Assembly: GCA_017936885.1 (NCBI GenBank)
Contig: JAGBEO010000003.1
Location: 62,001-126,000, forward strand
Direction of reading: 5' to 3'
Length of the DNA: 64,000 bases
Source: Lachnospiraceae bacterium
GTDB taxonomy: Bacteria > Bacillota > Clostridia > Lachnospirales > Lachnospiraceae
The position numbers and the translations under genes are program-made. Shown here piece after piece: positions 1-64,000 of this stretch (its first letter is position 1; each line of letters starts with the position of its first letter). Under the pieces are notes generated by a model, which saw only the letters and a program-made list of their open reading frames with translations, had not been told where the DNA came from and ran no database searches.

Positions 1-39
1 CCGGAAGTTTGTTTATGCAATCTAAAACAGGAGGCAGAC

Positions 40-1713
40 ATGGACAAAAAGTGGTGGAAGAGCAGTGTTGTATACCAGATATATCCGAGAAGTTTCTGTG
101 ACAGTAATGCGGATGGAATCGGTGATATTAACGGAATCAGGTCAAAATTGTGGTATTTAAAAGAGCTGGGTATCGACGTGATCTGGCTAAGTCCGGTCTA
201 TCAGTCGCCGAATGATGATATGGGATATGATATCAGTGATTACCGGGCAATTATGAAAGAATTCGGAACGATGGAAGATTATGATCACATGCTGGAAGAG
301 GCTCATTCTCTGGGGATTAAGATTATGATGGATCTGGTCGTAAACCATACTTCCGATGAACACGCGTGGTTTGTGGAGAGCCGGAAATCTAAAGATAATC
401 CATACCGCGATTTCTATATATGGAGGGACGGCAAAGAAGGAAAAGAACCGAATAACTGGGGTTCCTGTTTTGGCGGCTCAGCGTGGAAATACGATGAAGC
501 AACAGATCAATATTATCTGCACCTGTTTTCACAAAAACAGCCGGATCTTAACTGGGAGAATGATTCTGTCAGAAAAAGTGTATTCGACATGATGACATGG
601 TGGTGCGACAAAGGGATTGACGGATTTCGCATGGACGTGATCAGCCTGATTTCAAAAGTCCAGGAGTTTCCTGATGGAACGGTTGGAAAAAGCGGTTACG
701 GGGATTTCGGACCGTATTGTGCCAATGGACCGAGAGTGCATGAATTTTTACGGGAGATGAACAGGGAAGTTCTTTCTAAATATGACCTGATCACGGTCGG
801 GGAATGTTCCGGTGTTACGATAGAAGAGGCGAAGAAATATGCTTCATCTTCAGGCGATGAACTGAATATGGTGTTTCAGTTTGAGCACATGGATCTGGAC
901 GGCGGTGAGTCGTTCAAGTGGAACCACAGGAAGATAAAGTTGTCTGAGTTAAAAGTTGTTATGAGCAAATGGCAGACAGAGCTTTCCGGAAAAGCTTGGA
1001 ACAGTCTGTACTGGTGCAACCATGACCAGCCAAGAATGCTTTCACGTATGGGAAATGACAGCCCGAAGTATCGCGAGGTGTCGGCTAAAATGTTGGCAAC
1101 CTGTCTGCATATGATGCAGGGAACGCCTTATATTTATCAGGGCGAAGAACTGGGTATGACCAATTATCCATTTACATCGCTGGAGGAATTCAGGGACATT
1201 GAGAGCATTAATGCGTATCATGAACTGACGGAAAAGGGAATTCTCTCTCCGGAAGAAATGTTTGATTATATCAGTTATAAAGGAAGAGATAACGCGCGCA
1301 CTCCTATGCAGTGGGATGACAGTGAGCAGGCAGGCTTCACCACAGGAACGCCATGGATCGCGGTGAATCCCAATTATAAGGAAATCAACGCGAAGGAACA
1401 GGTAGAGAGAGCGGATTCTGTATTTCATTACTATCAGAAGTTGATTGCCCTGCGCAAGCAGTACGATATTATTGTGTACGGCGATTATGAACTGCTTTTG
1501 CCGGACAGCGAAGAAATCTATTCTTATATACGTACTTACGGGGAACAAAAGCTTTTGGTTATCTGTAACTTTACGGAGAAGGAGATTTCCTATGAGATGC
1601 CGGAAGCATTGAAGGGCAGAAACGGCGAAATATTGATTTCTAATTATAGACGCGATGCGATACAAGATTCCATGGTACTTGCACCTTATGAGAGCATGGC
1701 GGTTTTGTATTGA
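40..1713 (+). CDS. malL: Oligo-1,6-glucosidase (GH13, alpha-glucosidase)
   Basis: A 557-residue GH13 enzyme, the usual length for the cytoplasmic oligo-1,6-glucosidase/alpha-glucosidase family, with no signal peptide. Visible landmarks are DLVVNHTSDEH (region I), GFRMDVIS with the predicted nucleophile D199, TVGECSG with the acid/base E255, and NHDQPRML with the transition-state Asp D329. Val directly after the nucleophile is typical of alpha-1,6-specific members rather than alpha-1,4 ones (family knowledge). It probably hydrolyses isomaltose or panose-type oligosaccharides to glucose. The start has a strong ribosome-binding site, AGGAGG, 7 bases upstream. The upstream partner genes lie outside the window, so an operon with a sugar transporter is only a guess. 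Confidence 0.93.
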   Translation: MDKKWWKSSVVYQIYPRSFCDSNADGIGDINGIRSKLWYLKELGIDVIWLSPVYQSPNDDMGYDISDYRAIMKEFGTMEDYDHMLEEAHSLGIKIMMDLVVNHTSDEHAWFVESRKSKDNPYRDFYIWRDGKEGKEPNNWGSCFGGSAWKYDEATDQYYLHLFSQKQPDLNWENDSVRKSVFDMMTWWCDKGIDGFRMDVISLISKVQEFPDGTVGKSGYGDFGPYCANGPRVHEFLREMNREVLSKYDLITVGECSGVTIEEAKKYASSSGDELNMVFQFEHMDLDGGESFKWNHRKIKLSELKVVMSKWQTELSGKAWNSLYWCNHDQPRMLSRMGNDSPKYREVSAKMLATCLHMMQGTPYIYQGEELGMTNYPFTSLEEFRDIESINAYHELTEKGILSPEEMFDYISYKGRDNARTPMQWDDSEQAGFTTGTPWIAVNPNYKEINAKEQVERADSVFHYYQKLIALRKQYDIIVYGDYELLLPDSEEIYSYIRTYGEQKLLVICNFTEKEISYEMPEALKGRNGEILISNYRRDAIQDSMVLAPYESMAVLY

Positions 1714-1783
1714 GTAGATGGAAGTATCTGAAATTGAAAAGAGTTATGCCAAAGATTTTATCTGTGTACCAGAGTAAAAAGAA

Positions 1784-1832
1784 ACAGAGGGTTTCAGCAT
1801 GATAAATCATGGAAGAAATCCTCTGTATTTTA
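1784..1832. terminator. Bidirectional intrinsic terminator between the glucosidase and MATE genes
   Basis: Twelve-base arms ACAGAGGGTTTC and GAAATCCTCTGT (one G-U pair) enclose an inner CATG/CATG stem. The plus strand is followed by ATTTTAT and the minus strand by TTTCTTTTTA. It lies between two convergent genes and can serve both. Confidence 0.8.
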
Positions 1833-1848
1833 TACCCTTACGAGTTGC

Positions 1849-3177
1849 CTAATAGTGAAACCTTCCGCGTTTTCCTATCATAAACAGGATCGTCACGATG
1901 GCAGCCACGATTTCTGCAGCAACAACGGAAATCCAGATGCCGTCAACTCCCCAGATAAGCGGAAGAAGAAGTACCGCTGCCACCTGAAACAGCAGCGCAC
2001 GAAGGAAAGAGATCAGAGCCGAAGTCAGTCCGTCGTTCAGTGCGGTAAAAAAGGCGGAACCATAAATGGCAATTCCTGAAAACAGGAAAGAAAAAGAATA
2101 AATTGCAAACGCTCTTGCAGTCAATTCCAAAAGATCCTGATCGTAACCGACAAATATTCTCGAAAGCGGCGTTGCCAGTACTTCCGCAATGGCAAACATA
2201 CTTACAGAAAAGGTTCCGATAATGACAAAGCTCTTTTTCAAAACGCTCTTTACTTCAGCGGTATTTTCCGCACCATAGTGATAACTGACAACCGGTGCAG
2301 TACCGTTGGAATAGCCGATAAACGCAGCCAGGAATATCATGTTGACATACATGAGCACGCCGTAGGCGGCAACACCGTTTTCACCGGCATATTTTATAAG
2401 TTGTACATTGTACAGCATACTGACTAAAGAGATAGAGATATTGGACATCAGTTCGGAAGAACCGTTTGTACATGCCTTGACAAGCGCTCTGCCGTCAAAT
2501 TTTGTTTTGGTCAGCCGAAGCAGGCTCGTATTGGGACGGGCGAAATAGAACAGCGGCAGCAAACCGCCTACCACCTGACCGAGCGCAGTTGCAGCCGCGG
2601 CACCGGCAAGTCCCCAGCGGAATACGGCAACAAACAGTGCATCTCCTACTATATTTGTTACACCGGCTGCAATAGAAACCATAAGTCCAAGCTGGGGTTT
2701 TTCCGATGTGATGAAAAAGCTCTGAAACGCATACTGCAGTACCAATGCGGGAAGTGCCGCTAAAATAATCCTGCCGTATAAAACACAGTCGTCAAGCATC
2801 GCGCTTTCTGCGCCGAGCAGTCTTGCTACAGGGCGTAATAAGAACAGCGCTGCCACCATAATGATTATGCCGCTGATGATGGAAACATAGATAAAAAGGG
2901 AAAAGTATTCGTTTGCTTTCTTGGGATTCCCTTCTCCTAAGGTTTTGGCAATCAAAGCGCCGCCTCCCGTACCAAACATAAAGCCAACAGAACCCAGGAT
3001 CATTAAAAACGGCATAATAAAATTGACAGCGGCAAAAGGAGTTTTGCCGACAAAGTTTGATACAAAAAATCCATCAACCACACCATAGACAGATGTAAAA
3101 ATCATCATGACGATGGATGGCAGGGAGAAGCGAAGAAGCCTTTTATAGTTGAAATGATCTGAAAGTTGAATGTTCAT
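1849..3177 (-). CDS. MATE family efflux transporter
   Basis: A 442-residue, very hydrophobic protein with about 12 membrane spans, matching the MATE/DinF family in length and pattern (NYKRLLRFSLPSIVMMIFTS at the N-terminus, GTGGGALIAKTLGEGN after the third span, and a repeat of that element, SYHYGAENTAEVK, in the second half). MATE proteins export cationic drugs or metabolites using H+ or Na+ gradients; the substrate here is unknown. The ATG overlaps the stop codon of the degraded kinase-like reading frame upstream (TAATG), and AGGAGG lies just before it. With the MarR gene further upstream on the same strand it probably forms one MarR-controlled unit. Confidence 0.92.
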   Translation of the reverse strand: MNIQLSDHFNYKRLLRFSLPSIVMMIFTSVYGVVDGFFVSNFVGKTPFAAVNFIMPFLMILGSVGFMFGTGGGALIAKTLGEGNPKKANEYFSLFIYVSIISGIIIMVAALFLLRPVARLLGAESAMLDDCVLYGRIILAALPALVLQYAFQSFFITSEKPQLGLMVSIAAGVTNIVGDALFVAVFRWGLAGAAAATALGQVVGGLLPLFYFARPNTSLLRLTKTKFDGRALVKACTNGSSELMSNISISLVSMLYNVQLIKYAGENGVAAYGVLMYVNMIFLAAFIGYSNGTAPVVSYHYGAENTAEVKSVLKKSFVIIGTFSVSMFAIAEVLATPLSRIFVGYDQDLLELTARAFAIYSFSFLFSGIAIYGSAFFTALNDGLTSALISFLRALLFQVAAVLLLPLIWGVDGIWISVVAAEIVAAIVTILFMIGKRGRFHY

Positions 3178-3540
3178 TATGACCTCCTAAAAAAGCAGGC
3201 TGCGAAATCAGCAACTGCCGGCGTTAATTCTTTGATATTCCAATCCGTGGTATTGACAGTAAGGTGATATGTTCCGCGTTCACCCCATTTGCTTCCTGTG
3301 ATGATCTCGCGGGTTCTTGCCTGGTTCTTATCGATACGGCAGATATTTTCCTCGATTTCTTTTCGCGTCGGTTTTTCGCCATTTTCCGCACGCTCCAGAC
3401 AACGTTTGATTTTCGCTTCCGGGTCGGCGCATACAAACAGAAAGCCCGGTCACATGCGGAACAATGTTCCGAAACAGTAACCGGGCGCACCCGACATCTT
3501 CCATTCGACAATATGGCTACGGCCAAATGTCCTCCGATGA
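3177..3540 (-). pseudogene. Degraded cytidylate kinase-like gene between marR and MATE
   Basis: Reading the minus strand, one frame gives FLFVCADPEAKIKRCLERAE, then IEENICRIDKNQARTREI, then TGSKWGERGTYHL and a stop at 3177. This matches the C-terminal half of the cytidylate kinase-like P-loop family that often accompanies MATE genes in Clostridia (recalled from family knowledge, not searched). Upstream of this stretch the frame is closed by a stop codon, and neighbouring frames give only a short hint of the preceding part (IVIGGHLA). No P-loop or start codon is visible in the space left before marR. I read it as a truncated, frameshifted remnant. The retained TAATG overlap with the MATE start suggests the intact ancestor was translationally coupled to MATE. 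Confidence 0.7.
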
Positions 3541-3543
3541 CAA

Positions 3544-3999
3544 TTATATTTGTTTCTTTAATTCTGCGCAGAGTAGATCGAGGTGTTTCCGGGTCAGACG
3601 CAGGAATTCGTTTCTTTCTTCATCTTCCAAGGCACCGAAGGCTCTCTTTTCCAGCTCCATAAAAGGGACGACTGTCCTTTGAGCGAAAGCAGTTCCTTTG
3701 TCAGTAAGAAATATCTGCTTATTCTTCCGGTTCTGCTCTGACGGCTGAAAACGGATGATGCCGTCTGCCTCCAGATTTTTCAACGCAGTGTTGATAGTCT
3801 GTTTGCTGAAACACCACATATTGCACAGTTCTGTCTGGGTAAATGGTTCCTGCCGTTCAAGGACAGAATAAATAATCCAGAACACGCTGTCCGATAAGCC
3901 GCACAGTTTTGCAAAATTGCGGTAAAAATCCTCAAGTTTCTTTTGAAGCTGATTGTATTGTGTCAATTCTGCCTGCATTTGGTCTTTCAATCTGTTCAC
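3544..3999 (-). CDS. MarR family transcriptional regulator
   Basis: About 150 residues with a MarR-type winged helix: FTQTELCNMWCFSKQTINTA (recognition region), ALKNLEADGIIRF, and the wing NRKNKQIFLTDKG, flanked by helical dimerisation segments. It probably represses its own unit, which continues into the kinase remnant and the MATE exporter. Start choice is uncertain: the first possible start is GTG at 3999, but the GAGGGG ribosome-binding site abuts it, so TTG at 3990 (seven bases after the site) or ATG at 3978 may be the true start. Two matching operator-like boxes lie directly upstream. Confidence 0.88.
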   Translation of the reverse strand: MNRLKDQMQAELTQYNQLQKKLEDFYRNFAKLCGLSDSVFWIIYSVLERQEPFTQTELCNMWCFSKQTINTALKNLEADGIIRFQPSEQNRKNKQIFLTDKGTAFAQRTVVPFMELEKRAFGALEDEERNEFLRLTRKHLDLLCAELKKQI

Positions 4000-4011
4000 C
4001 CCTCTTTGGAA

Positions 4012-4057
4012 ATCCGATTTCGGACTAATGGCAGTGTAATCCGAAATCGGACTAATG
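4012..4057. promoter_or_regulatory. Twin operator boxes upstream of marR
   Basis: Two 19-base direct copies, ATCCGATTTCGGACTAATG at 4012 and ATCCGAAATCGGACTAATG at 4039, start 27 bases apart. Each contains a dyad TCCGA-NN-TCGGA, and they differ only at the central TTT/AAA. Dyads of this kind next to a MarR gene are the expected autorepression sites; the binding itself is inferred. Confidence 0.65.
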
Positions 4058-4277
4058 TCAAGACAGATTTATCATATTTATGACATTTTTACAAATATTA
4101 TTTTCAATTAATTCGCTGGGATTGGCATAAATAATCGTCTCGATATTCTTTCCCATTATAGTATTTTAGAAAAAGAATGGTATAATGGTTTAAGTCAATG
4201 AACGACAAGGTGAATGTTTGTACAATGCATACAGAACTTATATGAAATGCGCGGACAGCACAAAATGGGGGATTGCT

Positions 4278-4637
4278 ATGTCAAAACACAATGAAGAGAT
4301 CAGGCAGCTTACCGCAGAATTTGAAGGCTGTCGGAAGGTACTTCTTGCCCTCGGCGATGAAAATCGCCAGCATCTGATGCTGGAAATGATGAAGATGGAG
4401 CACTGTGGCGGTGTTCGGGTAGGAGAGATTACAGAAAAAACGCATCTCTCACGACCTGCCGTATCCCATCATATTCAGATACTTAAGGATGTCGGTATTT
4501 TAAAATTACGCCGTGAGGGGACGAAAAATTACTATTATTTTGATGAGGATATGGAGGCGATAAACCGATTGATTCGTATGCTGGAGCATGCAAAAAGAAT
4601 CACGGAACAGTTGCCTGATCGGAGTGGTGAAGAATGA
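4278..4637 (+). CDS. ArsR-type winged-helix regulator
   Basis: A protein of about 119 residues with an ArsR-type helix-turn-helix: LLALGDENRQHLMLEMM, VGEITEKTHLSRPAVSHHIQ, LKDVGILKLRREGTKNYYYF. ATG 4278 (MSKHNEEIRQL) with GGGG upstream is preferred to the in-frame ATG at 4218. It overlaps the TauE/SafE gene by four bases, so the two are co-transcribed. ArsR relatives paired with TauE/SafE often sense sulfur species through cysteines; this protein has Cys in FEGCRK and MEHCGG, but whether they form a sensor pair is not known. Confidence 0.87.
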   Translation: MSKHNEEIRQLTAEFEGCRKVLLALGDENRQHLMLEMMKMEHCGGVRVGEITEKTHLSRPAVSHHIQILKDVGILKLRREGTKNYYYFDEDMEAINRLIRMLEHAKRITEQLPDRSGEE

Positions 4638-5401
4638 TAAAACTTTTAATTTGCCTGATAGCGGGAGCAGGAGCGGGTTTCGGAACCGGATTGGCAGGGC
4701 TTTCAGCGGCTGCTGTCATCGCCCCGATGTTGATTACGTTCCTTCATGTAAATGCTTATGAAGCTGTGGGTATTGCATTGGCATCCGATGTGCTTGCATC
4801 GGCGGCATCTGCTTATACTTATAAGAAAAACGGGAATATCGATGTCAAAAACGGTCTGGTGATGCTTGTTTCCGTTTTGATTTTTACAATGGCAGGCAGC
4901 TATGCGGGGTCCCTCCTGCCCCAGACTACAATGGGTGGTTTTTCCATGTTTATGACGCTGTTTGTCGGTCTGAAGTTTATTTTCAAACCAGTTATGGCGG
5001 CAAGGGAAAGTAATAAGACCAGAAGCAAAAAGAAAGCAGCCGTTCAATCTGTATTCTGCGGAATGGGAGTTGGACTAATCTGCGGTTTTGTGGGAGCAGG
5101 CGGTGGAATGATGATGCTGTTGGTTCTGGTGAGTGTGCTGGGATATGAATTGAAAACCGCTGTGGGAACCAGTGTATTCATCATGGCATTTACGGCTTTC
5201 ACTGGGGCAGTATCCCATTTTGCTATTGGTGGCGGCATTACGGATTATTCCATCCTTATCATGTGTATTATTTTTACTTTAGTCGGCGCCATGCTCACTG
5301 CCAAATTTGCAAATAAGACATCGCCTAAGGTCATGAACCGTATGCTCGGGTTTGGGCTTATGGCGATGAGTATAGCGATGCTTATTGTTAATTATATTTA
5401 A
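4634..5401 (+). CDS. Sulfite exporter TauE/SafE family permease
   Basis: 255 residues, about eight membrane spans, with the two inverted half-repeats typical of TauE/SafE: GAGAGFGTGLAGLSAAAVIA near the N-terminus and GVGLICGFVGAGGGMMMLLV in the second half. Family members move sulfite, organosulfonates or related sulfur anions across the membrane; the substrate is not shown here. Translation is coupled to the ArsR gene (ATGA overlap). A short inverted repeat, GGTTGAA/TTCAACC at 5414-5447, follows but has no T-tract. Confidence 0.9.
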   Translation: MIKLLICLIAGAGAGFGTGLAGLSAAAVIAPMLITFLHVNAYEAVGIALASDVLASAASAYTYKKNGNIDVKNGLVMLVSVLIFTMAGSYAGSLLPQTTMGGFSMFMTLFVGLKFIFKPVMAARESNKTRSKKKAAVQSVFCGMGVGLICGFVGAGGGMMMLLVLVSVLGYELKTAVGTSVFIMAFTAFTGAVSHFAIGGGITDYSILIMCIIFTLVGAMLTAKFANKTSPKVMNRMLGFGLMAMSIAMLIVNYI

Positions 5402-5479
5402 AGGAAGTCAAAGGGTTGAATAAATTGCCGGAGGGTAATTTTCAACCTAAAAGGTAAACGCTTCGGAATGGAGGAAACA

Positions 5480-6145
5480 ATGGATCAATTAGAGGCAATG
5501 AAAGCCCGGCACAGTGTCCGGCAGTATCAGAACAAACCGTTGGAAGCAGACGTTATTTCCACTTTACAGAAGGAAGTGGAAAGCTGCAACTGGGAAAGTG
5601 GTCTGCACATTCAGCTTGTTACAAATGAACCAAAGGCTTTTGACGGTTTCATGGCGCATTACGGGAAATTCAGCGGTGTTACAAGCTATTTTGCGCTGAT
5701 CGGTAAAAAGACAGCCGATCTTGAAGAAAAATGCGGCTATTACGGAGAGCGGCTCGTTTTAAAAGCACAGCAGATGGGGCTGAATACCTGTTGGGTAGCT
5801 ATGACTTACAGTAAGATAAAAAGTGCTTTTGTAATAGACAAAGGGGAAAAACTTTGCATTGTAATAGCGCTCGGTTATGGGGAAAATCAAGGGGTAGCGC
5901 ACAAATCAAAATTGGTAGATGCAGTCACGAAAACCGAAGGAGACATTCCTGACTGGTTCCGAAAAGGCACGGAAGCGGCTCTGCTTGCACCTACGGCGAT
6001 GAATCAGCAGAAGTTTTTGCTCACACTAAAAGGAAATCAAGTATCTGCGAAAGCCGGAATCGGATTTTATGCAAAAATAGATATTGGTATTGTGAAATAT
6101 CATTTTGAAATCGGTGCGGGAAAAGATAATTTTGAATGGGCGTAA
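5480..6145 (+). CDS. Nitroreductase family protein
   Basis: About 221 residues. The N-terminus (MDQLEAMKARHSVRQYQNKP) carries the nitroreductase FMN-binding RHSVR motif, and the C-terminal half has GTEAALLAPTAMNQQKF, the second FMN-contact segment of the TM1586-like putative nitroreductases. These are probably FMN-dependent NAD(P)H oxidoreductases; the physiological substrate is unknown. ATG 5480 is chosen because GGAGG lies 8 bases upstream; the upstream in-frame ATG at 5468 contains that ribosome-binding site. It stands alone, with a weak hairpin (GCACA/TGTGC then TTTT) after the gene near 6178-6201. Confidence 0.88.
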   Translation: MDQLEAMKARHSVRQYQNKPLEADVISTLQKEVESCNWESGLHIQLVTNEPKAFDGFMAHYGKFSGVTSYFALIGKKTADLEEKCGYYGERLVLKAQQMGLNTCWVAMTYSKIKSAFVIDKGEKLCIVIALGYGENQGVAHKSKLVDAVTKTEGDIPDWFRKGTEAALLAPTAMNQQKFLLTLKGNQVSAKAGIGFYAKIDIGIVKYHFEIGAGKDNFEWA

Positions 6146-6369
6146 CGTATGAAAAAGTGAAATAGGGATGAGAGATGGCACATCAGAAATGGTGTGCTTT
6201 TCTATTGTGAAATACAAAAGTAGTGACTTTTAGTATTTAGAAATATTATAATGTTGAAAAATAAACATGACAGCTTATGTTGATGATTGCTTAGGCGTAT
6301 GATTATTGTTAAACTGTCTATGGATGATCAGATTAAAACAAAAGATTAGCAGCAACAGAGGTAGTAACA

Positions 6370-7143
6370 ATGATAAGTATATATGACTGGTTTGGATATG
6401 AAGTTTCCATTGCAGATAGATATAAGCTTATAAAGGAAGCGGGGTTTGACGGAGTTTTATTGTGGTGGAGCGACGGATTCGGGCGCGGCGCCAATTATCG
6501 GGAAGGAGTACGGCACGCAGTCAACGCGGGTTTGATGATAGAAAATATGCACACACCGGTACAGGAGCAGGATAATCTTTCACTTGATAATCTGGAAGGG
6601 GAAAGACTTTTAGATTGCTATTTATCATGTGTCAAAGATTGTGCGGCATATGAAATTCCGACTATGGTGGTACACTTGCCGGATGATGAATTCCCGATCA
6701 ACGAAACAGGTATGCAAAGAGTTAGACGGTTGGCGGAGGAAGCAGAGCGTCTGGGAGTTAACATTGCCATGGAAAACCTCAGAAACAATCGCAATGTGGC
6801 ATGTGTATTAAACGCTTTTGACTCAAAGAGAATAGGATTTTGTTATGATAGCTGTCACCATGCAAACAGTGAAAATGCAGGGGATTTGCTGGCGATGTAT
6901 GGAAACCGTCTGATGGCGCTGCATTTGCATGATAACGGCGGCGTAAGAGGACAGCATCAGTTACCCTTCGATGGAAAGATAGACTGGTGTGTGGTTATGA
7001 AGAAAATAGCGGAAACCGGATATAAAGGTGCAACTGCCCTGGAACCTATGAATTGGGGATATGAGAATATATCTATGCAGGAATTCCTCGACAGGGCATA
7101 CGAGAAAGCCAGGAAATTAGAGAGAATGCGGTATGCAGTATGA
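6370..7143 (+). CDS. Sugar phosphate isomerase/epimerase-like TIM-barrel protein
   Basis: 257 residues of the AP endonuclease-2/xylose isomerase-like TIM-barrel family. Likely metal ligands are visible in order: Glu in IAMENLRNN, Asp/His in GFCYDSCHHAN, His in MALHLHDN and Glu in ATALEPMNWG. Members isomerise or epimerise keto-sugars or inositol derivatives, or act on dehydro-acids; the substrate cannot be read from the sequence. No transporter or kinase partner is adjacent; the downstream region holds a decayed gene. Confidence 0.85.
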   Translation: MISIYDWFGYEVSIADRYKLIKEAGFDGVLLWWSDGFGRGANYREGVRHAVNAGLMIENMHTPVQEQDNLSLDNLEGERLLDCYLSCVKDCAAYEIPTMVVHLPDDEFPINETGMQRVRRLAEEAERLGVNIAMENLRNNRNVACVLNAFDSKRIGFCYDSCHHANSENAGDLLAMYGNRLMALHLHDNGGVRGQHQLPFDGKIDWCVVMKKIAETGYKGATALEPMNWGYENISMQEFLDRAYEKARKLERMRYAV

Positions 7144-7165
7144 AGGTATGCTGCGGAAAGCTGAC

Positions 7166-7338
7166 TTGAACAATCAGGGAATTTCGTCTGCATTTTGTAT
7201 ACGTATTCCGGTATTGATTTTCATGTCGAAACTGCCGATACATCTTTGATGCTAGTAGGTTTTGCAACGCCGATCACGACAGTGTACGGCATTATCTTTT
7301 TTACAATCTGTTTTATCTTGCTTCGGAAAAAGAGTTGA
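7166..7338 (+). pseudogene. MATE transporter C-terminal remnant
   Basis: One frame reads NNQGISSAFCIRIPVLIF then MSKLP, and after a one-base shift the next frame reads ADTSLMLVGFATPITTVYGI then a hydrophobic segment ending LLRKKS and a stop at 7338. Joined, these reproduce the last two spans of a MATE protein (compare RIP-region and LVGLATPI-type motifs of that family). There is no 5-prime part: the remnant begins within about 25 bases of the preceding gene. It is a truncated and frameshifted fossil, not part of the intact MATE gene at 1849-3177. Confidence 0.7.
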
Positions 7339-7461
7339 TTTATTTTCAGTGAAATACAGGGTCAGACGCACTTGTCAATGGCGGGCGAAGCCCATTCATC
7401 TTGACCGTTGATGAGGGTGGCTGGATATGCTCTTTCGCACAGAACTTTTCAAAAATATTTC

Positions 7462-7490
7462 TTGACATATAAATAGAATTATGGTAGGTT
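7462..7490 (+). promoter_or_regulatory. Promoter of the GNAT attenuator unit
   Basis: TTGACA (7462-7467), a 17-base spacer and TAGGTT (7485-7490), a sigma-A type promoter with a perfect -35. It lies about 20 bases before the ribosome-binding site of the leader peptide. Confidence 0.55.
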
Positions 7491-7510
7491 ATTAAAAAAT
7501 TTAGGAGAAC

Positions 7511-7573
7511 ATGGAAATGCAGAGCTTACATATTACAATGAACCATATGTACATGTATTACAGACGTACTTAG
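7511..7573 (+). CDS. Leader peptide (20 aa) upstream of the GNAT gene
   Basis: An ATG with AGGAGA three to eight bases upstream opens a 20-codon frame, MEMQSLHITMNHMYMYYRRT, ending in TAG. It is rich in Met, His and Tyr and ends YYRRT. It sits between a good promoter and a series of hairpins, the last of which is an intrinsic terminator in front of the acetyltransferase. That layout is the one used by ribosome-stalling leader peptides of antibiotic-responsive genes in Gram-positive bacteria (established for erm, cat and ABC-F genes). The peptide sequence is not one I can match to a named leader. Confidence 0.6.
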   Translation: MEMQSLHITMNHMYMYYRRT

Positions 7574-7594
7574 AAGTAATTGTGTTTCGATTGG

Positions 7595-7633
7595 ATGCAC
7601 AGTTACGCAGGTAGGTCTGATATGTCTGTGCAT
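7595..7633 (+). promoter_or_regulatory. Leader hairpin after the leader peptide
   Basis: Perfect eight-base arms ATGCACAG (7595-7602) and CTGTGCAT (7626-7633). A second possible stem pairs ATCGGT near 7638 with GCCGAT at 7681. Together with the terminator at 7699 this makes a multi-hairpin leader that could switch conformation when a ribosome stalls on the short upstream frame. Confidence 0.5.
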
Positions 7634-7698
7634 ATAAATCGGTAGGTGTAAGTTGTAATTATGATAGAATGCTTGTAATAGCCGATGGTTTTAGAAGT

Positions 7699-7731
7699 GC
7701 ACTGGACATATTGTATGTTTAGTGCTTTTTT
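7699..7731 (+). terminator. Intrinsic terminator inside the GNAT leader (attenuator)
   Basis: Arms GCACTGGACATA and TATGTTTAGTGC (12 base pairs, two of them G-U) with loop TTG, followed by TTTTTT. It ends only about 20 bases before the ATG of the acetyltransferase, so it must lie in that gene's own leader. Confidence 0.75.
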
Positions 7732-7750
7732 GTTTGAAAAGGAGATTTTT

Positions 7751-8266
7751 ATGAAATTATTAAATGGAAACGAGATTACTGCCAAGCCTTATCAAGAAGA
7801 AGATGCAGAAGAAATAGTCAATCTGATTACCAGAAATTTTAGAGAAGTCAATGTTAAAGATTATGGGGAGGAAGCTATAACTGCTCTTTCTGCCACGCAT
7901 GATGTCAATTGGTTCAAGGGTGTAGCAGAATACGCGCATGTGTATGTATTTTGGAATAAAGATAAAATTGTGGGCGTTGGTTCCATATCGAGTTTTTGGG
8001 GAAGTCCTACGGAAAGTATACTACTTACTATTTTTGTGCTGCCGGAATTTCATGGGCAGGGAATCGGCAGCTATATCATTGATACGCTTGAATCCGATGT
8101 GCTGTTTTTAAGAGCAGAAAGAATAGAAATTCCTGCATCTATTACTGCGGTAGAATTTTATCGGAAAAAGGGATATGAGTATAAAAATGGAATAAAAGAG
8201 CTGGATGATGAGCAGCATTATCGGCTGGAAAAATTCAGAATGAATAGCTGGGAGGAACGGCGATAA
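7751..8266 (+). CDS. GNAT family N-acetyltransferase
   Basis: 171 residues with a GNAT fold. The acetyl-CoA binding segment is visible as TIFVLPEFHGQGIGSYIID (the V-x-x-x-x-R/Q-x-x-G-x-G/A element), followed by a C-terminal strand FYRKKGYEYKNG. It transfers an acetyl group from acetyl-CoA to an amine; the acceptor is unknown. ATG 7751 has AAAAGGAG at good distance, and the reading frame upstream of it runs through the terminator and is rejected. The leader peptide and attenuator upstream suggest that expression is induced by something that stalls ribosomes, so an antibiotic-modifying or stress role is possible but unproven. Confidence 0.88.
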   Translation: MKLLNGNEITAKPYQEEDAEEIVNLITRNFREVNVKDYGEEAITALSATHDVNWFKGVAEYAHVYVFWNKDKIVGVGSISSFWGSPTESILLTIFVLPEFHGQGIGSYIIDTLESDVLFLRAERIEIPASITAVEFYRKKGYEYKNGIKELDDEQHYRLEKFRMNSWEERR

Positions 8267-8349
8267 TGACAATTAGGATAATGGATATTGAAGATTTTGA
8301 AAAGATATATGATTTATGGATACATACGGGAGGCTGCATATGGAAGTAA
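8266..8349 (+). pseudogene. Truncated GNAT N-terminus (27 codons)
   Basis: The ATG at 8266 overlaps the preceding stop (TAATG). The 27-codon frame begins MTIRIMDIEDFEKIYDLWIH, which has the look of a GNAT N-terminus, then loses the family pattern at TGGCIWK and stops at 8349, overlapping the start of the next GNAT gene at 8340. It is most simply the head of a third acetyltransferase whose body was deleted. It may still be translated and keep the two flanking genes translationally coupled. Confidence 0.55.
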
Positions 8350-8825
8350 CATTATTAAGGGCGAATATTGACAATGCAAGAGAAATACACGCTATGCAGG
8401 TCGAGGCTTTCAAAGAATTATTAGAGAAATATCAGGATTTTGACACCAGTCCTGCGAATGAAAACATAGAAAAAGTAGAAGCACGTTTAAAACAAGATTT
8501 TACATTTTACTATTTTATTTGTATTGGACAACAAAAAGTCGGGGCTATCCGTATTATTGACAAAAAGGAAGCCGGAAAAAACAAAAGAATTTCTCCAATA
8601 TTTATTTTGCCGGAATTTCAAGGAAAAGGCATTGCACAGAAAGCAATTCGGCTGTGTGAAGAAATGCATGGAAACGGAAATTGGGAGCTGGACACAATTT
8701 TGCAGGAGCCCAAAAACTGTTATTTGTATGAGAAAATGGGGTATCGCCAGACGGGCAAAACAAAGGTCATTAACGAAAGACTTACATTAACATTTTATGA
8801 AAAAAAGGAGGCAGACAGAACATGA
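8340..8825 (+). CDS. GNAT family N-acetyltransferase
   Basis: 161 residues starting at ATG 8340 (MEVTLLRANIDNAREIHAMQ) with GGGAGG upstream. The GNAT core is seen as SPIFILPEFQGKGIAQKAIR, followed by LDTILQEPKNCYLYEKMGYR, a typical beta6-alpha4 segment. It is a small-molecule or peptide acetyltransferase of unknown substrate. The stop overlaps the ATG of the MBL-fold remnant (ATGA), so the three were once a single operon, perhaps expressed from the attenuated promoter at 7462. Confidence 0.88.
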   Translation: MEVTLLRANIDNAREIHAMQVEAFKELLEKYQDFDTSPANENIEKVEARLKQDFTFYYFICIGQQKVGAIRIIDKKEAGKNKRISPIFILPEFQGKGIAQKAIRLCEEMHGNGNWELDTILQEPKNCYLYEKMGYRQTGKTKVINERLTLTFYEKKEADRT

Positions 8826-9560
8826 ATGTAATCATACTTGGTTCCGGAGGTTGTGTCAGCACGCCAAGGGCATGTTGTAACTGTCGTGTATGTACAGAAG
8901 CGCGGCATACAGAAAGTTGAACATATTTTATACAGCCATTGCGATCCCGATCACACAATGGGAATGCGTGTGATTGAACAATTGAAACTGGATTGGCTTG
9001 CCGATTCGCTGGGAAAGAAACCGGATAATCCGATAGAAATTGCTTCTTTGCCTGCCATTCTTGAAGATATTAAAAAGCAAGGTACAAAGTATGGTTCAAT
9101 CATTGAGTATTATGAAGCAAGAGGCCTTGTATACACAAAAGAAATCCGTGCTTTCAAAAAGGATAATATTCTGATCGAGTTGATTCCGGTAGATGAACAG
9201 GAACACGTGGCAATATTTGTTATTTCTTCTAACAGCAAAAAGATAATTTATGCCCCATGTGATGTAAAGCCGTTTCCAAAGTCAGAGAAATTTCAAGGTG
9301 CAGATGTTTTAATTATTGGCAATACAATTGTCGGGGACATATTAAAAGATGGCTTTGTATTAAATGAAGATAACCCACTGCGAAAAGAACTATTTACTTT
9401 AGATGAAATTGATACGATACGGAAACAGTATGAAATCAAAAGAGTTATTATTACACATTTAGAGGAAGACTGGGGAAAATCATATGATGATTATAGAGAA
9501 TTGGAGAGAGAATTGAACTTAATACATTTTGCGTATGACGGATTGAAAATACAATTATAA
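8822..9560 (+). pseudogene. MBL-fold metallo-hydrolase (PhnP-like) with internal deletion and frameshift
   Basis: From ATG 8822 the frame reads MNVIILGSGGCVSTPRACCN then CRVCTEARHTES and a stop at 8920. This is the normal N-terminus of PhnP-like MBL hydrolases (GSGG followed by a Cys-rich loop). The rest continues in another frame from about 8921: KVEHILYSHCDPDHTMGMRV and on to 9560. The 40 or so residues usually found between these two parts (the GRP-S-LF-DT-region) are missing, so a deletion that is not a multiple of three is likely. The active-site motif is also altered, HCDPDH instead of HxHxDH. The downstream part might still be translated alone but lacks the first strands. Confidence 0.72.
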
Positions 9561-9706
9561 AGAATCTTCCGCTTTATTACAGTCTATTCACAAAAAATAA
9601 CCTGCTACTAATTACCATATGTTTTGTGTTATACTGTTTCATATGATTTTGTTTCCCTAAAAAAATATCAAATCACAAGCGGTAGTTATGGAAAAGGAGA
9701 GCAAAA

Positions 9707-10129
9707 ATGCAGATTGTACCTACGCTAAATTTTGGAGGAGATTGTCGGGAAGCGATTCATATGTATGAAAAGGCGTTTCATGGAAAAATCAGTTGCCTAA
9801 TTACATATGGAGAAGCGAATGACTTTGAATATAATCCATTGCTTAAAGAAAATCAAAAAGAGTATATATATCATTCGGAACTTGTATTGGACAATCAAAG
9901 AATTATTATGAGTGACCATGTGGATATTGAATTTCAAACGTGTTATTCAAATTTCCTTACTATTATGTTTGATACGAAAGAGGAAGTCCAACAGGCATAT
10001 GAAATCATGAAAGAAGGAAGCAAAACAATATATCAAATGGAAGCTACACCCTATAGTTCTTGTCGGGTAGTTTTTGTAGATAAATTTGGAATTCGTTGGG
10101 GAATTATGACTGAGCAGACAGAGCGGTAA
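9707..10129 (+). CDS. VOC family protein (PhnB/glyoxalase-like)
   Basis: 140 residues, beginning MQIVPTLNFGGDCREAIHMY, the characteristic opening of the PhnB-like vicinal oxygen chelate family, with the second beta-alpha-beta module around EVQQAYEIMKEGSKTIYQME and the closing FVDKFGIRWGIM. Function of these small dimers is mostly unknown; some bind antibiotics or detoxify. The ribosome-binding site AAAAGGAGAG precedes the ATG. It is convergent with the HxlR regulator across a shared terminator. Confidence 0.88.
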   Translation: MQIVPTLNFGGDCREAIHMYEKAFHGKISCLITYGEANDFEYNPLLKENQKEYIYHSELVLDNQRIIMSDHVDIEFQTCYSNFLTIMFDTKEEVQQAYEIMKEGSKTIYQMEATPYSSCRVVFVDKFGIRWGIMTEQTER

Positions 10130-10170
10130 ATTCCAGTTTGCCTAGGGGTTTGAGATATTCCCAACAAGTA

Positions 10171-10215
10171 AAGATCACTTTTACTGTCGCAGACAGAAAC
10201 AAGTGATCTTTTTAG
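10171..10215. terminator. Bidirectional terminator between VOC and hxlR
   Basis: Perfect ten-base arms AAGATCACTT (10171-10180) and AAGTGATCTT (10201-10210), with TTTTTAGTTTTT after it on the plus strand and a run of A/T on the other side. Confidence 0.8.
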
Positions 10216-10577
10216 TTTTTGTATGGATTCCGGTATTCCGGGCATAGGTACGTTTCACTCCATGTCATCATGGTCTGCAGAACCGGAATAAAACTCTCTC
10301 CTAATTCAGTTAAGGTATATTCCACCCTGGGAGGAATCTCACTGTAAATTTTCCGATGGAGGAATCCGTCTTTTTCAAGCTCCCGGAGCTGTTTGGTTAA
10401 TGTGGACTGTGTAATGCCGTCCAGACGGCGCATTAGTTCCCCGAAACGCTGTACCTTATAAAAGGCAACGTACCATAAGATCAATATTTTCCATTTCCCG
10501 CTTAACACAGACTGTAATGTGCTCATAGGTACACATCTGGCAATCGTTTTCGCATTGTTGAATTTGTTATCTGCCAT
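10212..10577 (-). CDS. HxlR family transcriptional regulator
   Basis: 121 residues. The HxlR winged-helix pattern is clear: LSGKWKILILWYVAF near residue 25, RFGELMRRLDGITQSTLTKQ in the recognition region, LRELEKDGFLHRKIYSEIPP and VEYTLTELGESFIPVL. HxlR proteins sense aldehydes, quinones or oxidants and usually control a neighbouring oxidoreductase gene. The divergent neighbour here is the pair of radical-SAM genes at 10936, with a 358-base shared upstream region; control of that pair is inferred. Confidence 0.92.
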   Translation of the reverse strand: MADNKFNNAKTIARCVPMSTLQSVLSGKWKILILWYVAFYKVQRFGELMRRLDGITQSTLTKQLRELEKDGFLHRKIYSEIPPRVEYTLTELGESFIPVLQTMMTWSETYLCPEYRNPYKN

Positions 10578-10935
10578 AAAACTCCATCCTGCTTATAAAA
10601 TAGCATACACACATTTTTGAAATATTTTGGAAAAATGCCTGCTCTTGACTTTCTTCAGCGTGAAATTCAGGTTTTCTTAGGAAACATTGAATCCTTAGAA
10701 AATTTTTCACGTTTTGTGAACAGTATAAAGAAAATTGAAAATAAAAACAAGATACGGTCTTTTATGATACATAGTATCTAAAATCATACTTTCATTAAAA
10801 AAAGACAGTACTTGAAGAAAGCAGCAGTTCTTTGTACGCTGTACGTGACAGCAGACGAATAAACTCCGGAGAACTATTCAGGCTTTATAACGATAAGGTA
10901 TTGAAATTTTATACAACGGAAGGAGATAATCAGAT
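10578..10935. other. Intergenic region between hxlR and the radical-SAM pair
   Basis: 358 bases. It holds an imperfect inverted repeat around CGTGAAATT (near 10660) and AATTTTTCACG (near 10700), and inside it TTCTTAGGAAAC and CCTTAGAA. These could be operator or leader structures. A short plus-strand reading frame from 10832 overlaps the radical-SAM gene and lacks a convincing ribosome-binding site. AAGGAGATAATCAGAT precedes the radical-SAM ATG. Confidence 0.4.
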
Positions 10936-11835
10936 ATGCATTATACAGGAACAATTTGGCGACCGCCCTACGAGGCATCATCACTTTTGCTTGAGGTTAC
11001 AGCAGGATGTACACATCACAAATGCAAATTTTGTACTCTATATGATGACCTCCCTTTTCGTTTTCGGATGTCATCGATAGAGGATGTGGAAGCAGATTTA
11101 AGGGAGGCAAGTAAACAGTACAGTCTCTGGAAAGGCTGCAAAGTATCCAGAACTTTTTTAACGGGAGCAAATCCCTTTGTACTGAAAGTAGAGAAACTAC
11201 TTACTATTGCGGAATTGATACAGAAGTATTTCCCGCAAAACAAGACGATTGGATGTTTTGCAAGAATTACGGATATCACTGCCAAGACAGATGAGGAATT
11301 AAAACAACTGAAAACGGCAGGTTATGACGGATTGACAATCGGGATTGAGACGGGAGATGATAAAGCACTGCAATTTATGAACAAAGGGTATGTATCAAAG
11401 GATATAGTAGATCAGTGCAGCCGGCTGGATCAGGCGGGAATCGGTTACAATTTCTTTTACCTGACCAGCATATCAGGAGCAGGACGTGGAGAAATCGGAG
11501 CTAAGCGCACTGCCGATGTCTGCAATCAGCTTCACCCAAGGCTGATCGGGGCAAATATGCTGACCATTTATCCGCAATCGGAGTTGTATCAGGAAATTCA
11601 AAACGGTAACTGGCAGGAGGAGGGCGAAATTGAGAAATACAGGGAACTAAAAGTGCTGATAGAGAATCTTGAGATTCCGGTTATTTTTGCCGCATTAGGT
11701 GCATCCAATGCAATTCAGTTACAAGGCAGTCTGCCAAAGGACAAAGAAAAACTGCTTGCCACACTGGACGAAATCATTGGAAATGTGAGCGAGGAAGAAT
11801 TGCGTGAATACCGTAAGAATCTTCCGCATTTATGA
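10936..11835 (+). CDS. Radical SAM protein A of a tandem pair
   Basis: 299 residues. The cluster motif is at residues 25-33, GCTHHKCKFCTLY, i.e. CX4CX2C rather than the canonical CX3CX2C. Later landmarks are FLTGANPF (near residue 77), GCFARITDI, GLTIGIETGDD (SAM-contact Glu), and NMLTIYPQSELYQE. The fold resembles the HemN/YgiQ-like branch of radical-SAM enzymes that have similar GCTHNKCxFC motifs, but it lacks an obvious extra domain and I cannot assign a reaction. AAGGAG lies upstream. The stop overlaps the start of the paralog at 11832 by four bases. Confidence 0.88.
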   Translation: MHYTGTIWRPPYEASSLLLEVTAGCTHHKCKFCTLYDDLPFRFRMSSIEDVEADLREASKQYSLWKGCKVSRTFLTGANPFVLKVEKLLTIAELIQKYFPQNKTIGCFARITDITAKTDEELKQLKTAGYDGLTIGIETGDDKALQFMNKGYVSKDIVDQCSRLDQAGIGYNFFYLTSISGAGRGEIGAKRTADVCNQLHPRLIGANMLTIYPQSELYQEIQNGNWQEEGEIEKYRELKVLIENLEIPVIFAALGASNAIQLQGSLPKDKEKLLATLDEIIGNVSEEELREYRKNLPHL

Positions 11836-12728
11836 AAGAGGTGAGGATATTGTATTTTACCGGAAGAACATGGCGCCCGCCTTACGAAGCGGATTCCTGT
11901 ATTTTACCGTTAACATATGGATGTACATATCATAGATGTCATTTCTGCAATTTATATCAGAATGAACCGTTCGGAATGGTATCTTTGCCGGAATTTGAAA
12001 AAAATCTAGATGAGATCAAATCGTATCAGCCTAATGCAAGGCGTATTTTTCTGACAGGTGCAAATCCGTTTGCATTAAGTTATGAAAAGCTAAAGCCATA
12101 TATTTTGACAGTGAGGGACTATCTGATCAAATGTCAGTCGATTGCCATGTTTGCAAGCATACGAGATATCAAAAACAAGGAAGTATGGCAGCTTAAGAAG
12201 CTTCGGGCAATGGGAGTCAACGGATTGAGCATCGGAACGGAAAGCGGTGATGATGACACGCTGATCGTGGCAAACAAAGGCTATACATCACAGGACATCT
12301 TAGAGCAGTGCGGCAAACTGGATGAAGCAGGGATTGAATATTATTTTGTATATATGACAGGACTTGCCGGGCATGGAAATGGCTGCCGGAATGCTGTGAA
12401 CAGCGCCCGAATTTTCAGCAAACTGAATCCGTATTTTATTTCTGTGGATTCTCTCACGTTGTTTGCAGATACTAAACTATATCAGCTTGCACAGGAAGGG
12501 ACATTCATACCGGCCGGTGAAAAAGAACGGTTGGAGGAACTGCAGGTGTTTATCGGAAATTTACAGATACGGACACATCTTTTGGCAAATACCGTTTCAA
12601 ATTTCGTCCCGTTGACAGCGTATCTTCCGAAGGAAAGGGAGAAAATAATTGCCCGGCTGCAATATGTGATCGATACCGTGCCGGAGGAAGAAATGCTTGC
12701 ATATCGTAGAAATCTGCGTTCGCTTTAA
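11832..12728 (+). CDS. Radical SAM protein B of a tandem pair
   Basis: 298 residues and clearly a paralog of the preceding gene: the same order GRTWRPPYEADS, GCTYHRCHFCNLY (again CX4CX2C), IFLTGANPFALS, GLSIGTESGDDD and a closing PEEEMLAYRRNL that mirrors EEELREYRKNL of protein A. Its ATG overlaps protein A's stop (ATGA), so the two are made together and could act as a heterodimer or on successive steps. Substrate unknown. No iron-sulfur auxiliary cysteines are visible at the C-terminus. Confidence 0.88.
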   Translation: MKEVRILYFTGRTWRPPYEADSCILPLTYGCTYHRCHFCNLYQNEPFGMVSLPEFEKNLDEIKSYQPNARRIFLTGANPFALSYEKLKPYILTVRDYLIKCQSIAMFASIRDIKNKEVWQLKKLRAMGVNGLSIGTESGDDDTLIVANKGYTSQDILEQCGKLDEAGIEYYFVYMTGLAGHGNGCRNAVNSARIFSKLNPYFISVDSLTLFADTKLYQLAQEGTFIPAGEKERLEELQVFIGNLQIRTHLLANTVSNFVPLTAYLPKEREKIIARLQYVIDTVPEEEMLAYRRNLRSL

Positions 12729-13035
12729 GGGAAAGTTTTCTTAAAAATTATCAGAAGAGCAGTGGAAATAAGCATTATGAGAAGAATTTAATGTATTGAT
12801 AGACTAAGTGGAATTATAGAAAACTATATGTTAAAATTGAATAGACACTCATATTTTAAGAGGTTATCTTATTAAATAGCATGCTAACAAAAACCTTTTG
12901 CTTAAGATGAGTGACTAAGTAAGTGACTAAATTATACGAATGAATTCAGGAATACATGTTTGATGCATGAATAGGTATCGAGCGTGAATAGTTTTGGATG
13001 CTTGAAAAGTAAAGAATGTTAGTCAGGAGAATACA
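12729..13035. other. Intergenic region before the dCMP deaminase
   Basis: 307 A+T-rich bases. The only structure I see is a short direct repeat, GTGACTAAGTAAGTGACTAA, near 12910. No coding frame, no convincing promoter and no strong hairpin were found. Confidence 0.35.
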
Positions 13036-13518
13036 ATGGTTATTCCACAGAACGGACAAAGAATATCAAAAATAGATGCCTATTTGAATTGTGCTGAAAA
13101 TTTCGCTTTCAGAAGCACGTGCATCAAAAGAAAATATGGGGCGGTCATCGTAAAAGACGATGCTGTCATCTCAACAGGATATAATGGTTCTCCGAGAGGG
13201 TTTGAAAACTGTTGTGATATCGGAGAGTGCCCAAGAATGAAATTGAACATGCATCAGGGAGAAGGCTATGGTATTTGCCGGGCAATCCATGCAGAAGCTA
13301 ATGCTTTGCTCAACTGTTCCCGCGAGCAGACGATCGGAGCGGATTTATACTTGGCAGGCATCAATCCGGAGGATTCGTCCGTGCACCTTGCCAAGCCGTG
13401 CCCGCTTTGTGCAAGGACAATCATTCAGGCGGGAATAAAAAATGTGATTCTCAGGCAGGGTGAGGGTGCTGATAACTATATCATTGTTCCTGCTGAGAGA
13501 TTAGAGTGGCATCAATAA
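13036..13518 (+). CDS. Deoxycytidylate deaminase family protein
   Basis: 160 residues with the zinc-dependent cytidine/dCMP deaminase signature: HAEANALLNC with zinc His85 and catalytic Glu87, and KPCPLCARTI with zinc Cys122 and Cys125. The long insertion before the HAE motif (NCCDIGECPRMKLNMHQG) is typical of dCMP deaminases and related ComEB proteins. The enzyme converts dCMP to dUMP for thymidylate synthesis. It stands alone, with a short gap to a convergent nuclease gene. Confidence 0.9.
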   Translation: MVIPQNGQRISKIDAYLNCAENFAFRSTCIKRKYGAVIVKDDAVISTGYNGSPRGFENCCDIGECPRMKLNMHQGEGYGICRAIHAEANALLNCSREQTIGADLYLAGINPEDSSVHLAKPCPLCARTIIQAGIKNVILRQGEGADNYIIVPAERLEWHQ

Positions 13519-13636
13519 ACCATTGATTGCCGGAAAAAGGGAAGATAATCAAAATGTCCCCCAAATGAGGAAGAATAGCTCATTAACAATGGCGGGCATA
13601 AATTCTTTAATTTCCGCTGTTTATTATTACTATATT

Positions 13637-13665
13637 AAATTGGCTTACAGGCTGTAAGCCAATTT
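13637..13665. terminator. Hairpin at the 3-prime end of the YhcG-type gene
   Basis: Perfect 13-base arms AAATTGGCTTACA and TGTAAGCCAATTT with loop GGC. It overlaps the stop codon of the minus-strand nuclease gene. The T-tract is poor on both strands, so termination strength is uncertain. Confidence 0.6.
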
Positions 13666-14722
13666 ATTCAGACAACTCGCTCTCTATTTCTTCAACGGTC
13701 GGCAAGCTGCTTTTAAATTCCTCGCGGAGCACTTTTGTCAATGCATATTCAGCAATTCCAATTGGCTGTGAAATATCATCAAGTGCATATTCCGCAACAA
13801 CATCATCCTTATCCTTGCAGATAAGGATTCCTATTGTGGGATTGTCCTGTTCCGTTTTCATTTGTTTGTTGACGGCAGTTACGTAAAAATTTAATTTGCC
13901 TGCAAACTCGGGCTTGAATTTCTCTGTTTTCAACTCTACGACAATATAGCAATGCAGACGGACATGGTAAAAAAGCAAGTCCATATAGAAATCACTTTCA
14001 CCGACATGCAAATGTACCTGTCTGCCCAGATACGAAAATCCCGTACCTAATTCTAATAGGAACTGTGTAATTTGGTTGATCAGGGCATCCTCTAATTCTT
14101 TTTCATCGTACTCATCCCGCAGGGTTAGAAAATCAAAATTGTACGGATTTTTTAAAGTTTGTTCTGCCAAATCAGACTGCGGTTCTGGCAATTTTAACTG
14201 AAAATTGGTAATAGCCTTACCTTGTCTGATATACAAACCACAATCTATCTGATGTTCCAAGACAGCCCTGCTCCATCCATTATCCATTGTTTTCTGTACA
14301 TAGAACAAGGCTTCTCCAATACTTTTACATTTATACATAATTCTCTGATTGTGTCCCCACGGGATGCTTTTTACCATTTTTTCAATAAGTTCCATTTGGC
14401 TTACAGCCTGTAGACCATTTTCATCGGAGTTGTAAAATTTATACCAATAGCGTATGCTTTTCAAATTTTGTACTGAAAAACCTGATATATTGGGAAAAGT
14501 TTTCTGCAAATCCTTGCTCATTGTCGTAAGAAAAGCATCACCCCACTTGGCATTTTTCTGCTTTGCAACAATATCCCTGCCTATATCCCAGTACAAGTCA
14601 AGCAACTCATAATTTACTTTAACAGAAGCTTTTATCTGGCTATGCTTTATTCTGTTTTTTATATCTTCTATCCATGCCTTATATTCATCATCCACTACAA
14701 AGCCGACCTCTCTATTTTCCAC
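13664..14722 (-). CDS. DUF1016/YhcG-type PD-(D/E)XK nuclease
   Basis: 352 residues. The N-terminal DUF1016 helical domain (WIEDIKNRIKHSQIKASVKV, ELLDLYWDIGRDIV) is followed by GWSRAVLEHQID and a C-terminal nuclease domain with DFYMDLLFYHVRLHCYIVVE and ELKTEKFKPEFAGKLNFYV, fitting PD-(D/E)XK with a catalytic Asp and E-x-K. YhcG-type proteins are widespread, often on mobile or defence-linked DNA, and their role is poorly known. Here it is a single gene without visible partners. Confidence 0.88.
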   Translation of the reverse strand: MENREVGFVVDDEYKAWIEDIKNRIKHSQIKASVKVNYELLDLYWDIGRDIVAKQKNAKWGDAFLTTMSKDLQKTFPNISGFSVQNLKSIRYWYKFYNSDENGLQAVSQMELIEKMVKSIPWGHNQRIMYKCKSIGEALFYVQKTMDNGWSRAVLEHQIDCGLYIRQGKAITNFQLKLPEPQSDLAEQTLKNPYNFDFLTLRDEYDEKELEDALINQITQFLLELGTGFSYLGRQVHLHVGESDFYMDLLFYHVRLHCYIVVELKTEKFKPEFAGKLNFYVTAVNKQMKTEQDNPTIGILICKDKDDVVAEYALDDISQPIGIAEYALTKVLREEFKSSLPTVEEIESELSE

Positions 14723-14829
14723 TTATAGTCCTCCAATCAGTATATCCTATCTAAAACTTGTATATTCGTTTTCTATTTTACCATATACCAATAATTTTTT
14801 CTACTTTGACAAATTCTTTAAAATGTCAT

Positions 14830-14872
14830 AAGGGACACTTACTTATGTGAAGTGTCCCTTGGAAAATTTTTT
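14830..14872. terminator. Terminator at the end of the Mrp/Mbh-like operon
   Basis: Perfect eleven-base arms AAGGGACACTT (14830-14840) and AAGTGTCCCTT (14850-14860). It lies about 55 bases after the last gene of the minus-strand operon. The plus-strand side carries a strong A/T run (AAAATTTTTT). Confidence 0.7.
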
Positions 14873-14914
14873 ATTTATGTTTCATACATATGGCATTTTG
14901 TAGAGATGCCGGAT

Positions 14915-17056
14915 TTACCACAACCCAAACACGTCTCTTAAGAACAAATAAGCCACAGTAAAGATCAGACCAACACAGAACAGCAGTAATCCAAAGGACA
15001 TGCTTCGAGTGATCACGGCATTATTTTCAGCCCATTCTTCATGGAACATCGCAAACTTATGATCATAATCCACGTTCTTAGGATGTTTTCTGTTGAATGT
15101 TTTATTACCAAGCATCTGGAACCATTCCGCTACACAGGCACACATATGGCTAAGCGGAGTACCCTCTGCAAGCTCCTGCGGTAGTTTGCTGTCTTTGTAA
15201 ATAGTCTTACGCAGTAAAACAACCACGGTATCAACAAGGCTGTCCAGAACACGGCACAGGAAACCGAATACGGCAGGCAGAATCTTCAGTAACAGGGGAC
15301 GATAAATTATATCCTCTAAATCCAGATACCGATACCAGCGGTTCACATACATCTTAGCGGAAGCTTCGGCGTTTTCTTTCTTCATCAGCCACAAACGTAC
15401 AATGACGATATAAACTAAAGCGCCAATAATCAGAGAGATTGCTGCACCTTTTAAATTGGTAAAGGAGAAGTAAGCTACCTTATGTCCGGCTTCTTCCACT
15501 TGCATGAATCCCTGGCCCAGATCAGCCAGTCCATCCATCACGATACCGGGGAAGAATCCCATAATCGGCAGAAGCGTTGCACTTAAGCCAAGTGCAAAGG
15601 CGCTGACCTTATTCATGTATTTGCCCTTTAAGGCATCATACTTAGCCTGCACGGATTCATCCGCATTCTTTTCAATAAAGATACAGATATAAAGCTTCGT
15701 CATATAAGCTACGGTCAATCCGCCGCTGAACAGGAAAATCCATTCGATGCCCTTCATCAATCCGGCATCAAAGATTCCGAAAGCCTGTCCCTCGCGGAGC
15801 AGTTCGATGTATTCCACAATGCTTTCATGGATCAGTGTTTTGCTGACATAACCGTTCCAGAGTGGCACACCGCCGATACCAAGGGCGCCCATCAGGAAAA
15901 TATAGTTAAGCAAAGGCTTTTTGCGTCCGAAACCGCGGATATCATTCAAATTCAGCTTGTGTACATTCATAAAGATCGCACCTGCCGCCATGAAAAGCGC
16001 CAGCTTGATTAGAGAATGGTTTACCATATGAAGCATACTGCCCCGTACGGCTAAGAGATTATCTTCACCCAGCAGACCTGACATGCCGACGCCCACCAGA
16101 ATAAATCCGATCTGGGAGACGGAGGAGCAGGCAAGCGTTCTCTTAAGGTCTACAGAGAACAGGGCAAGTACCGCACCGACTACCATCGTGCACACGCCGA
16201 TGATCAGGATAAAGCTGCCCCAGGCGGTGTTGCCCAGGAAAAGATAAGCTGTCAAAATTAAAATACCGTACATACCGGCTTTGGTCAGAATACCGGAAAG
16301 CAGTGCGGATGCCGGAGCCGGAGCCACCGGATGGGCTTTCGGAAGCCAGATATGCAGAGGGAATGCACCTGCTTTTGCACCGAAACCAAACAGCATACAG
16401 ATGCCTGCGATCCAAAGCTGTGTGCAGTCCGTGCTCGCAGCACTGAGCAGACCGTAAGTGGTATAGGCGTCAATCAGTTCATCAAAGAACAAAGTACCTG
16501 TCACATCATACAGCAGGAAGATACCCATCAGCATGACCAGACCGCCGATTACTGCCACAGCCAGATAAGTGGCTGCCGCGCGCAGGGATTCCTTTTTCTC
16601 ATCATGTGCTACCCACACATAGGAGGTAAAGGACATGATCTCGAAGAAGATAAAGGTGGTATAGAAGTCAGCGGACAGGAATACGCCTTCCGTGGCGCCT
16701 AAGGTCAATAACAGGAACAGATAATATCTGTTTCTGTTGCGGTAGTGTGCAAAGTATTCTTTGGAAAAGAGGGTACTCATAAACCACATAAAGGCGGCGA
16801 TCATACCATACATAGCGCGGAAGCCGTCCAGGGTAAAGTGCAGTCCCATGCCACAGATGTAAGGGATTTCCACAAGGATTCCGGAAACACCGCCTGTCAG
16901 GGTTTGCATAAATAAGTATAAAAATAATCCAAAGGTAATGCCTGTAACTATATCAGCAAAATAGCTTCGCACTTCCTTCTGAAATCGTCCCAGAAGATAG
17001 CAGAGGATCGCCGATATCATAGGCAGAAAAACAACTGTACAAATAAGTGTATTCAT
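14915..17056 (-). CDS. Antiporter-like subunit, NuoL/MrpA-N type
   Basis: About 713 residues, the largest of four ND-like subunits and the last gene of the operon. It has the proton-conducting core: FIFFEIMSF (Glu of span 5), FGFGAKAGAFPLHIWLPKAH (Lys of span 7), SALLSGILTKAGMYG (Lys of span 8) and GYVSKTLIHES (Lys of span 12). A long C-terminal part adds two or three spans and a lateral-helix-like segment, as in NuoL. ATG 17056 follows AAGGAGGTG; the longer frame from 17092 overlaps the upstream gene and is not used. It should pump or exchange H+ or Na+ as part of the membrane complex. Confidence 0.87.
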   Translation of the reverse strand: MNTLICTVVFLPMISAILCYLLGRFQKEVRSYFADIVTGITFGLFLYLFMQTLTGGVSGILVEIPYICGMGLHFTLDGFRAMYGMIAAFMWFMSTLFSKEYFAHYRNRNRYYLFLLLTLGATEGVFLSADFYTTFIFFEIMSFTSYVWVAHDEKKESLRAAATYLAVAVIGGLVMLMGIFLLYDVTGTLFFDELIDAYTTYGLLSAASTDCTQLWIAGICMLFGFGAKAGAFPLHIWLPKAHPVAPAPASALLSGILTKAGMYGILILTAYLFLGNTAWGSFILIIGVCTMVVGAVLALFSVDLKRTLACSSVSQIGFILVGVGMSGLLGEDNLLAVRGSMLHMVNHSLIKLALFMAAGAIFMNVHKLNLNDIRGFGRKKPLLNYIFLMGALGIGGVPLWNGYVSKTLIHESIVEYIELLREGQAFGIFDAGLMKGIEWIFLFSGGLTVAYMTKLYICIFIEKNADESVQAKYDALKGKYMNKVSAFALGLSATLLPIMGFFPGIVMDGLADLGQGFMQVEEAGHKVAYFSFTNLKGAAISLIIGALVYIVIVRLWLMKKENAEASAKMYVNRWYRYLDLEDIIYRPLLLKILPAVFGFLCRVLDSLVDTVVVLLRKTIYKDSKLPQELAEGTPLSHMCACVAEWFQMLGNKTFNRKHPKNVDYDHKFAMFHEEWAENNAVITRSMSFGLLLFCVGLIFTVAYLFLRDVFGLW

Positions 17057-17069
17057 ATCGGGCACCTCC

Positions 17070-18533
17070 TTAATATAATCCTGCAGCCACATCGTAGAAG
17101 AAATCTACCAGCGGCTGGGAATAAACGCCGAACAAAATAATAAAGAAAGTAAATACAAACAACGGCACTAACATTTTCCAATTAGGGTCTTTCACATCCT
17201 GTAACGTGCTGTAGTCAAAATCCTTACCGGGGAAGAAAGCACGCACTACGATGGTCAGCATGTAGATTGCCGTCAGCAATGCGGAGATCAGCAGGCAGGC
17301 AATCCCGAAATAAGCTACCACGTTGCCGCTTTCTACCGCAGCAGTGGCAAGATTCCATTTACTGATAAAGCCTGCAAGACCCGGTACACCCATAAGGGCG
17401 AAAGCAGATACGGTAAAGATACCGAAGATGCAGGGCATTTTATAACCCATGCCGTCTAACTCATGTACATAATTCCTTTCTGTCTGATGTATGATAGCAC
17501 CCGCACAGAAGAAGGAGCTGATCTTCATGATAGCATGAATGATCAAATGAGACAGAGCGCCTACCAGCCCAAGCGGTGTCATAATGACGACGCCGAAGAG
17601 AATATAGGACAGGTTACTGATGGTAGAGTAAGCCAGCCTTCTCTTTAGGTGTGTCTCTTTCACGGCACGGCTGCAGCCGTATACGATAGTAAACATGACG
17701 ATGATCATAACCGTGGTCTGTGCCCATGTGCCTTTCAGGAAATCCGTACCGAAGCTGTAATAGGTCAGTCGGATAATGGCGAAAGCACCGGATTTTACGA
17801 CTGCAACCGCATGAAGCAGAGCAGTAACCGGAGTGGGCGCTACACCTGCCTGGGGCAGCCAGGAGTTAAACGGACAAACCGCCGCTTTCACACCGAAGCC
17901 CATAAATGCGATCACGTATATGAGCAGTAATATGTTTGTTTTGTCTCCGATCTTGGCAGGATCAAGCACACCGCCGAGAATGAAATTATTGGTAGTACCG
18001 TAGACAATGATCATGATCAGACCGAGGAAAGCGAAAGCCGCACCGCCCAGGGAATAGTACAAATATTTTCGGCTGGCGAGAATGGCTTCTCTGGTCAGCG
18101 TGTGCATGACTAACGGTACTGTAACCAAAGTCAATAACTCATAGAAGAAATACATGGTCAGCAGGTTCGCAGCAAACGCAATGCCAAGCGTCACACCGTA
18201 TGTCATCGTGTAGAATAAAAAGAAGATTTTTTCATTCTCTTCCTTGGTCATATACTCGAAAGCATACAGCGTAGCAAAGGGCCACAGCGCAGATACCAGA
18301 CCTGCGAAAACCATACTCATGCCATCCACGCGGAAGTTGATACTTAAATCTCCCGTAAAGTGGGCAAGCACAAAGGTGCTGTCAGTATGATGCAGCAGCA
18401 GATACCATACAAGGATACTGTTTAAAATAACTGCACATTCTAAGAAAATTTCCCAGTGGCTTCTCTTTTTAAAGGGAAGCAGTGGTACTAAGATTCCGGC
18501 TATTAACGGAAGTAAAATTACTAAGATAATCAT
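17070..18533 (-). CDS. Antiporter-like subunit, MrpD/NuoN type (copy 3)
   Basis: About 487 residues with roughly 14 membrane spans. Conserved ion-channel residues are present: MYFFYELLTLVTVPLVMHT (span-5 Glu), MGFGVKAAVCPFNSWLPQAG (span-7 Lys), LLHAVAVVKSGAFAIIRLTY (span-8 Lys) and PGLAGFISKWNLA (span-12 Lys). Start ATG 18533 with AAAGGAG is chosen over an upstream in-frame codon at 18569. It lies 17 bases after the stop of the preceding antiporter gene. All residues needed for proton translocation seem intact, so it is likely an active subunit. Confidence 0.87.
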   Translation of the reverse strand: MIILVILLPLIAGILVPLLPFKKRSHWEIFLECAVILNSILVWYLLLHHTDSTFVLAHFTGDLSINFRVDGMSMVFAGLVSALWPFATLYAFEYMTKEENEKIFFLFYTMTYGVTLGIAFAANLLTMYFFYELLTLVTVPLVMHTLTREAILASRKYLYYSLGGAAFAFLGLIMIIVYGTTNNFILGGVLDPAKIGDKTNILLLIYVIAFMGFGVKAAVCPFNSWLPQAGVAPTPVTALLHAVAVVKSGAFAIIRLTYYSFGTDFLKGTWAQTTVMIIVMFTIVYGCSRAVKETHLKRRLAYSTISNLSYILFGVVIMTPLGLVGALSHLIIHAIMKISSFFCAGAIIHQTERNYVHELDGMGYKMPCIFGIFTVSAFALMGVPGLAGFISKWNLATAAVESGNVVAYFGIACLLISALLTAIYMLTIVVRAFFPGKDFDYSTLQDVKDPNWKMLVPLFVFTFFIILFGVYSQPLVDFFYDVAAGLY

Positions 18534-18549
18534 AACTGCTTCTCCTTTC

Positions 18550-20022
18550 TTATAATATCGTGCTGACAATCTGTGTCAGGTAATCAACCAGCGGGGTCGG
18601 AAGTAATCCGATCAAAACGGACAGAACTGTCAGAATCAGTAACGGTATCGTCATCCATCCGGAAGGCTCCCGTTTCTTGAAATGTTCATAGTCATAATCC
18701 GCACCCGGGAAAAAGCCCTGAATGGTAAGCGGTAACAAATAACCTGCGGTAAGCAGTGCACTGACAAGCAGGATTACGGGACCAAGCCAGGAAAACACCG
18801 GAATGGCGCTTCCTAAGGAGCCGATTGCCAGATACCATTTGCTGACAAAACCGCCCGTGGGCGGGATACCGATGAGGCCCAGGGAAACGATGGTGTAACA
18901 CCACATCGTCAGAGGCATCTCTTTACCAATGCCGCGCAGCTCGTCCACCTTAGTTTTGCCCGTGGTATAGATGATGGCGCCGGCACAGAGGAACAGTGTT
19001 GACTTGATAAATCCGTGTGCCAGTACATGAAGGAATCCACCGGTTACGGAACCGGCATCCATGACTGCCAGTCCGAATAAGATATAGGAAAGCTGACTTA
19101 CGGTAGAGTAAGCGAGCCGTTTTTTCAATACCTTTTCACGGTATGCAAGCATAGAACCCATAAAAACGGTAATCAGTGTGAGAATAAGCCATACGGTCTG
19201 AACCCAGGTGCCTCGTAAGAAGGAAGCGCCGAAAATATAGTAGACCAGACGGACAATACCAAGAACACCTGCCTTGACAATCACTGCGGAAAGAACTGCG
19301 GATGCCGGAGCCGGAGCTACCGGATGGGCGGTAGGCAGCCATGCGTGCATAGGGAACATACCCGCTTTCACACTGAAGCCTAAGATCATGACAAAGGCAA
19401 CGATCAACAAAAGTCCCGTGTGCTCTGTCGCAGCAGAAGATGTCAGCACACCGCCTGCGGTAAAGGTTAAGCTGTCGCTGTATTTGCAGACAAAGTAAAT
19501 ACCAAACAAGGCAGCGTAGGCACCGCATAAAGAGTAGAATAAATACTTCAAACCTGCCATAATAGCTTCCCTGCTGCCATTATGTAATACTAATGGCATG
19601 GAAGATAAGGTCAGCATTTCGAAGAACAGGTAAAAGGTGATCAGGTTGCCTGCAAAACACAGTGCGTTCAGAACACCGAACACGATCAGATAATATCCGT
19701 AGTAGCGTTTCTCTTTCGTTTCATGTTTCATGTACTCGAAAGAGAAGAAACCGGCGCAGACAAAGATGATCATTGTCATTGCGGAAAAGATTACGCTTAC
19801 GGCATCCACCGAAAAGTAAATCGGCAGTGACTGTGTCAGATAGAATAACGTAAAGTCCGTACCATGTGCCGTAAGCAGCGTGGCAACGACCAAGATACCT
19901 GTGATGACAAAACAAATACCTGTGGTGATCAACAGGTTTCGTCTGTCAGCCATCTCTTTTCTTATCAAAAGATAAACTCCGGCAAGAACCGGGAAAAATA
20001 TGGATAAAAGAATCGAATACAT
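18550..20022 (-). CDS. Antiporter-like subunit, MrpD/NuoN type (copy 2)
   Basis: 490 residues, about 14 spans. Key segments: FYLFFEMLTLSSMPLVLH, ILGFSVKAGMFPMHAWLPTA, VLSAVIVKAGVLGIVRLVYY and PTGGFVSKWYLA, giving Glu and Lys residues at all four expected sites. The start ATG follows AAGGAGGTGACGAC. The protein is similar to, but clearly distinct from, its two neighbours, so the operon carries diverged paralogs rather than a recent duplication. Confidence 0.88.
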   Translation of the reverse strand: MYSILLSIFFPVLAGVYLLIRKEMADRRNLLITTGICFVITGILVVATLLTAHGTDFTLFYLTQSLPIYFSVDAVSVIFSAMTMIIFVCAGFFSFEYMKHETKEKRYYGYYLIVFGVLNALCFAGNLITFYLFFEMLTLSSMPLVLHNGSREAIMAGLKYLFYSLCGAYAALFGIYFVCKYSDSLTFTAGGVLTSSAATEHTGLLLIVAFVMILGFSVKAGMFPMHAWLPTAHPVAPAPASAVLSAVIVKAGVLGIVRLVYYIFGASFLRGTWVQTVWLILTLITVFMGSMLAYREKVLKKRLAYSTVSQLSYILFGLAVMDAGSVTGGFLHVLAHGFIKSTLFLCAGAIIYTTGKTKVDELRGIGKEMPLTMWCYTIVSLGLIGIPPTGGFVSKWYLAIGSLGSAIPVFSWLGPVILLVSALLTAGYLLPLTIQGFFPGADYDYEHFKKREPSGWMTIPLLILTVLSVLIGLLPTPLVDYLTQIVSTIL

Positions 20023-20034
20023 GTCGTCACCTCC

Positions 20035-21528
20035 TTATGCAAACATGGCAAGCCCCTGTTCGATCATATCTACGATTGGCTGGGAGCTAATGCCTAAAAT
20101 AATATTTAAAATGATAAAGAATACCAATACAACAGCATATAATTTCATATCCTTAAATGTTACACTCGGATAGGAAGTCTCTTCGACCGGCGTATAGATC
20201 CGAATTACCGTCTTCATGAAATAGATGGCATTTAAGATCGTACTGATACCGAGAACGATCAATGCCGGCAGCATCTTACCGTTTATCTGAACTGCTGCCT
20301 GTGCAAACAGCAGCTTGCTGATAAAGCCGGAGAATAACGGTACGCCGACCATGGAGAGGGAGCCTACCGTAAAGGTGACGCCTGCCCATTTGTTGCGGTA
20401 TGCGGAACCGGTCAACTCAATAAATTTACGGCTGCCGCCGGACACGTCGGTCAAGCCAATCGCCGCGATAAATAACAGAGACTTGGTAGCGGCATGGGAG
20501 AGAATATGGAACACGCTGGCAACTATACCGTATTGGGTTCCCATACCGAAGCCCATATAAATGTATCCGATCTGCGCTACCGAGGAGAAAGCAATCATTC
20601 TGCGGATATCGTTTTCCCTGATGGCGCTTAAGGAACCAAAGATCATACCCATCAGACCGAACACAAACAGTACATCAATAATTCTTGTGTTGATAAAGAT
20701 ATCAAAACCGATCACACGGTAAATAATCTTGATCAGTAAGAAAATATAGCCCTTGGATACCAGACTGGACAATATGGCGGCGGAAGATACCGTGGAGTAA
20801 CCGTAGGCATCAGGCAGCCATGCATGGAACGGAAACAGGGCGCTCTTAATACAAAGTCCCACAGTCATCAGGGCAATGGCAACGATCAGGGGAATGTTGT
20901 ACTCTCCCTGCGCTACGATTGCGGCAACGGATTCTTTCATATTGCTCATTAAAAGATGTCCGGTGAGATCATACAGCATACATAAGCCGAGCAGCAGCAG
21001 ACCGGAACCGAGCAGACTCATGATCATATATCTGACTGCCGCCTCAATGGTTCTGCCCACCTGACGGATCATGATCAGACCGCAGGCTGATATGGTATTG
21101 ATCTCCACAAACACGTATGCAGTAAACATATCGTTCGTGTATACCAGTGCCAGTAAGGAACTCAATAGAAGATTGGTCAGCACATAGTATAGGAAGACCT
21201 TATTTTCTTCCACTTCTTTCATCAGCTTATGCTGACCGCCCAAAAGAGACAACAGCATAATAATACAGAAGAATAATGCCATACCCGCTTCCAGTACACC
21301 GGCGCGAATCTCGTTACCCCATGGAGCGGGGAACTTACCCATTACATAGACGAAAGATTCGCCCGTCGAGATCGTGTAGAGCAAAGTGCAGGCGCTTAAA
21401 ATCGTAACGATGATCAACAGAATGGTATTGAGCCATCTGGCTGTTTTGCCTCTCAGCCCGGAACTGATGATACCTGCAAACAGGCAAAGCATGATGGAAA
21501 TACAAGGAAAGTTCTGTATGAAATCCAT
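20035..21528 (-). CDS. mrpD: Antiporter-like subunit, MrpD type (copy 1)
   Basis: 497 residues, about 14 spans, immediately after the MrpC-like gene, where MrpD stands in canonical mrp operons. Channel residues: TAYVFVEINTISACGL (Glu), GLCIKSALFPFHAWLPDAYG (Lys), SSLVSKGYIFLLIKII (Lys), LFSGFISKLLFAQ (Lys). GGGGGGACTGTAA precedes the ATG. This copy is the best candidate for the true MrpD, with copies 2 and 3 as extra ion-translocating modules. Confidence 0.88.
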   Translation of the reverse strand: MDFIQNFPCISIMLCLFAGIISSGLRGKTARWLNTILLIIVTILSACTLLYTISTGESFVYVMGKFPAPWGNEIRAGVLEAGMALFFCIIMLLSLLGGQHKLMKEVEENKVFLYYVLTNLLLSSLLALVYTNDMFTAYVFVEINTISACGLIMIRQVGRTIEAAVRYMIMSLLGSGLLLLGLCMLYDLTGHLLMSNMKESVAAIVAQGEYNIPLIVAIALMTVGLCIKSALFPFHAWLPDAYGYSTVSSAAILSSLVSKGYIFLLIKIIYRVIGFDIFINTRIIDVLFVFGLMGMIFGSLSAIRENDIRRMIAFSSVAQIGYIYMGFGMGTQYGIVASVFHILSHAATKSLLFIAAIGLTDVSGGSRKFIELTGSAYRNKWAGVTFTVGSLSMVGVPLFSGFISKLLFAQAAVQINGKMLPALIVLGISTILNAIYFMKTVIRIYTPVEETSYPSVTFKDMKLYAVVLVFFIILNIILGISSQPIVDMIEQGLAMFA

Positions 21529-21903
21529 TTACAGTCCCCCCTTTTTCAGTAAAGTAGAGATTTCGTCCAAATCAAGCGTATGATAGCGTCTATAAAGACG
21601 AATCGTTAATGCCAGCATCAATGCACTGACGGAAACGGATACAACGATACCGGTCAGCACCAGACCACTGGGAACCGGATTGATATAGGCTTCAACACTT
21701 GTGACGCCGTCTGCTACGATAGGAGCCACACGACCTGCAATATAGCCTTTTTCTGCCAAAAAGAGGTAAATTGCCGTATCCATAATGTTAAGACCTATGA
21801 TTTTTTTGATTAAGTTGGACTGTAACAGCAGATTACCAAAACCGATACCAAACAGGATCATAGCAACCGCTTCGCCATAGTTCGTAAATAAATTAGCTCC
21901 CAT
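21529..21903 (-). CDS. mrpC: MrpC/NuoK-like subunit
   Basis: About 124 residues with three membrane spans. Landmarks are FGIGFGNLLLQSNLIKKIIG, NIMDTAIYLFLAEKGYI and INPVPSGLVLTGIVVSVSVS, the last being the typical DP(L/V)P-x-ALVLTAIVI segment of MrpC. ATG 21903 (MGANLFTNYG) has GGAGGG upstream; the longer frame from 21957 overlaps the previous gene. It is the NuoK-like partner that sits between the B-like and D-like subunits. Confidence 0.87.
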   Translation of the reverse strand: MGANLFTNYGEAVAMILFGIGFGNLLLQSNLIKKIIGLNIMDTAIYLFLAEKGYIAGRVAPIVADGVTSVEAYINPVPSGLVLTGIVVSVSVSALMLALTIRLYRRYHTLDLDEISTLLKKGGL

Positions 21904-21904
21904 T

Positions 21905-22867
21905 TTACAGCCCTCCTCTTCTGAATAATGCGTAGAATGCATACATGGTACAGGCAACTTCCAGACCTACACAGATGTTGATCGGAAGAATAATGCCGCT
22001 GCTTAAAATATGTCCCGCAATGCCCAGCGGAATGTGATTTTCAATTCCGTTAGCACCCGTCATATAGAAATAAGTGCCGATCAGACCATACATGCACAGC
22101 GCGGTGATTTTAGCAATTTTATAAATATGTTCATTGAAAAACTGCTGTGTCTTCTTAAAACCGAACGAGCACACATACAGAATCAGTCCGGCGCCCATAA
22201 TAGCACCGCCGGAGAAACCGCCACCCGGAGATAAATGTCCGTTCAATATAATATAGATACCGAAGATAAAGATAATCGGGCAGAGTACGAAGGCAACACC
22301 CTGCAGGATCATGTCATTTTTAGGCTCGAAACGGCGGTCGTTTTTCACCTCCTGTTTCTTCAGAAGCTCGTCATCAATCATCAGAAGAATCATAACGCAG
22401 CAGGTCGCAATAAACAGTACGTTGGTTTCGCCGAACGTATCAAAAGCCCTGTAGGTTAAGATCATGCCGGATACAATATTGAGCGCGCCGGTTTCCTCAA
22501 GCCCTTGCTCGATGTAACGCTCGGCTACCGTGTTGTTAGCAGGATTGGATGGGTCACCGGTAGGCGGCAGATAGGATACTGTCACCAGCAGCAAACCAAC
22601 CAGCGCAATACAGAAGATAACGGCGGCTATGATATAAATTCGATTGAAAGCATGAAGCAGTTTGTTATGCTGTGTATCATACACCTTGTCCCGAAGCATC
22701 TGAGCTTCACTCATGCGCTCGATAATGGTAGCGTCGGGAACGACTTTCTCTTTCTGTGCCTGCATTTCCACTTCTCCCACATAAGGGTCCTTGGTGCCGG
22801 ACAACCAGCGGAAGAACTTGAAAGCGCCTGTCTTTTCATATTCGTTTTTTGATTTTAATTTACTCAT
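21905..22867 (-). CDS. mrpB: MbhE/MnhB fusion-type subunit
   Basis: About 320 residues. The first 75 residues are a charged cytoplasmic segment. Next come a membrane domain around residues 70-155 with GALNIVSGMILTYRAFDTFG and ETNVLFIATCCVMILLM (MbhE/MrpA C-terminal type), and then an MnhB domain with GHLSPGGGFSGGAIMGAGLI. The two domains are separate genes in many archaeal mbh operons, so this is a fused form. The C-terminus overlaps nothing; the next gene starts one base after its stop. It forms part of the membrane scaffold that passes ions between antiporter subunits. Confidence 0.85.
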   Translation of the reverse strand: MSKLKSKNEYEKTGAFKFFRWLSGTKDPYVGEVEMQAQKEKVVPDATIIERMSEAQMLRDKVYDTQHNKLLHAFNRIYIIAAVIFCIALVGLLLVTVSYLPPTGDPSNPANNTVAERYIEQGLEETGALNIVSGMILTYRAFDTFGETNVLFIATCCVMILLMIDDELLKKQEVKNDRRFEPKNDMILQGVAFVLCPIIFIFGIYIILNGHLSPGGGFSGGAIMGAGLILYVCSFGFKKTQQFFNEHIYKIAKITALCMYGLIGTYFYMTGANGIENHIPLGIAGHILSSGIILPINICVGLEVACTMYAFYALFRRGGL

Positions 22868-23138
22868 GGAGGTCCGCCTCCTTCTTTTTCTCTTCTTTTT
22901 CTATATGGATTGCCTGAATCTTCTTCAATGTTGCGAAGAACAGGACGCTTGTGACACCCGCACCTACAGCAGCTTCCGTAATTGCCAGATCCGGTGATTC
23001 CAGACATACCCAGAGAATGGACATGATCAGACTGTAGGACATATAAATCAGGATGGAATTTAAAAGGTTTTTGGAAAGACTGACCGAGACCGCACAGACG
23101 ATCAGAAACAATAATAAAATATACTGAAAAGTGGTCAT
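22860..23138 (-). CDS. MbhD/DUF4040-type subunit
   Basis: 92 residues, three spans, with ESPDLAITEAAVGAGVTSVL, the signature (A/S)PD-x-A-TEAAVGAG of the DUF4040 domain found in MrpA and as MbhD. A charged tail rich in Lys and Glu follows. It overlaps its neighbours on both sides by a few bases, showing tight translational coupling. Confidence 0.87.
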   Translation of the reverse strand: MTTFQYILLLFLIVCAVSVSLSKNLLNSILIYMSYSLIMSILWVCLESPDLAITEAAVGAGVTSVLFFATLKKIQAIHIEKEEKKKEADLHE

Positions 23139-23545
23139 GATACTTCGCCTCCCGTCGTTTTATCTGTTTCAGCGGCTGCATTGTCTGCTTCTGCCAGTTC
23201 CGCCTCTAAATCTTTTACATCATCATAAATCAGACAATGTGCATCTAAATTATCATTGGTAGCAACTTCCAGTCTTGCCACTACGTGAGAAGATACCGGG
23301 GAAGTAAACCACAGAAAACAAACAATGAGCATAAGTTTCAAAGTAGTGAAATTCAAGCCTGAGAAAAACATCAGTCCGATCAGGCAGGAACTGATACCCA
23401 ACGTATCGCCCATGGCTGCGGCATGCATTCTGTTTAAGACATAATTTAAATGAAACACGCCGAAGATTTCCGTAAAAAAGATAACCAGACCGCATATCAG
23501 GAATGCACTTCCAATGATGAGCCTGATCCAATCAAAGATTCCCAT
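23135..23545 (-). CDS. mrpG: MrpG-like subunit
   Basis: 136 residues, three spans, with LNRMHAAAMGDTLGISSCLI, the MnhG/PhaG signature, and an acidic C-terminal tail (LEAELAEADNAAAETDK). AAGGAGGTATGTCTG precedes the ATG. Its stop overlaps the start of the MbhD-like gene (ATGA). Confidence 0.88.
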   Translation of the reverse strand: MGIFDWIRLIIGSAFLICGLVIFFTEIFGVFHLNYVLNRMHAAAMGDTLGISSCLIGLMFFSGLNFTTLKLMLIVCFLWFTSPVSSHVVARLEVATNDNLDAHCLIYDDVKDLEAELAEADNAAAETDKTTGGEVS

Positions 23546-23867
23546 CAGACATACCTCCTTGTTCCGTATTTGTATCAGGATTTTCTTCTGCTTTGCGTTT
23601 CTCCTCGTAGATACCGATGTATACTTTGGAGAGAACGACTACTGCCAAAAAGCTGATCATGGCGTAGATTAAGCAGACATCCACCAGATAACCTTCATTC
23701 AGCATAAGAGCCAAAACCGAGATCATGACCATGACCATCGTGCCCATCATATTGACTGACATCAGGCGGTCGGCGACACGTGGTCCCTTTACAGCGCGAA
23801 TCAGACAGGCAAACAACATGAGCGCCAGTATAATAAGTACCGTGATATAGATATAATGAAATATCAT
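23532..23867 (-). CDS. mrpF: MrpF-like subunit
   Basis: 111 residues, three spans, with RAVKGPRVADRLMSVNMMGT, the MnhF motif R-x-x-KGP-x-x-DR. It overlaps the mrpG start by 14 bases. Minor membrane subunit of the antiporter complex. Confidence 0.88.
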   Translation of the reverse strand: MIFHYIYITVLIILALMLFACLIRAVKGPRVADRLMSVNMMGTMVMVMISVLALMLNEGYLVDVCLIYAMISFLAVVVLSKVYIGIYEEKRKAEENPDTNTEQGGMSDGNL

Positions 23868-23868
23868 A

Positions 23869-24333
23869 TTAACCCACCCTTTCTATTCTTTCTAATAATT
23901 GTACAAAGATGGAGGAATCAATTCCCTGTGCCAGTTCCTTATCCAGACAGTGTACCGTATATTCATTATCTTCCAATGATACCGTAATCGTACCCGGTGT
24001 CAAAGTGATGGAATTTGCCAGAAGCACTTTCGCAAATTTAGAATTCAGGTTTGTTTTAAAATGAATCACCGCCGGTTCAAGCTGATATTTGGAAGAGTAA
24101 ACCATTTTGAAAACTGCGCCGTTGGCTTTCAGGATTTCTATGATCAGCACGATGCAATAATGGATGACCAGCAAGGATTTTTTGAAAAGAATCACGTCCA
24201 TTTTAGGCTTGTACCCCATGAACTTGCATATAAACCAGTAGATCAGTCCCGCGATGACCAGACCGAACGCCGCAATTTCCAAAGTAAACTGCCCGTTAAA
24301 GATGATCCATATCAGAAAAAATATGATATACAT
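23869..24333 (-). CDS. mrpE: MrpE-like subunit
   Basis: 154 residues, two N-terminal spans and a cytoplasmic domain with SITLTPGTITVSLEDNEYTV, the MnhE signature. It is the first gene of the operon. TCGGAGGGAAATAGGAC precedes the ATG, and a near-consensus promoter lies about 60 bases further up. The start of the operon with E, F, G matches mbh-type gene order (mbhA, B, C). Confidence 0.88.
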   Translation of the reverse strand: MYIIFFLIWIIFNGQFTLEIAAFGLVIAGLIYWFICKFMGYKPKMDVILFKKSLLVIHYCIVLIIEILKANGAVFKMVYSSKYQLEPAVIHFKTNLNSKFAKVLLANSITLTPGTITVSLEDNEYTVHCLDKELAQGIDSSIFVQLLERIERVG

Positions 24334-24391
24334 GTCCTATTTCCCTCCGAATAGTTTCTTCTTATTTATTATGTATTTCTTAATCTTAGCT

Positions 24392-24420
24392 ATTATGGAC
24401 CTTGAAGAATAATGTGTCAA
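24392..24420 (-). promoter_or_regulatory. Promoter of the Mrp/Mbh-like operon
   Basis: On the minus strand TTGACA, a 17-base spacer and CATAAT. The -10 lies about 59 bases before the ATG of the mrpE-like gene. Confidence 0.7.
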
Positions 24421-24545
24421 GATGATTTTTGGTTTTTGTTAGGTTTTAGCAATTTCTTGACAAAGCGGGTGCCTGGCAGATTGCCTAAAAGAATAGAAAG
24501 GGAATGAGTCAGGATAACGGTCTTGGATAAAAATAGTAAAAACGA

Positions 24546-24603
24546 TTGACAAAATCTTAGAAAGTGACTATTATATTTATAATTCCTATATAATCAATAG
24601 GAA
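24546..24603 (+). promoter_or_regulatory. Promoter and downstream inverted repeat of the trans-sulfuration gene
   Basis: TTGACA (24546-24551), 17-base spacer, TATTAT (24569-24574). Starting nine bases after the -10 is a perfect inverted repeat TTCCTAT-N7-ATAGGAA (24583-24603). Its place at the predicted transcription start fits a repressor operator; the minus-strand reading ATAGGAATTATA recalls cysteine-regulator (CymR/Rrf2) sites, but this is only a resemblance. Confidence 0.6.
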
Positions 24604-24738
24604 ATATAAAGAATATGAACGCGGTGAAGGAAACCGGAAAGACAGAAAATAAAAGAAATCAAGCGGCAGGAAATTTACATAGGCATGATATAGGTAAAAT
24701 AGATGTATCAGTCGCAGAAGAAAGGTATGGTTATCAAT

Positions 24739-25884
24739 ATGGGATATGAATTGGATACCGTGTGTATTCACGGACAGGGCAAAAGAGAAAATGTAGAGAC
24801 TACAGGAGCAATCAGCTTTCCGATTTATCAGACGGCGGCATATGCACATCCGGGTGTGGGCCAAAGCACCGGATATGATTATAACAGAGTGCAGAATCCC
24901 ACAAGGAAAGAGTTAGAGCGCATTGTGACGGACTTAGAGCATGGGCTTGATACCATTGCTTTTGCCAGCGGAATGGCGGCGATCAGTGCTTTTATGGAAC
25001 TCTTTAAACCGGGCGATCATGTGGTTGCCACCGACGATCTCTACGGCGGTGCCATCAGACAGTTCCGCCTGGTCAATGAGAAAAACGGTATGAAGTTTAC
25101 CTATGTGGATACAGCAGACCTGGCAGCCGTGGAGGAAGCGATTCAGGAAAATACCAAACTGATTTATGTTGAAACGCCTACCAATCCCATGATGCAGATC
25201 ACGGATATCCGTGCCATCAGTGAACTTGCGAAGAAACATAATTGTCTGCTTGCCGTAGATAATACATTTCTCACGCCTTATTTCCAGAATCCGCTGGATT
25301 TGGGAGCAGACGTAGTTCTCCATAGTGCTACGAAATATCTGGAAGGCCACAATGATACGCTGGGCGGCTTTCTCGTGACTAAGAGTGAGGAGATTTCAGA
25401 GAGAATCCGTGAGATGATTAAGACCACGGGAGCGGTGTTGGCGCCTTTTGATGCATGGCTTATCTTACGCGGCATTAAGACGTTGTCCGTCCGCATGGAG
25501 AAGCATCAGGAAAATGCGCTGGCGATTGCTAAGTGGCTGAAAGAGCAGCCGAAGGTAAAAGATGTATACTATGCGGGATTAGAGGATCATCCGGGACATG
25601 AGACTGCGGCAAAGCAGTGCAGCGGATATGGCGGTATGCTGACCTTTCATGTGGATTCCCGGGAGACTGCCCATCATATATTGGAGACGATTAAACTGAT
25701 ACAGTTTGCGGAGAGTTTGGGCGGTACGGAAAGCCTGATGACCTATCCCTTTACCCAGACCCATGCCGATGTGCCGGATGAGAAGAGGCGGGCCAACGGT
25801 ATTGATGAGACAACACTGCGTATGTCTGTGGGTATCGAGAATGTGAGTGATCTGATTAAAGATTTGGAGCAGGCGTTGGCGTAA
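24739..25884 (+). CDS. Cys/Met metabolism PLP enzyme (cystathionine gamma-synthase/lyase family)
   Basis: About 381 residues from MGYELDTVCIHGQGK. PLP lysine 199 is in DVVLHSATKYLEGHNDTLGG; other family marks are YDYNRVQNPTRKELE, FASGMAAISAF and the closing SLGGTESLMTYPFTQTHAD plus LRMSVGIEN. The enzyme exchanges or eliminates substituents at the gamma or beta carbon of homoserine or cysteine derivatives; synthase, lyase and sulfhydrylase cannot be separated by eye. Start codon uncertain: ATG codons at 24703, 24727 and 24739 are all in frame and none has an ideal ribosome-binding site. The next gene encodes a likely cystathionine beta-lyase, so together they fit methionine or cysteine synthesis. 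Confidence 0.9.
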   Translation: MGYELDTVCIHGQGKRENVETTGAISFPIYQTAAYAHPGVGQSTGYDYNRVQNPTRKELERIVTDLEHGLDTIAFASGMAAISAFMELFKPGDHVVATDDLYGGAIRQFRLVNEKNGMKFTYVDTADLAAVEEAIQENTKLIYVETPTNPMMQITDIRAISELAKKHNCLLAVDNTFLTPYFQNPLDLGADVVLHSATKYLEGHNDTLGGFLVTKSEEISERIREMIKTTGAVLAPFDAWLILRGIKTLSVRMEKHQENALAIAKWLKEQPKVKDVYYAGLEDHPGHETAAKQCSGYGGMLTFHVDSRETAHHILETIKLIQFAESLGGTESLMTYPFTQTHADVPDEKRRANGIDETTLRMSVGIENVSDLIKDLEQALA

Positions 25885-25959
25885 CCGGATAGCCGTGGTA
25901 AGATACAACATAAAGGAAATGTATCATCATACGGTTTACGATGGAGGAAAGATAAGATT

Positions 25960-27138
25960 ATGAGTTATAATTTCGACGAAATCATAGACAGAAGAAATAC
26001 AGACTGCCTGAAATATGACTTCGCTGTTGAGCGGGGCAAGCCGGGAGATATTTTGCCGCTGTGGGTAGCGGATATGGATTTTCGGACGGCGCCGGGTATT
26101 ATTGAGCGAGCAGTGGCGGATGCAAGCCTTGGTATCTATGGATATACAGAGAGTAAAGACGATTATTTTCAGGCGGTGGCAAACTGGTACCGGACTTATT
26201 TCGGCTGGCATGTGGAGAAGAAATGGCTGGTGAAAACACCGGGTATTGTTTTTGCAATCGGTGTGGCTATTCAGGCGCTGACGGAGGAGGGCGATGCCGT
26301 GATGATCCAGCAGCCGGTCTACTATCCGTTTAGCGAAGTGGTTAAGGATAGCGGCAGAAAGCTGGTAAACAATGCACTTGTCTTAAAAGACGGACATTAT
26401 GAAATTGATTTCGAGGATTTTGAACACAAAATTATAGAGGAAAAAGTAAAACTTTTTGTGCTTTGCAGTCCCCATAATCCGGTGGGTAGAGTCTGGACGA
26501 AAGAAGAGTTGTTGCAAATCGGAGAGATTTGCCTGAAATATGGGGTAAAGGTGGTCAGCGATGAAATTCACAGTGATTTCGTCTACGGAGACAGAAAGCA
26601 TTATGTGTTTGCTGCGGTTGATCCAAGATTTGAAGGATTCAGCATTATATGTACGGCGCCCAGCAAAACCTTTAATCTGGCCGGATTGCAGGCATCCAAT
26701 ATTTTCATTCCGAACGTGCAGATCAGGAAGGCATTCCGGAAACAGATGTCGGCGGTGGGCTACAGCCAGATCAATATGATTGGGTTACATGCCTGCAAGG
26801 CGGCATATGAGACCGGAAGGGAATGGCTGGAGGAGCTGAAAGTCTATCTGAAAGGCAATCTTGATTTTGTAAGGGATTATCTGGAGAAAAATATTCCGCA
26901 GATTAAGTTGATCGAGCCGGAGGGCACCTACCTGATCTGGCTGGACTGCCGTGCACTCGGTTTGCCGGAAGAAAAACTGGAGAATTTGATCGTCCACGAG
27001 GCGAAACTTTGGCTGGACAGCGGCGCAATCTTCGGTAAAGACGGCGAGGGCTTTGAGCGCATCAATATCGCCTGTCCGAGAGCGGTGCTGGAAGAGGCTT
27101 GTAAGAGATTGCAGAAAGCGGTTGACAGTATTGCATAA
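25960..27138 (+). CDS. MalY/PatB family aminotransferase (probable cystathionine beta-lyase)
   Basis: 392 residues. Class I/II aminotransferase fold with the MalY/PatB pattern: LPLWVADMDFRTAPGI near the N-terminus, LCSPHNPVGRVWTKEEL, VVSDEIHSDFVYG (PLP Asp) and APSKTFNLAGLQASN with PLP Lys236. PatB-type enzymes cleave cystathionine to homocysteine, pyruvate and ammonia. Located 75 bases after the other PLP gene with its own GGAGGAAAG, so the two probably form an operon ending at the terminator at 27156. Confidence 0.9.
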   Translation: MSYNFDEIIDRRNTDCLKYDFAVERGKPGDILPLWVADMDFRTAPGIIERAVADASLGIYGYTESKDDYFQAVANWYRTYFGWHVEKKWLVKTPGIVFAIGVAIQALTEEGDAVMIQQPVYYPFSEVVKDSGRKLVNNALVLKDGHYEIDFEDFEHKIIEEKVKLFVLCSPHNPVGRVWTKEELLQIGEICLKYGVKVVSDEIHSDFVYGDRKHYVFAAVDPRFEGFSIICTAPSKTFNLAGLQASNIFIPNVQIRKAFRKQMSAVGYSQINMIGLHACKAAYETGREWLEELKVYLKGNLDFVRDYLEKNIPQIKLIEPEGTYLIWLDCRALGLPEEKLENLIVHEAKLWLDSGAIFGKDGEGFERINIACPRAVLEEACKRLQKAVDSIA

Positions 27139-27155
27139 TATATGGATAAACAAAA

Positions 27156-27190
27156 CGGCGTAACCTGTGGGTTATGCCGCTTTTGTTTTG
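27156..27190 (+). terminator. Terminator after the PLP enzyme pair
   Basis: Arms CGGCGTAACC and GGTTATGCCG with loop TGTG, followed by CTTTTGTTTTG. One G-T mismatch-type pair sits in the stem. Confidence 0.8.
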
Positions 27191-27379
27191 CAGATTGTTT
27201 CCCTTTAGGTTATGTTTAGATCTTGTGTGCCGTTTGTAAAAGTAAATGCAAAGGGTCTGTTCCTTTTTTGTATTTTAGTTTATAATGAATCAGGTGAGTA
27301 TGACTTGTACAGTGTGAGTCATGTCGAAATGAAATCGTGTGCACATAAGTAAAATCAGTAGCACGGAAACGAGGGAAAT

Positions 27380-28300
27380 ATGAAATACTTGGTAATCGGC
27401 GCAGGCGGTACAGGCGGAAGTATCGGCGCTTATATGACAGAAGCGGGTAAAGATGTGACCTTGATTGCAAGAGGTGAACATCTGCGAAACATACAAAAAC
27501 AGGGTCTTAAAATGGAGACTACGGAGAAGGGTAACTATACGGTACAGCCGATTAAGGCTTCGGATATGGAGCATTATGAGGAACAGCCGGATATCATTTT
27601 TGTCTGTGTGAAAGGTTATTCTCTGGAAGATACAGTTCCTTTTATCAGGAGAGTGGCGAAGGAGAGTACGATCGTCATTCCTATCTTAAATATTTACGGG
27701 ACAGGTAGCAGGCTGCAGGAGAAGCTGCCGGAGCTCCTGGTAACGGACGGATGCATCTACATCGCGGGAGAGATCAAGGAGCCGGGTACTATCTGGCTGA
27801 ACGGGGACATTTTCCGTGTGGTTTTCGGCGTGCGGGATCCGGAACAGCTGCGCCCGGAATTATTTGAAGTGGTGAAGGATTTAAAGGACAGCGGCATCGA
27901 CGGCGTGTTGTCGGACAATATCAGACGGGATGCTTTGCAGAAGTTTGCTTATGTGTCGCCCATGGCGGCTTGCGGATTATATTATCATGTGTCTGCCGGA
28001 GAGGTGCAGGTCACAGGCGAGGCGCGGGATACTTTTGTGAAGTTAATGAAAGAGGTGGATGCGCTGGCTGTAGCGATGGGTGTTCCTTTCCTGGTGGATA
28101 TCGTGGCTACAAATCTTCGGATTTTAGATACGCTGAATCAGACGGCAAGCACTTCCATGCAGCGTGATATTTATGCGGGAAAATCTTCTGAGATAGACGG
28201 GCTGATCTATGAAGTTGTGCGGATGGGAAAGAAATACGGCGTGCCGACACCGACTTATGAAATGATTGCGGACTGGGCGAAGGCGCAGGGATTTGTATAA
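27380..28300 (+). CDS. Ketopantoate reductase family protein (ApbA/PanE-like)
   Basis: 306 residues. The N-terminal Rossmann motif VIGAGGTGGSIGAYMTEAGK binds NAD(P)H, FVCVKGYSLEDT is the next family mark, and NIRRDALQKFAYVSPMAA carries the catalytic Lys region of the C-terminal domain. The canonical reaction is reduction of 2-ketopantoate to pantoate for coenzyme A synthesis, but many paralogs act on other 2-oxo acids, and no panB/panC gene is nearby. Confidence 0.87.
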   Translation: MKYLVIGAGGTGGSIGAYMTEAGKDVTLIARGEHLRNIQKQGLKMETTEKGNYTVQPIKASDMEHYEEQPDIIFVCVKGYSLEDTVPFIRRVAKESTIVIPILNIYGTGSRLQEKLPELLVTDGCIYIAGEIKEPGTIWLNGDIFRVVFGVRDPEQLRPELFEVVKDLKDSGIDGVLSDNIRRDALQKFAYVSPMAACGLYYHVSAGEVQVTGEARDTFVKLMKEVDALAVAMGVPFLVDIVATNLRILDTLNQTASTSMQRDIYAGKSSEIDGLIYEVVRMGKKYGVPTPTYEMIADWAKAQGFV

Positions 28301-28421
28301 ATTTTGTGACGGCGGTTTTGCCGGAAGAACATAAGAGGATGATGAAATATTTAGGAAATGCAAATACTGCAAGTAGTATATACAGAAGAATTTGTACAAG
28401 ATGTAGGAGAGAATAGGGACA

Positions 28422-28625
28422 ATGGAAAAGAAATTCAAAGAGAAGTATTTAGCCGGAGAAATAGAGTTTGAGGAAATCGACGATTACAGCCAGGATTGGG
28501 GATTCAGTGACGAGACTATAACTTTGCGGGAATACTTAGGGCTCAATGCCGAAGAAGAGGATGCATGGGTCAGCATCGGCGATGAAGCTTTGAAGGAACT
28601 TCTGGACAAGCAGAGGGAAATCTGA
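28422..28625 (+). CDS. Small acidic protein of unknown function
   Basis: 67 residues, very acidic (about a third Asp and Glu), with no membrane segment or Cys. It begins MEKKFKEKYLAGEIEFEEID and has GFSDETITLREYLGL near the middle. AGGAGA lies upstream and a terminator follows 30 bases after the stop, so it is an expressed monocistron. I recognise no family and assign no function. Confidence 0.65.
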   Translation: MEKKFKEKYLAGEIEFEEIDDYSQDWGFSDETITLREYLGLNAEEEDAWVSIGDEALKELLDKQREI

Positions 28626-28655
28626 CATCCGAACTGTTTTTTAGCGGTAAATTGT

Positions 28656-28691
28656 AAGCGGCGGTCGTTATTCGGCAGCCGTTTCTTTTTG
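28656..28691 (+). terminator. Terminator after the small acidic protein gene
   Basis: Arms AAGCGGCGGTCG and CGGCAGCCGTTT with loop TTATT, eleven of twelve pairs possible with G-U, followed by CTTTTTG. Confidence 0.7.
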
Positions 28692-28760
28692 ACCTCTTAC
28701 CCCTCATTTTTCACCTCTTGGCGTAAAAAGGTTTACATCGTTCTGTTTTGTCGGTATGAT
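28692..28760 (+). promoter_or_regulatory. Promoter with LytTR-style direct repeats
   Basis: TTTACA (28732-28737), 17-base spacer, TATGAT (28755-28760). Upstream, ACCTCTT occurs at 28692 and 28713, 21 bases apart on the same DNA face. LytTR proteins typically bind direct repeats about two helical turns apart, and the downstream gene encodes such a protein, so autoregulation is likely. Confidence 0.6.
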
Positions 28761-28868
28761 GCAAAATATGAGGAAAATCATTAAGCACGAAAGAGTTTTG
28801 TCAAGTGATTTTTCAAGAATGGTATGTGCCGCTAAAGTAAAATGATCGGAAGTGAGAGAGATGTTCTT

Positions 28869-29330
28869 ATGAAGATTAAGGTTGAGATTGATGAAAAGCT
28901 GGCGGAAGAAGAAATTATTCTCCGCTGCCGGGAACTGAATGAGGAGACCATTGCCATCCAGAAGCGGCTTGCCGGGGCAGTGAATGAGGGGATGAAGCTG
29001 TCGGTCATGAGAGGAGAACTGGAGTATTATCTGGACTTACAGGAAATTCTTTTCTTCGAGACTGCCGGTGCAGTTGTAGCGGTACATACGGTCAGTCAGA
29101 TCTATGAGACGCATCTGCGGTTATACGAGTTGGAAGAGATGCTTCCCGGAAATTTTCTGCGTGTCTCGAAGTCCGCGATACTGAATACCGGACGCATCCG
29201 TTCCGTGCGTAAGAATATAACCGGAGCCAGTGAAGTGGAATTTGACGGCACGGGCAAGAAAGCATTTGTATCAAGAAGTTATTTTAAGTTGTTAACAAAT
29301 AAACTGGAAGAAAAGAGGTTGAAAAAATGA
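28869..29330 (+). CDS. LytTR DNA-binding domain protein without receiver
   Basis: About 153 residues starting at MKIKVEIDEKLAEEEIILRC. The C-terminal 100 residues form a LytTR domain: YYLDLQEILFFETAGAVVAV, RLYELEEMLPGNFLRVSKSA, LNTGRIRSVRK and FVSRSYFKLL. There is no response-regulator receiver, so it is a stand-alone regulator of the type found next to small membrane proteins in Firmicutes. It overlaps the next gene by four bases (ATGA), and the two probably form an autoregulated unit. Confidence 0.88.
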   Translation: MKIKVEIDEKLAEEEIILRCRELNEETIAIQKRLAGAVNEGMKLSVMRGELEYYLDLQEILFFETAGAVVAVHTVSQIYETHLRLYELEEMLPGNFLRVSKSAILNTGRIRSVRKNITGASEVEFDGTGKKAFVSRSYFKLLTNKLEEKRLKK

Positions 29331-30037
29331 AAAAGAAAGACATTACAGTAGCGCTAATACTAATTCTGATCGCGGTTTATCTGATTGCCAACAGGCTGCA
29401 TTTGATGCCGAAGATTCCCATTTTCACGATTTTGTTTACCGTTCTGTTTATTTACACGGCGATTCGGGGATTTATGCGGATGCATTTCTTCGAGGGAGTG
29501 GTGTCACTGGCGATTATCGGCTGTATTCATGATGATATTCTCGGTATCGAAGCCATCACGCCGTGGACCCTTATCGCAGCGGCGGTTTTGATCGGTATTG
29601 CACTGGATATGATTTTTAAGGATGGTCGTGAAAGGAAAGACGAATACTATTTTTCTCACGGAGAGGGGCATTGTACAGGGCATGTGGAAAACGGAGCAGA
29701 TGGAGAATATGTACATGTGCAGAATAGTTTTGGCACGGTCAGCAAATATGTTAATTCCGACAGTTTTCGGGAGGCAAATATAGAGAATAGCTTCGGTACA
29801 TGTAATGTGTATTTTGATAATGCTGTTTTGGAAAGTGCCAGAGCCGATATCCGGATTGATAATTCTTTTGGATGTGTTAATTTGTATCTGCCGTCTACAT
29901 GGCGTGTGATTGTGAAGCAGGATACGGCTTTCGGAGGAATTAAGTACAGAGGAAGCGGCAGCAATGCCGAAGATGCACCGGTTATCGATTTGCGGCTGGA
30001 TTGCAGTTTCGGGGAAATCTGCGTGACCTTTGAGTAG
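29327..30037 (+). CDS. LiaF-like membrane protein
   Basis: 236 residues. Four hydrophobic segments fill roughly residues 5-100 (AVYLIANRLH, IPIFTILFTVLFIYTAIRGF, TPWTLIAAAVLIGIALDMIF), followed by a soluble part with five spaced copies of a short motif: VQNSFGTVSKYV, IENSFGTCNVYF, IDNSFGCVNLYL, DTAFGGIKYRG, DCSFGEICVTF. This is the beta-solenoid-like C-terminus seen in LiaF-type (DUF2154) proteins. LiaF proteins restrain cell-envelope stress sensing, but the adjacent regulator here is LytTR, not LiaRS, so the partner differs. Confidence 0.82.
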   Translation: MKKKDITVALILILIAVYLIANRLHLMPKIPIFTILFTVLFIYTAIRGFMRMHFFEGVVSLAIIGCIHDDILGIEAITPWTLIAAAVLIGIALDMIFKDGRERKDEYYFSHGEGHCTGHVENGADGEYVHVQNSFGTVSKYVNSDSFREANIENSFGTCNVYFDNAVLESARADIRIDNSFGCVNLYLPSTWRVIVKQDTAFGGIKYRGSGSNAEDAPVIDLRLDCSFGEICVTFE

Positions 30038-30046
30038 AAAGATGAA

Positions 30047-30072
30047 TGGCAGCCGTTTAACCGGCTGCCATT
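30047..30072. repeat. 26-bp direct repeat, left copy (hairpin)
   Basis: The 26 bases from 30047 (TGGCAGCCGTTTAACCGGCT and six more) are identical to 31643-31668. Each contains the hairpin GGCAGCCG/CGGCTGCC. This copy spans the end of the LiaF-like unit and the last codons of the DUF4143 gene. Confidence 0.85.
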
Positions 30073-31394
30073 AACGCTATTCCAATCAACTGGTCCGCAT
30101 AATCCGCCATAAAGATCGGGATGTTCAACAGGTCGTTGTCCAGTTTCAAATTATCCAGTGAGAAGCGGACACGAAGTTTGACCTTATCAGCAAACTTTTC
30201 TTTATATTTCTTCAGACTTTTTGCTTCGGTATTTGTTTCTGCTTTTACTTCCACGGGAATAATATCATTTTCGCGCTGTATGATAAAATCTACTTCGTAA
30301 GAAGGATTTATCTGTGACCAATAGCGCGGTGTGGCTTCAAACTGATTGGTAAGTGCTTCCAGTACATAGTTTTCGGAAAGCGCACCCTTAAACTCTGTAA
30401 ACAGCCGGTTGCCTTCGCAGAATGCAGTAGGAGCAAGAAGCGCCAGACGGCGGAGTAAACCGACATCCACAAGATATATCTTAAATGCGGACAGATCATC
30501 ATATGCTGCGAGGGGAAGTCCGGGAGCGGTGCTGCGATAGATTTTCTTAACTAAATTGGCATCTACAAGCCACTGTAGGGCGTCTTCGTATTCTCTTGCC
30601 CTTGCGCCTTCTTTGACAGCTTTATAAATAAACTTCTTATTTTCTCTGGCAAGCTGTGAGGGAATGGATTTCCAAATCATTGAGATTTTCGGAAATTCTT
30701 TTATATCCGGATGTTTTGCAAAATCCCTTTGGTAGGCATCAATTATATTTGATAATACCGCCTGCATTGCGTCTACGTCTCTATCCTGTGTCCACATAAG
30801 AACAGATTCAGGCATGCCGCCTGTTACATAGTACATCTTCAATTTTTCATAAAGAGGATTGAAAAAGGCATCGGGAATGGGTTCCGGTGTATGAATGGTT
30901 TCAAGATACTGCACTAAATTCGCATCACCGTTTGCTATTAAAAATTCGGTAAAAGTCATAGGATTCATCTGCATAAAATCCACTTTGCCGACGGGAAAAG
31001 AAGACGGTTTTGCAAGGGCAATGCCCAAAAGTGAACCTGCGCAGGCGATATGATACTGCGGTGCGTTTTCGCAGAAATATTTCATTGAGTTGATGACATT
31101 CGGACAATCCTGCACCTCGTCAAAAATAATCAATGTTTTTTCAGGCACAATCTTTTGCCTGCTGGCAAGCATCAAATTCTGGAGTATCCGGTCCGGGTCC
31201 TTAGTAGTTTCAAAAAACTGCCTATATTCTTCATTCTCATCGAAATTGAAATAGGCGGTATTTTCATAATATTGTCTACCAAATTCCTTTAACACCCATG
31301 TTTTTCCAACCTGACGTACGCCTTTTAAAATCAGTGGCTTGCGATGTTTGGAATTTTTCCATTTGAGTAAATCATTTATAATAAAACGTTCCAT
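30057..31394 (-). CDS. DUF4143-type AAA ATPase
   Basis: 445 residues. N-terminal AAA module with Walker A KGVRQVGKTWVLKEFG and Walker B KTLIIFDEVQDCPN, a Sensor-like CAGSLLGIALAK, then a DUF4143 C-terminal domain ending with a PD-(D/E)XK-like patch YEVDFIIQRENDIIPVEVKA. The family is common in gut anaerobes and its role is unknown, though DNA binding is suspected. The last five residues (LMAAG) are encoded inside the repeated hairpin, which is unusual for the family. The whole gene lies between two copies of the 26-bp repeat. Confidence 0.88.
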   Translation of the reverse strand: MERFIINDLLKWKNSKHRKPLILKGVRQVGKTWVLKEFGRQYYENTAYFNFDENEEYRQFFETTKDPDRILQNLMLASRQKIVPEKTLIIFDEVQDCPNVINSMKYFCENAPQYHIACAGSLLGIALAKPSSFPVGKVDFMQMNPMTFTEFLIANGDANLVQYLETIHTPEPIPDAFFNPLYEKLKMYYVTGGMPESVLMWTQDRDVDAMQAVLSNIIDAYQRDFAKHPDIKEFPKISMIWKSIPSQLARENKKFIYKAVKEGARAREYEDALQWLVDANLVKKIYRSTAPGLPLAAYDDLSAFKIYLVDVGLLRRLALLAPTAFCEGNRLFTEFKGALSENYVLEALTNQFEATPRYWSQINPSYEVDFIIQRENDIIPVEVKAETNTEAKSLKKYKEKFADKVKLRVRFSLDNLKLDNDLLNIPIFMADYADQLIGIALMAAG

Positions 31395-31515
31395 GTTGTA
31401 CCTCTGTCCAGTATTTTATGATTATATATATTAATAAATACTCTTTATATTATTATGTCTGTTTGAAAAGATGAAGTCAAGAAAAATCACATAATTATAT
31501 AGAATATTGTGAAAT

Positions 31516-31547
31516 GAATCACATTTTTATATGATTATTTGTGATTC
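31516..31547. promoter_or_regulatory. Inverted repeat upstream of the DUF4143 gene
   Basis: Arms GAATCACA (31516-31523) and TGTGATTC (31540-31547) about 120 bases before the start codon of the minus-strand gene. Further ATCACAT half-sites flank it in a very A+T-rich stretch. Candidate operator only. Confidence 0.4.
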
Positions 31548-31642
31548 TTATCACATTATTCTTGATAAAATATATTTTATGAGAATACATGGAACTTATC
31601 AGATTTATAGGCATACATGGATGACGTTAATGTTTTAACCAT

Positions 31643-31668
31643 TGGCAGCCGTTTAACCGGCTGCCATT
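31643..31668. repeat. 26-bp direct repeat, right copy (hairpin)
   Basis: Identical to 30047-30072. This copy encodes the final residues (EMAAG and stop) of the ABC permease at 31653, just as the left copy encodes MAAG and stop of the ATPase. The T-tract after each hairpin is weak. Confidence 0.85.
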
Positions 31669-32387
31669 TCATGTTCGTGCAGATAAAAGACCGACAATAC
31701 AATAAAAACGATGATATAGCCCATAGCGTGGATTCCGAAAGTCATAAGATCCAGTTCCATCTGTGGTTTATTAGCACGCATGCCCATGCTGTAAAGGGAG
31801 TAAGGATAGTTCAGTCCCCATCCTTTACTGGTGGCTAACAGTCCGCCGATGCCGCCCACAAGACCGATGCCGATCGGAACAGCGAAAGAGCGTATAACGA
31901 GGGACATCAAAAGCTGTAAGCAACAGATGACGATACCGCCGATGACACCGCAGACAAACCACTCCAAAGCGGCGACAGGAAAGGCAGATTGTATTCCGGA
32001 TAGCCTGCCGCACAGATAGAACAGCAGGAAGATCCAGATATTGCTGAGAACAATCATTATGGCAGCCTGCACTAATTTGCCGAGATATAAGGCAAAGATC
32101 GGTACGGGAGCGGTTAGAAAACTGTTCCAGTTGTGCCTTGTATGTTCCAGTCTCCATAGATAAGAGCAATAAGTTCCGATCAGTGCAGGCATAAAGAAAT
32201 AGCACAAAAACAGAGAATGCTGTGACCAAAGACTGTACCACTCGCTTTTCAGCAACTCTAAATTGTTCAGATAATTGAAGGTGCCAAAGAATGCGGATAT
32301 GATCGGCAGTGCAAAAAAGGCAAGCCATACGGGGCTGCGTTTTAATTTGATGCGTTCTGTTCGTATTGTTTTTATGATTGAATTCAT
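31653..32387 (-). CDS. Lantibiotic-immunity ABC permease (second permease)
   Basis: 244 residues, six membrane spans, of the ABC-2 permease type that protects lantibiotic producers or confers resistance (MutG/SpaG/NisG or CprC-like). It opens with a cytoplasmic basic segment TIRTERIKLKRSPVWLAFFA typical of these permeases. Third gene of a minus-strand transporter operon: ATPase, permease, permease. Its final codons fall in the 26-bp repeat. Confidence 0.83.
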   Translation of the reverse strand: MNSIIKTIRTERIKLKRSPVWLAFFALPIISAFFGTFNYLNNLELLKSEWYSLWSQHSLFLCYFFMPALIGTYCSYLWRLEHTRHNWNSFLTAPVPIFALYLGKLVQAAIMIVLSNIWIFLLFYLCGRLSGIQSAFPVAALEWFVCGVIGGIVICCLQLLMSLVIRSFAVPIGIGLVGGIGGLLATSKGWGLNYPYSLYSMGMRANKPQMELDLMTFGIHAMGYIIVFIVLSVFYLHEHEMAAG

Positions 32388-32422
32388 AGTGAAACTCCTT
32401 TTTGTAAATGTGATATATAGTG

Positions 32423-33184
32423 TTATACTTCCCTGCGCGTAAATAAAATGCGCCCCACAACATAGAAAAGGATCATCCAGAGAACAATGAAACCGTGTCC
32501 AAGGAAACCATTTTCTGTCGTTTCCATATAATAGTAGGTCATAATCCGCGTGTTCTGATCCCAGTCCGCTCCGACGAACATTGTGGAGATGTAACCGCCC
32601 CAGGGAAAAAGAAAGCGAAAATTCCAGTTATACAGATACATTAAAATCAAACCAAGCATAGAACCGCATAAGCCCACCACCAGCGGCACCATCTGGTTAA
32701 AAAATAACATAGACAGAGCCAACTGCAGCAGATAGAGAGCAAAGGTGCAGATGAGGCTTAATAAAAGGTAGCGCAGATAATATCCTATATCCGGCTGTCC
32801 TTCATATCGGAGATAATGACCAAAAAGTATCAGGAAAGTAAACTGTGCGACAAACATCAACACGATAAAAATAAGTCCGCAGAATACTTTTGCATGAAAT
32901 AAGCTGCTTGCAGTGCGTAAAGTTTCCAGTTGTTTGTAGGTGTTGCCTTTGTGCTCCACATCAGCAAGACGGGAGGCGAGGACAGCCATAATGGTCGGCA
33001 TCATGATACTGTTGATCAACGGCATGCTGTAGAGCGTGCCAAGCCACCCTTGCAGGCGTTCACTCTCGCTTGGGTTGCGAAAGGCCCAGATGAGCCATAG
33101 AAACTGTACTGCCATTAAGGCGCACATGGTCAATCCGATTTTTCTTCTTTTGATCTTATAGAATTCCATTTTTAATGTTTTCAT
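32423..33184 (-). CDS. Lantibiotic-immunity ABC permease (first permease)
   Basis: About 253 residues, six spans, starting MKTLKMEFYKIKRRKIGLT with AAAGGAG upstream; a longer frame from 33289 runs back into the ATPase gene and is not used. The start overlaps the ATPase stop by four bases. MutE/SpaE/CprB-like permease partner. Confidence 0.85.
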   Translation of the reverse strand: MKTLKMEFYKIKRRKIGLTMCALMAVQFLWLIWAFRNPSESERLQGWLGTLYSMPLINSIMMPTIMAVLASRLADVEHKGNTYKQLETLRTASSLFHAKVFCGLIFIVLMFVAQFTFLILFGHYLRYEGQPDIGYYLRYLLLSLICTFALYLLQLALSMLFFNQMVPLVVGLCGSMLGLILMYLYNWNFRFLFPWGGYISTMFVGADWDQNTRIMTYYYMETTENGFLGHGFIVLWMILFYVVGRILFTRREV

Positions 33185-34101
33185 AGACTGCTCTCCTTTC
33201 CGGTCAGAGACAGGAAAATATCTTCCAGACTCTTCTCCCGTTTCTCCACACGATAGAGGGACAGGTTTTGTGAAACCAGTTGTTGGCAAAGGTTTGCTAC
33301 GTAAGCATCATCTACCATGGGCAGCAGCAGATAGTCATTCTCCTGTGTCGGTTCGATTCCGCGCTGATGAAGGATATCGATGGCAATAGGCAGATGGTTG
33401 ACACGGATGGCAATTTGCTGTTTGGCATGGGAGTGCAGTGATTCCAACGTATTCTGATAAACAAGTTCGCCTTTGCGGATAATTCCTACATGGTCGGCCA
33501 TTTGGTCGATCTCGCTAAGCAGATGGGAAGAGACTACCACAGTGATGCCGTAGGAAGATGGCAGGGTGCGGATCAGTTCGCGCATTTCCTGAATACCCGC
33601 AGGGTCTAATCCGTTGGTAGGCTCATCCAGGATCAACAGCTTGGGGAATCCCAGCAGCGCCGCTGCCAGGCCAAGACGCTGCTTCATACCCAGGGAATAA
33701 TGATTGACCTGCTTCTTGCGGGCATCCTCCAGACGGACGATTTTAAGAACCTTTGCGATATCCTGTTCGGGACAGCCCTTCAAGGTCTGGATGATGCGAA
33801 GGTTTTCCTCTCCCGTTAAATGCCCGTAATAGCTGGGGGACTCAATCAGAGAGCCGGTGTCCGCAAGCAGTTTGATGCGGTTTTTCTCATTGACCGGGGA
33901 GTCAAAGAGGGTAATAGAGCCATTGGTGGGTTTGGCAAGTCCGAGAATCATTTTTAACGTGGTGGATTTACCCGCGCCGTTTGGCCCCAGAAAACCGTAG
34001 ATGGCGCCCTGCGGTACCTGCATATTCAGTTGATTCACGCAGATAACTTTGCCGTATTGTTTTGTAAGGTCAGTTGTTTCAATTAAATTTTGTGTTGGCA
34101 T
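33181..34101 (-). CDS. Lantibiotic-immunity ABC transporter ATPase
   Basis: 306 residues: Walker A GPNGAGKSTTLKMILGL, signature YSLGMKQRLGLAAALLG, Walker B LLILDEPTNGLD and the switch His in VVVSSHLLSEI, followed by an 80-residue C-terminal extension as in the BcrA/MutF subfamily. It energises export of a membrane-acting peptide (established for the family). The operon is divergent from a two-component system, an arrangement like CprABC-CprRK of Clostridioides. Confidence 0.9.
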   Translation of the reverse strand: MPTQNLIETTDLTKQYGKVICVNQLNMQVPQGAIYGFLGPNGAGKSTTLKMILGLAKPTNGSITLFDSPVNEKNRIKLLADTGSLIESPSYYGHLTGEENLRIIQTLKGCPEQDIAKVLKIVRLEDARKKQVNHYSLGMKQRLGLAAALLGFPKLLILDEPTNGLDPAGIQEMRELIRTLPSSYGITVVVSSHLLSEIDQMADHVGIIRKGELVYQNTLESLHSHAKQQIAIRVNHLPIAIDILHQRGIEPTQENDYLLLPMVDDAYVANLCQQLVSQNLSLYRVEKREKSLEDIFLSLTGKESSL

Positions 34102-34166
34102 AATGGGTCCTTTCTTTATAAAAATATGATAAAAGTATGTTACGGTACAAGAATATAAAACCCTGA

Positions 34167-34248
34167 TTACATACGGATGAAGTCTTCCTTACATTTACAT
34201 TAAGAATGGTGCAGATAACTTCTCATAAGCGGGGAAAAATACTATAAT
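34167..34248 (+). promoter_or_regulatory. Divergent regulatory region of the immunity locus
   Basis: TTACAT occurs three times (34167, 34189, 34195). A consensus TATAAT lies at 34243-34248 with only a weak -35 (TTCTCA) at the proper distance, as expected for an activator-dependent promoter. The repeats may be response-regulator sites. Confidence 0.45.
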
Positions 34249-34275
34249 GAGAGGCTGAAAAGGAGCAGCGGAAAT

Positions 34276-34971
34276 ATGAATTTATATGATTACAAAATTT
34301 TGCTCGTGGATGATGAACCGGATTTGCGGAACATGGTGAAGGGGTTCCTGCAAAAAGCGGGTTTTTATAAAATAGTCACGGCGGCATGCTGCGAGGAAGC
34401 AAAGGAGATTTTTCACAGGGAAGCTCCGGGTCTGATTTTGTTGGATGTAATGCTTCCCGATGGGGATGGTTTTTCGTTGCTGCAAAGAATTCGGGAAGAG
34501 TCCGAGGTTCCGGTTATTTTCCTGTCCGCAAGAGATGAGGACGAAAACAGGCTGCACGGTTTAGGACTTGGGGCAGATGATTATATTACGAAGCCTTTTT
34601 TGGCGCAGGAACTGATCTTACGTGTGACAGCGGTGCTCAAAAGGGTGTACAGGGTACACGATATGCAGGAAAACAGGATTATTATGCTGGGCGGATGCAA
34701 AGTGGATTTAAGCAGCGGCGTGGTATACCGCGGGGATACGGAAGTGACTCTGACGGCGAAGGAGTATGCGATTATACAGAAGCTTTCGGAAAACAGGGGA
34801 CGTATCGTAACCATTGATACATTGTGTGAGACAGTCTGGCAGGAAGGCAATTATGGGTACGAAAATACGCTGATCGTGCATATCCGCAGACTACGGGAGA
34901 AGATAGAAGAAGACCCGTCCCATCCGAAGCACTTACTGACGGTGCGCGGACTGGGGTATAAGTTAGTCTGA
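34276..34971 (+). CDS. OmpR-family response regulator of the immunity locus
   Basis: 231 residues: receiver domain with LVDDEPDLRN at the acidic pocket, phospho-acceptor Asp57 in LILLDVMLPDGDG and KPF near residue 107, then a winged-helix domain with VTLTAKEYAIIQKLSENRGR and RRLREKIEEDP. It follows AAAAGGAGCAGC. With the histidine kinase 74 bases downstream it should control the divergent ABC transporter in response to antimicrobial peptides. Confidence 0.92.
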   Translation: MNLYDYKILLVDDEPDLRNMVKGFLQKAGFYKIVTAACCEEAKEIFHREAPGLILLDVMLPDGDGFSLLQRIREESEVPVIFLSARDEDENRLHGLGLGADDYITKPFLAQELILRVTAVLKRVYRVHDMQENRIIMLGGCKVDLSSGVVYRGDTEVTLTAKEYAIIQKLSENRGRIVTIDTLCETVWQEGNYGYENTLIVHIRRLREKIEEDPSHPKHLLTVRGLGYKLV

Positions 34972-35045
34972 TATCTGTATGGAGACATCGACAGAGAATC
35001 TTTGGAAGCTATATGGCGGCATACTGAAGGAAAAAGGAGCAGATT

Positions 35046-36290
35046 ATGAAAAAGCAGCGTTACAGGCTGGATACCAAAAAGGGAATACGGTCTGTTTTGT
35101 ACAGTATCACGGCGATTATTGCTACCGCGTGCCTTGTTATATTTCTGAATATTGTTTTTATGGGGATCGGCTTGTCAGAGTATGTCAGGAAGACACCTGA
35201 TTATGTCAATGTGACATGGCTTGAGGTGACTGATCAAGGATATGAGCTGAATGAGGATGTCAGGGCGAAGATGGATAAGAATGATGTGTGGGCAATGCTT
35301 TTGAATGAGGAAGGACAGGTAATCTGGGAGTATCGTAAACCGGAGGAACTGGCGGATTCCTACAGCAGAGCGGACATTACCCGCATGTCCAAATGGTATC
35401 TGCAAGGGTATCCGGTCTATCTGCGGATCTGGGAGGATAAGATCATAGTAACAGGGTATCCGAAAGATACTCTGTGGAAATATAATATAGAATTTTCACT
35501 GCCGTGGATTGATTTTATAAAACGGGTATGGGTTTATTTCTTTTTGATCAATTTTATCTGGATTATCGGATTAACTTTTCTTTTTACAAGAAAATGGAAG
35601 GAACAAAGAGAGAAGGCACGTATCGAATGGATTGCGGGAATCTCCCATGATATCCGTACCCCGTTGTCGATGGTTATGGGATATGCAGATACCTTAGAAC
35701 ACGATGACAATCTGTCCGGTGAAGAACGGCAGCAGGCGGCGGTTATCAAGCATCAGAGCATTATTATGAAAGAATTAGTCGAAGATTTGAATCTGACTTC
35801 CCGGTTGGAGTATTCCATGCAGGCGCTTAGGAAAGAAGAGGTGCGTCCGGCGGCAGTGCTCAGAGAGGTGGCGGCTTCTTTTCTGAATGATGTGCAGGAA
35901 GGACAATTGCAGATTGCTTTAGAGATTGAAGAAACTGCGGAGGATATAATGATCAAAGCAGACAGGCGCCTGCTGGTAAGAGCCTTCCGAAATCTGACCA
36001 ATAACAGTATGCAACATGGAGGACAGGCAGATGCCGTGACCATTCAGATTCATATGCAGAGGGACAAAAGCAGATGTATCATCCGGTTCGAGGATAACGG
36101 AATGGGATATTCAGAAGAGGTATTGCGGCAGCTTTTAAACAGAAGGAAGAAAGACGCGGCGCAGAATATCCGCGGTCTTGGCATTGTGCAGAAGATTATC
36201 ATAGCCCACGGCGGGAAGATATCGTTTGGGAACTGTCAGGATGGCGGCAGCTTCTGCCTGATAAAGTTCAGAAGCAGGATCAGGTTATAA
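35046..36290 (+). CDS. Sensor histidine kinase of the immunity locus
   Basis: 414 residues. Two membrane spans at about residues 13-37 and 160-182 bracket a 120-residue external domain. The H-box IAGISHDIRTPLSMVMGYAD has the phospho-acceptor His201, followed by FRNLTNNSMQH (N-box), EDNGMGYS and RGLGIVQKI (G-boxes). The external domain is much longer than in BceS-type sensors and resembles lantibiotic sensors in layout. AAAAAGGAGCAGATT precedes the ATG. Confidence 0.9.
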   Translation: MKKQRYRLDTKKGIRSVLYSITAIIATACLVIFLNIVFMGIGLSEYVRKTPDYVNVTWLEVTDQGYELNEDVRAKMDKNDVWAMLLNEEGQVIWEYRKPEELADSYSRADITRMSKWYLQGYPVYLRIWEDKIIVTGYPKDTLWKYNIEFSLPWIDFIKRVWVYFFLINFIWIIGLTFLFTRKWKEQREKARIEWIAGISHDIRTPLSMVMGYADTLEHDDNLSGEERQQAAVIKHQSIIMKELVEDLNLTSRLEYSMQALRKEEVRPAAVLREVAASFLNDVQEGQLQIALEIEETAEDIMIKADRRLLVRAFRNLTNNSMQHGGQADAVTIQIHMQRDKSRCIIRFEDNGMGYSEEVLRQLLNRRKKDAAQNIRGLGIVQKIIIAHGGKISFGNCQDGGSFCLIKFRSRIRL

Positions 36291-37145
36291 GGTTTTCCTG
36301 AAATCCTTCGGGGTGCATCCGTAGATCTGCTTAAAATTGCGCATAAACAGTTTATAGTTGGTAATGCCGTGCCTGTCTAAGATAGTGCCGATGTTCAGAT
36401 CTGTGTTTTTCAGGTCATAGCAGACATGGGTTAAGCGCACGCTGTTCACATAGGCGGTAAAAGTAGTACCCATATTGCGCTTGAAGAAACGGCAGAAATA
36501 TTCCGGATTGAGAGCTGCAAGGTTGGCTGCGTCTTCTAATGTAATAAGCTCTGTATAGTGTTCTTTGATATAACGGATCACGGGAGCCAGACGGTCCAGA
36601 TTCTTCTGGCTCTGTACTTTGGCTGTGTTATCAACGGTGACCTTATAATGAACCATCAGGGTATAGAGAAAGTCATAGAGCAGACTGGAGAACCGCAGGG
36701 AGTATTCCTGTGGTTTTTCTGTATAAAGCTGTCCCATTTCCGTGAGAATCCGGCGCAGCGTATCGGCCGGCACCGCACACAGGGACTGGGAAGCGTTAGG
36801 CTCAGGCTGCGGAGCAGGTTTTAATGACAAATCGAATTGGATGTTGTCGTATTCCGGGATAGCATGGGTGAGAAACCGGTAAGGAATCTGCAGTAGCAGC
36901 ACACGGGCATAATCATAGGTCTGTGTTGCATGAATAGCAGCAGTATTCACAACCATAAAATCACCCTTGGTCAGACGGTGTTTATGGTGATTGATAGTAA
37001 CATCCATATCACCGTCATAGATATAGACTACTTCCATGCTGCGGTGCCAGTGTTCGGGAATAAAATCGTTGGAACTTTCATAGATTTCGAATCTGGCATT
37101 GATGTTACTTTCCGTATGTACTTCTTCATGGATAAATTGTTCCAT
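36285..37145 (-). CDS. AraC family regulator
   Basis: About 287 residues starting at MEQFIHEEVHTESN, with GGGAGG upstream; a longer frame from 37247 lacks a ribosome-binding site. An N-terminal cupin (EHWHRSMEVVYIYDGD) precedes two helix-turn-helix motifs: TLEDAANLAALNPEYFCRFF and IGTILDRHGITNYKLFMRNF, with the AraC closing motif GCTPKDFRK. It is divergent from the GH3 beta-glucosidase and probably activates it in response to a sugar. It overlaps the histidine kinase gene by six bases tail to tail. Confidence 0.88.
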   Translation of the reverse strand: MEQFIHEEVHTESNINARFEIYESSNDFIPEHWHRSMEVVYIYDGDMDVTINHHKHRLTKGDFMVVNTAAIHATQTYDYARVLLLQIPYRFLTHAIPEYDNIQFDLSLKPAPQPEPNASQSLCAVPADTLRRILTEMGQLYTEKPQEYSLRFSSLLYDFLYTLMVHYKVTVDNTAKVQSQKNLDRLAPVIRYIKEHYTELITLEDAANLAALNPEYFCRFFKRNMGTTFTAYVNSVRLTHVCYDLKNTDLNIGTILDRHGITNYKLFMRNFKQIYGCTPKDFRKTL

Positions 37146-37242
37146 TGTAAATCTATGCCTCCCATTGGCTGTAAAATCAGAATCACAGGTACAAAAGTCT
37201 GTTTGGTGCGTTAATAATATCATCTCTGATGAAGCATAAAAA

Positions 37243-37254
37243 GTCAATATTGAC
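37243..37254. promoter_or_regulatory. Palindrome between araC-like and GH3 genes
   Basis: A perfect 12-base palindrome, GTCAATATTGAC, overlaps possible -35 elements in both directions (TTGACC on plus, TTGACT on minus). It may be an operator; no supporting second site was seen. Confidence 0.35.
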
Positions 37255-37409
37255 CTATAAATTAGTCATAAAAAGATATAGGAATCCACACATTGTCATG
37301 TTACACTAAAACATATGAAGGAGCACGGATCAAGGCGTACAGGCTAAGAGAAGAGTGTTTATGAAAATGGGTATCATAGTAAAGGATTATGCAGTAGGAG
37401 GTTTATGAA

Positions 37410-39686
37410 ATGACAGCAGACAAGATCAAAGAGATTGTGGCACAGATGACGTTAGAGGAAAAAGCGGCAATGTGCTCCGGTGCTGATTTCTGGCATACAG
37501 AAGCAGTGGAAAGACTTGGTATTCCGGCAAGTATGGTTTCTGACGGCCCGCACGGTCTCAGAAAACAGGACCAGGAGGGAGATCATCTTGGAGTTAATGA
37601 GAGTATTAAAGCGGTATGTTTCCCGGCAGGCTGCGGAACGGCAGCTTCTTTTAACAGGGAGTTATTGAATAAAATGGGTGAGGCGCTTGGCAATGAATGC
37701 CAGGCTGAGGGAGTTAGCGTAATCTTAGGCCCCGCGGTGAATATTAAGCGTTCCCCGCTGTGCGGACGTAATTTCGAGTATTATTCCGAAGATCCCCTTG
37801 TGGCAAGTGAGATGGCAGGTGCTCTTATCCACGGTGTACAGAGTAAGAATGTGGGAACCAGTATCAAGCATTTTTTGGCGAACAATCAGGAGACAAGAAG
37901 AATGTCTTCCGATTCCCGTATTGACGAGAGAACCCTGCATGAGATTTATCTGGCAGCTTTCGAGGGTGCGGTGAAGAAAGAGAAGCCATGGACCGTGATG
38001 TGTTCCTATAACAGGATCAATGGAATCTATGCTGCGGAAAACCATAAATATCTGACGGAGACACTTCGTGATCAGTGGGGATTTGACGGCTATGTGATGA
38101 GTGACTGGGGTGCGGTCAATAACCGTGTAGAAGATCTGAAAGCAGGACTTGATCTTGAGATGCCTTCTTCTGAGGGTGCCAATGATAAGCTTATCGTAGG
38201 TGCCGTGGAGAGCGGAGAGATGAGCGAGGAAGTGTTGGATACCGCGGTAGAGCGTATTTTGAACATTGTATTCCGTTATGAAGAGAACCGGGATAAGAGT
38301 GCGGTTTTTGATAAGGATAAAGATCATGAGCTGGCTCGCAAAGTGGCAGAGGAAACGATCGTCCTTCTGAAAAATGAAGGCGTTCTTCCGTTATCTGATC
38401 AGGACGAGATTGCTTTCATCGGTAAATATGCCATGAAACCCCGTTATCAGGGAGGCGGCAGTTCCCATATCAACAGCCATAAGATTACTTCTGCGCTGGA
38501 TGCGGTGAAGGGAATGAGCAATATTACCTTTGCCATGGGATTCGATGATAAAGAAGACAAGACAGACGAGAAACTGCTGGCAGAGGCAGTGGAGGCAGCG
38601 AAGAAGGCAAAGGTGGCAGTTATTTTTGCGGGTCTTCCCGATGCTTTTGAGTCCGAGGGCTTCGACAGACAGCATATGTCTATGCCGAATTGCCAGAATG
38701 AACTGATCGAGAAAGTAGCAGCAGTACAGCCTAATACTATCGTGGTGCTGCACAATGGTTCTCCTGTAGAAATGCCCTGGGTTAATCAGGTAAAAGGCAT
38801 TATCGAGGCATATCTGGGCGGTCAGGCAGTAGGCGGCGCCGTATGTGATATCCTGTTCGGTAAAGTGAATCCCAGTGCGAAGCTGCCGGAGACCTTCCCG
38901 TTAAAATTAGAGGATAATCCGTCTTACTTGTCTTATATCGGCGAGGGAGATGTGGTGGAATACCGTGAGGGTATTTTCGTAGGCTACCGCTATTATGATA
39001 AAAAGAAAATGGATGTATTGTTCCCGTTTGGATATGGCTTGTCCTACACCACTTTTGCTTATGATAATCTGAAAGTGGATAAAGAGTGTATGAAAGATAC
39101 GGACACCATGACTGTGTCTGTGGATGTTACCAATACCGGCAAAATGGCGGGTAAAGAGGTGGTACAGCTCTATGTGGCTGATAAGGAGAGTACGGTGATT
39201 CGTCCGGTGAAAGAACTGCGTGATTTTGCTAAAGTAGAACTTGCTCCGGGAGAGACGAAGACCGTGACCTTCACACTGGATAAGAGAGCCTTCGCGTACT
39301 ATAGCGTAAAGATTCATGACTGGCATGTGGAGACAGGCGAGTTTGATATCATGATCGGCCGCTCATCAAGAGATATCGTGCTGACTAAGACTGTGACCGT
39401 GGAATCAACAGTAAAGCTTCCGTTTGTGTACACAACGGACACGACTATGGGTGATGTGAAGAAGGACCCGAGGGCATGGGAGATTGTCAAAGGTCTTTTG
39501 AAGCATGGCATGTTTGGGGATGCTGATAATTCCGAGAGCGAGGCAGCCAGCGAGGCGATATCCGATGAGATGAATGCGGCGATGGAGGAATACCTGCCGC
39601 TTCGCGGACCGGTCAGCTTCGGCGGTAAAATAACGATGGCTGATGTACAGGCGCTGGTGGATCAGTTGAATGGGTTGGACGATTAG
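37410..39686 (+). CDS. bglX: GH3 beta-glucosidase
   Basis: 758 residues with no signal peptide. Order of domains: GH3 N-terminal barrel (MVSDGPHGLRKQ, KHFLANNQETRR, nucleophile Asp232 in YVMSDWGAV), GH3 C-terminal domain (VLLKNEGVLPL, GGGSSHINSHK) and an FnIII-like domain near residue 560 (SVDVTNTGKMAGKEVVQLYV). The last 100 residues form an extra acidic tail. It hydrolyses beta-linked glucosides in the cytoplasm. GGAGG precedes the ATG, and the divergent AraC regulator is the likely controller. The bglX name is by family; the substrate is untested. Confidence 0.9.
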   Translation: MTADKIKEIVAQMTLEEKAAMCSGADFWHTEAVERLGIPASMVSDGPHGLRKQDQEGDHLGVNESIKAVCFPAGCGTAASFNRELLNKMGEALGNECQAEGVSVILGPAVNIKRSPLCGRNFEYYSEDPLVASEMAGALIHGVQSKNVGTSIKHFLANNQETRRMSSDSRIDERTLHEIYLAAFEGAVKKEKPWTVMCSYNRINGIYAAENHKYLTETLRDQWGFDGYVMSDWGAVNNRVEDLKAGLDLEMPSSEGANDKLIVGAVESGEMSEEVLDTAVERILNIVFRYEENRDKSAVFDKDKDHELARKVAEETIVLLKNEGVLPLSDQDEIAFIGKYAMKPRYQGGGSSHINSHKITSALDAVKGMSNITFAMGFDDKEDKTDEKLLAEAVEAAKKAKVAVIFAGLPDAFESEGFDRQHMSMPNCQNELIEKVAAVQPNTIVVLHNGSPVEMPWVNQVKGIIEAYLGGQAVGGAVCDILFGKVNPSAKLPETFPLKLEDNPSYLSYIGEGDVVEYREGIFVGYRYYDKKKMDVLFPFGYGLSYTTFAYDNLKVDKECMKDTDTMTVSVDVTNTGKMAGKEVVQLYVADKESTVIRPVKELRDFAKVELAPGETKTVTFTLDKRAFAYYSVKIHDWHVETGEFDIMIGRSSRDIVLTKTVTVESTVKLPFVYTTDTTMGDVKKDPRAWEIVKGLLKHGMFGDADNSESEAASEAISDEMNAAMEEYLPLRGPVSFGGKITMADVQALVDQLNGLDD

Positions 39687-39742
39687 GAATGTATTTGAAG
39701 AACTATGATTGCGTAAGTAATATTCATAACAGATAAAAAGAT

Positions 39743-39787
39743 AGCTGCAGCAGGCGGATGGAAAGGGTGCCTGTTGCAGCTGTTTTT
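39743..39787. terminator. Bidirectional terminator between GH3 and pyrG
   Basis: Thirteen-base arms AGCTGCAGCAGGC and GCCTGTTGCAGCT, then GTTTTTAT. The minus-strand side has TTTTTATCTG, so it can also end pyrG transcripts. Confidence 0.85.
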
Positions 39788-39811
39788 ATAGAAAGTAATT
39801 ACTTTTTGGAG

Positions 39812-41419
39812 TTAAAAAGCTTTATTCTGTAGTGCTGCTTCCACAAATCCCTTAAATAACGGATGCGGTCTGTTCGGTCTGGATTTCAACTCAGGATGTG
39901 CCTGAGTCGCCACGAAGAACGGGTGATCCGACAATTCACACATTTCCACAATACGTCCGTCAGGAGATAATCCTGCCAGCTTCATACCGTTTTCGGTAAG
40001 TACCGCACGGTAGTCGTTGTTTACCTCATAGCGGTGTCTGTGACGTTCATGAATTGTTCCCTCACCATACAATTCATATGCCCTGCTGTTTTCATCCAGT
40101 ACGCAGGGATAGGAACCGAGCCGCAGTGTGCCGCCGATATCCTCTACGCCGTTTTGATCCGGCATCAACGCAATAACAGGGTGCGTGGTAGAGGGATCAA
40201 GCTCGATGCTGTGAGCGTCATTGTACCCGATCACATTTCTTACAAATTCCACAATGGATAACTGCATACCGAGACAGAGACCCAGATACGGCACTTTGTG
40301 TTCCCTTGCATAGCGGATTGCATAAATCATACCGTCGATACCTCTGTCGCCGAAGCCGCCGGGCACCAGAACACCGTTGACATCTTTTAATATGTCGGTG
40401 ACATTTTCTTCTGTGACGGTTTCAGAGTCCACCCATTTGATATTGACAACGCAGCGGTTGGAGATGCCGCCGTGTTTCAAGGCTTCTACCACGCTGATAT
40501 AGGCATCGTGGAGCTGAGTGTATTTGCCGACCAATGCGACAGTCACTTCATCGGTGGGTGTTCTCAAGGATTCCACCATAGCTTTCCAGTCAGTCAGATC
40601 CGGTTCCGGGCAGTCTAATCCCAGACATTCACAGGCAACCTGGGCGAGATGCTCTTTTTCCATCGCCAAAGGGGCTTCATATAAGTATTCTACATCCAGA
40701 TTCTGCAGTACCCGGTTGCTCGGTACATTACAGAATAGGGCAATTTTATCTTTGATTCCCTGATCTAATGGATACTCGCTTCTGCATACGATGATATCCG
40801 GGCGGATGCCCATACCCTGCAGCTCTTTGACGCTTGCCTGGGTGGGTTTGGTTTTCATTTCCTGAGAAGCTCTCAGGTAGGGAATTAAGGTCACATGGAT
40901 CAGAATCGCATTTTCCCGCCCCACTTCATGCTGGAACTGACGGATGGATTCTAAGAAGGGCTGGCTTTCGATATCACCTACCGTACCGCCCACTTCAATA
41001 ATGGCGATTCTGGTTTCTTCATCGGTAAAGTTTCGGTAAAACCGGCTTTTGATCTCATTGGTAATATGGGGAATTACCTGTACTGTGCCGCCGCCGTAGT
41101 CTCCCCGGCGTTCTTTTTGCAGGACGGACCAATATACCTTTCCGGTGGTGACATTGGAGTTCTTATCCAGATTTTCATCAATAAATCGTTCGTAGTGCCC
41201 TAAATCCAGATCCGTTTCCGTACCGTCCTCCGTGACGAAGACTTCGCCGTGCTGGATTGGGTTCATAGTGCCGGGATCAATGTTGATATAAGGGTCGAAC
41301 TTCTGCATTGTGACCTTGTAGCCTCGTGCTTTCAACAATCTTCCCAAAGATGCGGCGGTAATCCCTTTGCCGAGACCGGAAACGACACCGCCAGTTACAA
41401 ATACATATTTTACTGCCAT
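39812..41419 (-). CDS. pyrG: CTP synthase
   Basis: 535 residues in the accepted frame, matching CTP synthases. N-terminal synthetase with [20 protein letters not shown] (P-loop), then a class I glutamine amidotransferase with [11 protein letters not shown] (nucleophile Cys) and [11 protein letters not shown] (His, Glu). It makes CTP from UTP, ATP and glutamine. ATG 41419 (MAVKYVFV) is favoured over 41431 because GGAG lies 7 bases upstream. A promoter and a strong terminator hairpin lie in its leader, which suggests attenuation by CTP or another signal. Confidence 0.95.
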
Positions 41420-41547
41420 ATTTTTCTCCATTCTGAAGCATTTTACGTTCTTTTCTACCTTTTCGGTGCGGCTTTACGCTGAGTTTGCTGTCAGACATAT
41501 GCTTTGGAACCGCGAACAGTAACTCCTTCTTAGTATGTATATATACG

Positions 41548-41580
41548 AAAAAAGGCACTATGAGCCATGCTCACAGCGCC
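41548..41580 (-). terminator. Leader terminator (attenuator) of pyrG
   Basis: On the minus strand GGCGCTGTGAGC and GCTCATAGTGCC pair over 12 bases (two G-U) with loop ATG, and the run TTTTTT follows. Flanking AAA/TTT can extend the stem. It lies between the pyrG promoter and the pyrG start, with no gene upstream on that strand to terminate. Confidence 0.8.
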
Positions 41581-41597
41581 TTTGCTTTGATATGAAA

Positions 41598-41626
41598 AGT
41601 TTAGCACCGGTCGTTTTTGTTGTCAA
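41598..41626 (-). promoter_or_regulatory. pyrG promoter
   Basis: Minus-strand TTGACA (41626-41621), 17-base spacer, TAAACT (41603-41598). The leader from here to the ATG is about 170 bases and contains the terminator hairpin. Confidence 0.75.
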
Positions 41627-41779
41627 TCTCATTTCTTTAGATATAAAAATTTTATTAAGAAAAAATTGAGAATTGTTCATTCCTTTTTTATGGAATAATT
41701 AAAAGGGTTGTGCTACAATAAGAAACGTTATAATAGATTCAAAGAAGAAAACGGCGAAAGAAAGCAGCAGGATGAACTT

Positions 41780-43261
41780 ATGAGAGTGGGATTTGACAAT
41801 GAAAAGTATTTAAAAATGCAGTCTGAGCATATTATGGAGCGAATCAATAAATTCGGCGATAAGCTGTATTTGGAATTCGGCGGGAAGCTGTTTGACGACT
41901 ATCATGCTTCCAGGGTACTGCCGGGATTTGAGCCGGACAGCAAGCTCCGCATGTTGATGAAGCTTTCCGACAGGGCGGAGATCGTTATTGTAATAAATGC
42001 GGCGGATATTGAAAAGAATAAAATACGTGGAGATTTGGGAATTACTTATGATGAGGATGTACAGCGTCTGATGCGGGAATTTGAGAGCCGCGGACTGTAT
42101 GTGGGAAGCGTGGTTCTGACACATTATGCAGGCCAGACGCGCGCAGCCGAATTCAAAGAGAAGTTAGAGAAGAAAAATGTCAGGGTATATCTTCACTATG
42201 CGATAGAAGGCTACCCTTCCAATATCCCGCTGATTGTCAGCGATGAAGGATATGGCAAGAATGAATATATTGAAACAACCAGACCTCTTGTAGTCGTTAC
42301 GGCACCGGGACCGGGAAGCGGCAAGATGGCCACCTGTCTGTCCCAGCTGTATCATGATAATAAGAGAGGGATCAAGGCAGGCTATGCAAAATACGAGACC
42401 TTCCCGATCTGGAATATTCCGTTAAAGCATCCGATCAATCTTGCCTATGAGGCAGCTACGGCAGATCTGAACGATATCAATATGATTGATCCGTTCCACC
42501 TGGAAGCATACGGGGAAACAACGGTCAACTATAACCGTGATATTGAGATTTTCCCGGTGTTGAATGCGATTTTTGAAGGCATATACGGTGAGAATCCTTA
42601 TAAATCGCCTACTGATATGGGAGTCAACATGGCAGGTAACTGTATCATAGATGATGATGCCTGCAAAGAAGCCTCCTATATGGAAATCATCCGCCGCTAT
42701 TATACAGCGATGAATGATGTGATCAAGGGTAAAGCCAAAGAAACTGATGTCTATAAAATAGAGCTTCTGTTAAAACAGGCCAAAATTACGACAGATGACC
42801 GCAAGGTAACGGTGGCTGCAAAGGAAAGAGCAGAGAAGCTGCAGGTGCCGACAGCGGCAATAGAGCTGGCAGACGGTACGATTATCACTTCCAAGACGAC
42901 AGATTTACTGGGCGCATCGGCAGCCCTTTTGTTGAATGCGTTAAAGTATCTGGGCGGAGTGGCGCATGATACTCACTTGATTTCACCGGAAGCGATTGAG
43001 CCGATTCAGGAGTTAAAGACCAAATATCTTGGGGGCAAAAACCCCCGGCTGCATACGGATGAAGTGCTGATTGCACTCTCTATTTCCGCCATGCAGGATC
43101 AGAATGCGAGAAAAGCGTTGGAGCAGCTTCCTAAGCTGAAGGGATGTCAGGTACATACCTCGGTGATGCTCTCTGACGTTGATATAAAAACATTTAAGAA
43201 GCTTGGTGTGGATTTAACCAGTGAGCCTTCTATCAAAGGAAAGAGTATAGTCAATGAGTGA
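41780..43261 (+). CDS. DUF1846 family protein
   Basis: About 493 residues from MRVGFDNEKYLKMQSEHIME. This is the length and opening of the DUF1846 family (KFGDKLYLEFGGKLFDDYHA, then VVTAPGPGSGKMATCLSQLY with a P-loop-like stretch). Structures of the family exist but its reaction is not firmly known. The stop overlaps the ftsH start by eight bases, so the two are co-transcribed. ATG 41780 is preferred to the earlier in-frame codons at 41708. Confidence 0.9.
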   Translation: MRVGFDNEKYLKMQSEHIMERINKFGDKLYLEFGGKLFDDYHASRVLPGFEPDSKLRMLMKLSDRAEIVIVINAADIEKNKIRGDLGITYDEDVQRLMREFESRGLYVGSVVLTHYAGQTRAAEFKEKLEKKNVRVYLHYAIEGYPSNIPLIVSDEGYGKNEYIETTRPLVVVTAPGPGSGKMATCLSQLYHDNKRGIKAGYAKYETFPIWNIPLKHPINLAYEAATADLNDINMIDPFHLEAYGETTVNYNRDIEIFPVLNAIFEGIYGENPYKSPTDMGVNMAGNCIIDDDACKEASYMEIIRRYYTAMNDVIKGKAKETDVYKIELLLKQAKITTDDRKVTVAAKERAEKLQVPTAAIELADGTIITSKTTDLLGASAALLLNALKYLGGVAHDTHLISPEAIEPIQELKTKYLGGKNPRLHTDEVLIALSISAMQDQNARKALEQLPKLKGCQVHTSVMLSDVDIKTFKKLGVDLTSEPSIKGKSIVNE

Positions 43262-45569
43262 AAACAATTTCAACCCGTATGAGGGTGGTCCTATGGGACC
43301 GTCAGGGAATAACAGGAATAACAACGGCAATAATGGTTCCGGCGGGCCGGGAGGAACAGGCGGCGGTGATCCGAAGAAACAGAGCCTTATCATTCTGATT
43401 ATTGCGGCACTTGTTACCCTGTTTAGCATCAGTATGTTTATGAAGTTCATGACAGGTTCCACCAATCAGGAGATCAGTTACAATGAATTTATAACGATGG
43501 TCGAGAAGGGTGAAGTGGAAAATGTAGTTGTGGATTCCGACAGGATTACGATTTATCCTAAGAAGGAAGAGAATGCCAATCCGTTCCTGTATGTCTATGG
43601 CGGCAGCATCTCCTATTATACCGGTAAAATGGAAGAGGACGATGCGCTTACGGCAAGACTGTTAGAGTATGATGTAGAGATGAATAAACAGGTGGCGGAC
43701 AGCTCCAGCGTCATTATGACGGTGCTGCTTTATTATGTTCTGCCGATTCTGCTGATGTGGGGACTGTTAAGTCTGCTTTTCAGGAGAATGGGCGGCAAAG
43801 GCGGCCCTATGGGTGTTGGCAAGAGTACCGCCAAAGCCTACGTCCAGAAAGAGACGGGCATTACCTTTAAAGACGTGGCAGGAGAAGATGAGGCGAAGGA
43901 ATCTCTCGTGGAGGTCGTGGATTTCCTGCACAATCCGGGCAAGTATTCCAAGATCGGCGCCAGACTGCCGAAGGGAGCCCTGTTAGTAGGCCCTCCGGGT
44001 ACCGGTAAGACATTGCTGGCCAAGGCGGTTGCCGGAGAAGCGCATGTACCGTTCTTCTCTTTATCCGGTTCTGATTTTATCGAGCTATACGTAGGTGTGG
44101 GTGCATCCCGTGTCCGTGACCTTTTTAAAGAGGCAGAGAAAAATGCACCTTGTATCGTGTTTATCGATGAGATTGACGCCATCGGCAGAAGCCGTGATTC
44201 CAAATACGGCGGCGGTAACGAAGAGCGTGAACAGACATTGAACCAGCTGCTATCTGAGATGGATGGTTTCGACGGCAAGAAGGGTATCATTATTCTGGCA
44301 GCCACCAACAGACCGGAAATTCTGGATAAGGCGCTGCTTCGTCCGGGACGTTTCGACCGGAGAATTATAGTAGATAAACCGGATTTGAAAGGTCGAGTGG
44401 AGATTTTGAAAGTACATTCCAAAGATGTGCTGATGGATGAGACCGTTGATCTGAATGAGATCGCGCTGGCAACTTCCGGTGCGGTTGGTTCCGATCTTGC
44501 CAATATGATCAACGAGGCGGCGATCAATGCCGTCAAGATGGGAAGAGAGTATGTGAGCCAGAAGGATCTGTTCGATGCCGTGGAGCAGGTACTTGTAGGC
44601 AAAGAGAAGAAAGACCGCATTATGAGCAAGGAAGAGCGTAAGATCGTGTCTTACCATGAGGTGGGTCATGCACTGATCAGTGCTTTGCAGAAAAATTCCG
44701 AACCCGTGCAGAAGATCACGATCGTTCCGAGAACGATGGGAGCGCTTGGTTATGTCATGCATGTGCCGGAGGAAGAGAAATATCTGGACACGGAGGCGGA
44801 ACTTCGTGACAGACTGGTTGGTCTGCTGGGCGGACGTGCGGCGGAGGAGATCGTGTTTGATACCGTTACCACAGGCGCCGCCAATGATATTGAGCAGGCA
44901 ACCAGCATTGCAAGAAATATGATCACAAGATTCGGTATGAGCAAGAAATTCGGTCTGATGGGTCTGGCTACGGTAGAGAGCCAGTATCTGGACGGCAGGG
45001 CATCTTTGACCTGTTCCGATGTGACCGCGGCGGATATTGATACGGAAGTCATGAAGATGCTTCGTGACAGTTATAAACAGGCAAAGAAGCTGCTTAAGGA
45101 AAACCGTGAGATCATGGATAAGCTGGCAGCGCATTTGATTGAGAAAGAAACCATTACCGGTAAAGAGTTCATGAAGATATACCGTAAGGAAAAAGGTATC
45201 CCGGAGCCGGAGGAAGAGAATAAAGACGCTTCGGATTTGTCCGTCGGACAGAAAGAGCAGTCCAGTCAGGAACAACCGGAAGCGGAGCGGTTTCATGAGA
45301 GAGCAGATGTGCAGGGACAGCCAGTGCCGGAGCGGTTTCCTGAAAGAACGGATATGCCGAGGCAGCCGGAAATGATGCAGCAGCCGTCAGATGCAACGGT
45401 TCAGCCGGAGGTATCTGTAAACCCAGCCGGAGAATCGGTTGTAACGGAGTCTGAGTCTAAAACAGTGACAGCAACCGAAGCGGAAATACAGCAGCCGGAG
45501 AATCGGGGATTGTTTTCCCAGACACCTGATCCGAAAGAAAAGTGTCAGCAGCGCACACAGGATCAGTAA
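43254..45569 (+). CDS. ftsH: ATP-dependent zinc metalloprotease FtsH
   Basis: 771 residues. An N-terminal Asn/Gly-rich cytosolic lead, two membrane spans (about 43-62 and 155-177), AAA module with Walker A GPPGTGKT near 246, Walker B CIVFIDEIDAIG, second region of homology ATNRPEILDKALLRPGRFDR, and zinc motif HEVGH with His468. A C-terminal tail of about 150 residues is rich in Pro, Gln and Glu and contains the imperfect repeat ERFHERADVQGQPVP / ERFPERTDMPRQP. FtsH degrades membrane proteins and unstable regulators. The tail is long for the family. Confidence 0.95.
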   Translation: MSENNFNPYEGGPMGPSGNNRNNNGNNGSGGPGGTGGGDPKKQSLIILIIAALVTLFSISMFMKFMTGSTNQEISYNEFITMVEKGEVENVVVDSDRITIYPKKEENANPFLYVYGGSISYYTGKMEEDDALTARLLEYDVEMNKQVADSSSVIMTVLLYYVLPILLMWGLLSLLFRRMGGKGGPMGVGKSTAKAYVQKETGITFKDVAGEDEAKESLVEVVDFLHNPGKYSKIGARLPKGALLVGPPGTGKTLLAKAVAGEAHVPFFSLSGSDFIELYVGVGASRVRDLFKEAEKNAPCIVFIDEIDAIGRSRDSKYGGGNEEREQTLNQLLSEMDGFDGKKGIIILAATNRPEILDKALLRPGRFDRRIIVDKPDLKGRVEILKVHSKDVLMDETVDLNEIALATSGAVGSDLANMINEAAINAVKMGREYVSQKDLFDAVEQVLVGKEKKDRIMSKEERKIVSYHEVGHALISALQKNSEPVQKITIVPRTMGALGYVMHVPEEEKYLDTEAELRDRLVGLLGGRAAEEIVFDTVTTGAANDIEQATSIARNMITRFGMSKKFGLMGLATVESQYLDGRASLTCSDVTAADIDTEVMKMLRDSYKQAKKLLKENREIMDKLAAHLIEKETITGKEFMKIYRKEKGIPEPEEENKDASDLSVGQKEQSSQEQPEAERFHERADVQGQPVPERFPERTDMPRQPEMMQQPSDATVQPEVSVNPAGESVVTESESKTVTATEAEIQQPENRGLFSQTPDPKEKCQQRTQDQ

Positions 45570-45592
45570 GACAGATCGATAGAATATAGTAG

Positions 45593-45627
45593 GGCAAAGT
45601 CGTTTTATAATTGACTTTGCCTTATTT
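45593..45627 (+). terminator. Terminator after ftsH
   Basis: Perfect nine-base arms GGCAAAGTC and GACTTTGCC, then TTATTTGTT. Confidence 0.8.
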
Positions 45628-45734
45628 GTTCTAGTACACTTTTATAGTAATGAGAACTTCTAAAATATGTATTGTGAGCGATTAGCTAAGAAGTTTTATA
45701 ATCCAATAAAAATTATGATTAAAAGGAATCCCAT

Positions 45735-47597
45735 ATGTTTGACTTTGACGAAGAACTGAAAAAACTTCCCAATGCACCCGGCGTTTATCTGATGCATGAC
45801 GGCAACGATACGATTATATATGTTGGAAAGGCGGTGAATCTGCATAACCGTGTTCGTTCTTACTTTCGTAAGATCGTAGGCAGAGGCCCGCAGATTGATA
45901 AAATGGTGCAGCAGATCGCCCGGTTTGAATATATTGTGACAGATTCCGAGTTGGAAGCATTGGTGTTAGAGAATAATTTAATCAAAGAATACAGTCCCAA
46001 GTATAATACCATGCTGAAAGACGACAAAACCTATCCCTATATTAAGGTGACGCTGGGAGAAGAATACCCGCGGATTCTTTTTTCCAGAGAAATGAAAAAG
46101 GACCGTTCAAAATATTTCGGACCGTACACCAGTGCGGCGGCAGTGAAGGATACCATTGATCTGATGAATAAACTGTATCAGCTAAAGACCTGCAACAGGA
46201 AGCTTCCCCGGGATATCGGATTGGAGCGTCCTTGTTTGAACTATCATATTAAACAGTGTATGGCGCCTTGCCAGGATTATATCAGCAAGGAAGAGTACCG
46301 GGAACGGATAGAGCAGGCATTGGACTTTCTGAATGGGAATTATAAACCTATCTTAAAAGATCTGGAGCAGAAAATGACCGATGCGGCAAAGAATCTGGAA
46401 TTTGAGGAAGCTGCCCGCTACCGGGATCTATATAATAGTGTGAAAAGTGTGGCACAGAAGCAGAAGATCACGGACAGCGACGGGGAGGATAAAGATATCA
46501 TTGCCCTTTCCAAGGATGAGACAGATGCCGTGGTGCAGGTATTCTTTGTCAGAGGCGGTAAACTGATCGGCAGAGAGCATTTCTATATGACTCATGTGGA
46601 GGGCTATGATACGGCGCAGGTGCTTTTGGATTTTGTGAAACAGTTCTATGCCGGAACCCCTTTTATTCCGAGGGAGCTGATGCTGCAGGAAGAGATTGCG
46701 GATATTGAAGTATTGGAGAAGTGGCTGACGGCGCGCAAGGGCAGCCGCGTTTATATCCGTGTGCCTAAGAAAGGTTCCAAGGAAAAGCTGGTGGAACTGG
46801 CGGCGCAGAATGCTTATCTCGTCCTGAGTCAGGATAAGGAGCGGATGAAACGCGAAGAAGGCAGAACCATCGGTGCGGTCAAGGAGATCGCAGCATTGCT
46901 GGAACTGGATAACATAAGCCGCATGGAAGCTTATGATATTTCGAATATCAGCGGGTTTGCCAACGTAGGTTCCATGGTGGTTTTTGAGAAGGGCAAGGCG
47001 AAGCGCAGCGATTACCGTAAATTCCGTATTCAGTCCGTGTCGGGACCGGATGATTACAGTTGTATGAAGGAAGTGCTGACCAGACGCTTTATGCACGGTA
47101 TGGAGGAGCAAGAGGAGCTGAACCGGAAAGATATCGATCATGAATTCGGCAGCTTTACCAAATTTCCGGATCTGCTTCTGATGGATGGCGGTAAAGGACA
47201 GGTCAACATCGCCTTGCAGGTGTTAGAGGAGCTGCATCTGAATATTCCGGTCTGCGGTATGGTGAAGGATGACAACCATCGTACCAGAGGACTGTATTAT
47301 CATAATGTGGAGATTCCGATCGATACCCATTCGGAAGGCTTTAAGCTGATTACCAGAATTCAGGACGAGGCGCACCGGTTTGCTATTGAATATCACAGAT
47401 CGCTGCGTTCTAAGGCGCAGGTCAAATCCGTGCTGGATGATATACCGGGTGTGGGACCTGCCAGACGCAAGGCGCTGATGAAACATTTCGGTTCCATTCA
47501 GGAGATCAAGGAAGCTTCTGTGGAAAAGCTGAGTGAAGTGCCGGAAATCCCGGAGCATATTGCAGAGCAGATCTATGGGTTCTTTCGTGGAAAATGA
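45735..47597 (+). CDS. uvrC: Excinuclease ABC subunit C
   Basis: 620 residues, the normal length. GIY-YIG nuclease domain ([20 protein letters not shown]), UVR domain ([20 protein letters not shown]), RNase H-like second nuclease ([31 protein letters not shown]) and C-terminal helix-hairpin-helix ([19 protein letters not shown]). It makes both incisions in nucleotide excision repair with UvrA and UvrB. Last ordinary gene before the A+T-rich agr/RiPP block. Confidence 0.95.
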
Positions 47598-47737
47598 ACA
47601 TTTTTATCCATTAAATTACAACTATTTTCTTAATTTAATTGTGTGTAAAAAATAAGAATTTATGCCGAAATATGTGATGATAAACAGGGAAATACACGTG
47701 TGTGAAGAGAGAAAACTAACAGAATAGGAGACTAAAG

Positions 47738-48460
47738 ATGTACAGAATTGGTATATGTGATGATGATTTTATCTTTTGTGCTCAAATCGAGAAATATCTG
47801 GAAGAGTTTGCGCGAGAGGAAAAGGTAACCATTGATATAGAGGTATTTCTATCGGGAGAAGATTATTTGAAGTATATGGAACAAAAGAGGTCACTAGATA
47901 TTCTTTTTCTTGATATTGAACTCGGAGGAATAGATGGGATATCAGTAGGGCAGAAAATACGTGATGATCTCGCAAACGAGGTGACACAAATCGTATATGT
48001 TTCTTCAAAACAAAACTATGCCATATCTCTATTCCAAATTAGACCGATGGATTTTCTTGTGAAGCCCATAGAGAGAGCGAAAATTAATAGAATTATGCAG
48101 GTATATAGGCGTCTGTTTGATGGGAAGAAAAAATTTTTCGAGTTTCATGTGGGCAGGAGCAATTATAGAGTGGCGACTAATCGCATTATGTATTTCCAAT
48201 GCGAAGGTAAAAAAATACGTATTGTGACAGTTGGTAATGAGAGTAGTGAGTTTTATGAGGCAATGAAAAACATTGAGAAACAGCTTGATATGAGCATATT
48301 TTGTGTCATACATAAGTCATATATTGTGAATGTAAATTATGTATCGGAATTTCATATTGATGAAGTGGTTATGACAACGGGAATTATATTGCCTATCAGC
48401 CAGACGATGAGAAAAAAAGTAAGACAGAAGATTTTGGAACAGAACGTAAATAGCAGATAG
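47738..48460 (+). CDS. agrA: AgrA-like LytTR response regulator
   Basis: 240 residues: receiver with ICDDDFIFC, phospho-acceptor Asp59 in ILFLDIELGG and KPIERAK, then a LytTR DNA-binding domain (FEFHVGRSNYRVATNRIMYF, FCVIHKSYIVNVNYV). AATAGGAGACTAAAG precedes the ATG. First gene of an A+T-rich, one-direction block of eleven or more genes; it should bind direct repeats to activate the agr and RiPP genes, though no clear repeats were found by eye. Confidence 0.88.
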   Translation: MYRIGICDDDFIFCAQIEKYLEEFAREEKVTIDIEVFLSGEDYLKYMEQKRSLDILFLDIELGGIDGISVGQKIRDDLANEVTQIVYVSSKQNYAISLFQIRPMDFLVKPIERAKINRIMQVYRRLFDGKKKFFEFHVGRSNYRVATNRIMYFQCEGKKIRIVTVGNESSEFYEAMKNIEKQLDMSIFCVIHKSYIVNVNYVSEFHIDEVVMTTGIILPISQTMRKKVRQKILEQNVNSR

Positions 48461-48492
48461 GATTAAAATGTGATAAATGAACGGAGACGATT

Positions 48493-49752
48493 ATGGAATA
48501 TTATGAGATAGTGTTTAGTTTGGCATTTAACATCCTAAGCCTGTATGTCAATGTGAGGGTAATAAATTTATTTTTGCCCCGGAAAAAGGAAACCAATAGA
48601 ATTGCCATTCTGATCTACTTCATGGTGTGGATTCTAAATTGGTTGATTTATTATATTTTACAGATACCTTTAATTACTACTTTATCTTTGTTTTTGGGAT
48701 TAATATTTATAGTGCTTATTTTGTATGGTGGCAATGTATGGAAAAAGGCGATTGCTGTTGTAGCATCGTTAGCTCTTACTCTTATCATAGAAGAGATTGT
48801 TTGGAGAGTGTTGTATGTAGGGATCGTTGACATTAAAAGCGATGCGATTGGAAGCTTATGTTCAAGTCTTATAGCATTAGGAATTATTTTTTTCGTTGAA
48901 AGATATATTTGTTTAGAGGGTGACATTCAATTACCAGATAGCAGTTATTTAAATATAGTATCTATGATTGTTGGAAGTATTTTTCTCGAAGAATTGCTTT
49001 CTAATGCTAAAGTGCCTAATCAAATAGCAATGCTTGGATTAAGTATTATATGCTTATTAAATGTTAGTACCTATTTTTTATATGAGAAAGTTATAGATTC
49101 TAATAGAGAGAAGATGCAGATAGTGGTAATGAAACAACAGGTTAAGATGTATGCAAACCAATTGGATGTCGTTAAACAATCACAGCAAAATTTAAGATCA
49201 ATGAGACATGATATGAAAAATCATTTATTGAAAATAAATAGTTATTTACAAAATGGGAAGTATGATGAGGCGGAAGCATATATAGAACAAATGGAAGGCG
49301 AGTTGGAGATAGCAAAAGAATACGTTAGAACGGGGAACTTTGAAATAGATAGTATACTGAATTATAAATTGGGGATTGCAGAGAATTTGGGATGCGTTCT
49401 TAAGATAGAAGTAGATGTTCCGGAACAGAAGTTTATGTCAGACTTTGATTTCACGATTTTATTGGGAAATTTATTAGATAACGGCATAGAAGCTATACAA
49501 AATAGTGAGAAAAAATTTTTAAATATAGGAATTCGTTATATAAAAGGGATTTTGTATGTAGGCATTTATAATTCTTATAATGGAAAATTGAACAAAAGAG
49601 GTGGTAAGTTACAAAGCATTAAGAGGGATAAAAAAAATCATGGGATAGGATTATTTAATATTAAAAATATTGTGAATAAATATGATGGTGAAATATGTAT
49701 AAATTGTTCCGAGAGTGTCTATAAGACGGATATAGTTTTGTATATAAAATAA
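48493..49752 (+). CDS. agrC: AgrC-like sensor histidine kinase
   Basis: 419 residues. Six membrane spans cover about residues 1-205, followed by a coiled linker (MQIVVMKQQVKMYANQLDVV), the H-box LRSMRHDMKNHLLKINSYL with His239, and a GHKL ATPase domain (LLGNLLDNGIEAIQ, GIGLFNIKNIV). This is the layout of AgrC/ComD peptide-pheromone receptors. Its ligand is probably the peptide made by the agrD/agrB genes downstream. A terminator follows. Confidence 0.9.
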   Translation: MEYYEIVFSLAFNILSLYVNVRVINLFLPRKKETNRIAILIYFMVWILNWLIYYILQIPLITTLSLFLGLIFIVLILYGGNVWKKAIAVVASLALTLIIEEIVWRVLYVGIVDIKSDAIGSLCSSLIALGIIFFVERYICLEGDIQLPDSSYLNIVSMIVGSIFLEELLSNAKVPNQIAMLGLSIICLLNVSTYFLYEKVIDSNREKMQIVVMKQQVKMYANQLDVVKQSQQNLRSMRHDMKNHLLKINSYLQNGKYDEAEAYIEQMEGELEIAKEYVRTGNFEIDSILNYKLGIAENLGCVLKIEVDVPEQKFMSDFDFTILLGNLLDNGIEAIQNSEKKFLNIGIRYIKGILYVGIYNSYNGKLNKRGGKLQSIKRDKKNHGIGLFNIKNIVNKYDGEICINCSESVYKTDIVLYIK

Positions 49753-49788
49753 AGAGTTATTTAATTGAAATGTGGAACGGTAGTGCAA

Positions 49789-49824
49789 AGGAGGTGTCAA
49801 AAGAATTGATACCTCTTAATTTTT
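49789..49824 (+). terminator. Terminator between agrC and agrD
   Basis: Arms AGGAGGTGTCAA and TTGATACCTCTT (12 pairs, two G-U), then TAATTTTT. It separates the two-component genes from agrD, so agrD to agrB probably has its own promoter in 49825-49915, or read-through is limited. Confidence 0.75.
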
Positions 49825-49921
49825 CCCTATATATAATAGTTTTTTCCCCGAAAAAAATAATTGCGTATTAATTTGGTATATTTATTAAAAAATATTATAA
49901 GTTTTATGGGAGAAATTACAA

Positions 49922-50074
49922 ATGAGAAATATCTTTTTAAAATTTTCAAAAGTACTATTTAACTTTATTATGGCAATAGCAGTGTTATCGGTAAATGTTA
50001 CCTGTACTAAAAGATTTTATCAAAAGGAATTGGGCAACCAATTAGATGGATTGCGAAAGTATAAGGATGAATAA
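49922..50074 (+). CDS. agrD: AgrD-like cyclic autoinducer peptide precursor
   Basis: 50 residues, easily missed because of its size. MRNIFLKFSKVLFNFIMAIA forms an amphipathic N-terminal helix, VLSVNVTCTKRFYQ contains the only Cys (residue 28), and the C-terminus LGNQLDGLRKYKDE is charged, as in AgrD recognition tails. In known AgrD proteins the Cys side chain closes a thiolactone with the residue four positions later, so a peptide ending C-T-K-R-F is the natural prediction here (inference). GGGAGAAATTACAA precedes the ATG and the stop overlaps agrB. Confidence 0.85.
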   Translation: MRNIFLKFSKVLFNFIMAIAVLSVNVTCTKRFYQKELGNQLDGLRKYKDE

Positions 50075-50627
50075 AGTGCTGGAACTGTTCTCTTCACTGG
50101 GCTATATGGATGAGAACAATTGTGAAATAGTAGTTTATGGATTGCAGAGGGTTAAAAATCTAGCAATAGATATCTTAATTACTATACTGTGTGGACTTGT
50201 TATGAAAAATTTAGTAGTTAGTTTACTTTTTGAGTTGGCGTTTATTTCACTGAGAATATATGCAGGTGGATATCATGCACAAAAAGAAAAAACATGTAGA
50301 ATTATTTCGTTGGTAAGTAGTGTTGGAAGCATAGCAGTAATTATTTATTTGCCAGTTCTATTAATATTACAGAATTTTATGGTAATGATATCTTTGGTAT
50401 GTATTGTCTTTTTTTCACCGGTTGAAAGCAGAAATAAGCCGTTGAGTAATATGGAGAAAAAAGTATTCCGGCGAAGGAGTATTGTTATTGCGTTAATAGA
50501 GGGAGTTGCTTATTTGATTTTAGTTATAAGGGGATTTGAAGTACATTCGAAGGCGATAGGTATTGCGGTATTGATAATTGCGATTGGATTACTGTTGGAA
50601 AAAGGGAAAGGCAAATGTGTATTTTGA
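50046..50627 (+). CDS. agrB: AgrB-like accessory gene regulator protease
   Basis: 193 residues with about five or six spans. The catalytic pair is visible in RIYAGGYHAQKEKTC: His77 and Cys84 when numbered from the ATG at 50046, the same numbers as in Staphylococcus aureus AgrB. It cleaves the AgrD tail and forms the thiolactone. An alternative start at ATG 50067, which overlaps the agrD stop, is possible. Gene order agrA, agrC, agrD, agrB differs from the staphylococcal BDCA order. Confidence 0.9.
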   Translation: MDCESIRMNKVLELFSSLGYMDENNCEIVVYGLQRVKNLAIDILITILCGLVMKNLVVSLLFELAFISLRIYAGGYHAQKEKTCRIISLVSSVGSIAVIIYLPVLLILQNFMVMISLVCIVFFSPVESRNKPLSNMEKKVFRRRSIVIALIEGVAYLILVIRGFEVHSKAIGIAVLIIAIGLLLEKGKGKCVF

Positions 50628-50695
50628 TTTAGAATAATGTAAGTGAGGCTATCTGAAAGAATTTCAAATATATGATAGAGAAGGAGATTGGGAGA

Positions 50696-52858
50696 ATGGA
50701 AGAATATATAATGGGTAATCAATTAGAGCCATGGAAGGGAGGGATAGCGCAAACCATCACATTTGTGATAACACAAGACTGTAACCTCAGATGTAAATAT
50801 TGTTATATGACAGACAAGAATAAAAACAGTGTTATGTCCATGGAGATTGGAGAAAAAGCAATAGATTATTTTTTGACAAACAGTGATGTATTTATTTCAG
50901 ACGCTGTGATATTAGAATTTATTGGTGGAGAACCATTGTTGGAAATTGATCTTATTGATCGTATAACTGATTATTTTAAGTTAAGGGCATATCAATTAAA
51001 CCATAAATGGTTTACAATGTATAGAATTAGTATATCGACAAATGGATTATTATATTCCACGGAAAAAGTTCAAAAGTTTATTAAAAAGAATTTAAAAAAG
51101 TTGTCGATAGGTATTTCAATAGATGGAACAAAAGAGAAAAATGATACACAAAGAGTTTATCCAGATGGGAGAGGTAGTTATGATGATGTTGTGAAAAATA
51201 TTGAGTTGTGGCAAAGTCAATTTCCAGGAGCGTCAACGAAAGTAACTATAGGACATGATGATTTACCATATGTAAAGGAAAGTATTATTCATTTGTGGAA
51301 CTTAGGATTAAGAGAAATACCAGCAAATGTGGTTTTTGAAGATGTATGGAAAGAAGGAGATGATATAATCTTTTACAACCAGTTAAAAGAATTAGCTGAT
51401 TATATCGTAGATAATGATATGTGGAAAGATTATAACACTTCTTTATTTAGTCAGGGAATAGGAGCTCCCTTAAATGAAGAGGAATTGAATAAAAATTCAT
51501 GTGGAACAGGTTCGATGATTGCTGTAGATGCAAAAGGGAACTTTTATCCGTGTGTAAGATTCATGGATTATTCACTAAATAGACAGCAGAGTTATATTAC
51601 AGGAAATATAGAAGATGGAATTAATAGAGACAAAGTTAGGCCATTCTATGTTTTAACAACTAAAAATCAAAGTGATAATGAATGCCTTACGTGTAGTATT
51701 GCATCAGGATGTCAATGGTGTACAGGCTACAATTATGATCAGTCAGAAAATGGCACATTATTTTCAAGGGATAAATCTATATGTAAAATGCACAAAGCAA
51801 GAGTAAAGGCAAATAATTATTTGTGGTATAGGCTTACAAGAGAACGAGGAGTGAAGTTAAAAAGAAATAGAGGGTCAGATAAATATTTATTTATTATGTT
51901 AGCAGACAATAGTGTTTCCTTTTGCAATTATGAAGCTAGTGCGGAAAATAATATTAGCCTTGCAGAAGAATATCTTACACAAGCAGCAAAGGACTGTTTT
52001 GAGAATTTTATTACTCCTGTAATTTTGCATTCAAATAATAAGACGTTATCTGTTAGGGCTAACGAAATATTTAAAGGATTGGATTATATAAACATATACA
52101 CACACGATAATATTGATGTGTATTCTGATAAAGATATTATATACCATGACAGTAGTACTATATATACGGAAACGACTCCCAAAGTGTGCTGTATATTAAA
52201 AGTAGATGAAAGTGAACTGCAAAACTTAAGTAATTATGTTTCAAAGGCACTTGAATTTTTTGATAGGGTAAATATTAATTTAATATATAATTTACAGACA
52301 TTCGACATTAATTTGTATCAAAGGCAATTGCATGAAATAGCAGATAGGTTGTTTGAGTATTATAAGAATGGCAATGTAAAACAAGTGAATGCCATAACTG
52401 ATGAACTTTTAGGTGTAAATAGAAGAAATTGTAATTTTGGATATAAGAATTTCGTCTTAGCTCCAAATGGAAAAATCTATAGCTGCCCAGCAATGTATTA
52501 TGATAAAAAGGAAAGTTATTTGACCGATTTAAAGGGATTAGCAACCAATAGTTTTCTTGGTTCTCAAAAATTTAATTTGTACAATAACGCAGTCTGTAAA
52601 CAATGTAACATTTTACATTGTAATTGGTGTTTTTATTTAAGTAAACAGTCCACGGGGGAATTCAGTGTTCCATCTTCAAAACAATGCCAAATTGCACAAA
52701 TAGAAAAAGGAGTAACAGCATATTTGTTTAACTTGTTGCAAGAAAATGATATCAAAGATTTTTATATGAATAAAATTGAAAATACAGAATTTGAGGATCC
52801 GATTCTGAGTAGAAAAACATATTCCACGTCTTTGATGAATTTTTCTTATAAAGTTTAG
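50696..52858 (+). CDS. Radical SAM/SPASM CXXX-repeat peptide maturase, apparently fused to a second maturase domain
   Basis: About 720 residues from ATG 50696 (AAGGAGATTGGGAGA upstream). Radical-SAM motif C29-x3-C33-x2-C36 in TQDCNLRCKYCYM; first SPASM-type set with SCGTGSMIAVDAKGNFYPC and CLTCSIASGCQWCTGYNYD. From about residue 394 a second module starts DKYLFIMLADNSVSFCNYEA, resembling the separate protein usually called CXXX repeat peptide maturase, and ends with another Cys set, LAPNGKIYSCPAMYY and CKQCNILHCNWC. It should install thioether or related crosslinks on the Cys-rich peptides just downstream. The family assignment rests on recalled motifs, not on a search. Confidence 0.87.
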   Translation: MEEYIMGNQLEPWKGGIAQTITFVITQDCNLRCKYCYMTDKNKNSVMSMEIGEKAIDYFLTNSDVFISDAVILEFIGGEPLLEIDLIDRITDYFKLRAYQLNHKWFTMYRISISTNGLLYSTEKVQKFIKKNLKKLSIGISIDGTKEKNDTQRVYPDGRGSYDDVVKNIELWQSQFPGASTKVTIGHDDLPYVKESIIHLWNLGLREIPANVVFEDVWKEGDDIIFYNQLKELADYIVDNDMWKDYNTSLFSQGIGAPLNEEELNKNSCGTGSMIAVDAKGNFYPCVRFMDYSLNRQQSYITGNIEDGINRDKVRPFYVLTTKNQSDNECLTCSIASGCQWCTGYNYDQSENGTLFSRDKSICKMHKARVKANNYLWYRLTRERGVKLKRNRGSDKYLFIMLADNSVSFCNYEASAENNISLAEEYLTQAAKDCFENFITPVILHSNNKTLSVRANEIFKGLDYINIYTHDNIDVYSDKDIIYHDSSTIYTETTPKVCCILKVDESELQNLSNYVSKALEFFDRVNINLIYNLQTFDINLYQRQLHEIADRLFEYYKNGNVKQVNAITDELLGVNRRNCNFGYKNFVLAPNGKIYSCPAMYYDKKESYLTDLKGLATNSFLGSQKFNLYNNAVCKQCNILHCNWCFYLSKQSTGEFSVPSSKQCQIAQIEKGVTAYLFNLLQENDIKDFYMNKIENTEFEDPILSRKTYSTSLMNFSYKV

Positions 52859-52884
52859 TGAGTGAATCAATGGAGGAAAAGAAT

Positions 52885-53175
52885 ATGAAAAACTTTAAAA
52901 TTAAATTGTTAAAAGAAGAAGTTGATGAAATTGAATTATATTTCGAAAGGATGAATTCGCTAAAAGATTTGGTTTTAGTTTTTGAATCGGATGAAGTTTT
53001 TATTCGGAATTCATCTATGATGTATGAAAAAATAGTAAAGGACTTGACTGATACCCGGACGAAATTTCAATTGTGGTGGACAAAAATAATAGATAAATAT
53101 AATTTGCAAGAATATAACCAAGATCAATTATTTGTTGATTTTTTGGATAGAGCAATCAAACTTCATGTTCAGTAA
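52885..53175 (+). CDS. CXXX-repeat peptide modification system accessory protein
   Basis: 96 residues, starting at ATG 52885 (MKNFKIKLLKEEVDEIELYF) with GGAGG 10 bases upstream. Charged and helical, no Cys and no membrane segment. Small proteins of this type accompany the CXXX radical-SAM maturases; a role as precursor-binding chaperone or leader-recognition partner is an inference. It lies between the maturase and the precursor genes. Confidence 0.7.
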   Translation: MKNFKIKLLKEEVDEIELYFERMNSLKDLVLVFESDEVFIRNSSMMYEKIVKDLTDTRTKFQLWWTKIIDKYNLQEYNQDQLFVDFLDRAIKLHVQ

Positions 53176-53210
53176 TTAAATTATATATGTAAGGAGAGGA
53201 GGTGTTTGCT

Positions 53211-53372
53211 ATGCTGTTAGAGTATCAGAATCTTAAAGTAACTCAAAGAAGTGGGGTGGAGCGAGGTATTTGTTTTGGGTGTGAAAATGAGTGTTTTTTA
53301 AGGTGCACAAACGAGTGTGTTGGAGCATGTAAAAATAGCTGTGCAGGGGCAGCTTATATAATTAAGGAATAG
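53211..53372 (+). CDS. CXXX-repeat precursor peptide 1
   Basis: 53 residues. Begins MLLEYQ, has a 20-residue Cys-free N-terminal part, then Cys at 21, 24, 28, 32, 36, 40 and 44, i.e. one CxxC step followed by five exact four-residue steps, and a short tail AYIIKE. AGGAGAGGAGGTG gives a very strong ribosome-binding site. No double-glycine or other leader cleavage motif is seen. Substrate of the radical-SAM maturase by context. Confidence 0.88.
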   Translation: MLLEYQNLKVTQRSGVERGICFGCENECFLRCTNECVGACKNSCAGAAYIIKE

Positions 53373-53384
53373 GGGGGAAGATGT

Positions 53385-53546
53385 ATGTTGTTGGAGTATC
53401 AATCTAGTGCTGGTGGAACATCAGGGCTGGCAAGAATATGTTATAGCTGTGAGAGTATTTGTTGGTTGCAATGCCAAGGGTGTAGTGGTTGCAAAGGATG
53501 TTCTGATGCATGTACAGCTAAGTGCGGATCAGTAAGCAAGAGTTAA
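53385..53546 (+). CDS. CXXX-repeat precursor peptide 2
   Basis: 53 residues. MLLEYQSSAG at the start, Cys at 19, 22, 26, 30, 33, 36, 39, 43 and 47. The central run CQGCSGCKGC has three-residue steps, unlike peptide 1. ATG 53385 is chosen over 53381 because only it gives the conserved MLLEY opening; GGGGGGAAG lies upstream. Confidence 0.86.
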   Translation: MLLEYQSSAGGTSGLARICYSCESICWLQCQGCSGCKGCSDACTAKCGSVSKS

Positions 53547-53557
53547 GGAGGTATACT

Positions 53558-53713
53558 ATGTATTTGGAATTTCAAAAATCATTTGCACAGATGAATATTA
53601 GTAACGCAAGTATTTGCGTGGGATGTGAAAATATTTGTTTTCTTAAATGTTCAGAATCTTGTACCAGTATATGTATGGCCGGATGTTCTGGAGGAGCCAA
53701 AAGAGTTTCCTAG
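53558..53713 (+). CDS. CXXX-repeat precursor peptide 3
   Basis: 51 residues. MYLEFQKSF opening, Cys at 20, 23, 27, 31, 35, 39 and 43, the same all-four-residue pattern as peptide 1, then a GGAKRVS tail. AAGGAGGTATACT precedes the ATG; an in-frame upstream codon at 53522 lies inside peptide 2 and is rejected. Confidence 0.88.
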   Translation: MYLEFQKSFAQMNISNASICVGCENICFLKCSESCTSICMAGCSGGAKRVS

Positions 53714-53724
53714 GAGGGATTAAA

Positions 53725-53871
53725 ATGTTATTAGAATACAATGTTGACGTTCAAAGTAATGGAATTACACCGCGTATATGTATAGGCTGCGAAAGTGTTT
53801 GCGTTTTTAGATGTCATGCATGTAGTGGTTGTAGCGGATGTCAAAATACATGCACAGCTAAGGCTAAATAA
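53725..53871 (+). CDS. CXXX-repeat precursor peptide 4
   Basis: 48 residues. MLLEYNVDV opening, Cys at 19, 22, 26, 30, 33, 36, 39 and 43, the mixed pattern of peptide 2 (CHACSGCSGC), and a CTAKAK tail. GGAGGG precedes the ATG. Last precursor before a hairpin and the transport genes. Confidence 0.88.
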   Translation: MLLEYNVDVQSNGITPRICIGCESVCVFRCHACSGCSGCQNTCTAKAK

Positions 53872-53895
53872 TGTCATATATTACTAGCGGAGATT

Positions 53896-53937
53896 ATTCC
53901 TGACCGATTAGAAATTGATTGGTCAGGAATAGCTTTT
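53896..53937 (+). terminator. Hairpin between precursor genes and transporter genes
   Basis: Perfect ten-base arms ATTCCTGACC and GGTCAGGAAT (53896-53930), then AGCTTTTA. The T-tract is short, so it may act as a partial terminator or as a 3-prime stabiliser that keeps precursor mRNA in excess over transporter mRNA. Confidence 0.6.
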
Positions 53938-53949
53938 ATGGGGATAGAA

Positions 53950-56418
53950 ATGTTTAGATTAATTAATTTAAGAAGTATAAGAGACAATTTATTTATTGTT
54001 ATCTTTGTTTTGCTTGGATGTGTTATTTCGACTTCATTATTGGCAGCAACAATCTTTATTCTTGATGATATTGATAGTTATGTAAATAATTCATCCAGAT
54101 TATTAAATCACGGAGATATGTCTATAACTCAGGATAATATATGGTTTGGGGATTCAACATATAAAAAAAACAATAGAGAATTAGATAATTATTTGCTTGG
54201 ATGTACAGATATAGATTATACATTTGAGCAAATATTAATGCCGGATTCGAGTGCTAAACTGTGGAGTAATAGTGATAATATTATATTAGGAAGTTCCTAT
54301 TGGTATAGATTTGTGGATTTTAATGATATGAACAGGTATGCCGATTGTGACAGTACAGAGACTGTGAAAGAGACAGTTATTATTAGTGAGAGTATGGCTA
54401 AGAGACTTTCGGCAGAAGTTGGAGACAAATTAAATATTGACTTTAATATTAACACACCAATATTATCTATGCCTATATCAGCTATTATTCCAGATAATGA
54501 GATAAACATTAAAAAAGCATATTTGGGATACATTATGATAGATTTATCCACTTACAAACAATGGCTGATTGATAGTGTTGGGGTGAATCCGGAACAGGAT
54601 TTCGAGAATTCGTGGATTAAGAGATATTACATAGATTCAGAGAACACAGTATCGCTACAAGAAATTGAGAAAGAGGCTGTCAATATATACGGAAAAAATT
54701 TAAAGATAGTATATGCCAATGATTTGTCTGGGCAGGCAAGAGTTTATTTCGGATTTCTTATCATTTTCTTTTCCTGTTTTACTATTGTGTGTTTTGTTTT
54801 TTCAGGCATAGGTCTTTTTAATTTATGTCATATAAGAATTCTGAATAGACAAAACGATATTGCAATTCTAAAAATTAACGGTTTGAGTAACGCTAGAAAT
54901 ATTACGTATATTTTACTAGAAATGATAGTGCTGGTTTTGCCTGCTTATGTTGTTGGAATTAGTATAGGATATGGGCTCTTTCGGTTGATCTTGTCCCATA
55001 CATCTATTTTAGGGAGTAATAGTTTATCTGCAATAGCAATTTTTCTGGCAGTCTGTAAAATTATATGTTTAAATTTGATTTCAGTATTGCTTATCTGTAT
55101 TCCAATTGTAGTGTATGGAGATAAAAGAAAAATTACAGATATATTACGGGATAATTCATCAAGTTATTATTTGAAAAGTAACGTTTTACTGGCAACTTTC
55201 TGTTCGAGCATATTGATTTTGACGCTGTTTAGCATCACATTAAATTCGGAAGAATTAAACGATATATTATCTAAAATATTTATTATTGCCATAGGCATTT
55301 TAATATTAATTGTCGGTGTAAAAAAATTACTACTAATATTTAAAATAAAATCATATTTTCGTGTGGGTTTAAACTTTATATGCAAAGATAAAATAAGAAT
55401 ACCTTTGACAATCATGACATACGCGTTTTGCTTCTGCATGGTGTATCTTTTAATTTTGGCAAACTTTTCTTTGAATGCGCTTGCATCAGATGCTTCTATT
55501 AGTCAATTTGATTATAATGTGGAAGTTGAAGTCACAAATCAAGGACGGGATAGGTTTGCAGATTATATTAATAATCAGATAAGCATTAATCATTACTATG
55601 TTGTAAACGCGTATGCAATAGATTTTGAAGATTTGCATGTAGAATTTGATGTCTATGATTTTGATAACTATGAAGGTAATATGTCACAAAAAATAGGAAA
55701 GAATGTGGCAGTTTCAAATTACATTAAAAGCCAATGTAAAATTAGAGAAGAAGATACGATAAATGTTTTATTGCGTCAGGATTCCGATTGCTTATCTTTT
55801 GGTGTGTGCTCGGAAGATTACATAGCACCTTTTCCAGGTGGACCGAGAGTAGCAATGGCGGTTTCAAAGGGCGCGGTATCGGATTTGCCGGAAGAGGCAG
55901 AGGTAATTGCATATTTTTTTTATATAAATGGTACGGAAGAAAAGAACTTGAGGGAGTATGCAAGAGAAACAGAGGAAATAAGAGTGATTAGTGCCGAAGA
56001 TATTATTGAAAGCAAACTTAGCGAAATCATGGATTATAGATATATGTTTAAACTTATGACAGTCTATTTTTTTGTGTGTACTATTACAGTTACATTGTCC
56101 AGCAGTGTTGTGACTTATATAAATCGTCAGAAAGAGTTTTATATTTATTATTATTTGGGGGCTTCAAAAAAGAAAGTAAGGAACATAATATATTATGAGA
56201 ATATGGTGATTATTTTGATTGGAATTTTATTTGGAATTATTATATCCAATTTTTCTTTGGAATACGTTTCAACAATTTTTGAATTGGAATTACATTCTGA
56301 TTATAGATTATTTACAGTACTATTATTTCTGTTTTTAATCATGCCTTTTATAATCACTAAGTTGGTAATTAAGATGATTTTTTCAAAATCTGCCGGAGAA
56401 TTGTTAAAGGATGATTAA
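53950..56418 (+). CDS. FtsX-like ABC transporter permease (MacB type)
   Basis: About 822 residues, starting MFRLINLRSIRDNLF with GGGATAG upstream; an ATG at 53938 is less likely. It has one N-terminal span, a large external domain of about 230 residues, three spans near 270-400 and more near 480-520, a second external domain, and three C-terminal spans: the two-unit FtsX layout in one chain. It should pair with the LolD/MacB-type ATPase at 58169. Export or extraction of the modified peptide is the likely job; self-immunity is another possibility. Confidence 0.8.
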   Translation: MFRLINLRSIRDNLFIVIFVLLGCVISTSLLAATIFILDDIDSYVNNSSRLLNHGDMSITQDNIWFGDSTYKKNNRELDNYLLGCTDIDYTFEQILMPDSSAKLWSNSDNIILGSSYWYRFVDFNDMNRYADCDSTETVKETVIISESMAKRLSAEVGDKLNIDFNINTPILSMPISAIIPDNEINIKKAYLGYIMIDLSTYKQWLIDSVGVNPEQDFENSWIKRYYIDSENTVSLQEIEKEAVNIYGKNLKIVYANDLSGQARVYFGFLIIFFSCFTIVCFVFSGIGLFNLCHIRILNRQNDIAILKINGLSNARNITYILLEMIVLVLPAYVVGISIGYGLFRLILSHTSILGSNSLSAIAIFLAVCKIICLNLISVLLICIPIVVYGDKRKITDILRDNSSSYYLKSNVLLATFCSSILILTLFSITLNSEELNDILSKIFIIAIGILILIVGVKKLLLIFKIKSYFRVGLNFICKDKIRIPLTIMTYAFCFCMVYLLILANFSLNALASDASISQFDYNVEVEVTNQGRDRFADYINNQISINHYYVVNAYAIDFEDLHVEFDVYDFDNYEGNMSQKIGKNVAVSNYIKSQCKIREEDTINVLLRQDSDCLSFGVCSEDYIAPFPGGPRVAMAVSKGAVSDLPEEAEVIAYFFYINGTEEKNLREYARETEEIRVISAEDIIESKLSEIMDYRYMFKLMTVYFFVCTITVTLSSSVVTYINRQKEFYIYYYLGASKKKVRNIIYYENMVIILIGILFGIIISNFSLEYVSTIFELELHSDYRLFTVLLFLFLIMPFIITKLVIKMIFSKSAGELLKDD

Positions 56419-56438
56419 GTTAGAGGAACAGAAAATAT

Positions 56439-58172
56439 ATGGTTAAGAAATTGAAGTGTCTGACAAAGTATTTTGGGTTGTTAATTAAGAACTATATTCT
56501 TTTGTTTATCTTTTTGGTTCTATTATCAGTAATTTCAAAAATTATACTTCTAATTCCTCCGTTTATTAACGGAGAAATAATTGATTTTGTGATTACAGCC
56601 GAATTTAGCAGGATTGTTTACCTAATATTTCTGTCTTTAATAATTTTATTATTGGAGGCGTTTTTCAGTTTGCTACAGACTTATTTGGGTATATACTTGT
56701 CTAATCATACATTAATAGATATAAAAGAAAAATTATTTAGGAAAATTATATATTTGCGAATGGATGAATATGATAAAAAAAGATCCGGTGAATATTTGTC
56801 AAGACTTGAAGGGGATGCGGAGACAGTAAGTTCATTTTATATCAAGACAATTCCTAATATGTTACTTAACATTATTACAATGATTGTAACAGGCTTTTTT
56901 TCGGTTTATTTATCTCCATTATTAACATTCGTTGGACTAATAAGTTTTCCAATTTCACTAATGATTAACTATTTATTCGGTAAAAAGGTGAGAACATCCT
57001 TTTTGGAGGTAAGAAAGGCAACAGATGATTATAGCAGTGTATCACAACAAATAATAATTGCAGAAAGAGCTGTAAAGAGATTACATATTGAATGTTCTGT
57101 TCTGGAGTACTTTACTGAAAAGGTAAGTATATTAACTAAAACCAGTATAAAAAGTGGCATGATATCAGCGTATGGTGGACTTTTACAAATGATAACATCA
57201 ACGATACTTGAATTATTAATTATGTCACTAGCGTGTTATTCAATCATTAAAGGGAATTTGTCTATAGGATCCTATGTAGCATTTAATGTTTACTTGGCAC
57301 AGTTTTTAACATCTATAAGGGAAATGGCATCAATGAATTTAGATATTCAAGCAGTGTTGATTTCAATGGCGCGTATTGATGAGATCATGACTAGTATACA
57401 AGAACAACTGATAGAATCTGATAAGACATGTCATTTACAAGGAGATATTATAATTGATAATGTTGAATTTTCATATAAAGAAAATTTGAAAGTATTAGAT
57501 AAGGTGAATCTAAAATTTGATAGTAATACCATTACGGCTATTGTCGGAACAAGTGGATGTGGAAAAACAACATTATTAAACTTAGTAATGGGCATATATG
57601 AACCCCAAAGAGGAAAAATATTTATAAGTGGTCAAGAAATAGGAACATTAAGATTGCATGATCTAAGGAGTAATATTTCATATGTCCAACAAGATCCTTT
57701 TTTTATATCTGATACAATAAGAAACAACTTATTATTGGCTAATCAGACCGCTACAGATAAAGAAATAGAGGAAGCCTGTAAAATGGCACATATTTATGAA
57801 ATGATTATGAGTTTACCACAAGGATTTGAAACAGTTATAGAAGAGCAGGGAAATAATTTTTCCAGTGGACAAAAGCAGAGGTTAGCAATTGCTAGAGGGA
57901 TTCTTAAAAAAGCGAAAATATTCTTGTTTGATGAAATAACATCGGATTTAGATGGGGAAACGGAAAAGTATATTTTGAAAACTCTATTTTGGTTATCAAA
58001 AGAGCATACTGTTATTATAGTGGCGCATAGGATAACAACTGTGGAAAATATTCCTAGAATTATAGTTTTTGACAAGGGCAGAAACGTTCAAGAGGGGAAA
58101 CATCAGGAATTGCTTGATCATTGTAAAGAATATCAAAAATTATTTAAAAACACGGAGGAGATTAGAACTTGA
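56439..58172 (+). CDS. ABC exporter (membrane domain fused to ATPase)
   Basis: 577 residues. Six membrane spans in the first 300 residues, then an ATPase with Walker A GTSGCGKTTL, signature FSSGQKQRLAIARG and Walker B LFDEITSDLDG. It has no N-terminal C39 peptidase domain, so it cannot cut a leader itself. Role by context: export of the Cys-rich products, or of the autoinducer. Confidence 0.87.
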   Translation: MVKKLKCLTKYFGLLIKNYILLFIFLVLLSVISKIILLIPPFINGEIIDFVITAEFSRIVYLIFLSLIILLLEAFFSLLQTYLGIYLSNHTLIDIKEKLFRKIIYLRMDEYDKKRSGEYLSRLEGDAETVSSFYIKTIPNMLLNIITMIVTGFFSVYLSPLLTFVGLISFPISLMINYLFGKKVRTSFLEVRKATDDYSSVSQQIIIAERAVKRLHIECSVLEYFTEKVSILTKTSIKSGMISAYGGLLQMITSTILELLIMSLACYSIIKGNLSIGSYVAFNVYLAQFLTSIREMASMNLDIQAVLISMARIDEIMTSIQEQLIESDKTCHLQGDIIIDNVEFSYKENLKVLDKVNLKFDSNTITAIVGTSGCGKTTLLNLVMGIYEPQRGKIFISGQEIGTLRLHDLRSNISYVQQDPFFISDTIRNNLLLANQTATDKEIEEACKMAHIYEMIMSLPQGFETVIEEQGNNFSSGQKQRLAIARGILKKAKIFLFDEITSDLDGETEKYILKTLFWLSKEHTVIIVAHRITTVENIPRIIVFDKGRNVQEGKHQELLDHCKEYQKLFKNTEEIRT

Positions 58173-58840
58173 TTTCAGCAGATAAGATTACTAAAAAGAT
58201 AAAAAATGGTACAGAGTATCTAACAATTCTCAATGACATAACGTTAGAAATCCATAAGTCAGAGTTTGTGTCTATTTGTGGTAAAAGCGGATCTGGTAAA
58301 AGTACATTATTATCTATTTTAGCCGGAATCGATAAACCTACTGCTGGAACAGTGCTGATTGATGGTGTAGATATATATTCTTTAACAGAAAAAGAACTGG
58401 CGGAATTTAGAAATCAAAATATTGGAATTGTATTTCAAAAATTTAATCTTATATCGTCTCTTACTGCTATAGAAAATGTTCAAGTTCCGCAGTATTTAGC
58501 TAAAAGGGGTAAAAAGAGTAATCAGAGTGCTAAAAACATTTTAAAATATTTAGGTCTGGAAGATAAATGTGGAATAAAAATAGGAAAATTATCGGGTGGA
58601 GAGCAGCAAAGAGTCGCAATTGCGCGAGCGTTGATTCAGAATCCTAAAATAATATTTGCTGATGAGCCGACTGGCTCGCTTGACTGTGCTAATAGCAGAT
58701 TAATAATTGATTTACTGAAAAAAATACAGAGAGAAGTAAATACTACAATAGTTTTAGTGACACATGACATGAGTATAGCACAAATAACTGATAGGGTGAT
58801 CGATATTGATTATTTAGCAAAAAAATCTTTAGATTTATGA
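58169..58840 (+). CDS. ABC transporter ATPase (LolD/MacB type)
   Basis: 223 residues with Walker A GKSGSGKST, signature LSGGEQQRVAIARAL and Walker B IIFADEPTGSLD. Starts with TTG at 58169, set by CGGAGGAG eight bases upstream; the start overlaps the stop of the exporter gene (TTGA). It lacks membrane spans and is the expected partner of the FtsX-like permease at 53950. Last gene of the A+T-rich block. Confidence 0.88.
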   Translation: MISADKITKKIKNGTEYLTILNDITLEIHKSEFVSICGKSGSGKSTLLSILAGIDKPTAGTVLIDGVDIYSLTEKELAEFRNQNIGIVFQKFNLISSLTAIENVQVPQYLAKRGKKSNQSAKNILKYLGLEDKCGIKIGKLSGGEQQRVAIARALIQNPKIIFADEPTGSLDCANSRLIIDLLKKIQREVNTTIVLVTHDMSIAQITDRVIDIDYLAKKSLDL

Positions 58841-59149
58841 TGAAACAGTCAAGGAAAAAAGGTTAATTAAAAGATTCTTATTTATTTAAGGGCGTTAATC
58901 ACGCCCTTCTAATAGAATGTTGCCATCTGATAGCTTTTTGTATAACAACCAACAGTACAATATTTGGCAAATTATCACATCTTCAACAATCCAAAATGTT
59001 CAAAATTTCTCCTATAATAAATTAAAGTTTAAAAGAGCAATTCAAAATTGCTGCCGCAGTATAACACTGCTACAAGGAAGATTTGCTTCGGAACAGGATA
59101 GTTCTGAGAAAATGTTATTCACGACAGCAGGGGATATAGGAGGGTATAG
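58841..59149. other. Intergenic region at the right border of the agr/RiPP block
   Basis: 309 bases. Contains a perfect hairpin AAGGGCGT-TAATC-ACGCCCTT at 58888-58908 but no T-tract after it. A 78-codon frame from 58917 has no good ribosome-binding site or recognisable pattern and is not called. GGGGATATAGGAGGGTAG precedes the GH94 gene. Confidence 0.4.
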
Positions 59150-61573
59150 ATGAAATACGGACATTTTGACACGGAGCATAGGGAATATGTAATTGACCGG
59201 GTGGATCTGCCCTGCTCTTGGACAAATTATCTGGGAGTAGAAGACATGGCGGCAGTAGTGAACCACACGGCGGGCGGCTATCTGTTCTACAAAACACCGG
59301 AGTATCACAGAATCAGCCGGTTCCGGGGTAACAGTGTACCCATGGACAGACCGGGTTTCTATGTATATCTCAGGGATAATGACAGCATTCCCACAGATTA
59401 CTGGTCGATTTCCTGGCAGCCGGTGGGCAAACCGCTTACGGAAGCGAAATACGGCTGCCGTCACGGCATGTCTTATACTGTGTACACTTGCGATTATCAG
59501 GATATTCAGGCGTCACAGACGATGGTAATTCCGCGTGGGGAAGCGGTACAGCTTTGGGATGTGAAAGTGAAAAATACGGGAGATCATACCAGACATTTGA
59601 GTCTGTTTTCTTATCTGGAATTTTCTTTCCATCATATTATGATCGACAATCAGAATTACCAGATGAGCCTTTATTGTGCGGGAACCTCTTATGAAGACGG
59701 CATTATTGAGGAAGACTTATTCTACGAGCAGGAGGGGTATCAGTATTTTACCGCAAGTTTTGAGCCGGACGGGTTTGATTGTATGCGGGATACCTTTTTA
59801 GGAGCCTATCATACGGAGTCAGATCCGGCAGCAGTGATTGCAGGCAAATCCAGTTCTTCCTATGAGAAAGGCGGCAACCACTGTGGCAGCCTGCAGAAAG
59901 ATATTACCTTAGAACCGGGTGAAGAAATCCGTGTAGTTTTCATGCTGGGTGAAGGCAGACGGGCAGAAGGCAGACGAATCCGGGAGAAATATTCCGACCT
60001 GTCGGCAGTGGATGCGGCGTACGAGGATTTAAAACGGTTTTGGGAAAATAAATGTCAGAAATTGCAGATTCAGACGCCGAATGAAGGAATGAATGAGTTA
60101 ATCAATACATGGACGCTCTATCAGTCGGAAATCAATGTTATGTTTTCACGTTTTGCTTCTTTTATAGAAGTGGGCGGCAGAGTCGGATTAGGCTATCGGG
60201 ATACGGCACAGGATGCCATGACGATTCCGCATTCCAATCCGGAAAAATGCAAAGAACGTATAGAGCAGTTGTTAAAGGGATTGACGACAGAAGGATATGG
60301 TCTGCATCTGTTTCAACCGGAATGGTTTGAGGAAAAGAGCGGCGCTGCGCCTTTTAAATCCCCCACAGTGATTCCGGAACCGGATAAAAACAGTATCATA
60401 CACGGTTTAAAAGATGCCTGCTCTGATGACGCACTCTGGCTGGTGGCGGCAGTGGTGGAGTACATTAAGGAAACCGGCGATTTCTCCTTTGCCCGGCAGC
60501 AGCTTCCTTATGCGGATACCTTCATTGCAGGAGATAAAAGTACAGAAACGGTTTATGAACATTTAAAAAGAATTTTGGATTTTTCTGCAAAACAGGTCGG
60601 TGCAAGCGGAATCTGTAAAGGTCTGCGGGCAGATTGGAATGACTGTCTCAATCTGGGAGGCGGTGAGAGCGCCATGGTAAGCTTTTTACATTACTGGGCA
60701 CTGAACCTTTTCATAGAACTGGCAGAGTATCTTGGATATCAGGAGGATGTAGACCATTATCGTGAGATTGCAAAGAGGATAAAAACGGTATGCAATGAAA
60801 AGCTTTGGGACGGCAAATGGTTTATCCGGGGTATTACCGGAAAAGGTAAGAAAATCGGCTGTCAGGCGGATGCCGAAGGTAAGGTGCATCTGGAGTCTAA
60901 TGCATGGGCGATCTTATCCGGTGCGGCGGAGGATGAAAAGGCAGATATGGCACTGGAAGCGATCGACAGCTATTTGTATACCCCTTATGGACTCTTGTTA
61001 AATACGCCTTCTTATACGGTGCCGGATGATGATATCGGATTTGTCACAAGAGTGTATCCGGGATTGAAAGAAAACGGCGCTGTCTTTTCCCATCCGAATC
61101 CATGGGCATGGGCTGCCGCATGTAAAAGGGGCAGGGGCGATCTGGCAATGAAGTTTTATGATGCGCTCTGTCCTTACTGGCAGAATGATAAGATTGAGAT
61201 CCGGGAATCGGAGCCGTATTCCTATTGCCAGTTTATTGCGGGCAAGGATCACAGCGCTTTCGGAAGAGCAAGACATCCGTTTATGACAGGTTCCGGCGGC
61301 TGGTCTTATTTCTCGGCAACCAGATATATGCTTGGCATCCGCCCGGATTTTGAACAGCTTACCATAGACCCTTGTATCCCGGCTGAATGGAAGGAATTCA
61401 GGGTAAGCCGTATCTGGCGCGGCGCTGAATATGATATCAGGGTAAGCAATCCGGACGGGGTGATGAAAGGCGTAAAAGCAATCATCATAGATGGTAAAAA
61501 AGTATCTAAGATTCCGGTTATGGAAGCAGGCAGCAAACATATGGTGGAAGTTATCATGGGAAAGGAAGGGTGA
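59150..61573 (+). CDS. GH94 glycoside phosphorylase
   Basis: 807 residues, the length of cellobiose/chitobiose phosphorylases. Family marks: MKYGHFDTEHREYVI, SVPMDRPGFYVYLRD, EVGGRVGLGYRDTAQD, the general-acid region GLRADWNDCLNLGGGES (Asp495 or Asp498) and RHPFMTGSGGWSYFSATRYM at the phosphate site. It splits a beta-linked disaccharide with phosphate to release a sugar 1-phosphate. Cellobiose and N,N-diacetylchitobiose are both possible; I cannot decide between them by eye. The gene ends in an overlap with a phosphohexomutase, which would process that product. Confidence 0.9.
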   Translation: MKYGHFDTEHREYVIDRVDLPCSWTNYLGVEDMAAVVNHTAGGYLFYKTPEYHRISRFRGNSVPMDRPGFYVYLRDNDSIPTDYWSISWQPVGKPLTEAKYGCRHGMSYTVYTCDYQDIQASQTMVIPRGEAVQLWDVKVKNTGDHTRHLSLFSYLEFSFHHIMIDNQNYQMSLYCAGTSYEDGIIEEDLFYEQEGYQYFTASFEPDGFDCMRDTFLGAYHTESDPAAVIAGKSSSSYEKGGNHCGSLQKDITLEPGEEIRVVFMLGEGRRAEGRRIREKYSDLSAVDAAYEDLKRFWENKCQKLQIQTPNEGMNELINTWTLYQSEINVMFSRFASFIEVGGRVGLGYRDTAQDAMTIPHSNPEKCKERIEQLLKGLTTEGYGLHLFQPEWFEEKSGAAPFKSPTVIPEPDKNSIIHGLKDACSDDALWLVAAVVEYIKETGDFSFARQQLPYADTFIAGDKSTETVYEHLKRILDFSAKQVGASGICKGLRADWNDCLNLGGGESAMVSFLHYWALNLFIELAEYLGYQEDVDHYREIAKRIKTVCNEKLWDGKWFIRGITGKGKKIGCQADAEGKVHLESNAWAILSGAAEDEKADMALEAIDSYLYTPYGLLLNTPSYTVPDDDIGFVTRVYPGLKENGAVFSHPNPWAWAAACKRGRGDLAMKFYDALCPYWQNDKIEIRESEPYSYCQFIAGKDHSAFGRARHPFMTGSGGWSYFSATRYMLGIRPDFEQLTIDPCIPAEWKEFRVSRIWRGAEYDIRVSNPDGVMKGVKAIIIDGKKVSKIPVMEAGSKHMVEVIMGKEG

Positions 61574-61578
61574 TAGGT

Positions 61579-62994
61579 ATGATTAAGTTTGGAACAGGCG
61601 GTTGGAGAGCGATTATCGGAGAAGATTTTACGAAAGAGAATATTCAGATTCTTTCCAGGGCATTGTGTGATAAGATGCGGGATGAGCAGGTGGAACAGGA
61701 AGGAATTGTGCTTGGCTACGACAGAAGATTTTTGTCCAAGGAAGCCATGCAGTGGGCGGCACAGGTATTTGCAAGGGAAGGCATCAAGGCGTATCTGATT
61801 AACAAATCCGCGCCCACGCCGCTTGTGATGTTTTATGTGATGAAGCATGGCTTTCACTACGGCATGATGATTACGGCAAGCCATAATCCGGCGGTTTATA
61901 ACGGAATTAAAGTATTTACTTACGGCGGCAGAGATGCAGATGAGCAGGAGACAGGCAGAATAGAAAGCTATATTAACGAAGTGACGGACATTCCGGTGGA
62001 GGATATGCCCTATAGTGAAGGGCTGGAAAGCGGGCTGATCGAAGAAATCTATCCTCTGAATGAGTATCTGGACAGTATTATTGATGCGGTGGATATGGAA
62101 AAAATTAAGAGCAGAGGGCTTCGCGTTGCTTTAGACCCGATGTACGGGGTCAGCGAAACATCCCTGAAAACCATTCTGATGACGGCAAGATGCGAGGTTG
62201 AGACGATCCATGAGCGTCATGATACCCTTTTCGGCGGCAAACTCCCCGCTCCTACTGCGGATACGCTGCGTGCCCTGCAGAACTATGTGCTTGACAGAGG
62301 CTGTGATCTGGGAATTGCAACAGACGGTGATGCAGACCGGATCGGTGTCATTGACGATAAAGGAAACTTTTTACATCCTAATGATATCTTAGTGCTACTC
62401 TACTATTATCTGTTAAAATATAAGGGATGGCATGGACCGGCAGTCCGTAACATCTGTACCACGCACCTTCTCGACAGGGTGGCGGCAAGCTTTGGGGAAG
62501 AGTGTTATGAAGTTCCGGTTGGTTTTAAACATATCTCGGCTAAAATGTTTGCCACGGATGCCGTGATCGGCGGTGAGTCTTCCGGCGGTATGGCAGTCAA
62601 AGGGCACATCAAGGGCAAGGATGGAATCTATGCCTCCGCATTACTGGTAGAGATGATTGCCGTGACAGGAAAGAAACTGTCTGAGATTATGGATATGATC
62701 AGAACAGAGTACGGCGGCATGGCATTGGAAGAGCGTGATTACCGTTTCAGTCAGAAAAAGAAAGAAGAAATCAAAAAACAGCTTTTGGAGGATAAAGAAC
62801 TGCCGCAGATCCCATATGAGGTGGACCATATTTCTTATCTGGATGGCTTAAAAATTTACTTGAAGGACGGCGGCTGGATATCTGTTCGATTCTCAGGAAC
62901 AGAACCGTTACTGCGTATTTTCTGTGAAATGAAAGAGAAGAAAGCGGCAGCGGCGTTCTGTGAACTGTTTGAACAGTACCTGGATATCGGCTAA
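61579..62994 (+). CDS. Phosphoglucomutase/phosphomannomutase family protein
   Basis: About 471 residues. All four active-site loops are visible: TASHNPAVYNGIK with phospho-Ser101, metal loop TDGDADRIGV, sugar loop GGESSGGMAV, phosphate loop SGTEPLLRIF. ATG 61579 follows AAGGAAGGGTGATAGGT. It sits six bases after the GH94 stop, an operon that would convert the phosphorolysis product to a hexose 6-phosphate. Confidence 0.9.
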   Translation: MIKFGTGGWRAIIGEDFTKENIQILSRALCDKMRDEQVEQEGIVLGYDRRFLSKEAMQWAAQVFAREGIKAYLINKSAPTPLVMFYVMKHGFHYGMMITASHNPAVYNGIKVFTYGGRDADEQETGRIESYINEVTDIPVEDMPYSEGLESGLIEEIYPLNEYLDSIIDAVDMEKIKSRGLRVALDPMYGVSETSLKTILMTARCEVETIHERHDTLFGGKLPAPTADTLRALQNYVLDRGCDLGIATDGDADRIGVIDDKGNFLHPNDILVLLYYYLLKYKGWHGPAVRNICTTHLLDRVAASFGEECYEVPVGFKHISAKMFATDAVIGGESSGGMAVKGHIKGKDGIYASALLVEMIAVTGKKLSEIMDMIRTEYGGMALEERDYRFSQKKKEEIKKQLLEDKELPQIPYEVDHISYLDGLKIYLKDGGWISVRFSGTEPLLRIFCEMKEKKAAAAFCELFEQYLDIG

Positions 62995-63115
62995 ATTTTC
63001 CCAACCGGATTTGGCATAGAAGTTTGATGAGAATGGGCTTTCAAAAAGGGTGTGAATAGGATAGACTAGAAGAAAAGACATGATTCACACGTCGGAAAAA
63101 GGAACGGTTGTCAGT

Positions 63116-64000
63116 ATGAAAGCACTTATGCAACGGATAAAGAATAAAAACCGGAAGAGAAAATCACTCAAATGGAGCATGGTAAGGATGCTCCTTCTTG
63201 GGTGGTTTTTTCCATTGTTTCTGATAACATTTCTAATGTTTGTCCTGGCGATGGAGAATATTAACAAACAGGTGGAGAATACCATTATGTCTACCACGGA
63301 GAAGGCAGTGGAAATTATGCAGATGCAGTTGAAAGATTGCGAAACCGCTTCCAAGAATGCCTCATATATTCCTACTATTGCCAAAAGCTATATTGCCTAT
63401 CAGCAAGACGGCAATGATAAGGATTTTAAAGACAGTGTGGAAACTTTCTTGAAGCAACAGTATAAGTACAACGACAACTGCAAGACAGCAGAACTGATTT
63501 TGGTTGAAAATCCGGAGAAGCGTTACTTTACGTTAAACAACAGCAATAATGCAACGTATCAGGATATTAAATTCTTTGAACAGTATGCTCAGGACAGAAT
63601 CCTGCAGGTGGCTGAAACGTTGGATACGGCGACGACACTGGTGGGCGTAGAAGGAAGAATCTATATGGTGAGAAATCTTGTCAATTCTTCTTTTCAGCCC
63701 TATGCAGTGCTTGCACTGGAATTGGATCAAGATTCTCTGATGCAGAGTTATGCGGGCATCTGGGGTTATAATGCCGCAGCATTATATTGGGATAATGTGC
63801 TGCTTGCGTCAGACCGGGTAACAACAGAAGAAACTTGTCTGAGCGAGGAGATCAATGCAAAATTAGAGCAGAGCAATGTGGTGTATGAGCAGAAACATGG
63901 GGAATATTCCTACGTATATCGCAAGATGAAACTGTATCAGGGCACTATGGTACTGGTGGTACAGATTGAAAATGATATTACCCAGTCAGGGCTGTTGACG
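63116..64000 (+). CDS. Membrane sensor, probably a YesM-like histidine kinase (partial)
   Basis: The frame is open from ATG 63116 to the right edge (295 codons). MKALMQRIKNKNRKRKSLKW is a basic cytosolic lead, followed by a membrane span (MLLLGWFFPLFLITFLMFVL) and a long external domain with a Cache-like pattern. Kinase domains would lie beyond the window. Sensors of this build often control sugar uptake genes in Firmicutes together with an AraC-type regulator. AAAGGAACGG precedes the start. Confidence 0.75.
   Translation, partial: MKALMQRIKNKNRKRKSLKWSMVRMLLLGWFFPLFLITFLMFVLAMENINKQVENTIMSTTEKAVEIMQMQLKDCETASKNASYIPTIAKSYIAYQQDGNDKDFKDSVETFLKQQYKYNDNCKTAELILVENPEKRYFTLNNSNNATYQDIKFFEQYAQDRILQVAETLDTATTLVGVEGRIYMVRNLVNSSFQPYAVLALELDQDSLMQSYAGIWGYNAAALYWDNVLLASDRVTTEETCLSEEINAKLEQSNVVYEQKHGEYSYVYRKMKLYQGTMVLVVQIENDITQSGLLT

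Follow-up and report, generated by a model that had tools for sequence, protein, structure and literature searches.

agr-type quorum-sensing genes and a CXXX-repeat radical-SAM peptide cluster in a Lachnospiraceae bacterium: an apparent local join of two known modules

Does an agr-type quorum-sensing system control the modified peptides encoded directly behind it, or are the two merely neighbors in an interval that gathers varied inserts? This question is raised by a block at positions 47738-58840 of a 64,000-nt stretch of DNA from a Lachnospiraceae bacterium (the whole of which is termed the window), situated between uvrC and hprK. The original prediction listed agr genes, a radical-SAM maturase, an accessory protein, four Cys-repeat peptides, and three transport genes, and this list proved correct in both order and strand: the plus strand carries agrA, agrC, agrD, and agrB, then the maturase, the accessory protein, four precursors, and three ABC genes (Table 1). 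All thirteen reading frames are open, and each motif that was examined is present. The block had also been described as more A+T-rich than its surroundings, and the hand counts of G+C behind that claim were reproduced exactly (16/60 at 51001-51060 and 29/60 at 44341-44400). Overall, G+C is 0.27-0.35 in the block and 0.47-0.50 in its flanks, remaining low throughout the interior and climbing at both edges. The pairing of agr and CXXX genes appears to be genuine, with two known modules having been joined locally.

The agr portion resembles AgrBDCA systems in encoding AgrB, a GHKL kinase, a LytTR regulator, and a small Cys-containing candidate propeptide, the gene for which shares 29 nt with agrB and follows a tandem repeat proposed as a regulator box, whereas it differs in its A-C-D-B order and in the RiPP genes located behind agrB. 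In Staphylococcus, the agr effector is a separate transcript, RNAIII. The kinase and regulator are both identified by domain matches, while AgrB exceeds the PF04647 cut-off and retains H77 and C84, which we take to be its catalytic residues. No Pfam or NCBIfam model matched AgrD at E 0.01; its ring is predicted by analogy to be CTKRF. Orthologs of the kinase, regulator, AgrD, and AgrB are found together in a sister genome, G063, in which they are followed by an ABC transporter gene with no maturase behind. Identity to these counterparts is 56% for agrA, 45% for agrC, and 48% for AgrD (a frame in the same place), with the agr proteins being 39-56% identical overall.

The remainder of the block shares the key features of CXXX-repeat systems. 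Its maturase combines both characteristic parts within one frame (TIGR04115, 540 bits against a cut-off of 350; TIGR04119, 197 bits against 150), and the accessory protein likewise exceeds its cut-off; against the PapB-type ranthipeptide model NF047865, the maturase scored 214 bits, which is under the cut-off of 340. M-x-L-E and seven invariant Cys are common to all four precursors, and neighboring Cys are 2 or 3 residues apart in each, while exporters and LolD-type ATPases of the same types also adjoin the CXXX maturase in two other genomes, G162 and G675. The window differs from these systems in its junction with agr and in its four short precursors, which alternate in an A-B-A-B order and all score below the cut-offs of TIGR04118, TIGR04117, and TIGR04114 (at best 21.2/35, 16.4/50, and 15.0/20 bits, respectively), with some yielding no match.

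Table 1. Genes and candidate regulatory elements of the block, in window coordinates.
Feature	Position	Strand	Basis
agrA-like LytTR response regulator	47738..48460	+	PF04397 LytTR 59 bits; PF00072 Response_reg 54 bits
agrC-like GHKL sensor kinase	48493..49752	+	PF14501 HATPase_c_5 70 bits; RHDMKNH box at residue 238
Terminator-like hairpin 3' of agrC	49789..49817	+	fold -15.6 kcal/mol, z -4.2
Direct repeat of TTTTTCCC in tandem (pitch 21 bp), candidate AgrA-type box before agrD	49820..49848	+	common to G063
Putative extended -10 TGGTATATT of agrD promoter	49874..49882	+	TGnTAT columns identical in G063; promoter reading inferred
agrD-like propeptide, 50 aa	49922..50074	+	position, agrB overlap, G063 likeness
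agrB	50046..50627	+	PF04647 106 bits (cut-off 23); H77 and C84 present
CXXX-repeat radical-SAM/SPASM maturase	50672..52858	+	single frame spanning the TIGR04115 and TIGR04119 parts; CNLRCKYC at residue 37
CXXX modification-system accessory protein	52858..53175	+	TIGR04116 73 bits (cut-off 50)
Precursor 1, type A, 7 Cys	53211..53372	+	
Precursor 2, type B, 9 Cys	53385..53546	+	
Precursor 3, type A, 7 Cys	53558..53713	+	
Precursor 4, type B, 8 Cys	53725..53871	+	
Strong hairpin followed by a T-rich tail, separating precursor and transporter genes; either a terminator or an attenuator	53894..53932	+	fold -25.3 kcal/mol, z -6.3
FtsX-type ABC permease, 826 aa	53938..56418	+	PF02687 63 bits
ABC exporter, membrane and ATPase domains	56439..58172	+	PF00664 134 bits; PF00005 108 bits; no peptidase domain found
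LolD-type ABC ATPase	58169..58840	+	PF00005 125 bits; TIGR02211 235 bits, under cut-off 308

One candidate link between the two modules is the TTTTTCCC direct repeat upstream of agrD. For the window/G063 box pair, 0/2000 shuffles were as good (summed mismatch score of 2 observed, best shuffle 6), in a test for which the word length and pitch were picked after the repeat had been seen. It is the sole TTTTTCCC tandem in the window with ≤2 mismatches, and the window scan revealed no good box upstream of the maturase, precursors, or transporters. Since the only good box precedes agrD, control of the peptides rests upon read-through. With ≤3 mismatches, a pitch of 21 was no commoner than 22 or 23 (8 each), while a promoter scan returned 71 sites compared with 67.6 in shuffles, which is no excess, and the TGGTATATT candidate was not among the sites listed. 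In the organism's own genome, the TTTTTCCC pattern (≤1 mismatch) yielded 21 matches compared with 11 for the reversed pattern. A wider agr regulon was accordingly rejected, as the box word defines none in this genome.

Based upon this arrangement, we consider it probable that the block is an autoinduced peptide-factory operon, in which agr drives CXXX peptide production from a single transcript. AgrB would cut and cyclize AgrD to yield a thiolactone signal, the sensing of which by AgrC would activate AgrA. AgrA would then presumably bind the tandem box and fire the promoter before agrD. The signal and the product would both arise from one mRNA, because the agrD transcript would continue through agrB to the maturase and accessory genes and then to the four precursor genes, while partial read-through of the hairpin at 53894-53932 would supply the transporters. 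The maturase is predicted to introduce crosslinks at Cys residues of all four peptides, which would probably be thioethers as in ranthipeptides, and the ABC proteins would export the products and may also confer immunity. The most likely role would be the inhibition of close competitors. The claim that the peptides are made only at high cell density is supported by the anatomy, namely the box shared with G063 before agrD and the 44-nt gap between agrB and the maturase, in which a terminator-like site was looked for and none was found; the control itself, like the Cys crosslinks and the activity, is something that we infer.

Co-occurrence of agr and CXXX maturases in other genomes had been proposed as a check, and with one exception it was not found in the genomes and loci searched. 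Across 89 further CXXX loci, 86 of them distinct, an AgrB genus profile gave 0 matches, and the exception, 1/18 other genomes, places AgrB ~9 kb from an interrupted maturase (G101; in both G101 and G234, the maturase is broken by a 400-aa frame). Within the genus, a maturase over the cut-off is encoded by 1/77 genomes, and the window was the only locus found in the phylum sample (1/398). A scan of viral contigs gave no match, whereas three plasmid records matched the query, one of them over most of its length on a plasmid of Anaerococcus prevotii, next to genes for class III lanthipeptides; no agr-annotated gene was present in the two plasmid stretches inspected. Among the best 20 of 79 matches to phage records, an unannotated 6.8-kb record aligns over 92% of the query with 43% identity, while the rest of these 20 stood at 49-61%.

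A different radical-SAM RiPP system (CcpM) adjoins agr in two sister species, G054 and G019. In the latter, the AgrB match is of half length only, and a search for the G054 word TTTTCTGCAA revealed no box. Like the window, G054 encodes agr followed by same-strand radical-SAM peptide operons with tandem boxes, although its maturase family (TIGR04068), AgrB lineage, and box word are all different. Nine TTTTCTGCAA pairs with a 20-bp pitch lie within the 46 kb around its agr genes, and such pairs precede agrA, agrB, and both of two CcpM/CLI_3235 Cys-rich RiPP operons, whereas 40 shuffles gave 0 at this pitch; other pitches gave 0-4. The same word is found upstream of agrA and agrB in two further sisters; in a third, it lies ~640 nt upstream of agrA. 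The operon reading is favored by domains scoring over curated cut-offs, by the presence of key residues, by a box and TGnTAT kept despite the divergence of the agr proteins from those of G063, by the G054-type boxes preceding both agr and RiPP operons, and by the recurring exporter and LolD types. Counting against it are the single good box, the lack of promoter excess over shuffles, the other CXXX loci with no agr beside them, and the situation in G019.

When examining the insertion site, it is evident that the uvrC-hprK interval holds different inserts in sister species, including two other AgrB lineages. In the AgrB tree, the window groups with G063, apart from the other uvrC-linked AgrB, with long branches making this grouping less than certain, and a single old inherited agr locus at uvrC was rejected on this basis. 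The G063 AgrB was not seen adjoining uvrC, and no uvrC was found in that assembly. Also rejected was a mobile element encoding a recombinase of its own, as no recombinase was among the listed matches of the block proteins, the window contains no tRNA genes, and there are no flanking repeats (no exact words of 8-20 bases are common to the two edge stretches tested). The original prediction that the block was acquired as a unit therefore stands in part: its low G+C and the rarity of its maturase in the genus point to a foreign origin, whereas acquisition as a single unit is unproven, because the G063 agr set has no maturase behind it and CXXX loci are found without adjoining agr genes. The block is composed of two modules.

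In a rival scenario, the two modules are chance neighbors that arrived in an insertion hotspot independently, with agr controlling other genes and the peptides having their own regulation. The varied inserts at this interval, the G063 agr genes leading into a transporter gene, and the AgrB-free CXXX loci would all be in agreement, but we regard it as rather unlikely given the shared strand, the short gap behind agrB with no detected terminator, the low G+C across the entire block, the agrD box common to G063, and the G054 boxes that precede agr as well as RiPP operons. It is also conceivable that the radical-SAM peptides are themselves the signal sensed by AgrC, with AgrBD being accessory, since SCIFF-derived ranthipeptides reportedly take part in clostridial quorum sensing (as Chen is said to have found in 2020). 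We consider this highly improbable, as AgrD and AgrB look intact and G063 maintains the orthologous quartet with no maturase behind it. A similarly slight probability attaches to a decaying foreign island devoid of function: the foreign base composition and the rarity of the maturase would suit such an island, whereas its open frames, its intact motifs, and the seven invariant Cys kept in four precursors would not, especially in comparison with the interrupted maturases of G101 and G234.

Parts of this arrangement are not without precedent. In PMC10301443, agr is described inside lanthipeptide gene clusters, such as in C. hungatei, and the expression of a LanM-like gene adjoining agr, Clostridium CA_C0082, is described as agr-controlled. 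That system likewise pairs agr with a RiPP-enzyme-like gene, although its LanM-like protein lacks catalytic residues, whereas the window encodes a radical-SAM maturase together with precursors for it. PMC13361665 describes RaS-RiPP operons driven by streptococcal Rgg/SHP quorum sensing, which resemble the window in being quorum-driven, but employ a cytoplasmic Rgg and an imported SHP rather than a membrane kinase and a cyclic signal; the term agr is absent from the text of that article. Both agr beside RiPP genes and quorum-controlled radical-SAM RiPPs already have precedents. In the open-access literature, we found neither a product nor a trigger of CXXX-repeat peptides in print, and the statement that the agr/CXXX combination has no characterized product held up in the same literature.

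More tentatively, and with somewhat less confidence than an even chance would imply, agr could be viewed throughout the genus as a portable regulatory cassette, each lineage having its own box (20- or 21-bp pitch) and capturing different radical-SAM Cys-rich modules. Here, the CXXX module would have come to reside inside an autoinduced agrDB transcript, with signal and antibiotic specified by one message. The locus offers a useful test case and is not a system of a new kind. If agr drives the cluster, a short synthetic thiolactone should turn it on, and the product, its chemistry, and its activity would therefore be directly testable. Furthermore, the box words provide a simple computational handle on the operons controlled by each agr lineage in this genus.

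The block between uvrC and the GH94 phosphorylase gene is real and intact, and its join of an agr system to a CXXX-repeat radical-SAM maturase is unique among the genomes and loci searched. Thirteen open genes, all on the plus strand, occupy the interval. Library searches recognised the LytTR regulator, the GHKL kinase and AgrB of the agr part, both CXXX domains of the maturase above cut-off (TIGR04115 and TIGR04119), the CXXX accessory protein and, among the transport genes, an FtsX permease, an ABC exporter in which they found no peptidase domain and a LolD-type ATPase. AgrD matched no library model; it was recognised by where it lies, by the overlap with agrB and by a counterpart in G063, a sister genome of the same genus. 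The original prediction of agr genes, a maturase, an accessory protein, four Cys-repeat peptides and three transport genes on one strand is thereby confirmed. No leader-protease gene was seen within the block.

Features of the block and its neighbours, in window positions
Feature	Position	Placement	z
uvrC	45735-47597	left neighbour of block	
terminator-like hairpin	49789-49817	behind agrC	-4.2
terminator-like hairpin	53894-53932	gap between precursor 4 and transporters	-6.3
GH94 phosphorylase gene	59150-61573	right neighbour of block	

M-x-L-E and seven invariant Cys are common to all four precursors. Neighbouring Cys are separated by 2 or 3 residues, in a spacing that places the peptides in A-B-A-B alternation. 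The top protein scores fall on pairs 1-3 (106) and 2-4 (134), but by DNA score precursor 4 is nearest to precursor 1, so that an origin as a doubled A-B pair appears likely, though it is not proven. The maturase scores 214 against the PapB-type ranthipeptide model, below the cut-off of 340, and from this resemblance peptides with thioether links from Cys would be the likeliest product. TIGR04115 and TIGR04119 are fused in one frame of ~690-730 aa in the window and in 8 of 22 Clostridia stretches, and Bacteroidota loci holding both mostly carry them as two genes. Single frames were recorded at Clostridia loci L002, L051, L145, L151, L152, L154 and L160-L163, and separate genes at most of the Bacteroidota loci L003-L067.

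The proposal that the block was acquired as a unit is unproven, although its composition supports a foreign origin. G+C is low throughout, at 0.27-0.35 in the eight longer block genes measured versus 0.47-0.50 in uvrC, ftsH, GH94 and a mutase gene (third position, 0.21-0.35 versus 0.49-0.56), with 0.35 in the accessory and precursor stretch and 0.32 in agrD-agrB, which bears out the predicted A+T-richness relative to the surroundings. Against acquisition in one piece, agr occurs without the maturase and CXXX loci occur without adjoining agr; the cluster combines two known modules and was assembled locally. The orthologous agr set of G063 has the gene order of the window (identities of 56% for the regulator, 45% for the kinase, 48% for AgrD and 39% for AgrB) and is followed by an ABC transporter gene (PF00005) and then by opposite-strand genes; there is no maturase behind it and no TIGR04115 match above cut-off in this 67% complete assembly. 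CXXX maturases above cut-off were found in 1 of 77 genus genomes and in 8/397, 8/392, 5/391 and 1/398 genomes of the family, order, class and phylum samples, which overlap and all include the window's genome. Neighbourhoods were examined in 22 stretches from 18 other genomes (G101 among them, with a match below cut-off), and these 18 and the window's own genome were searched for AgrB. Among the 19, AgrB adjoins the maturase in the window only; it lies on the maturase's contig but 24 kb off in G675 and 38 kb off in G234, and eight genomes gave no match. An AgrB HMM made from 60 genus sequences matched none of 89 other CXXX loci (the 22 stretches plus L001-L067, within available flanks that are short in some; 86 are distinct, three pairs sharing one contig each, and L068-L070 were omitted as weak partial matches), and, being built from the genus alone, this profile may miss AgrB outside it, while the AgrB of G101 lies mostly beyond its stretch. 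Recurrence of agr beside CXXX maturases, to which the original prediction looked, was thus absent from all loci searched but the window, the AgrB of G101 lying ~9 kb from its maturase.

G425 (L147), a genome with no AgrB match, has a regulator and GHKL-type kinase that resemble the window's pair (39 and 78 bits), 5.6 kb upstream of its CXXX maturase. In G162 and G675 the maturase has an exporter and a LolD-type ATPase (45-48% identity) as neighbours, which argues that both are part of the CXXX module. The FtsX permease had no sequence relative among CXXX loci, and no CXXX accessory protein was detected in G162. The maturase gene of G234 (L149) and G101 (L150) is split at an identical break, after a 56-aa first piece, by a 400-aa frame that we take, judging from its start, to be an IS110-type transposase. 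The Anaerococcus prevotii plasmid NC_013164 (L236, L237), typed conjugative, also carries a CXXX maturase, whose neighbours are other radical-SAM genes and a lanthipeptide cluster of class III.

uvrC was detected in 72 of 77 genus genomes, and its downstream side was examined for 59 of the 71 others (L231 is the wrong side and L214 a 1.7-kb stub). A series that we take to be hprK, ROK kinase, murB, rapZ and whiA lies, whole or in part, 3' of uvrC in nine of 14 sister maps, directly or after an insert, and the other five end sooner or hold long inserts. In the window's own genome it starts 21.6 kb past uvrC, at coordinate 69,211 when numbered from the start of the window, with 86-95% identity to the proteins of G024. 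Such displacement in sisters and own genome indicates that the interval takes up insertions. Across the genus it is an insertion hotspot (e.g. L178, L179, L180, L184, L195, L199, L203-L205, L219). Its inserts include agr lineages other than the window's, genes resembling ATPases and small lipoprotein-like genes in repeated copies, and G029 has very long frames that are repeated. The genus holds 88 AgrB matches in 52 of 77 genomes, nine of them 2-3 kb behind uvrC (G000, the window's genome, and G012, G013, G014, G016, G018, G029, G046 and G052), against an estimated ~0.15 for evenly spread AgrB in such 6-kb stretches (88 x 6 kb / 3.5 Mb; these nine cannot be taken as independent cases). In the AgrB tree, some branches of which are long, these nine form three lineages: the window's groups with G063 (support 100/98), three join G006 and G070, and five join G031. 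The own genome's second AgrB (G000:C10:157410-157919, L241) shares a lineage with G023 and G024 and has no radical-SAM motif within 8 kb.

The predicted production of the peptides only at high cell density is upheld in part. AgrA-type LytTR regulators bind tandem sites roughly two helical turns apart. In both the window and G063, the agrC-agrD gap contains two copies of TTTTTCCC or TTTTTCC spaced at 21-bp pitch, with TGnTAT in the same register ~25 nt past this tandem box. None of 2000 shuffles of both sequences was as good (best 6, observed 2), in a test designed after the repeat was spotted, for a set word length of 8 and a set pitch of 20-22. No terminator-like hairpin was found in the 44-nt agrB-maturase gap. 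Against such control, the word pair defines no regulon in the own genome: its two perfect matches are the agrD site and one within a coding frame, and allowing one mismatch gives 21 matches versus 11 for the reversed pattern.

Sister genome G054 strengthens the link between agr and peptides. Allowing up to 3 mismatches, the 46 kb around its agr contain nine TTTTCTGCAA pairs at 20-bp pitch, the word being derived from these boxes themselves. Single pairs precede agrA, agrB and each of two operons of CcpM, another radical-SAM system, and five lie elsewhere. The two operons encode CcpM maturases (TIGR04068) of 568 and 543 bits (cut-off 500) with CLI_3235-type precursors. Forty shuffles gave no pair at 20-bp pitch, the other pitches from 10 to 39 gave 0-4 each in G054, and 3.77 Mb of other loci gave 11, eight of these within four other agr loci. 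The word stands upstream of agrA and agrB in G029 and G027; in G047 it occurs both ~640 nt ahead of agrA and behind agrB, and in G009 behind agrB. The G016 group, comprising five uvrC-linked agr, shares a different word at 20-bp pitch, at the agrC end; for the three of G012, G014 and G029, the stretch examined showed no repeat of this kind. The G054 island (G054:C9:80001-126000; L280, L244, L281), a candidate agr regulon, holds two AgrB genes, an extra regulator-kinase pair, its nine boxes and three radical-SAM genes matching TIGR04068, two above cut-off.

Genus-wide, CcpM gave ten matches from 6 of 77 genomes, seven above cut-off; four of the ten have an AgrB match no more than 10 kb away versus 0.11 expected, but three of these four form one island, the fourth is in G019, and two of the four are below cut-off. 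In the G019 locus (L279, G019:C33), possibly a decayed agr-RiPP pair, a CcpM/CLI_3235 cluster immediately precedes a regulator and kinase of agr type; the AgrB match there is of half length, and no box of the G054 word was found. Radical-SAM motifs occur within 8 kb of AgrB at 5 of 57 loci (G054, G019 and three on the opposite strand), the 57 accounting for 58 out of 88 matches; the nine uvrC-linked cases (the window's and eight more) are additional, and 21 fall outside this scope. Opposite-strand radical-SAM genes lie 1.5-5.3 kb upstream of AgrB at L251, L252 and L293.

In published work, agr is reported to control a LanM-like gene and to occur inside lanthipeptide clusters (PMC10301443), Rgg/SHP control of radical-SAM RiPPs is reviewed (PMC13361665), and ranthipeptides are linked with quorum sensing or autoinducers (PMC8326336, PMC8748961, PMC13289728, PMC11352710); the term CXXX is absent from PMC8326336 and PMC13361665. 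Among the matches listed from the open-access literature we found no paper on CXXX peptides, alone or with agr, in agreement with the original statement that this combination has no characterised product. The block is probably a functional quorum-linked RiPP cluster. The principle of such a cluster is not new; in the material searched, agr joined to CXXX is seen in the window alone.
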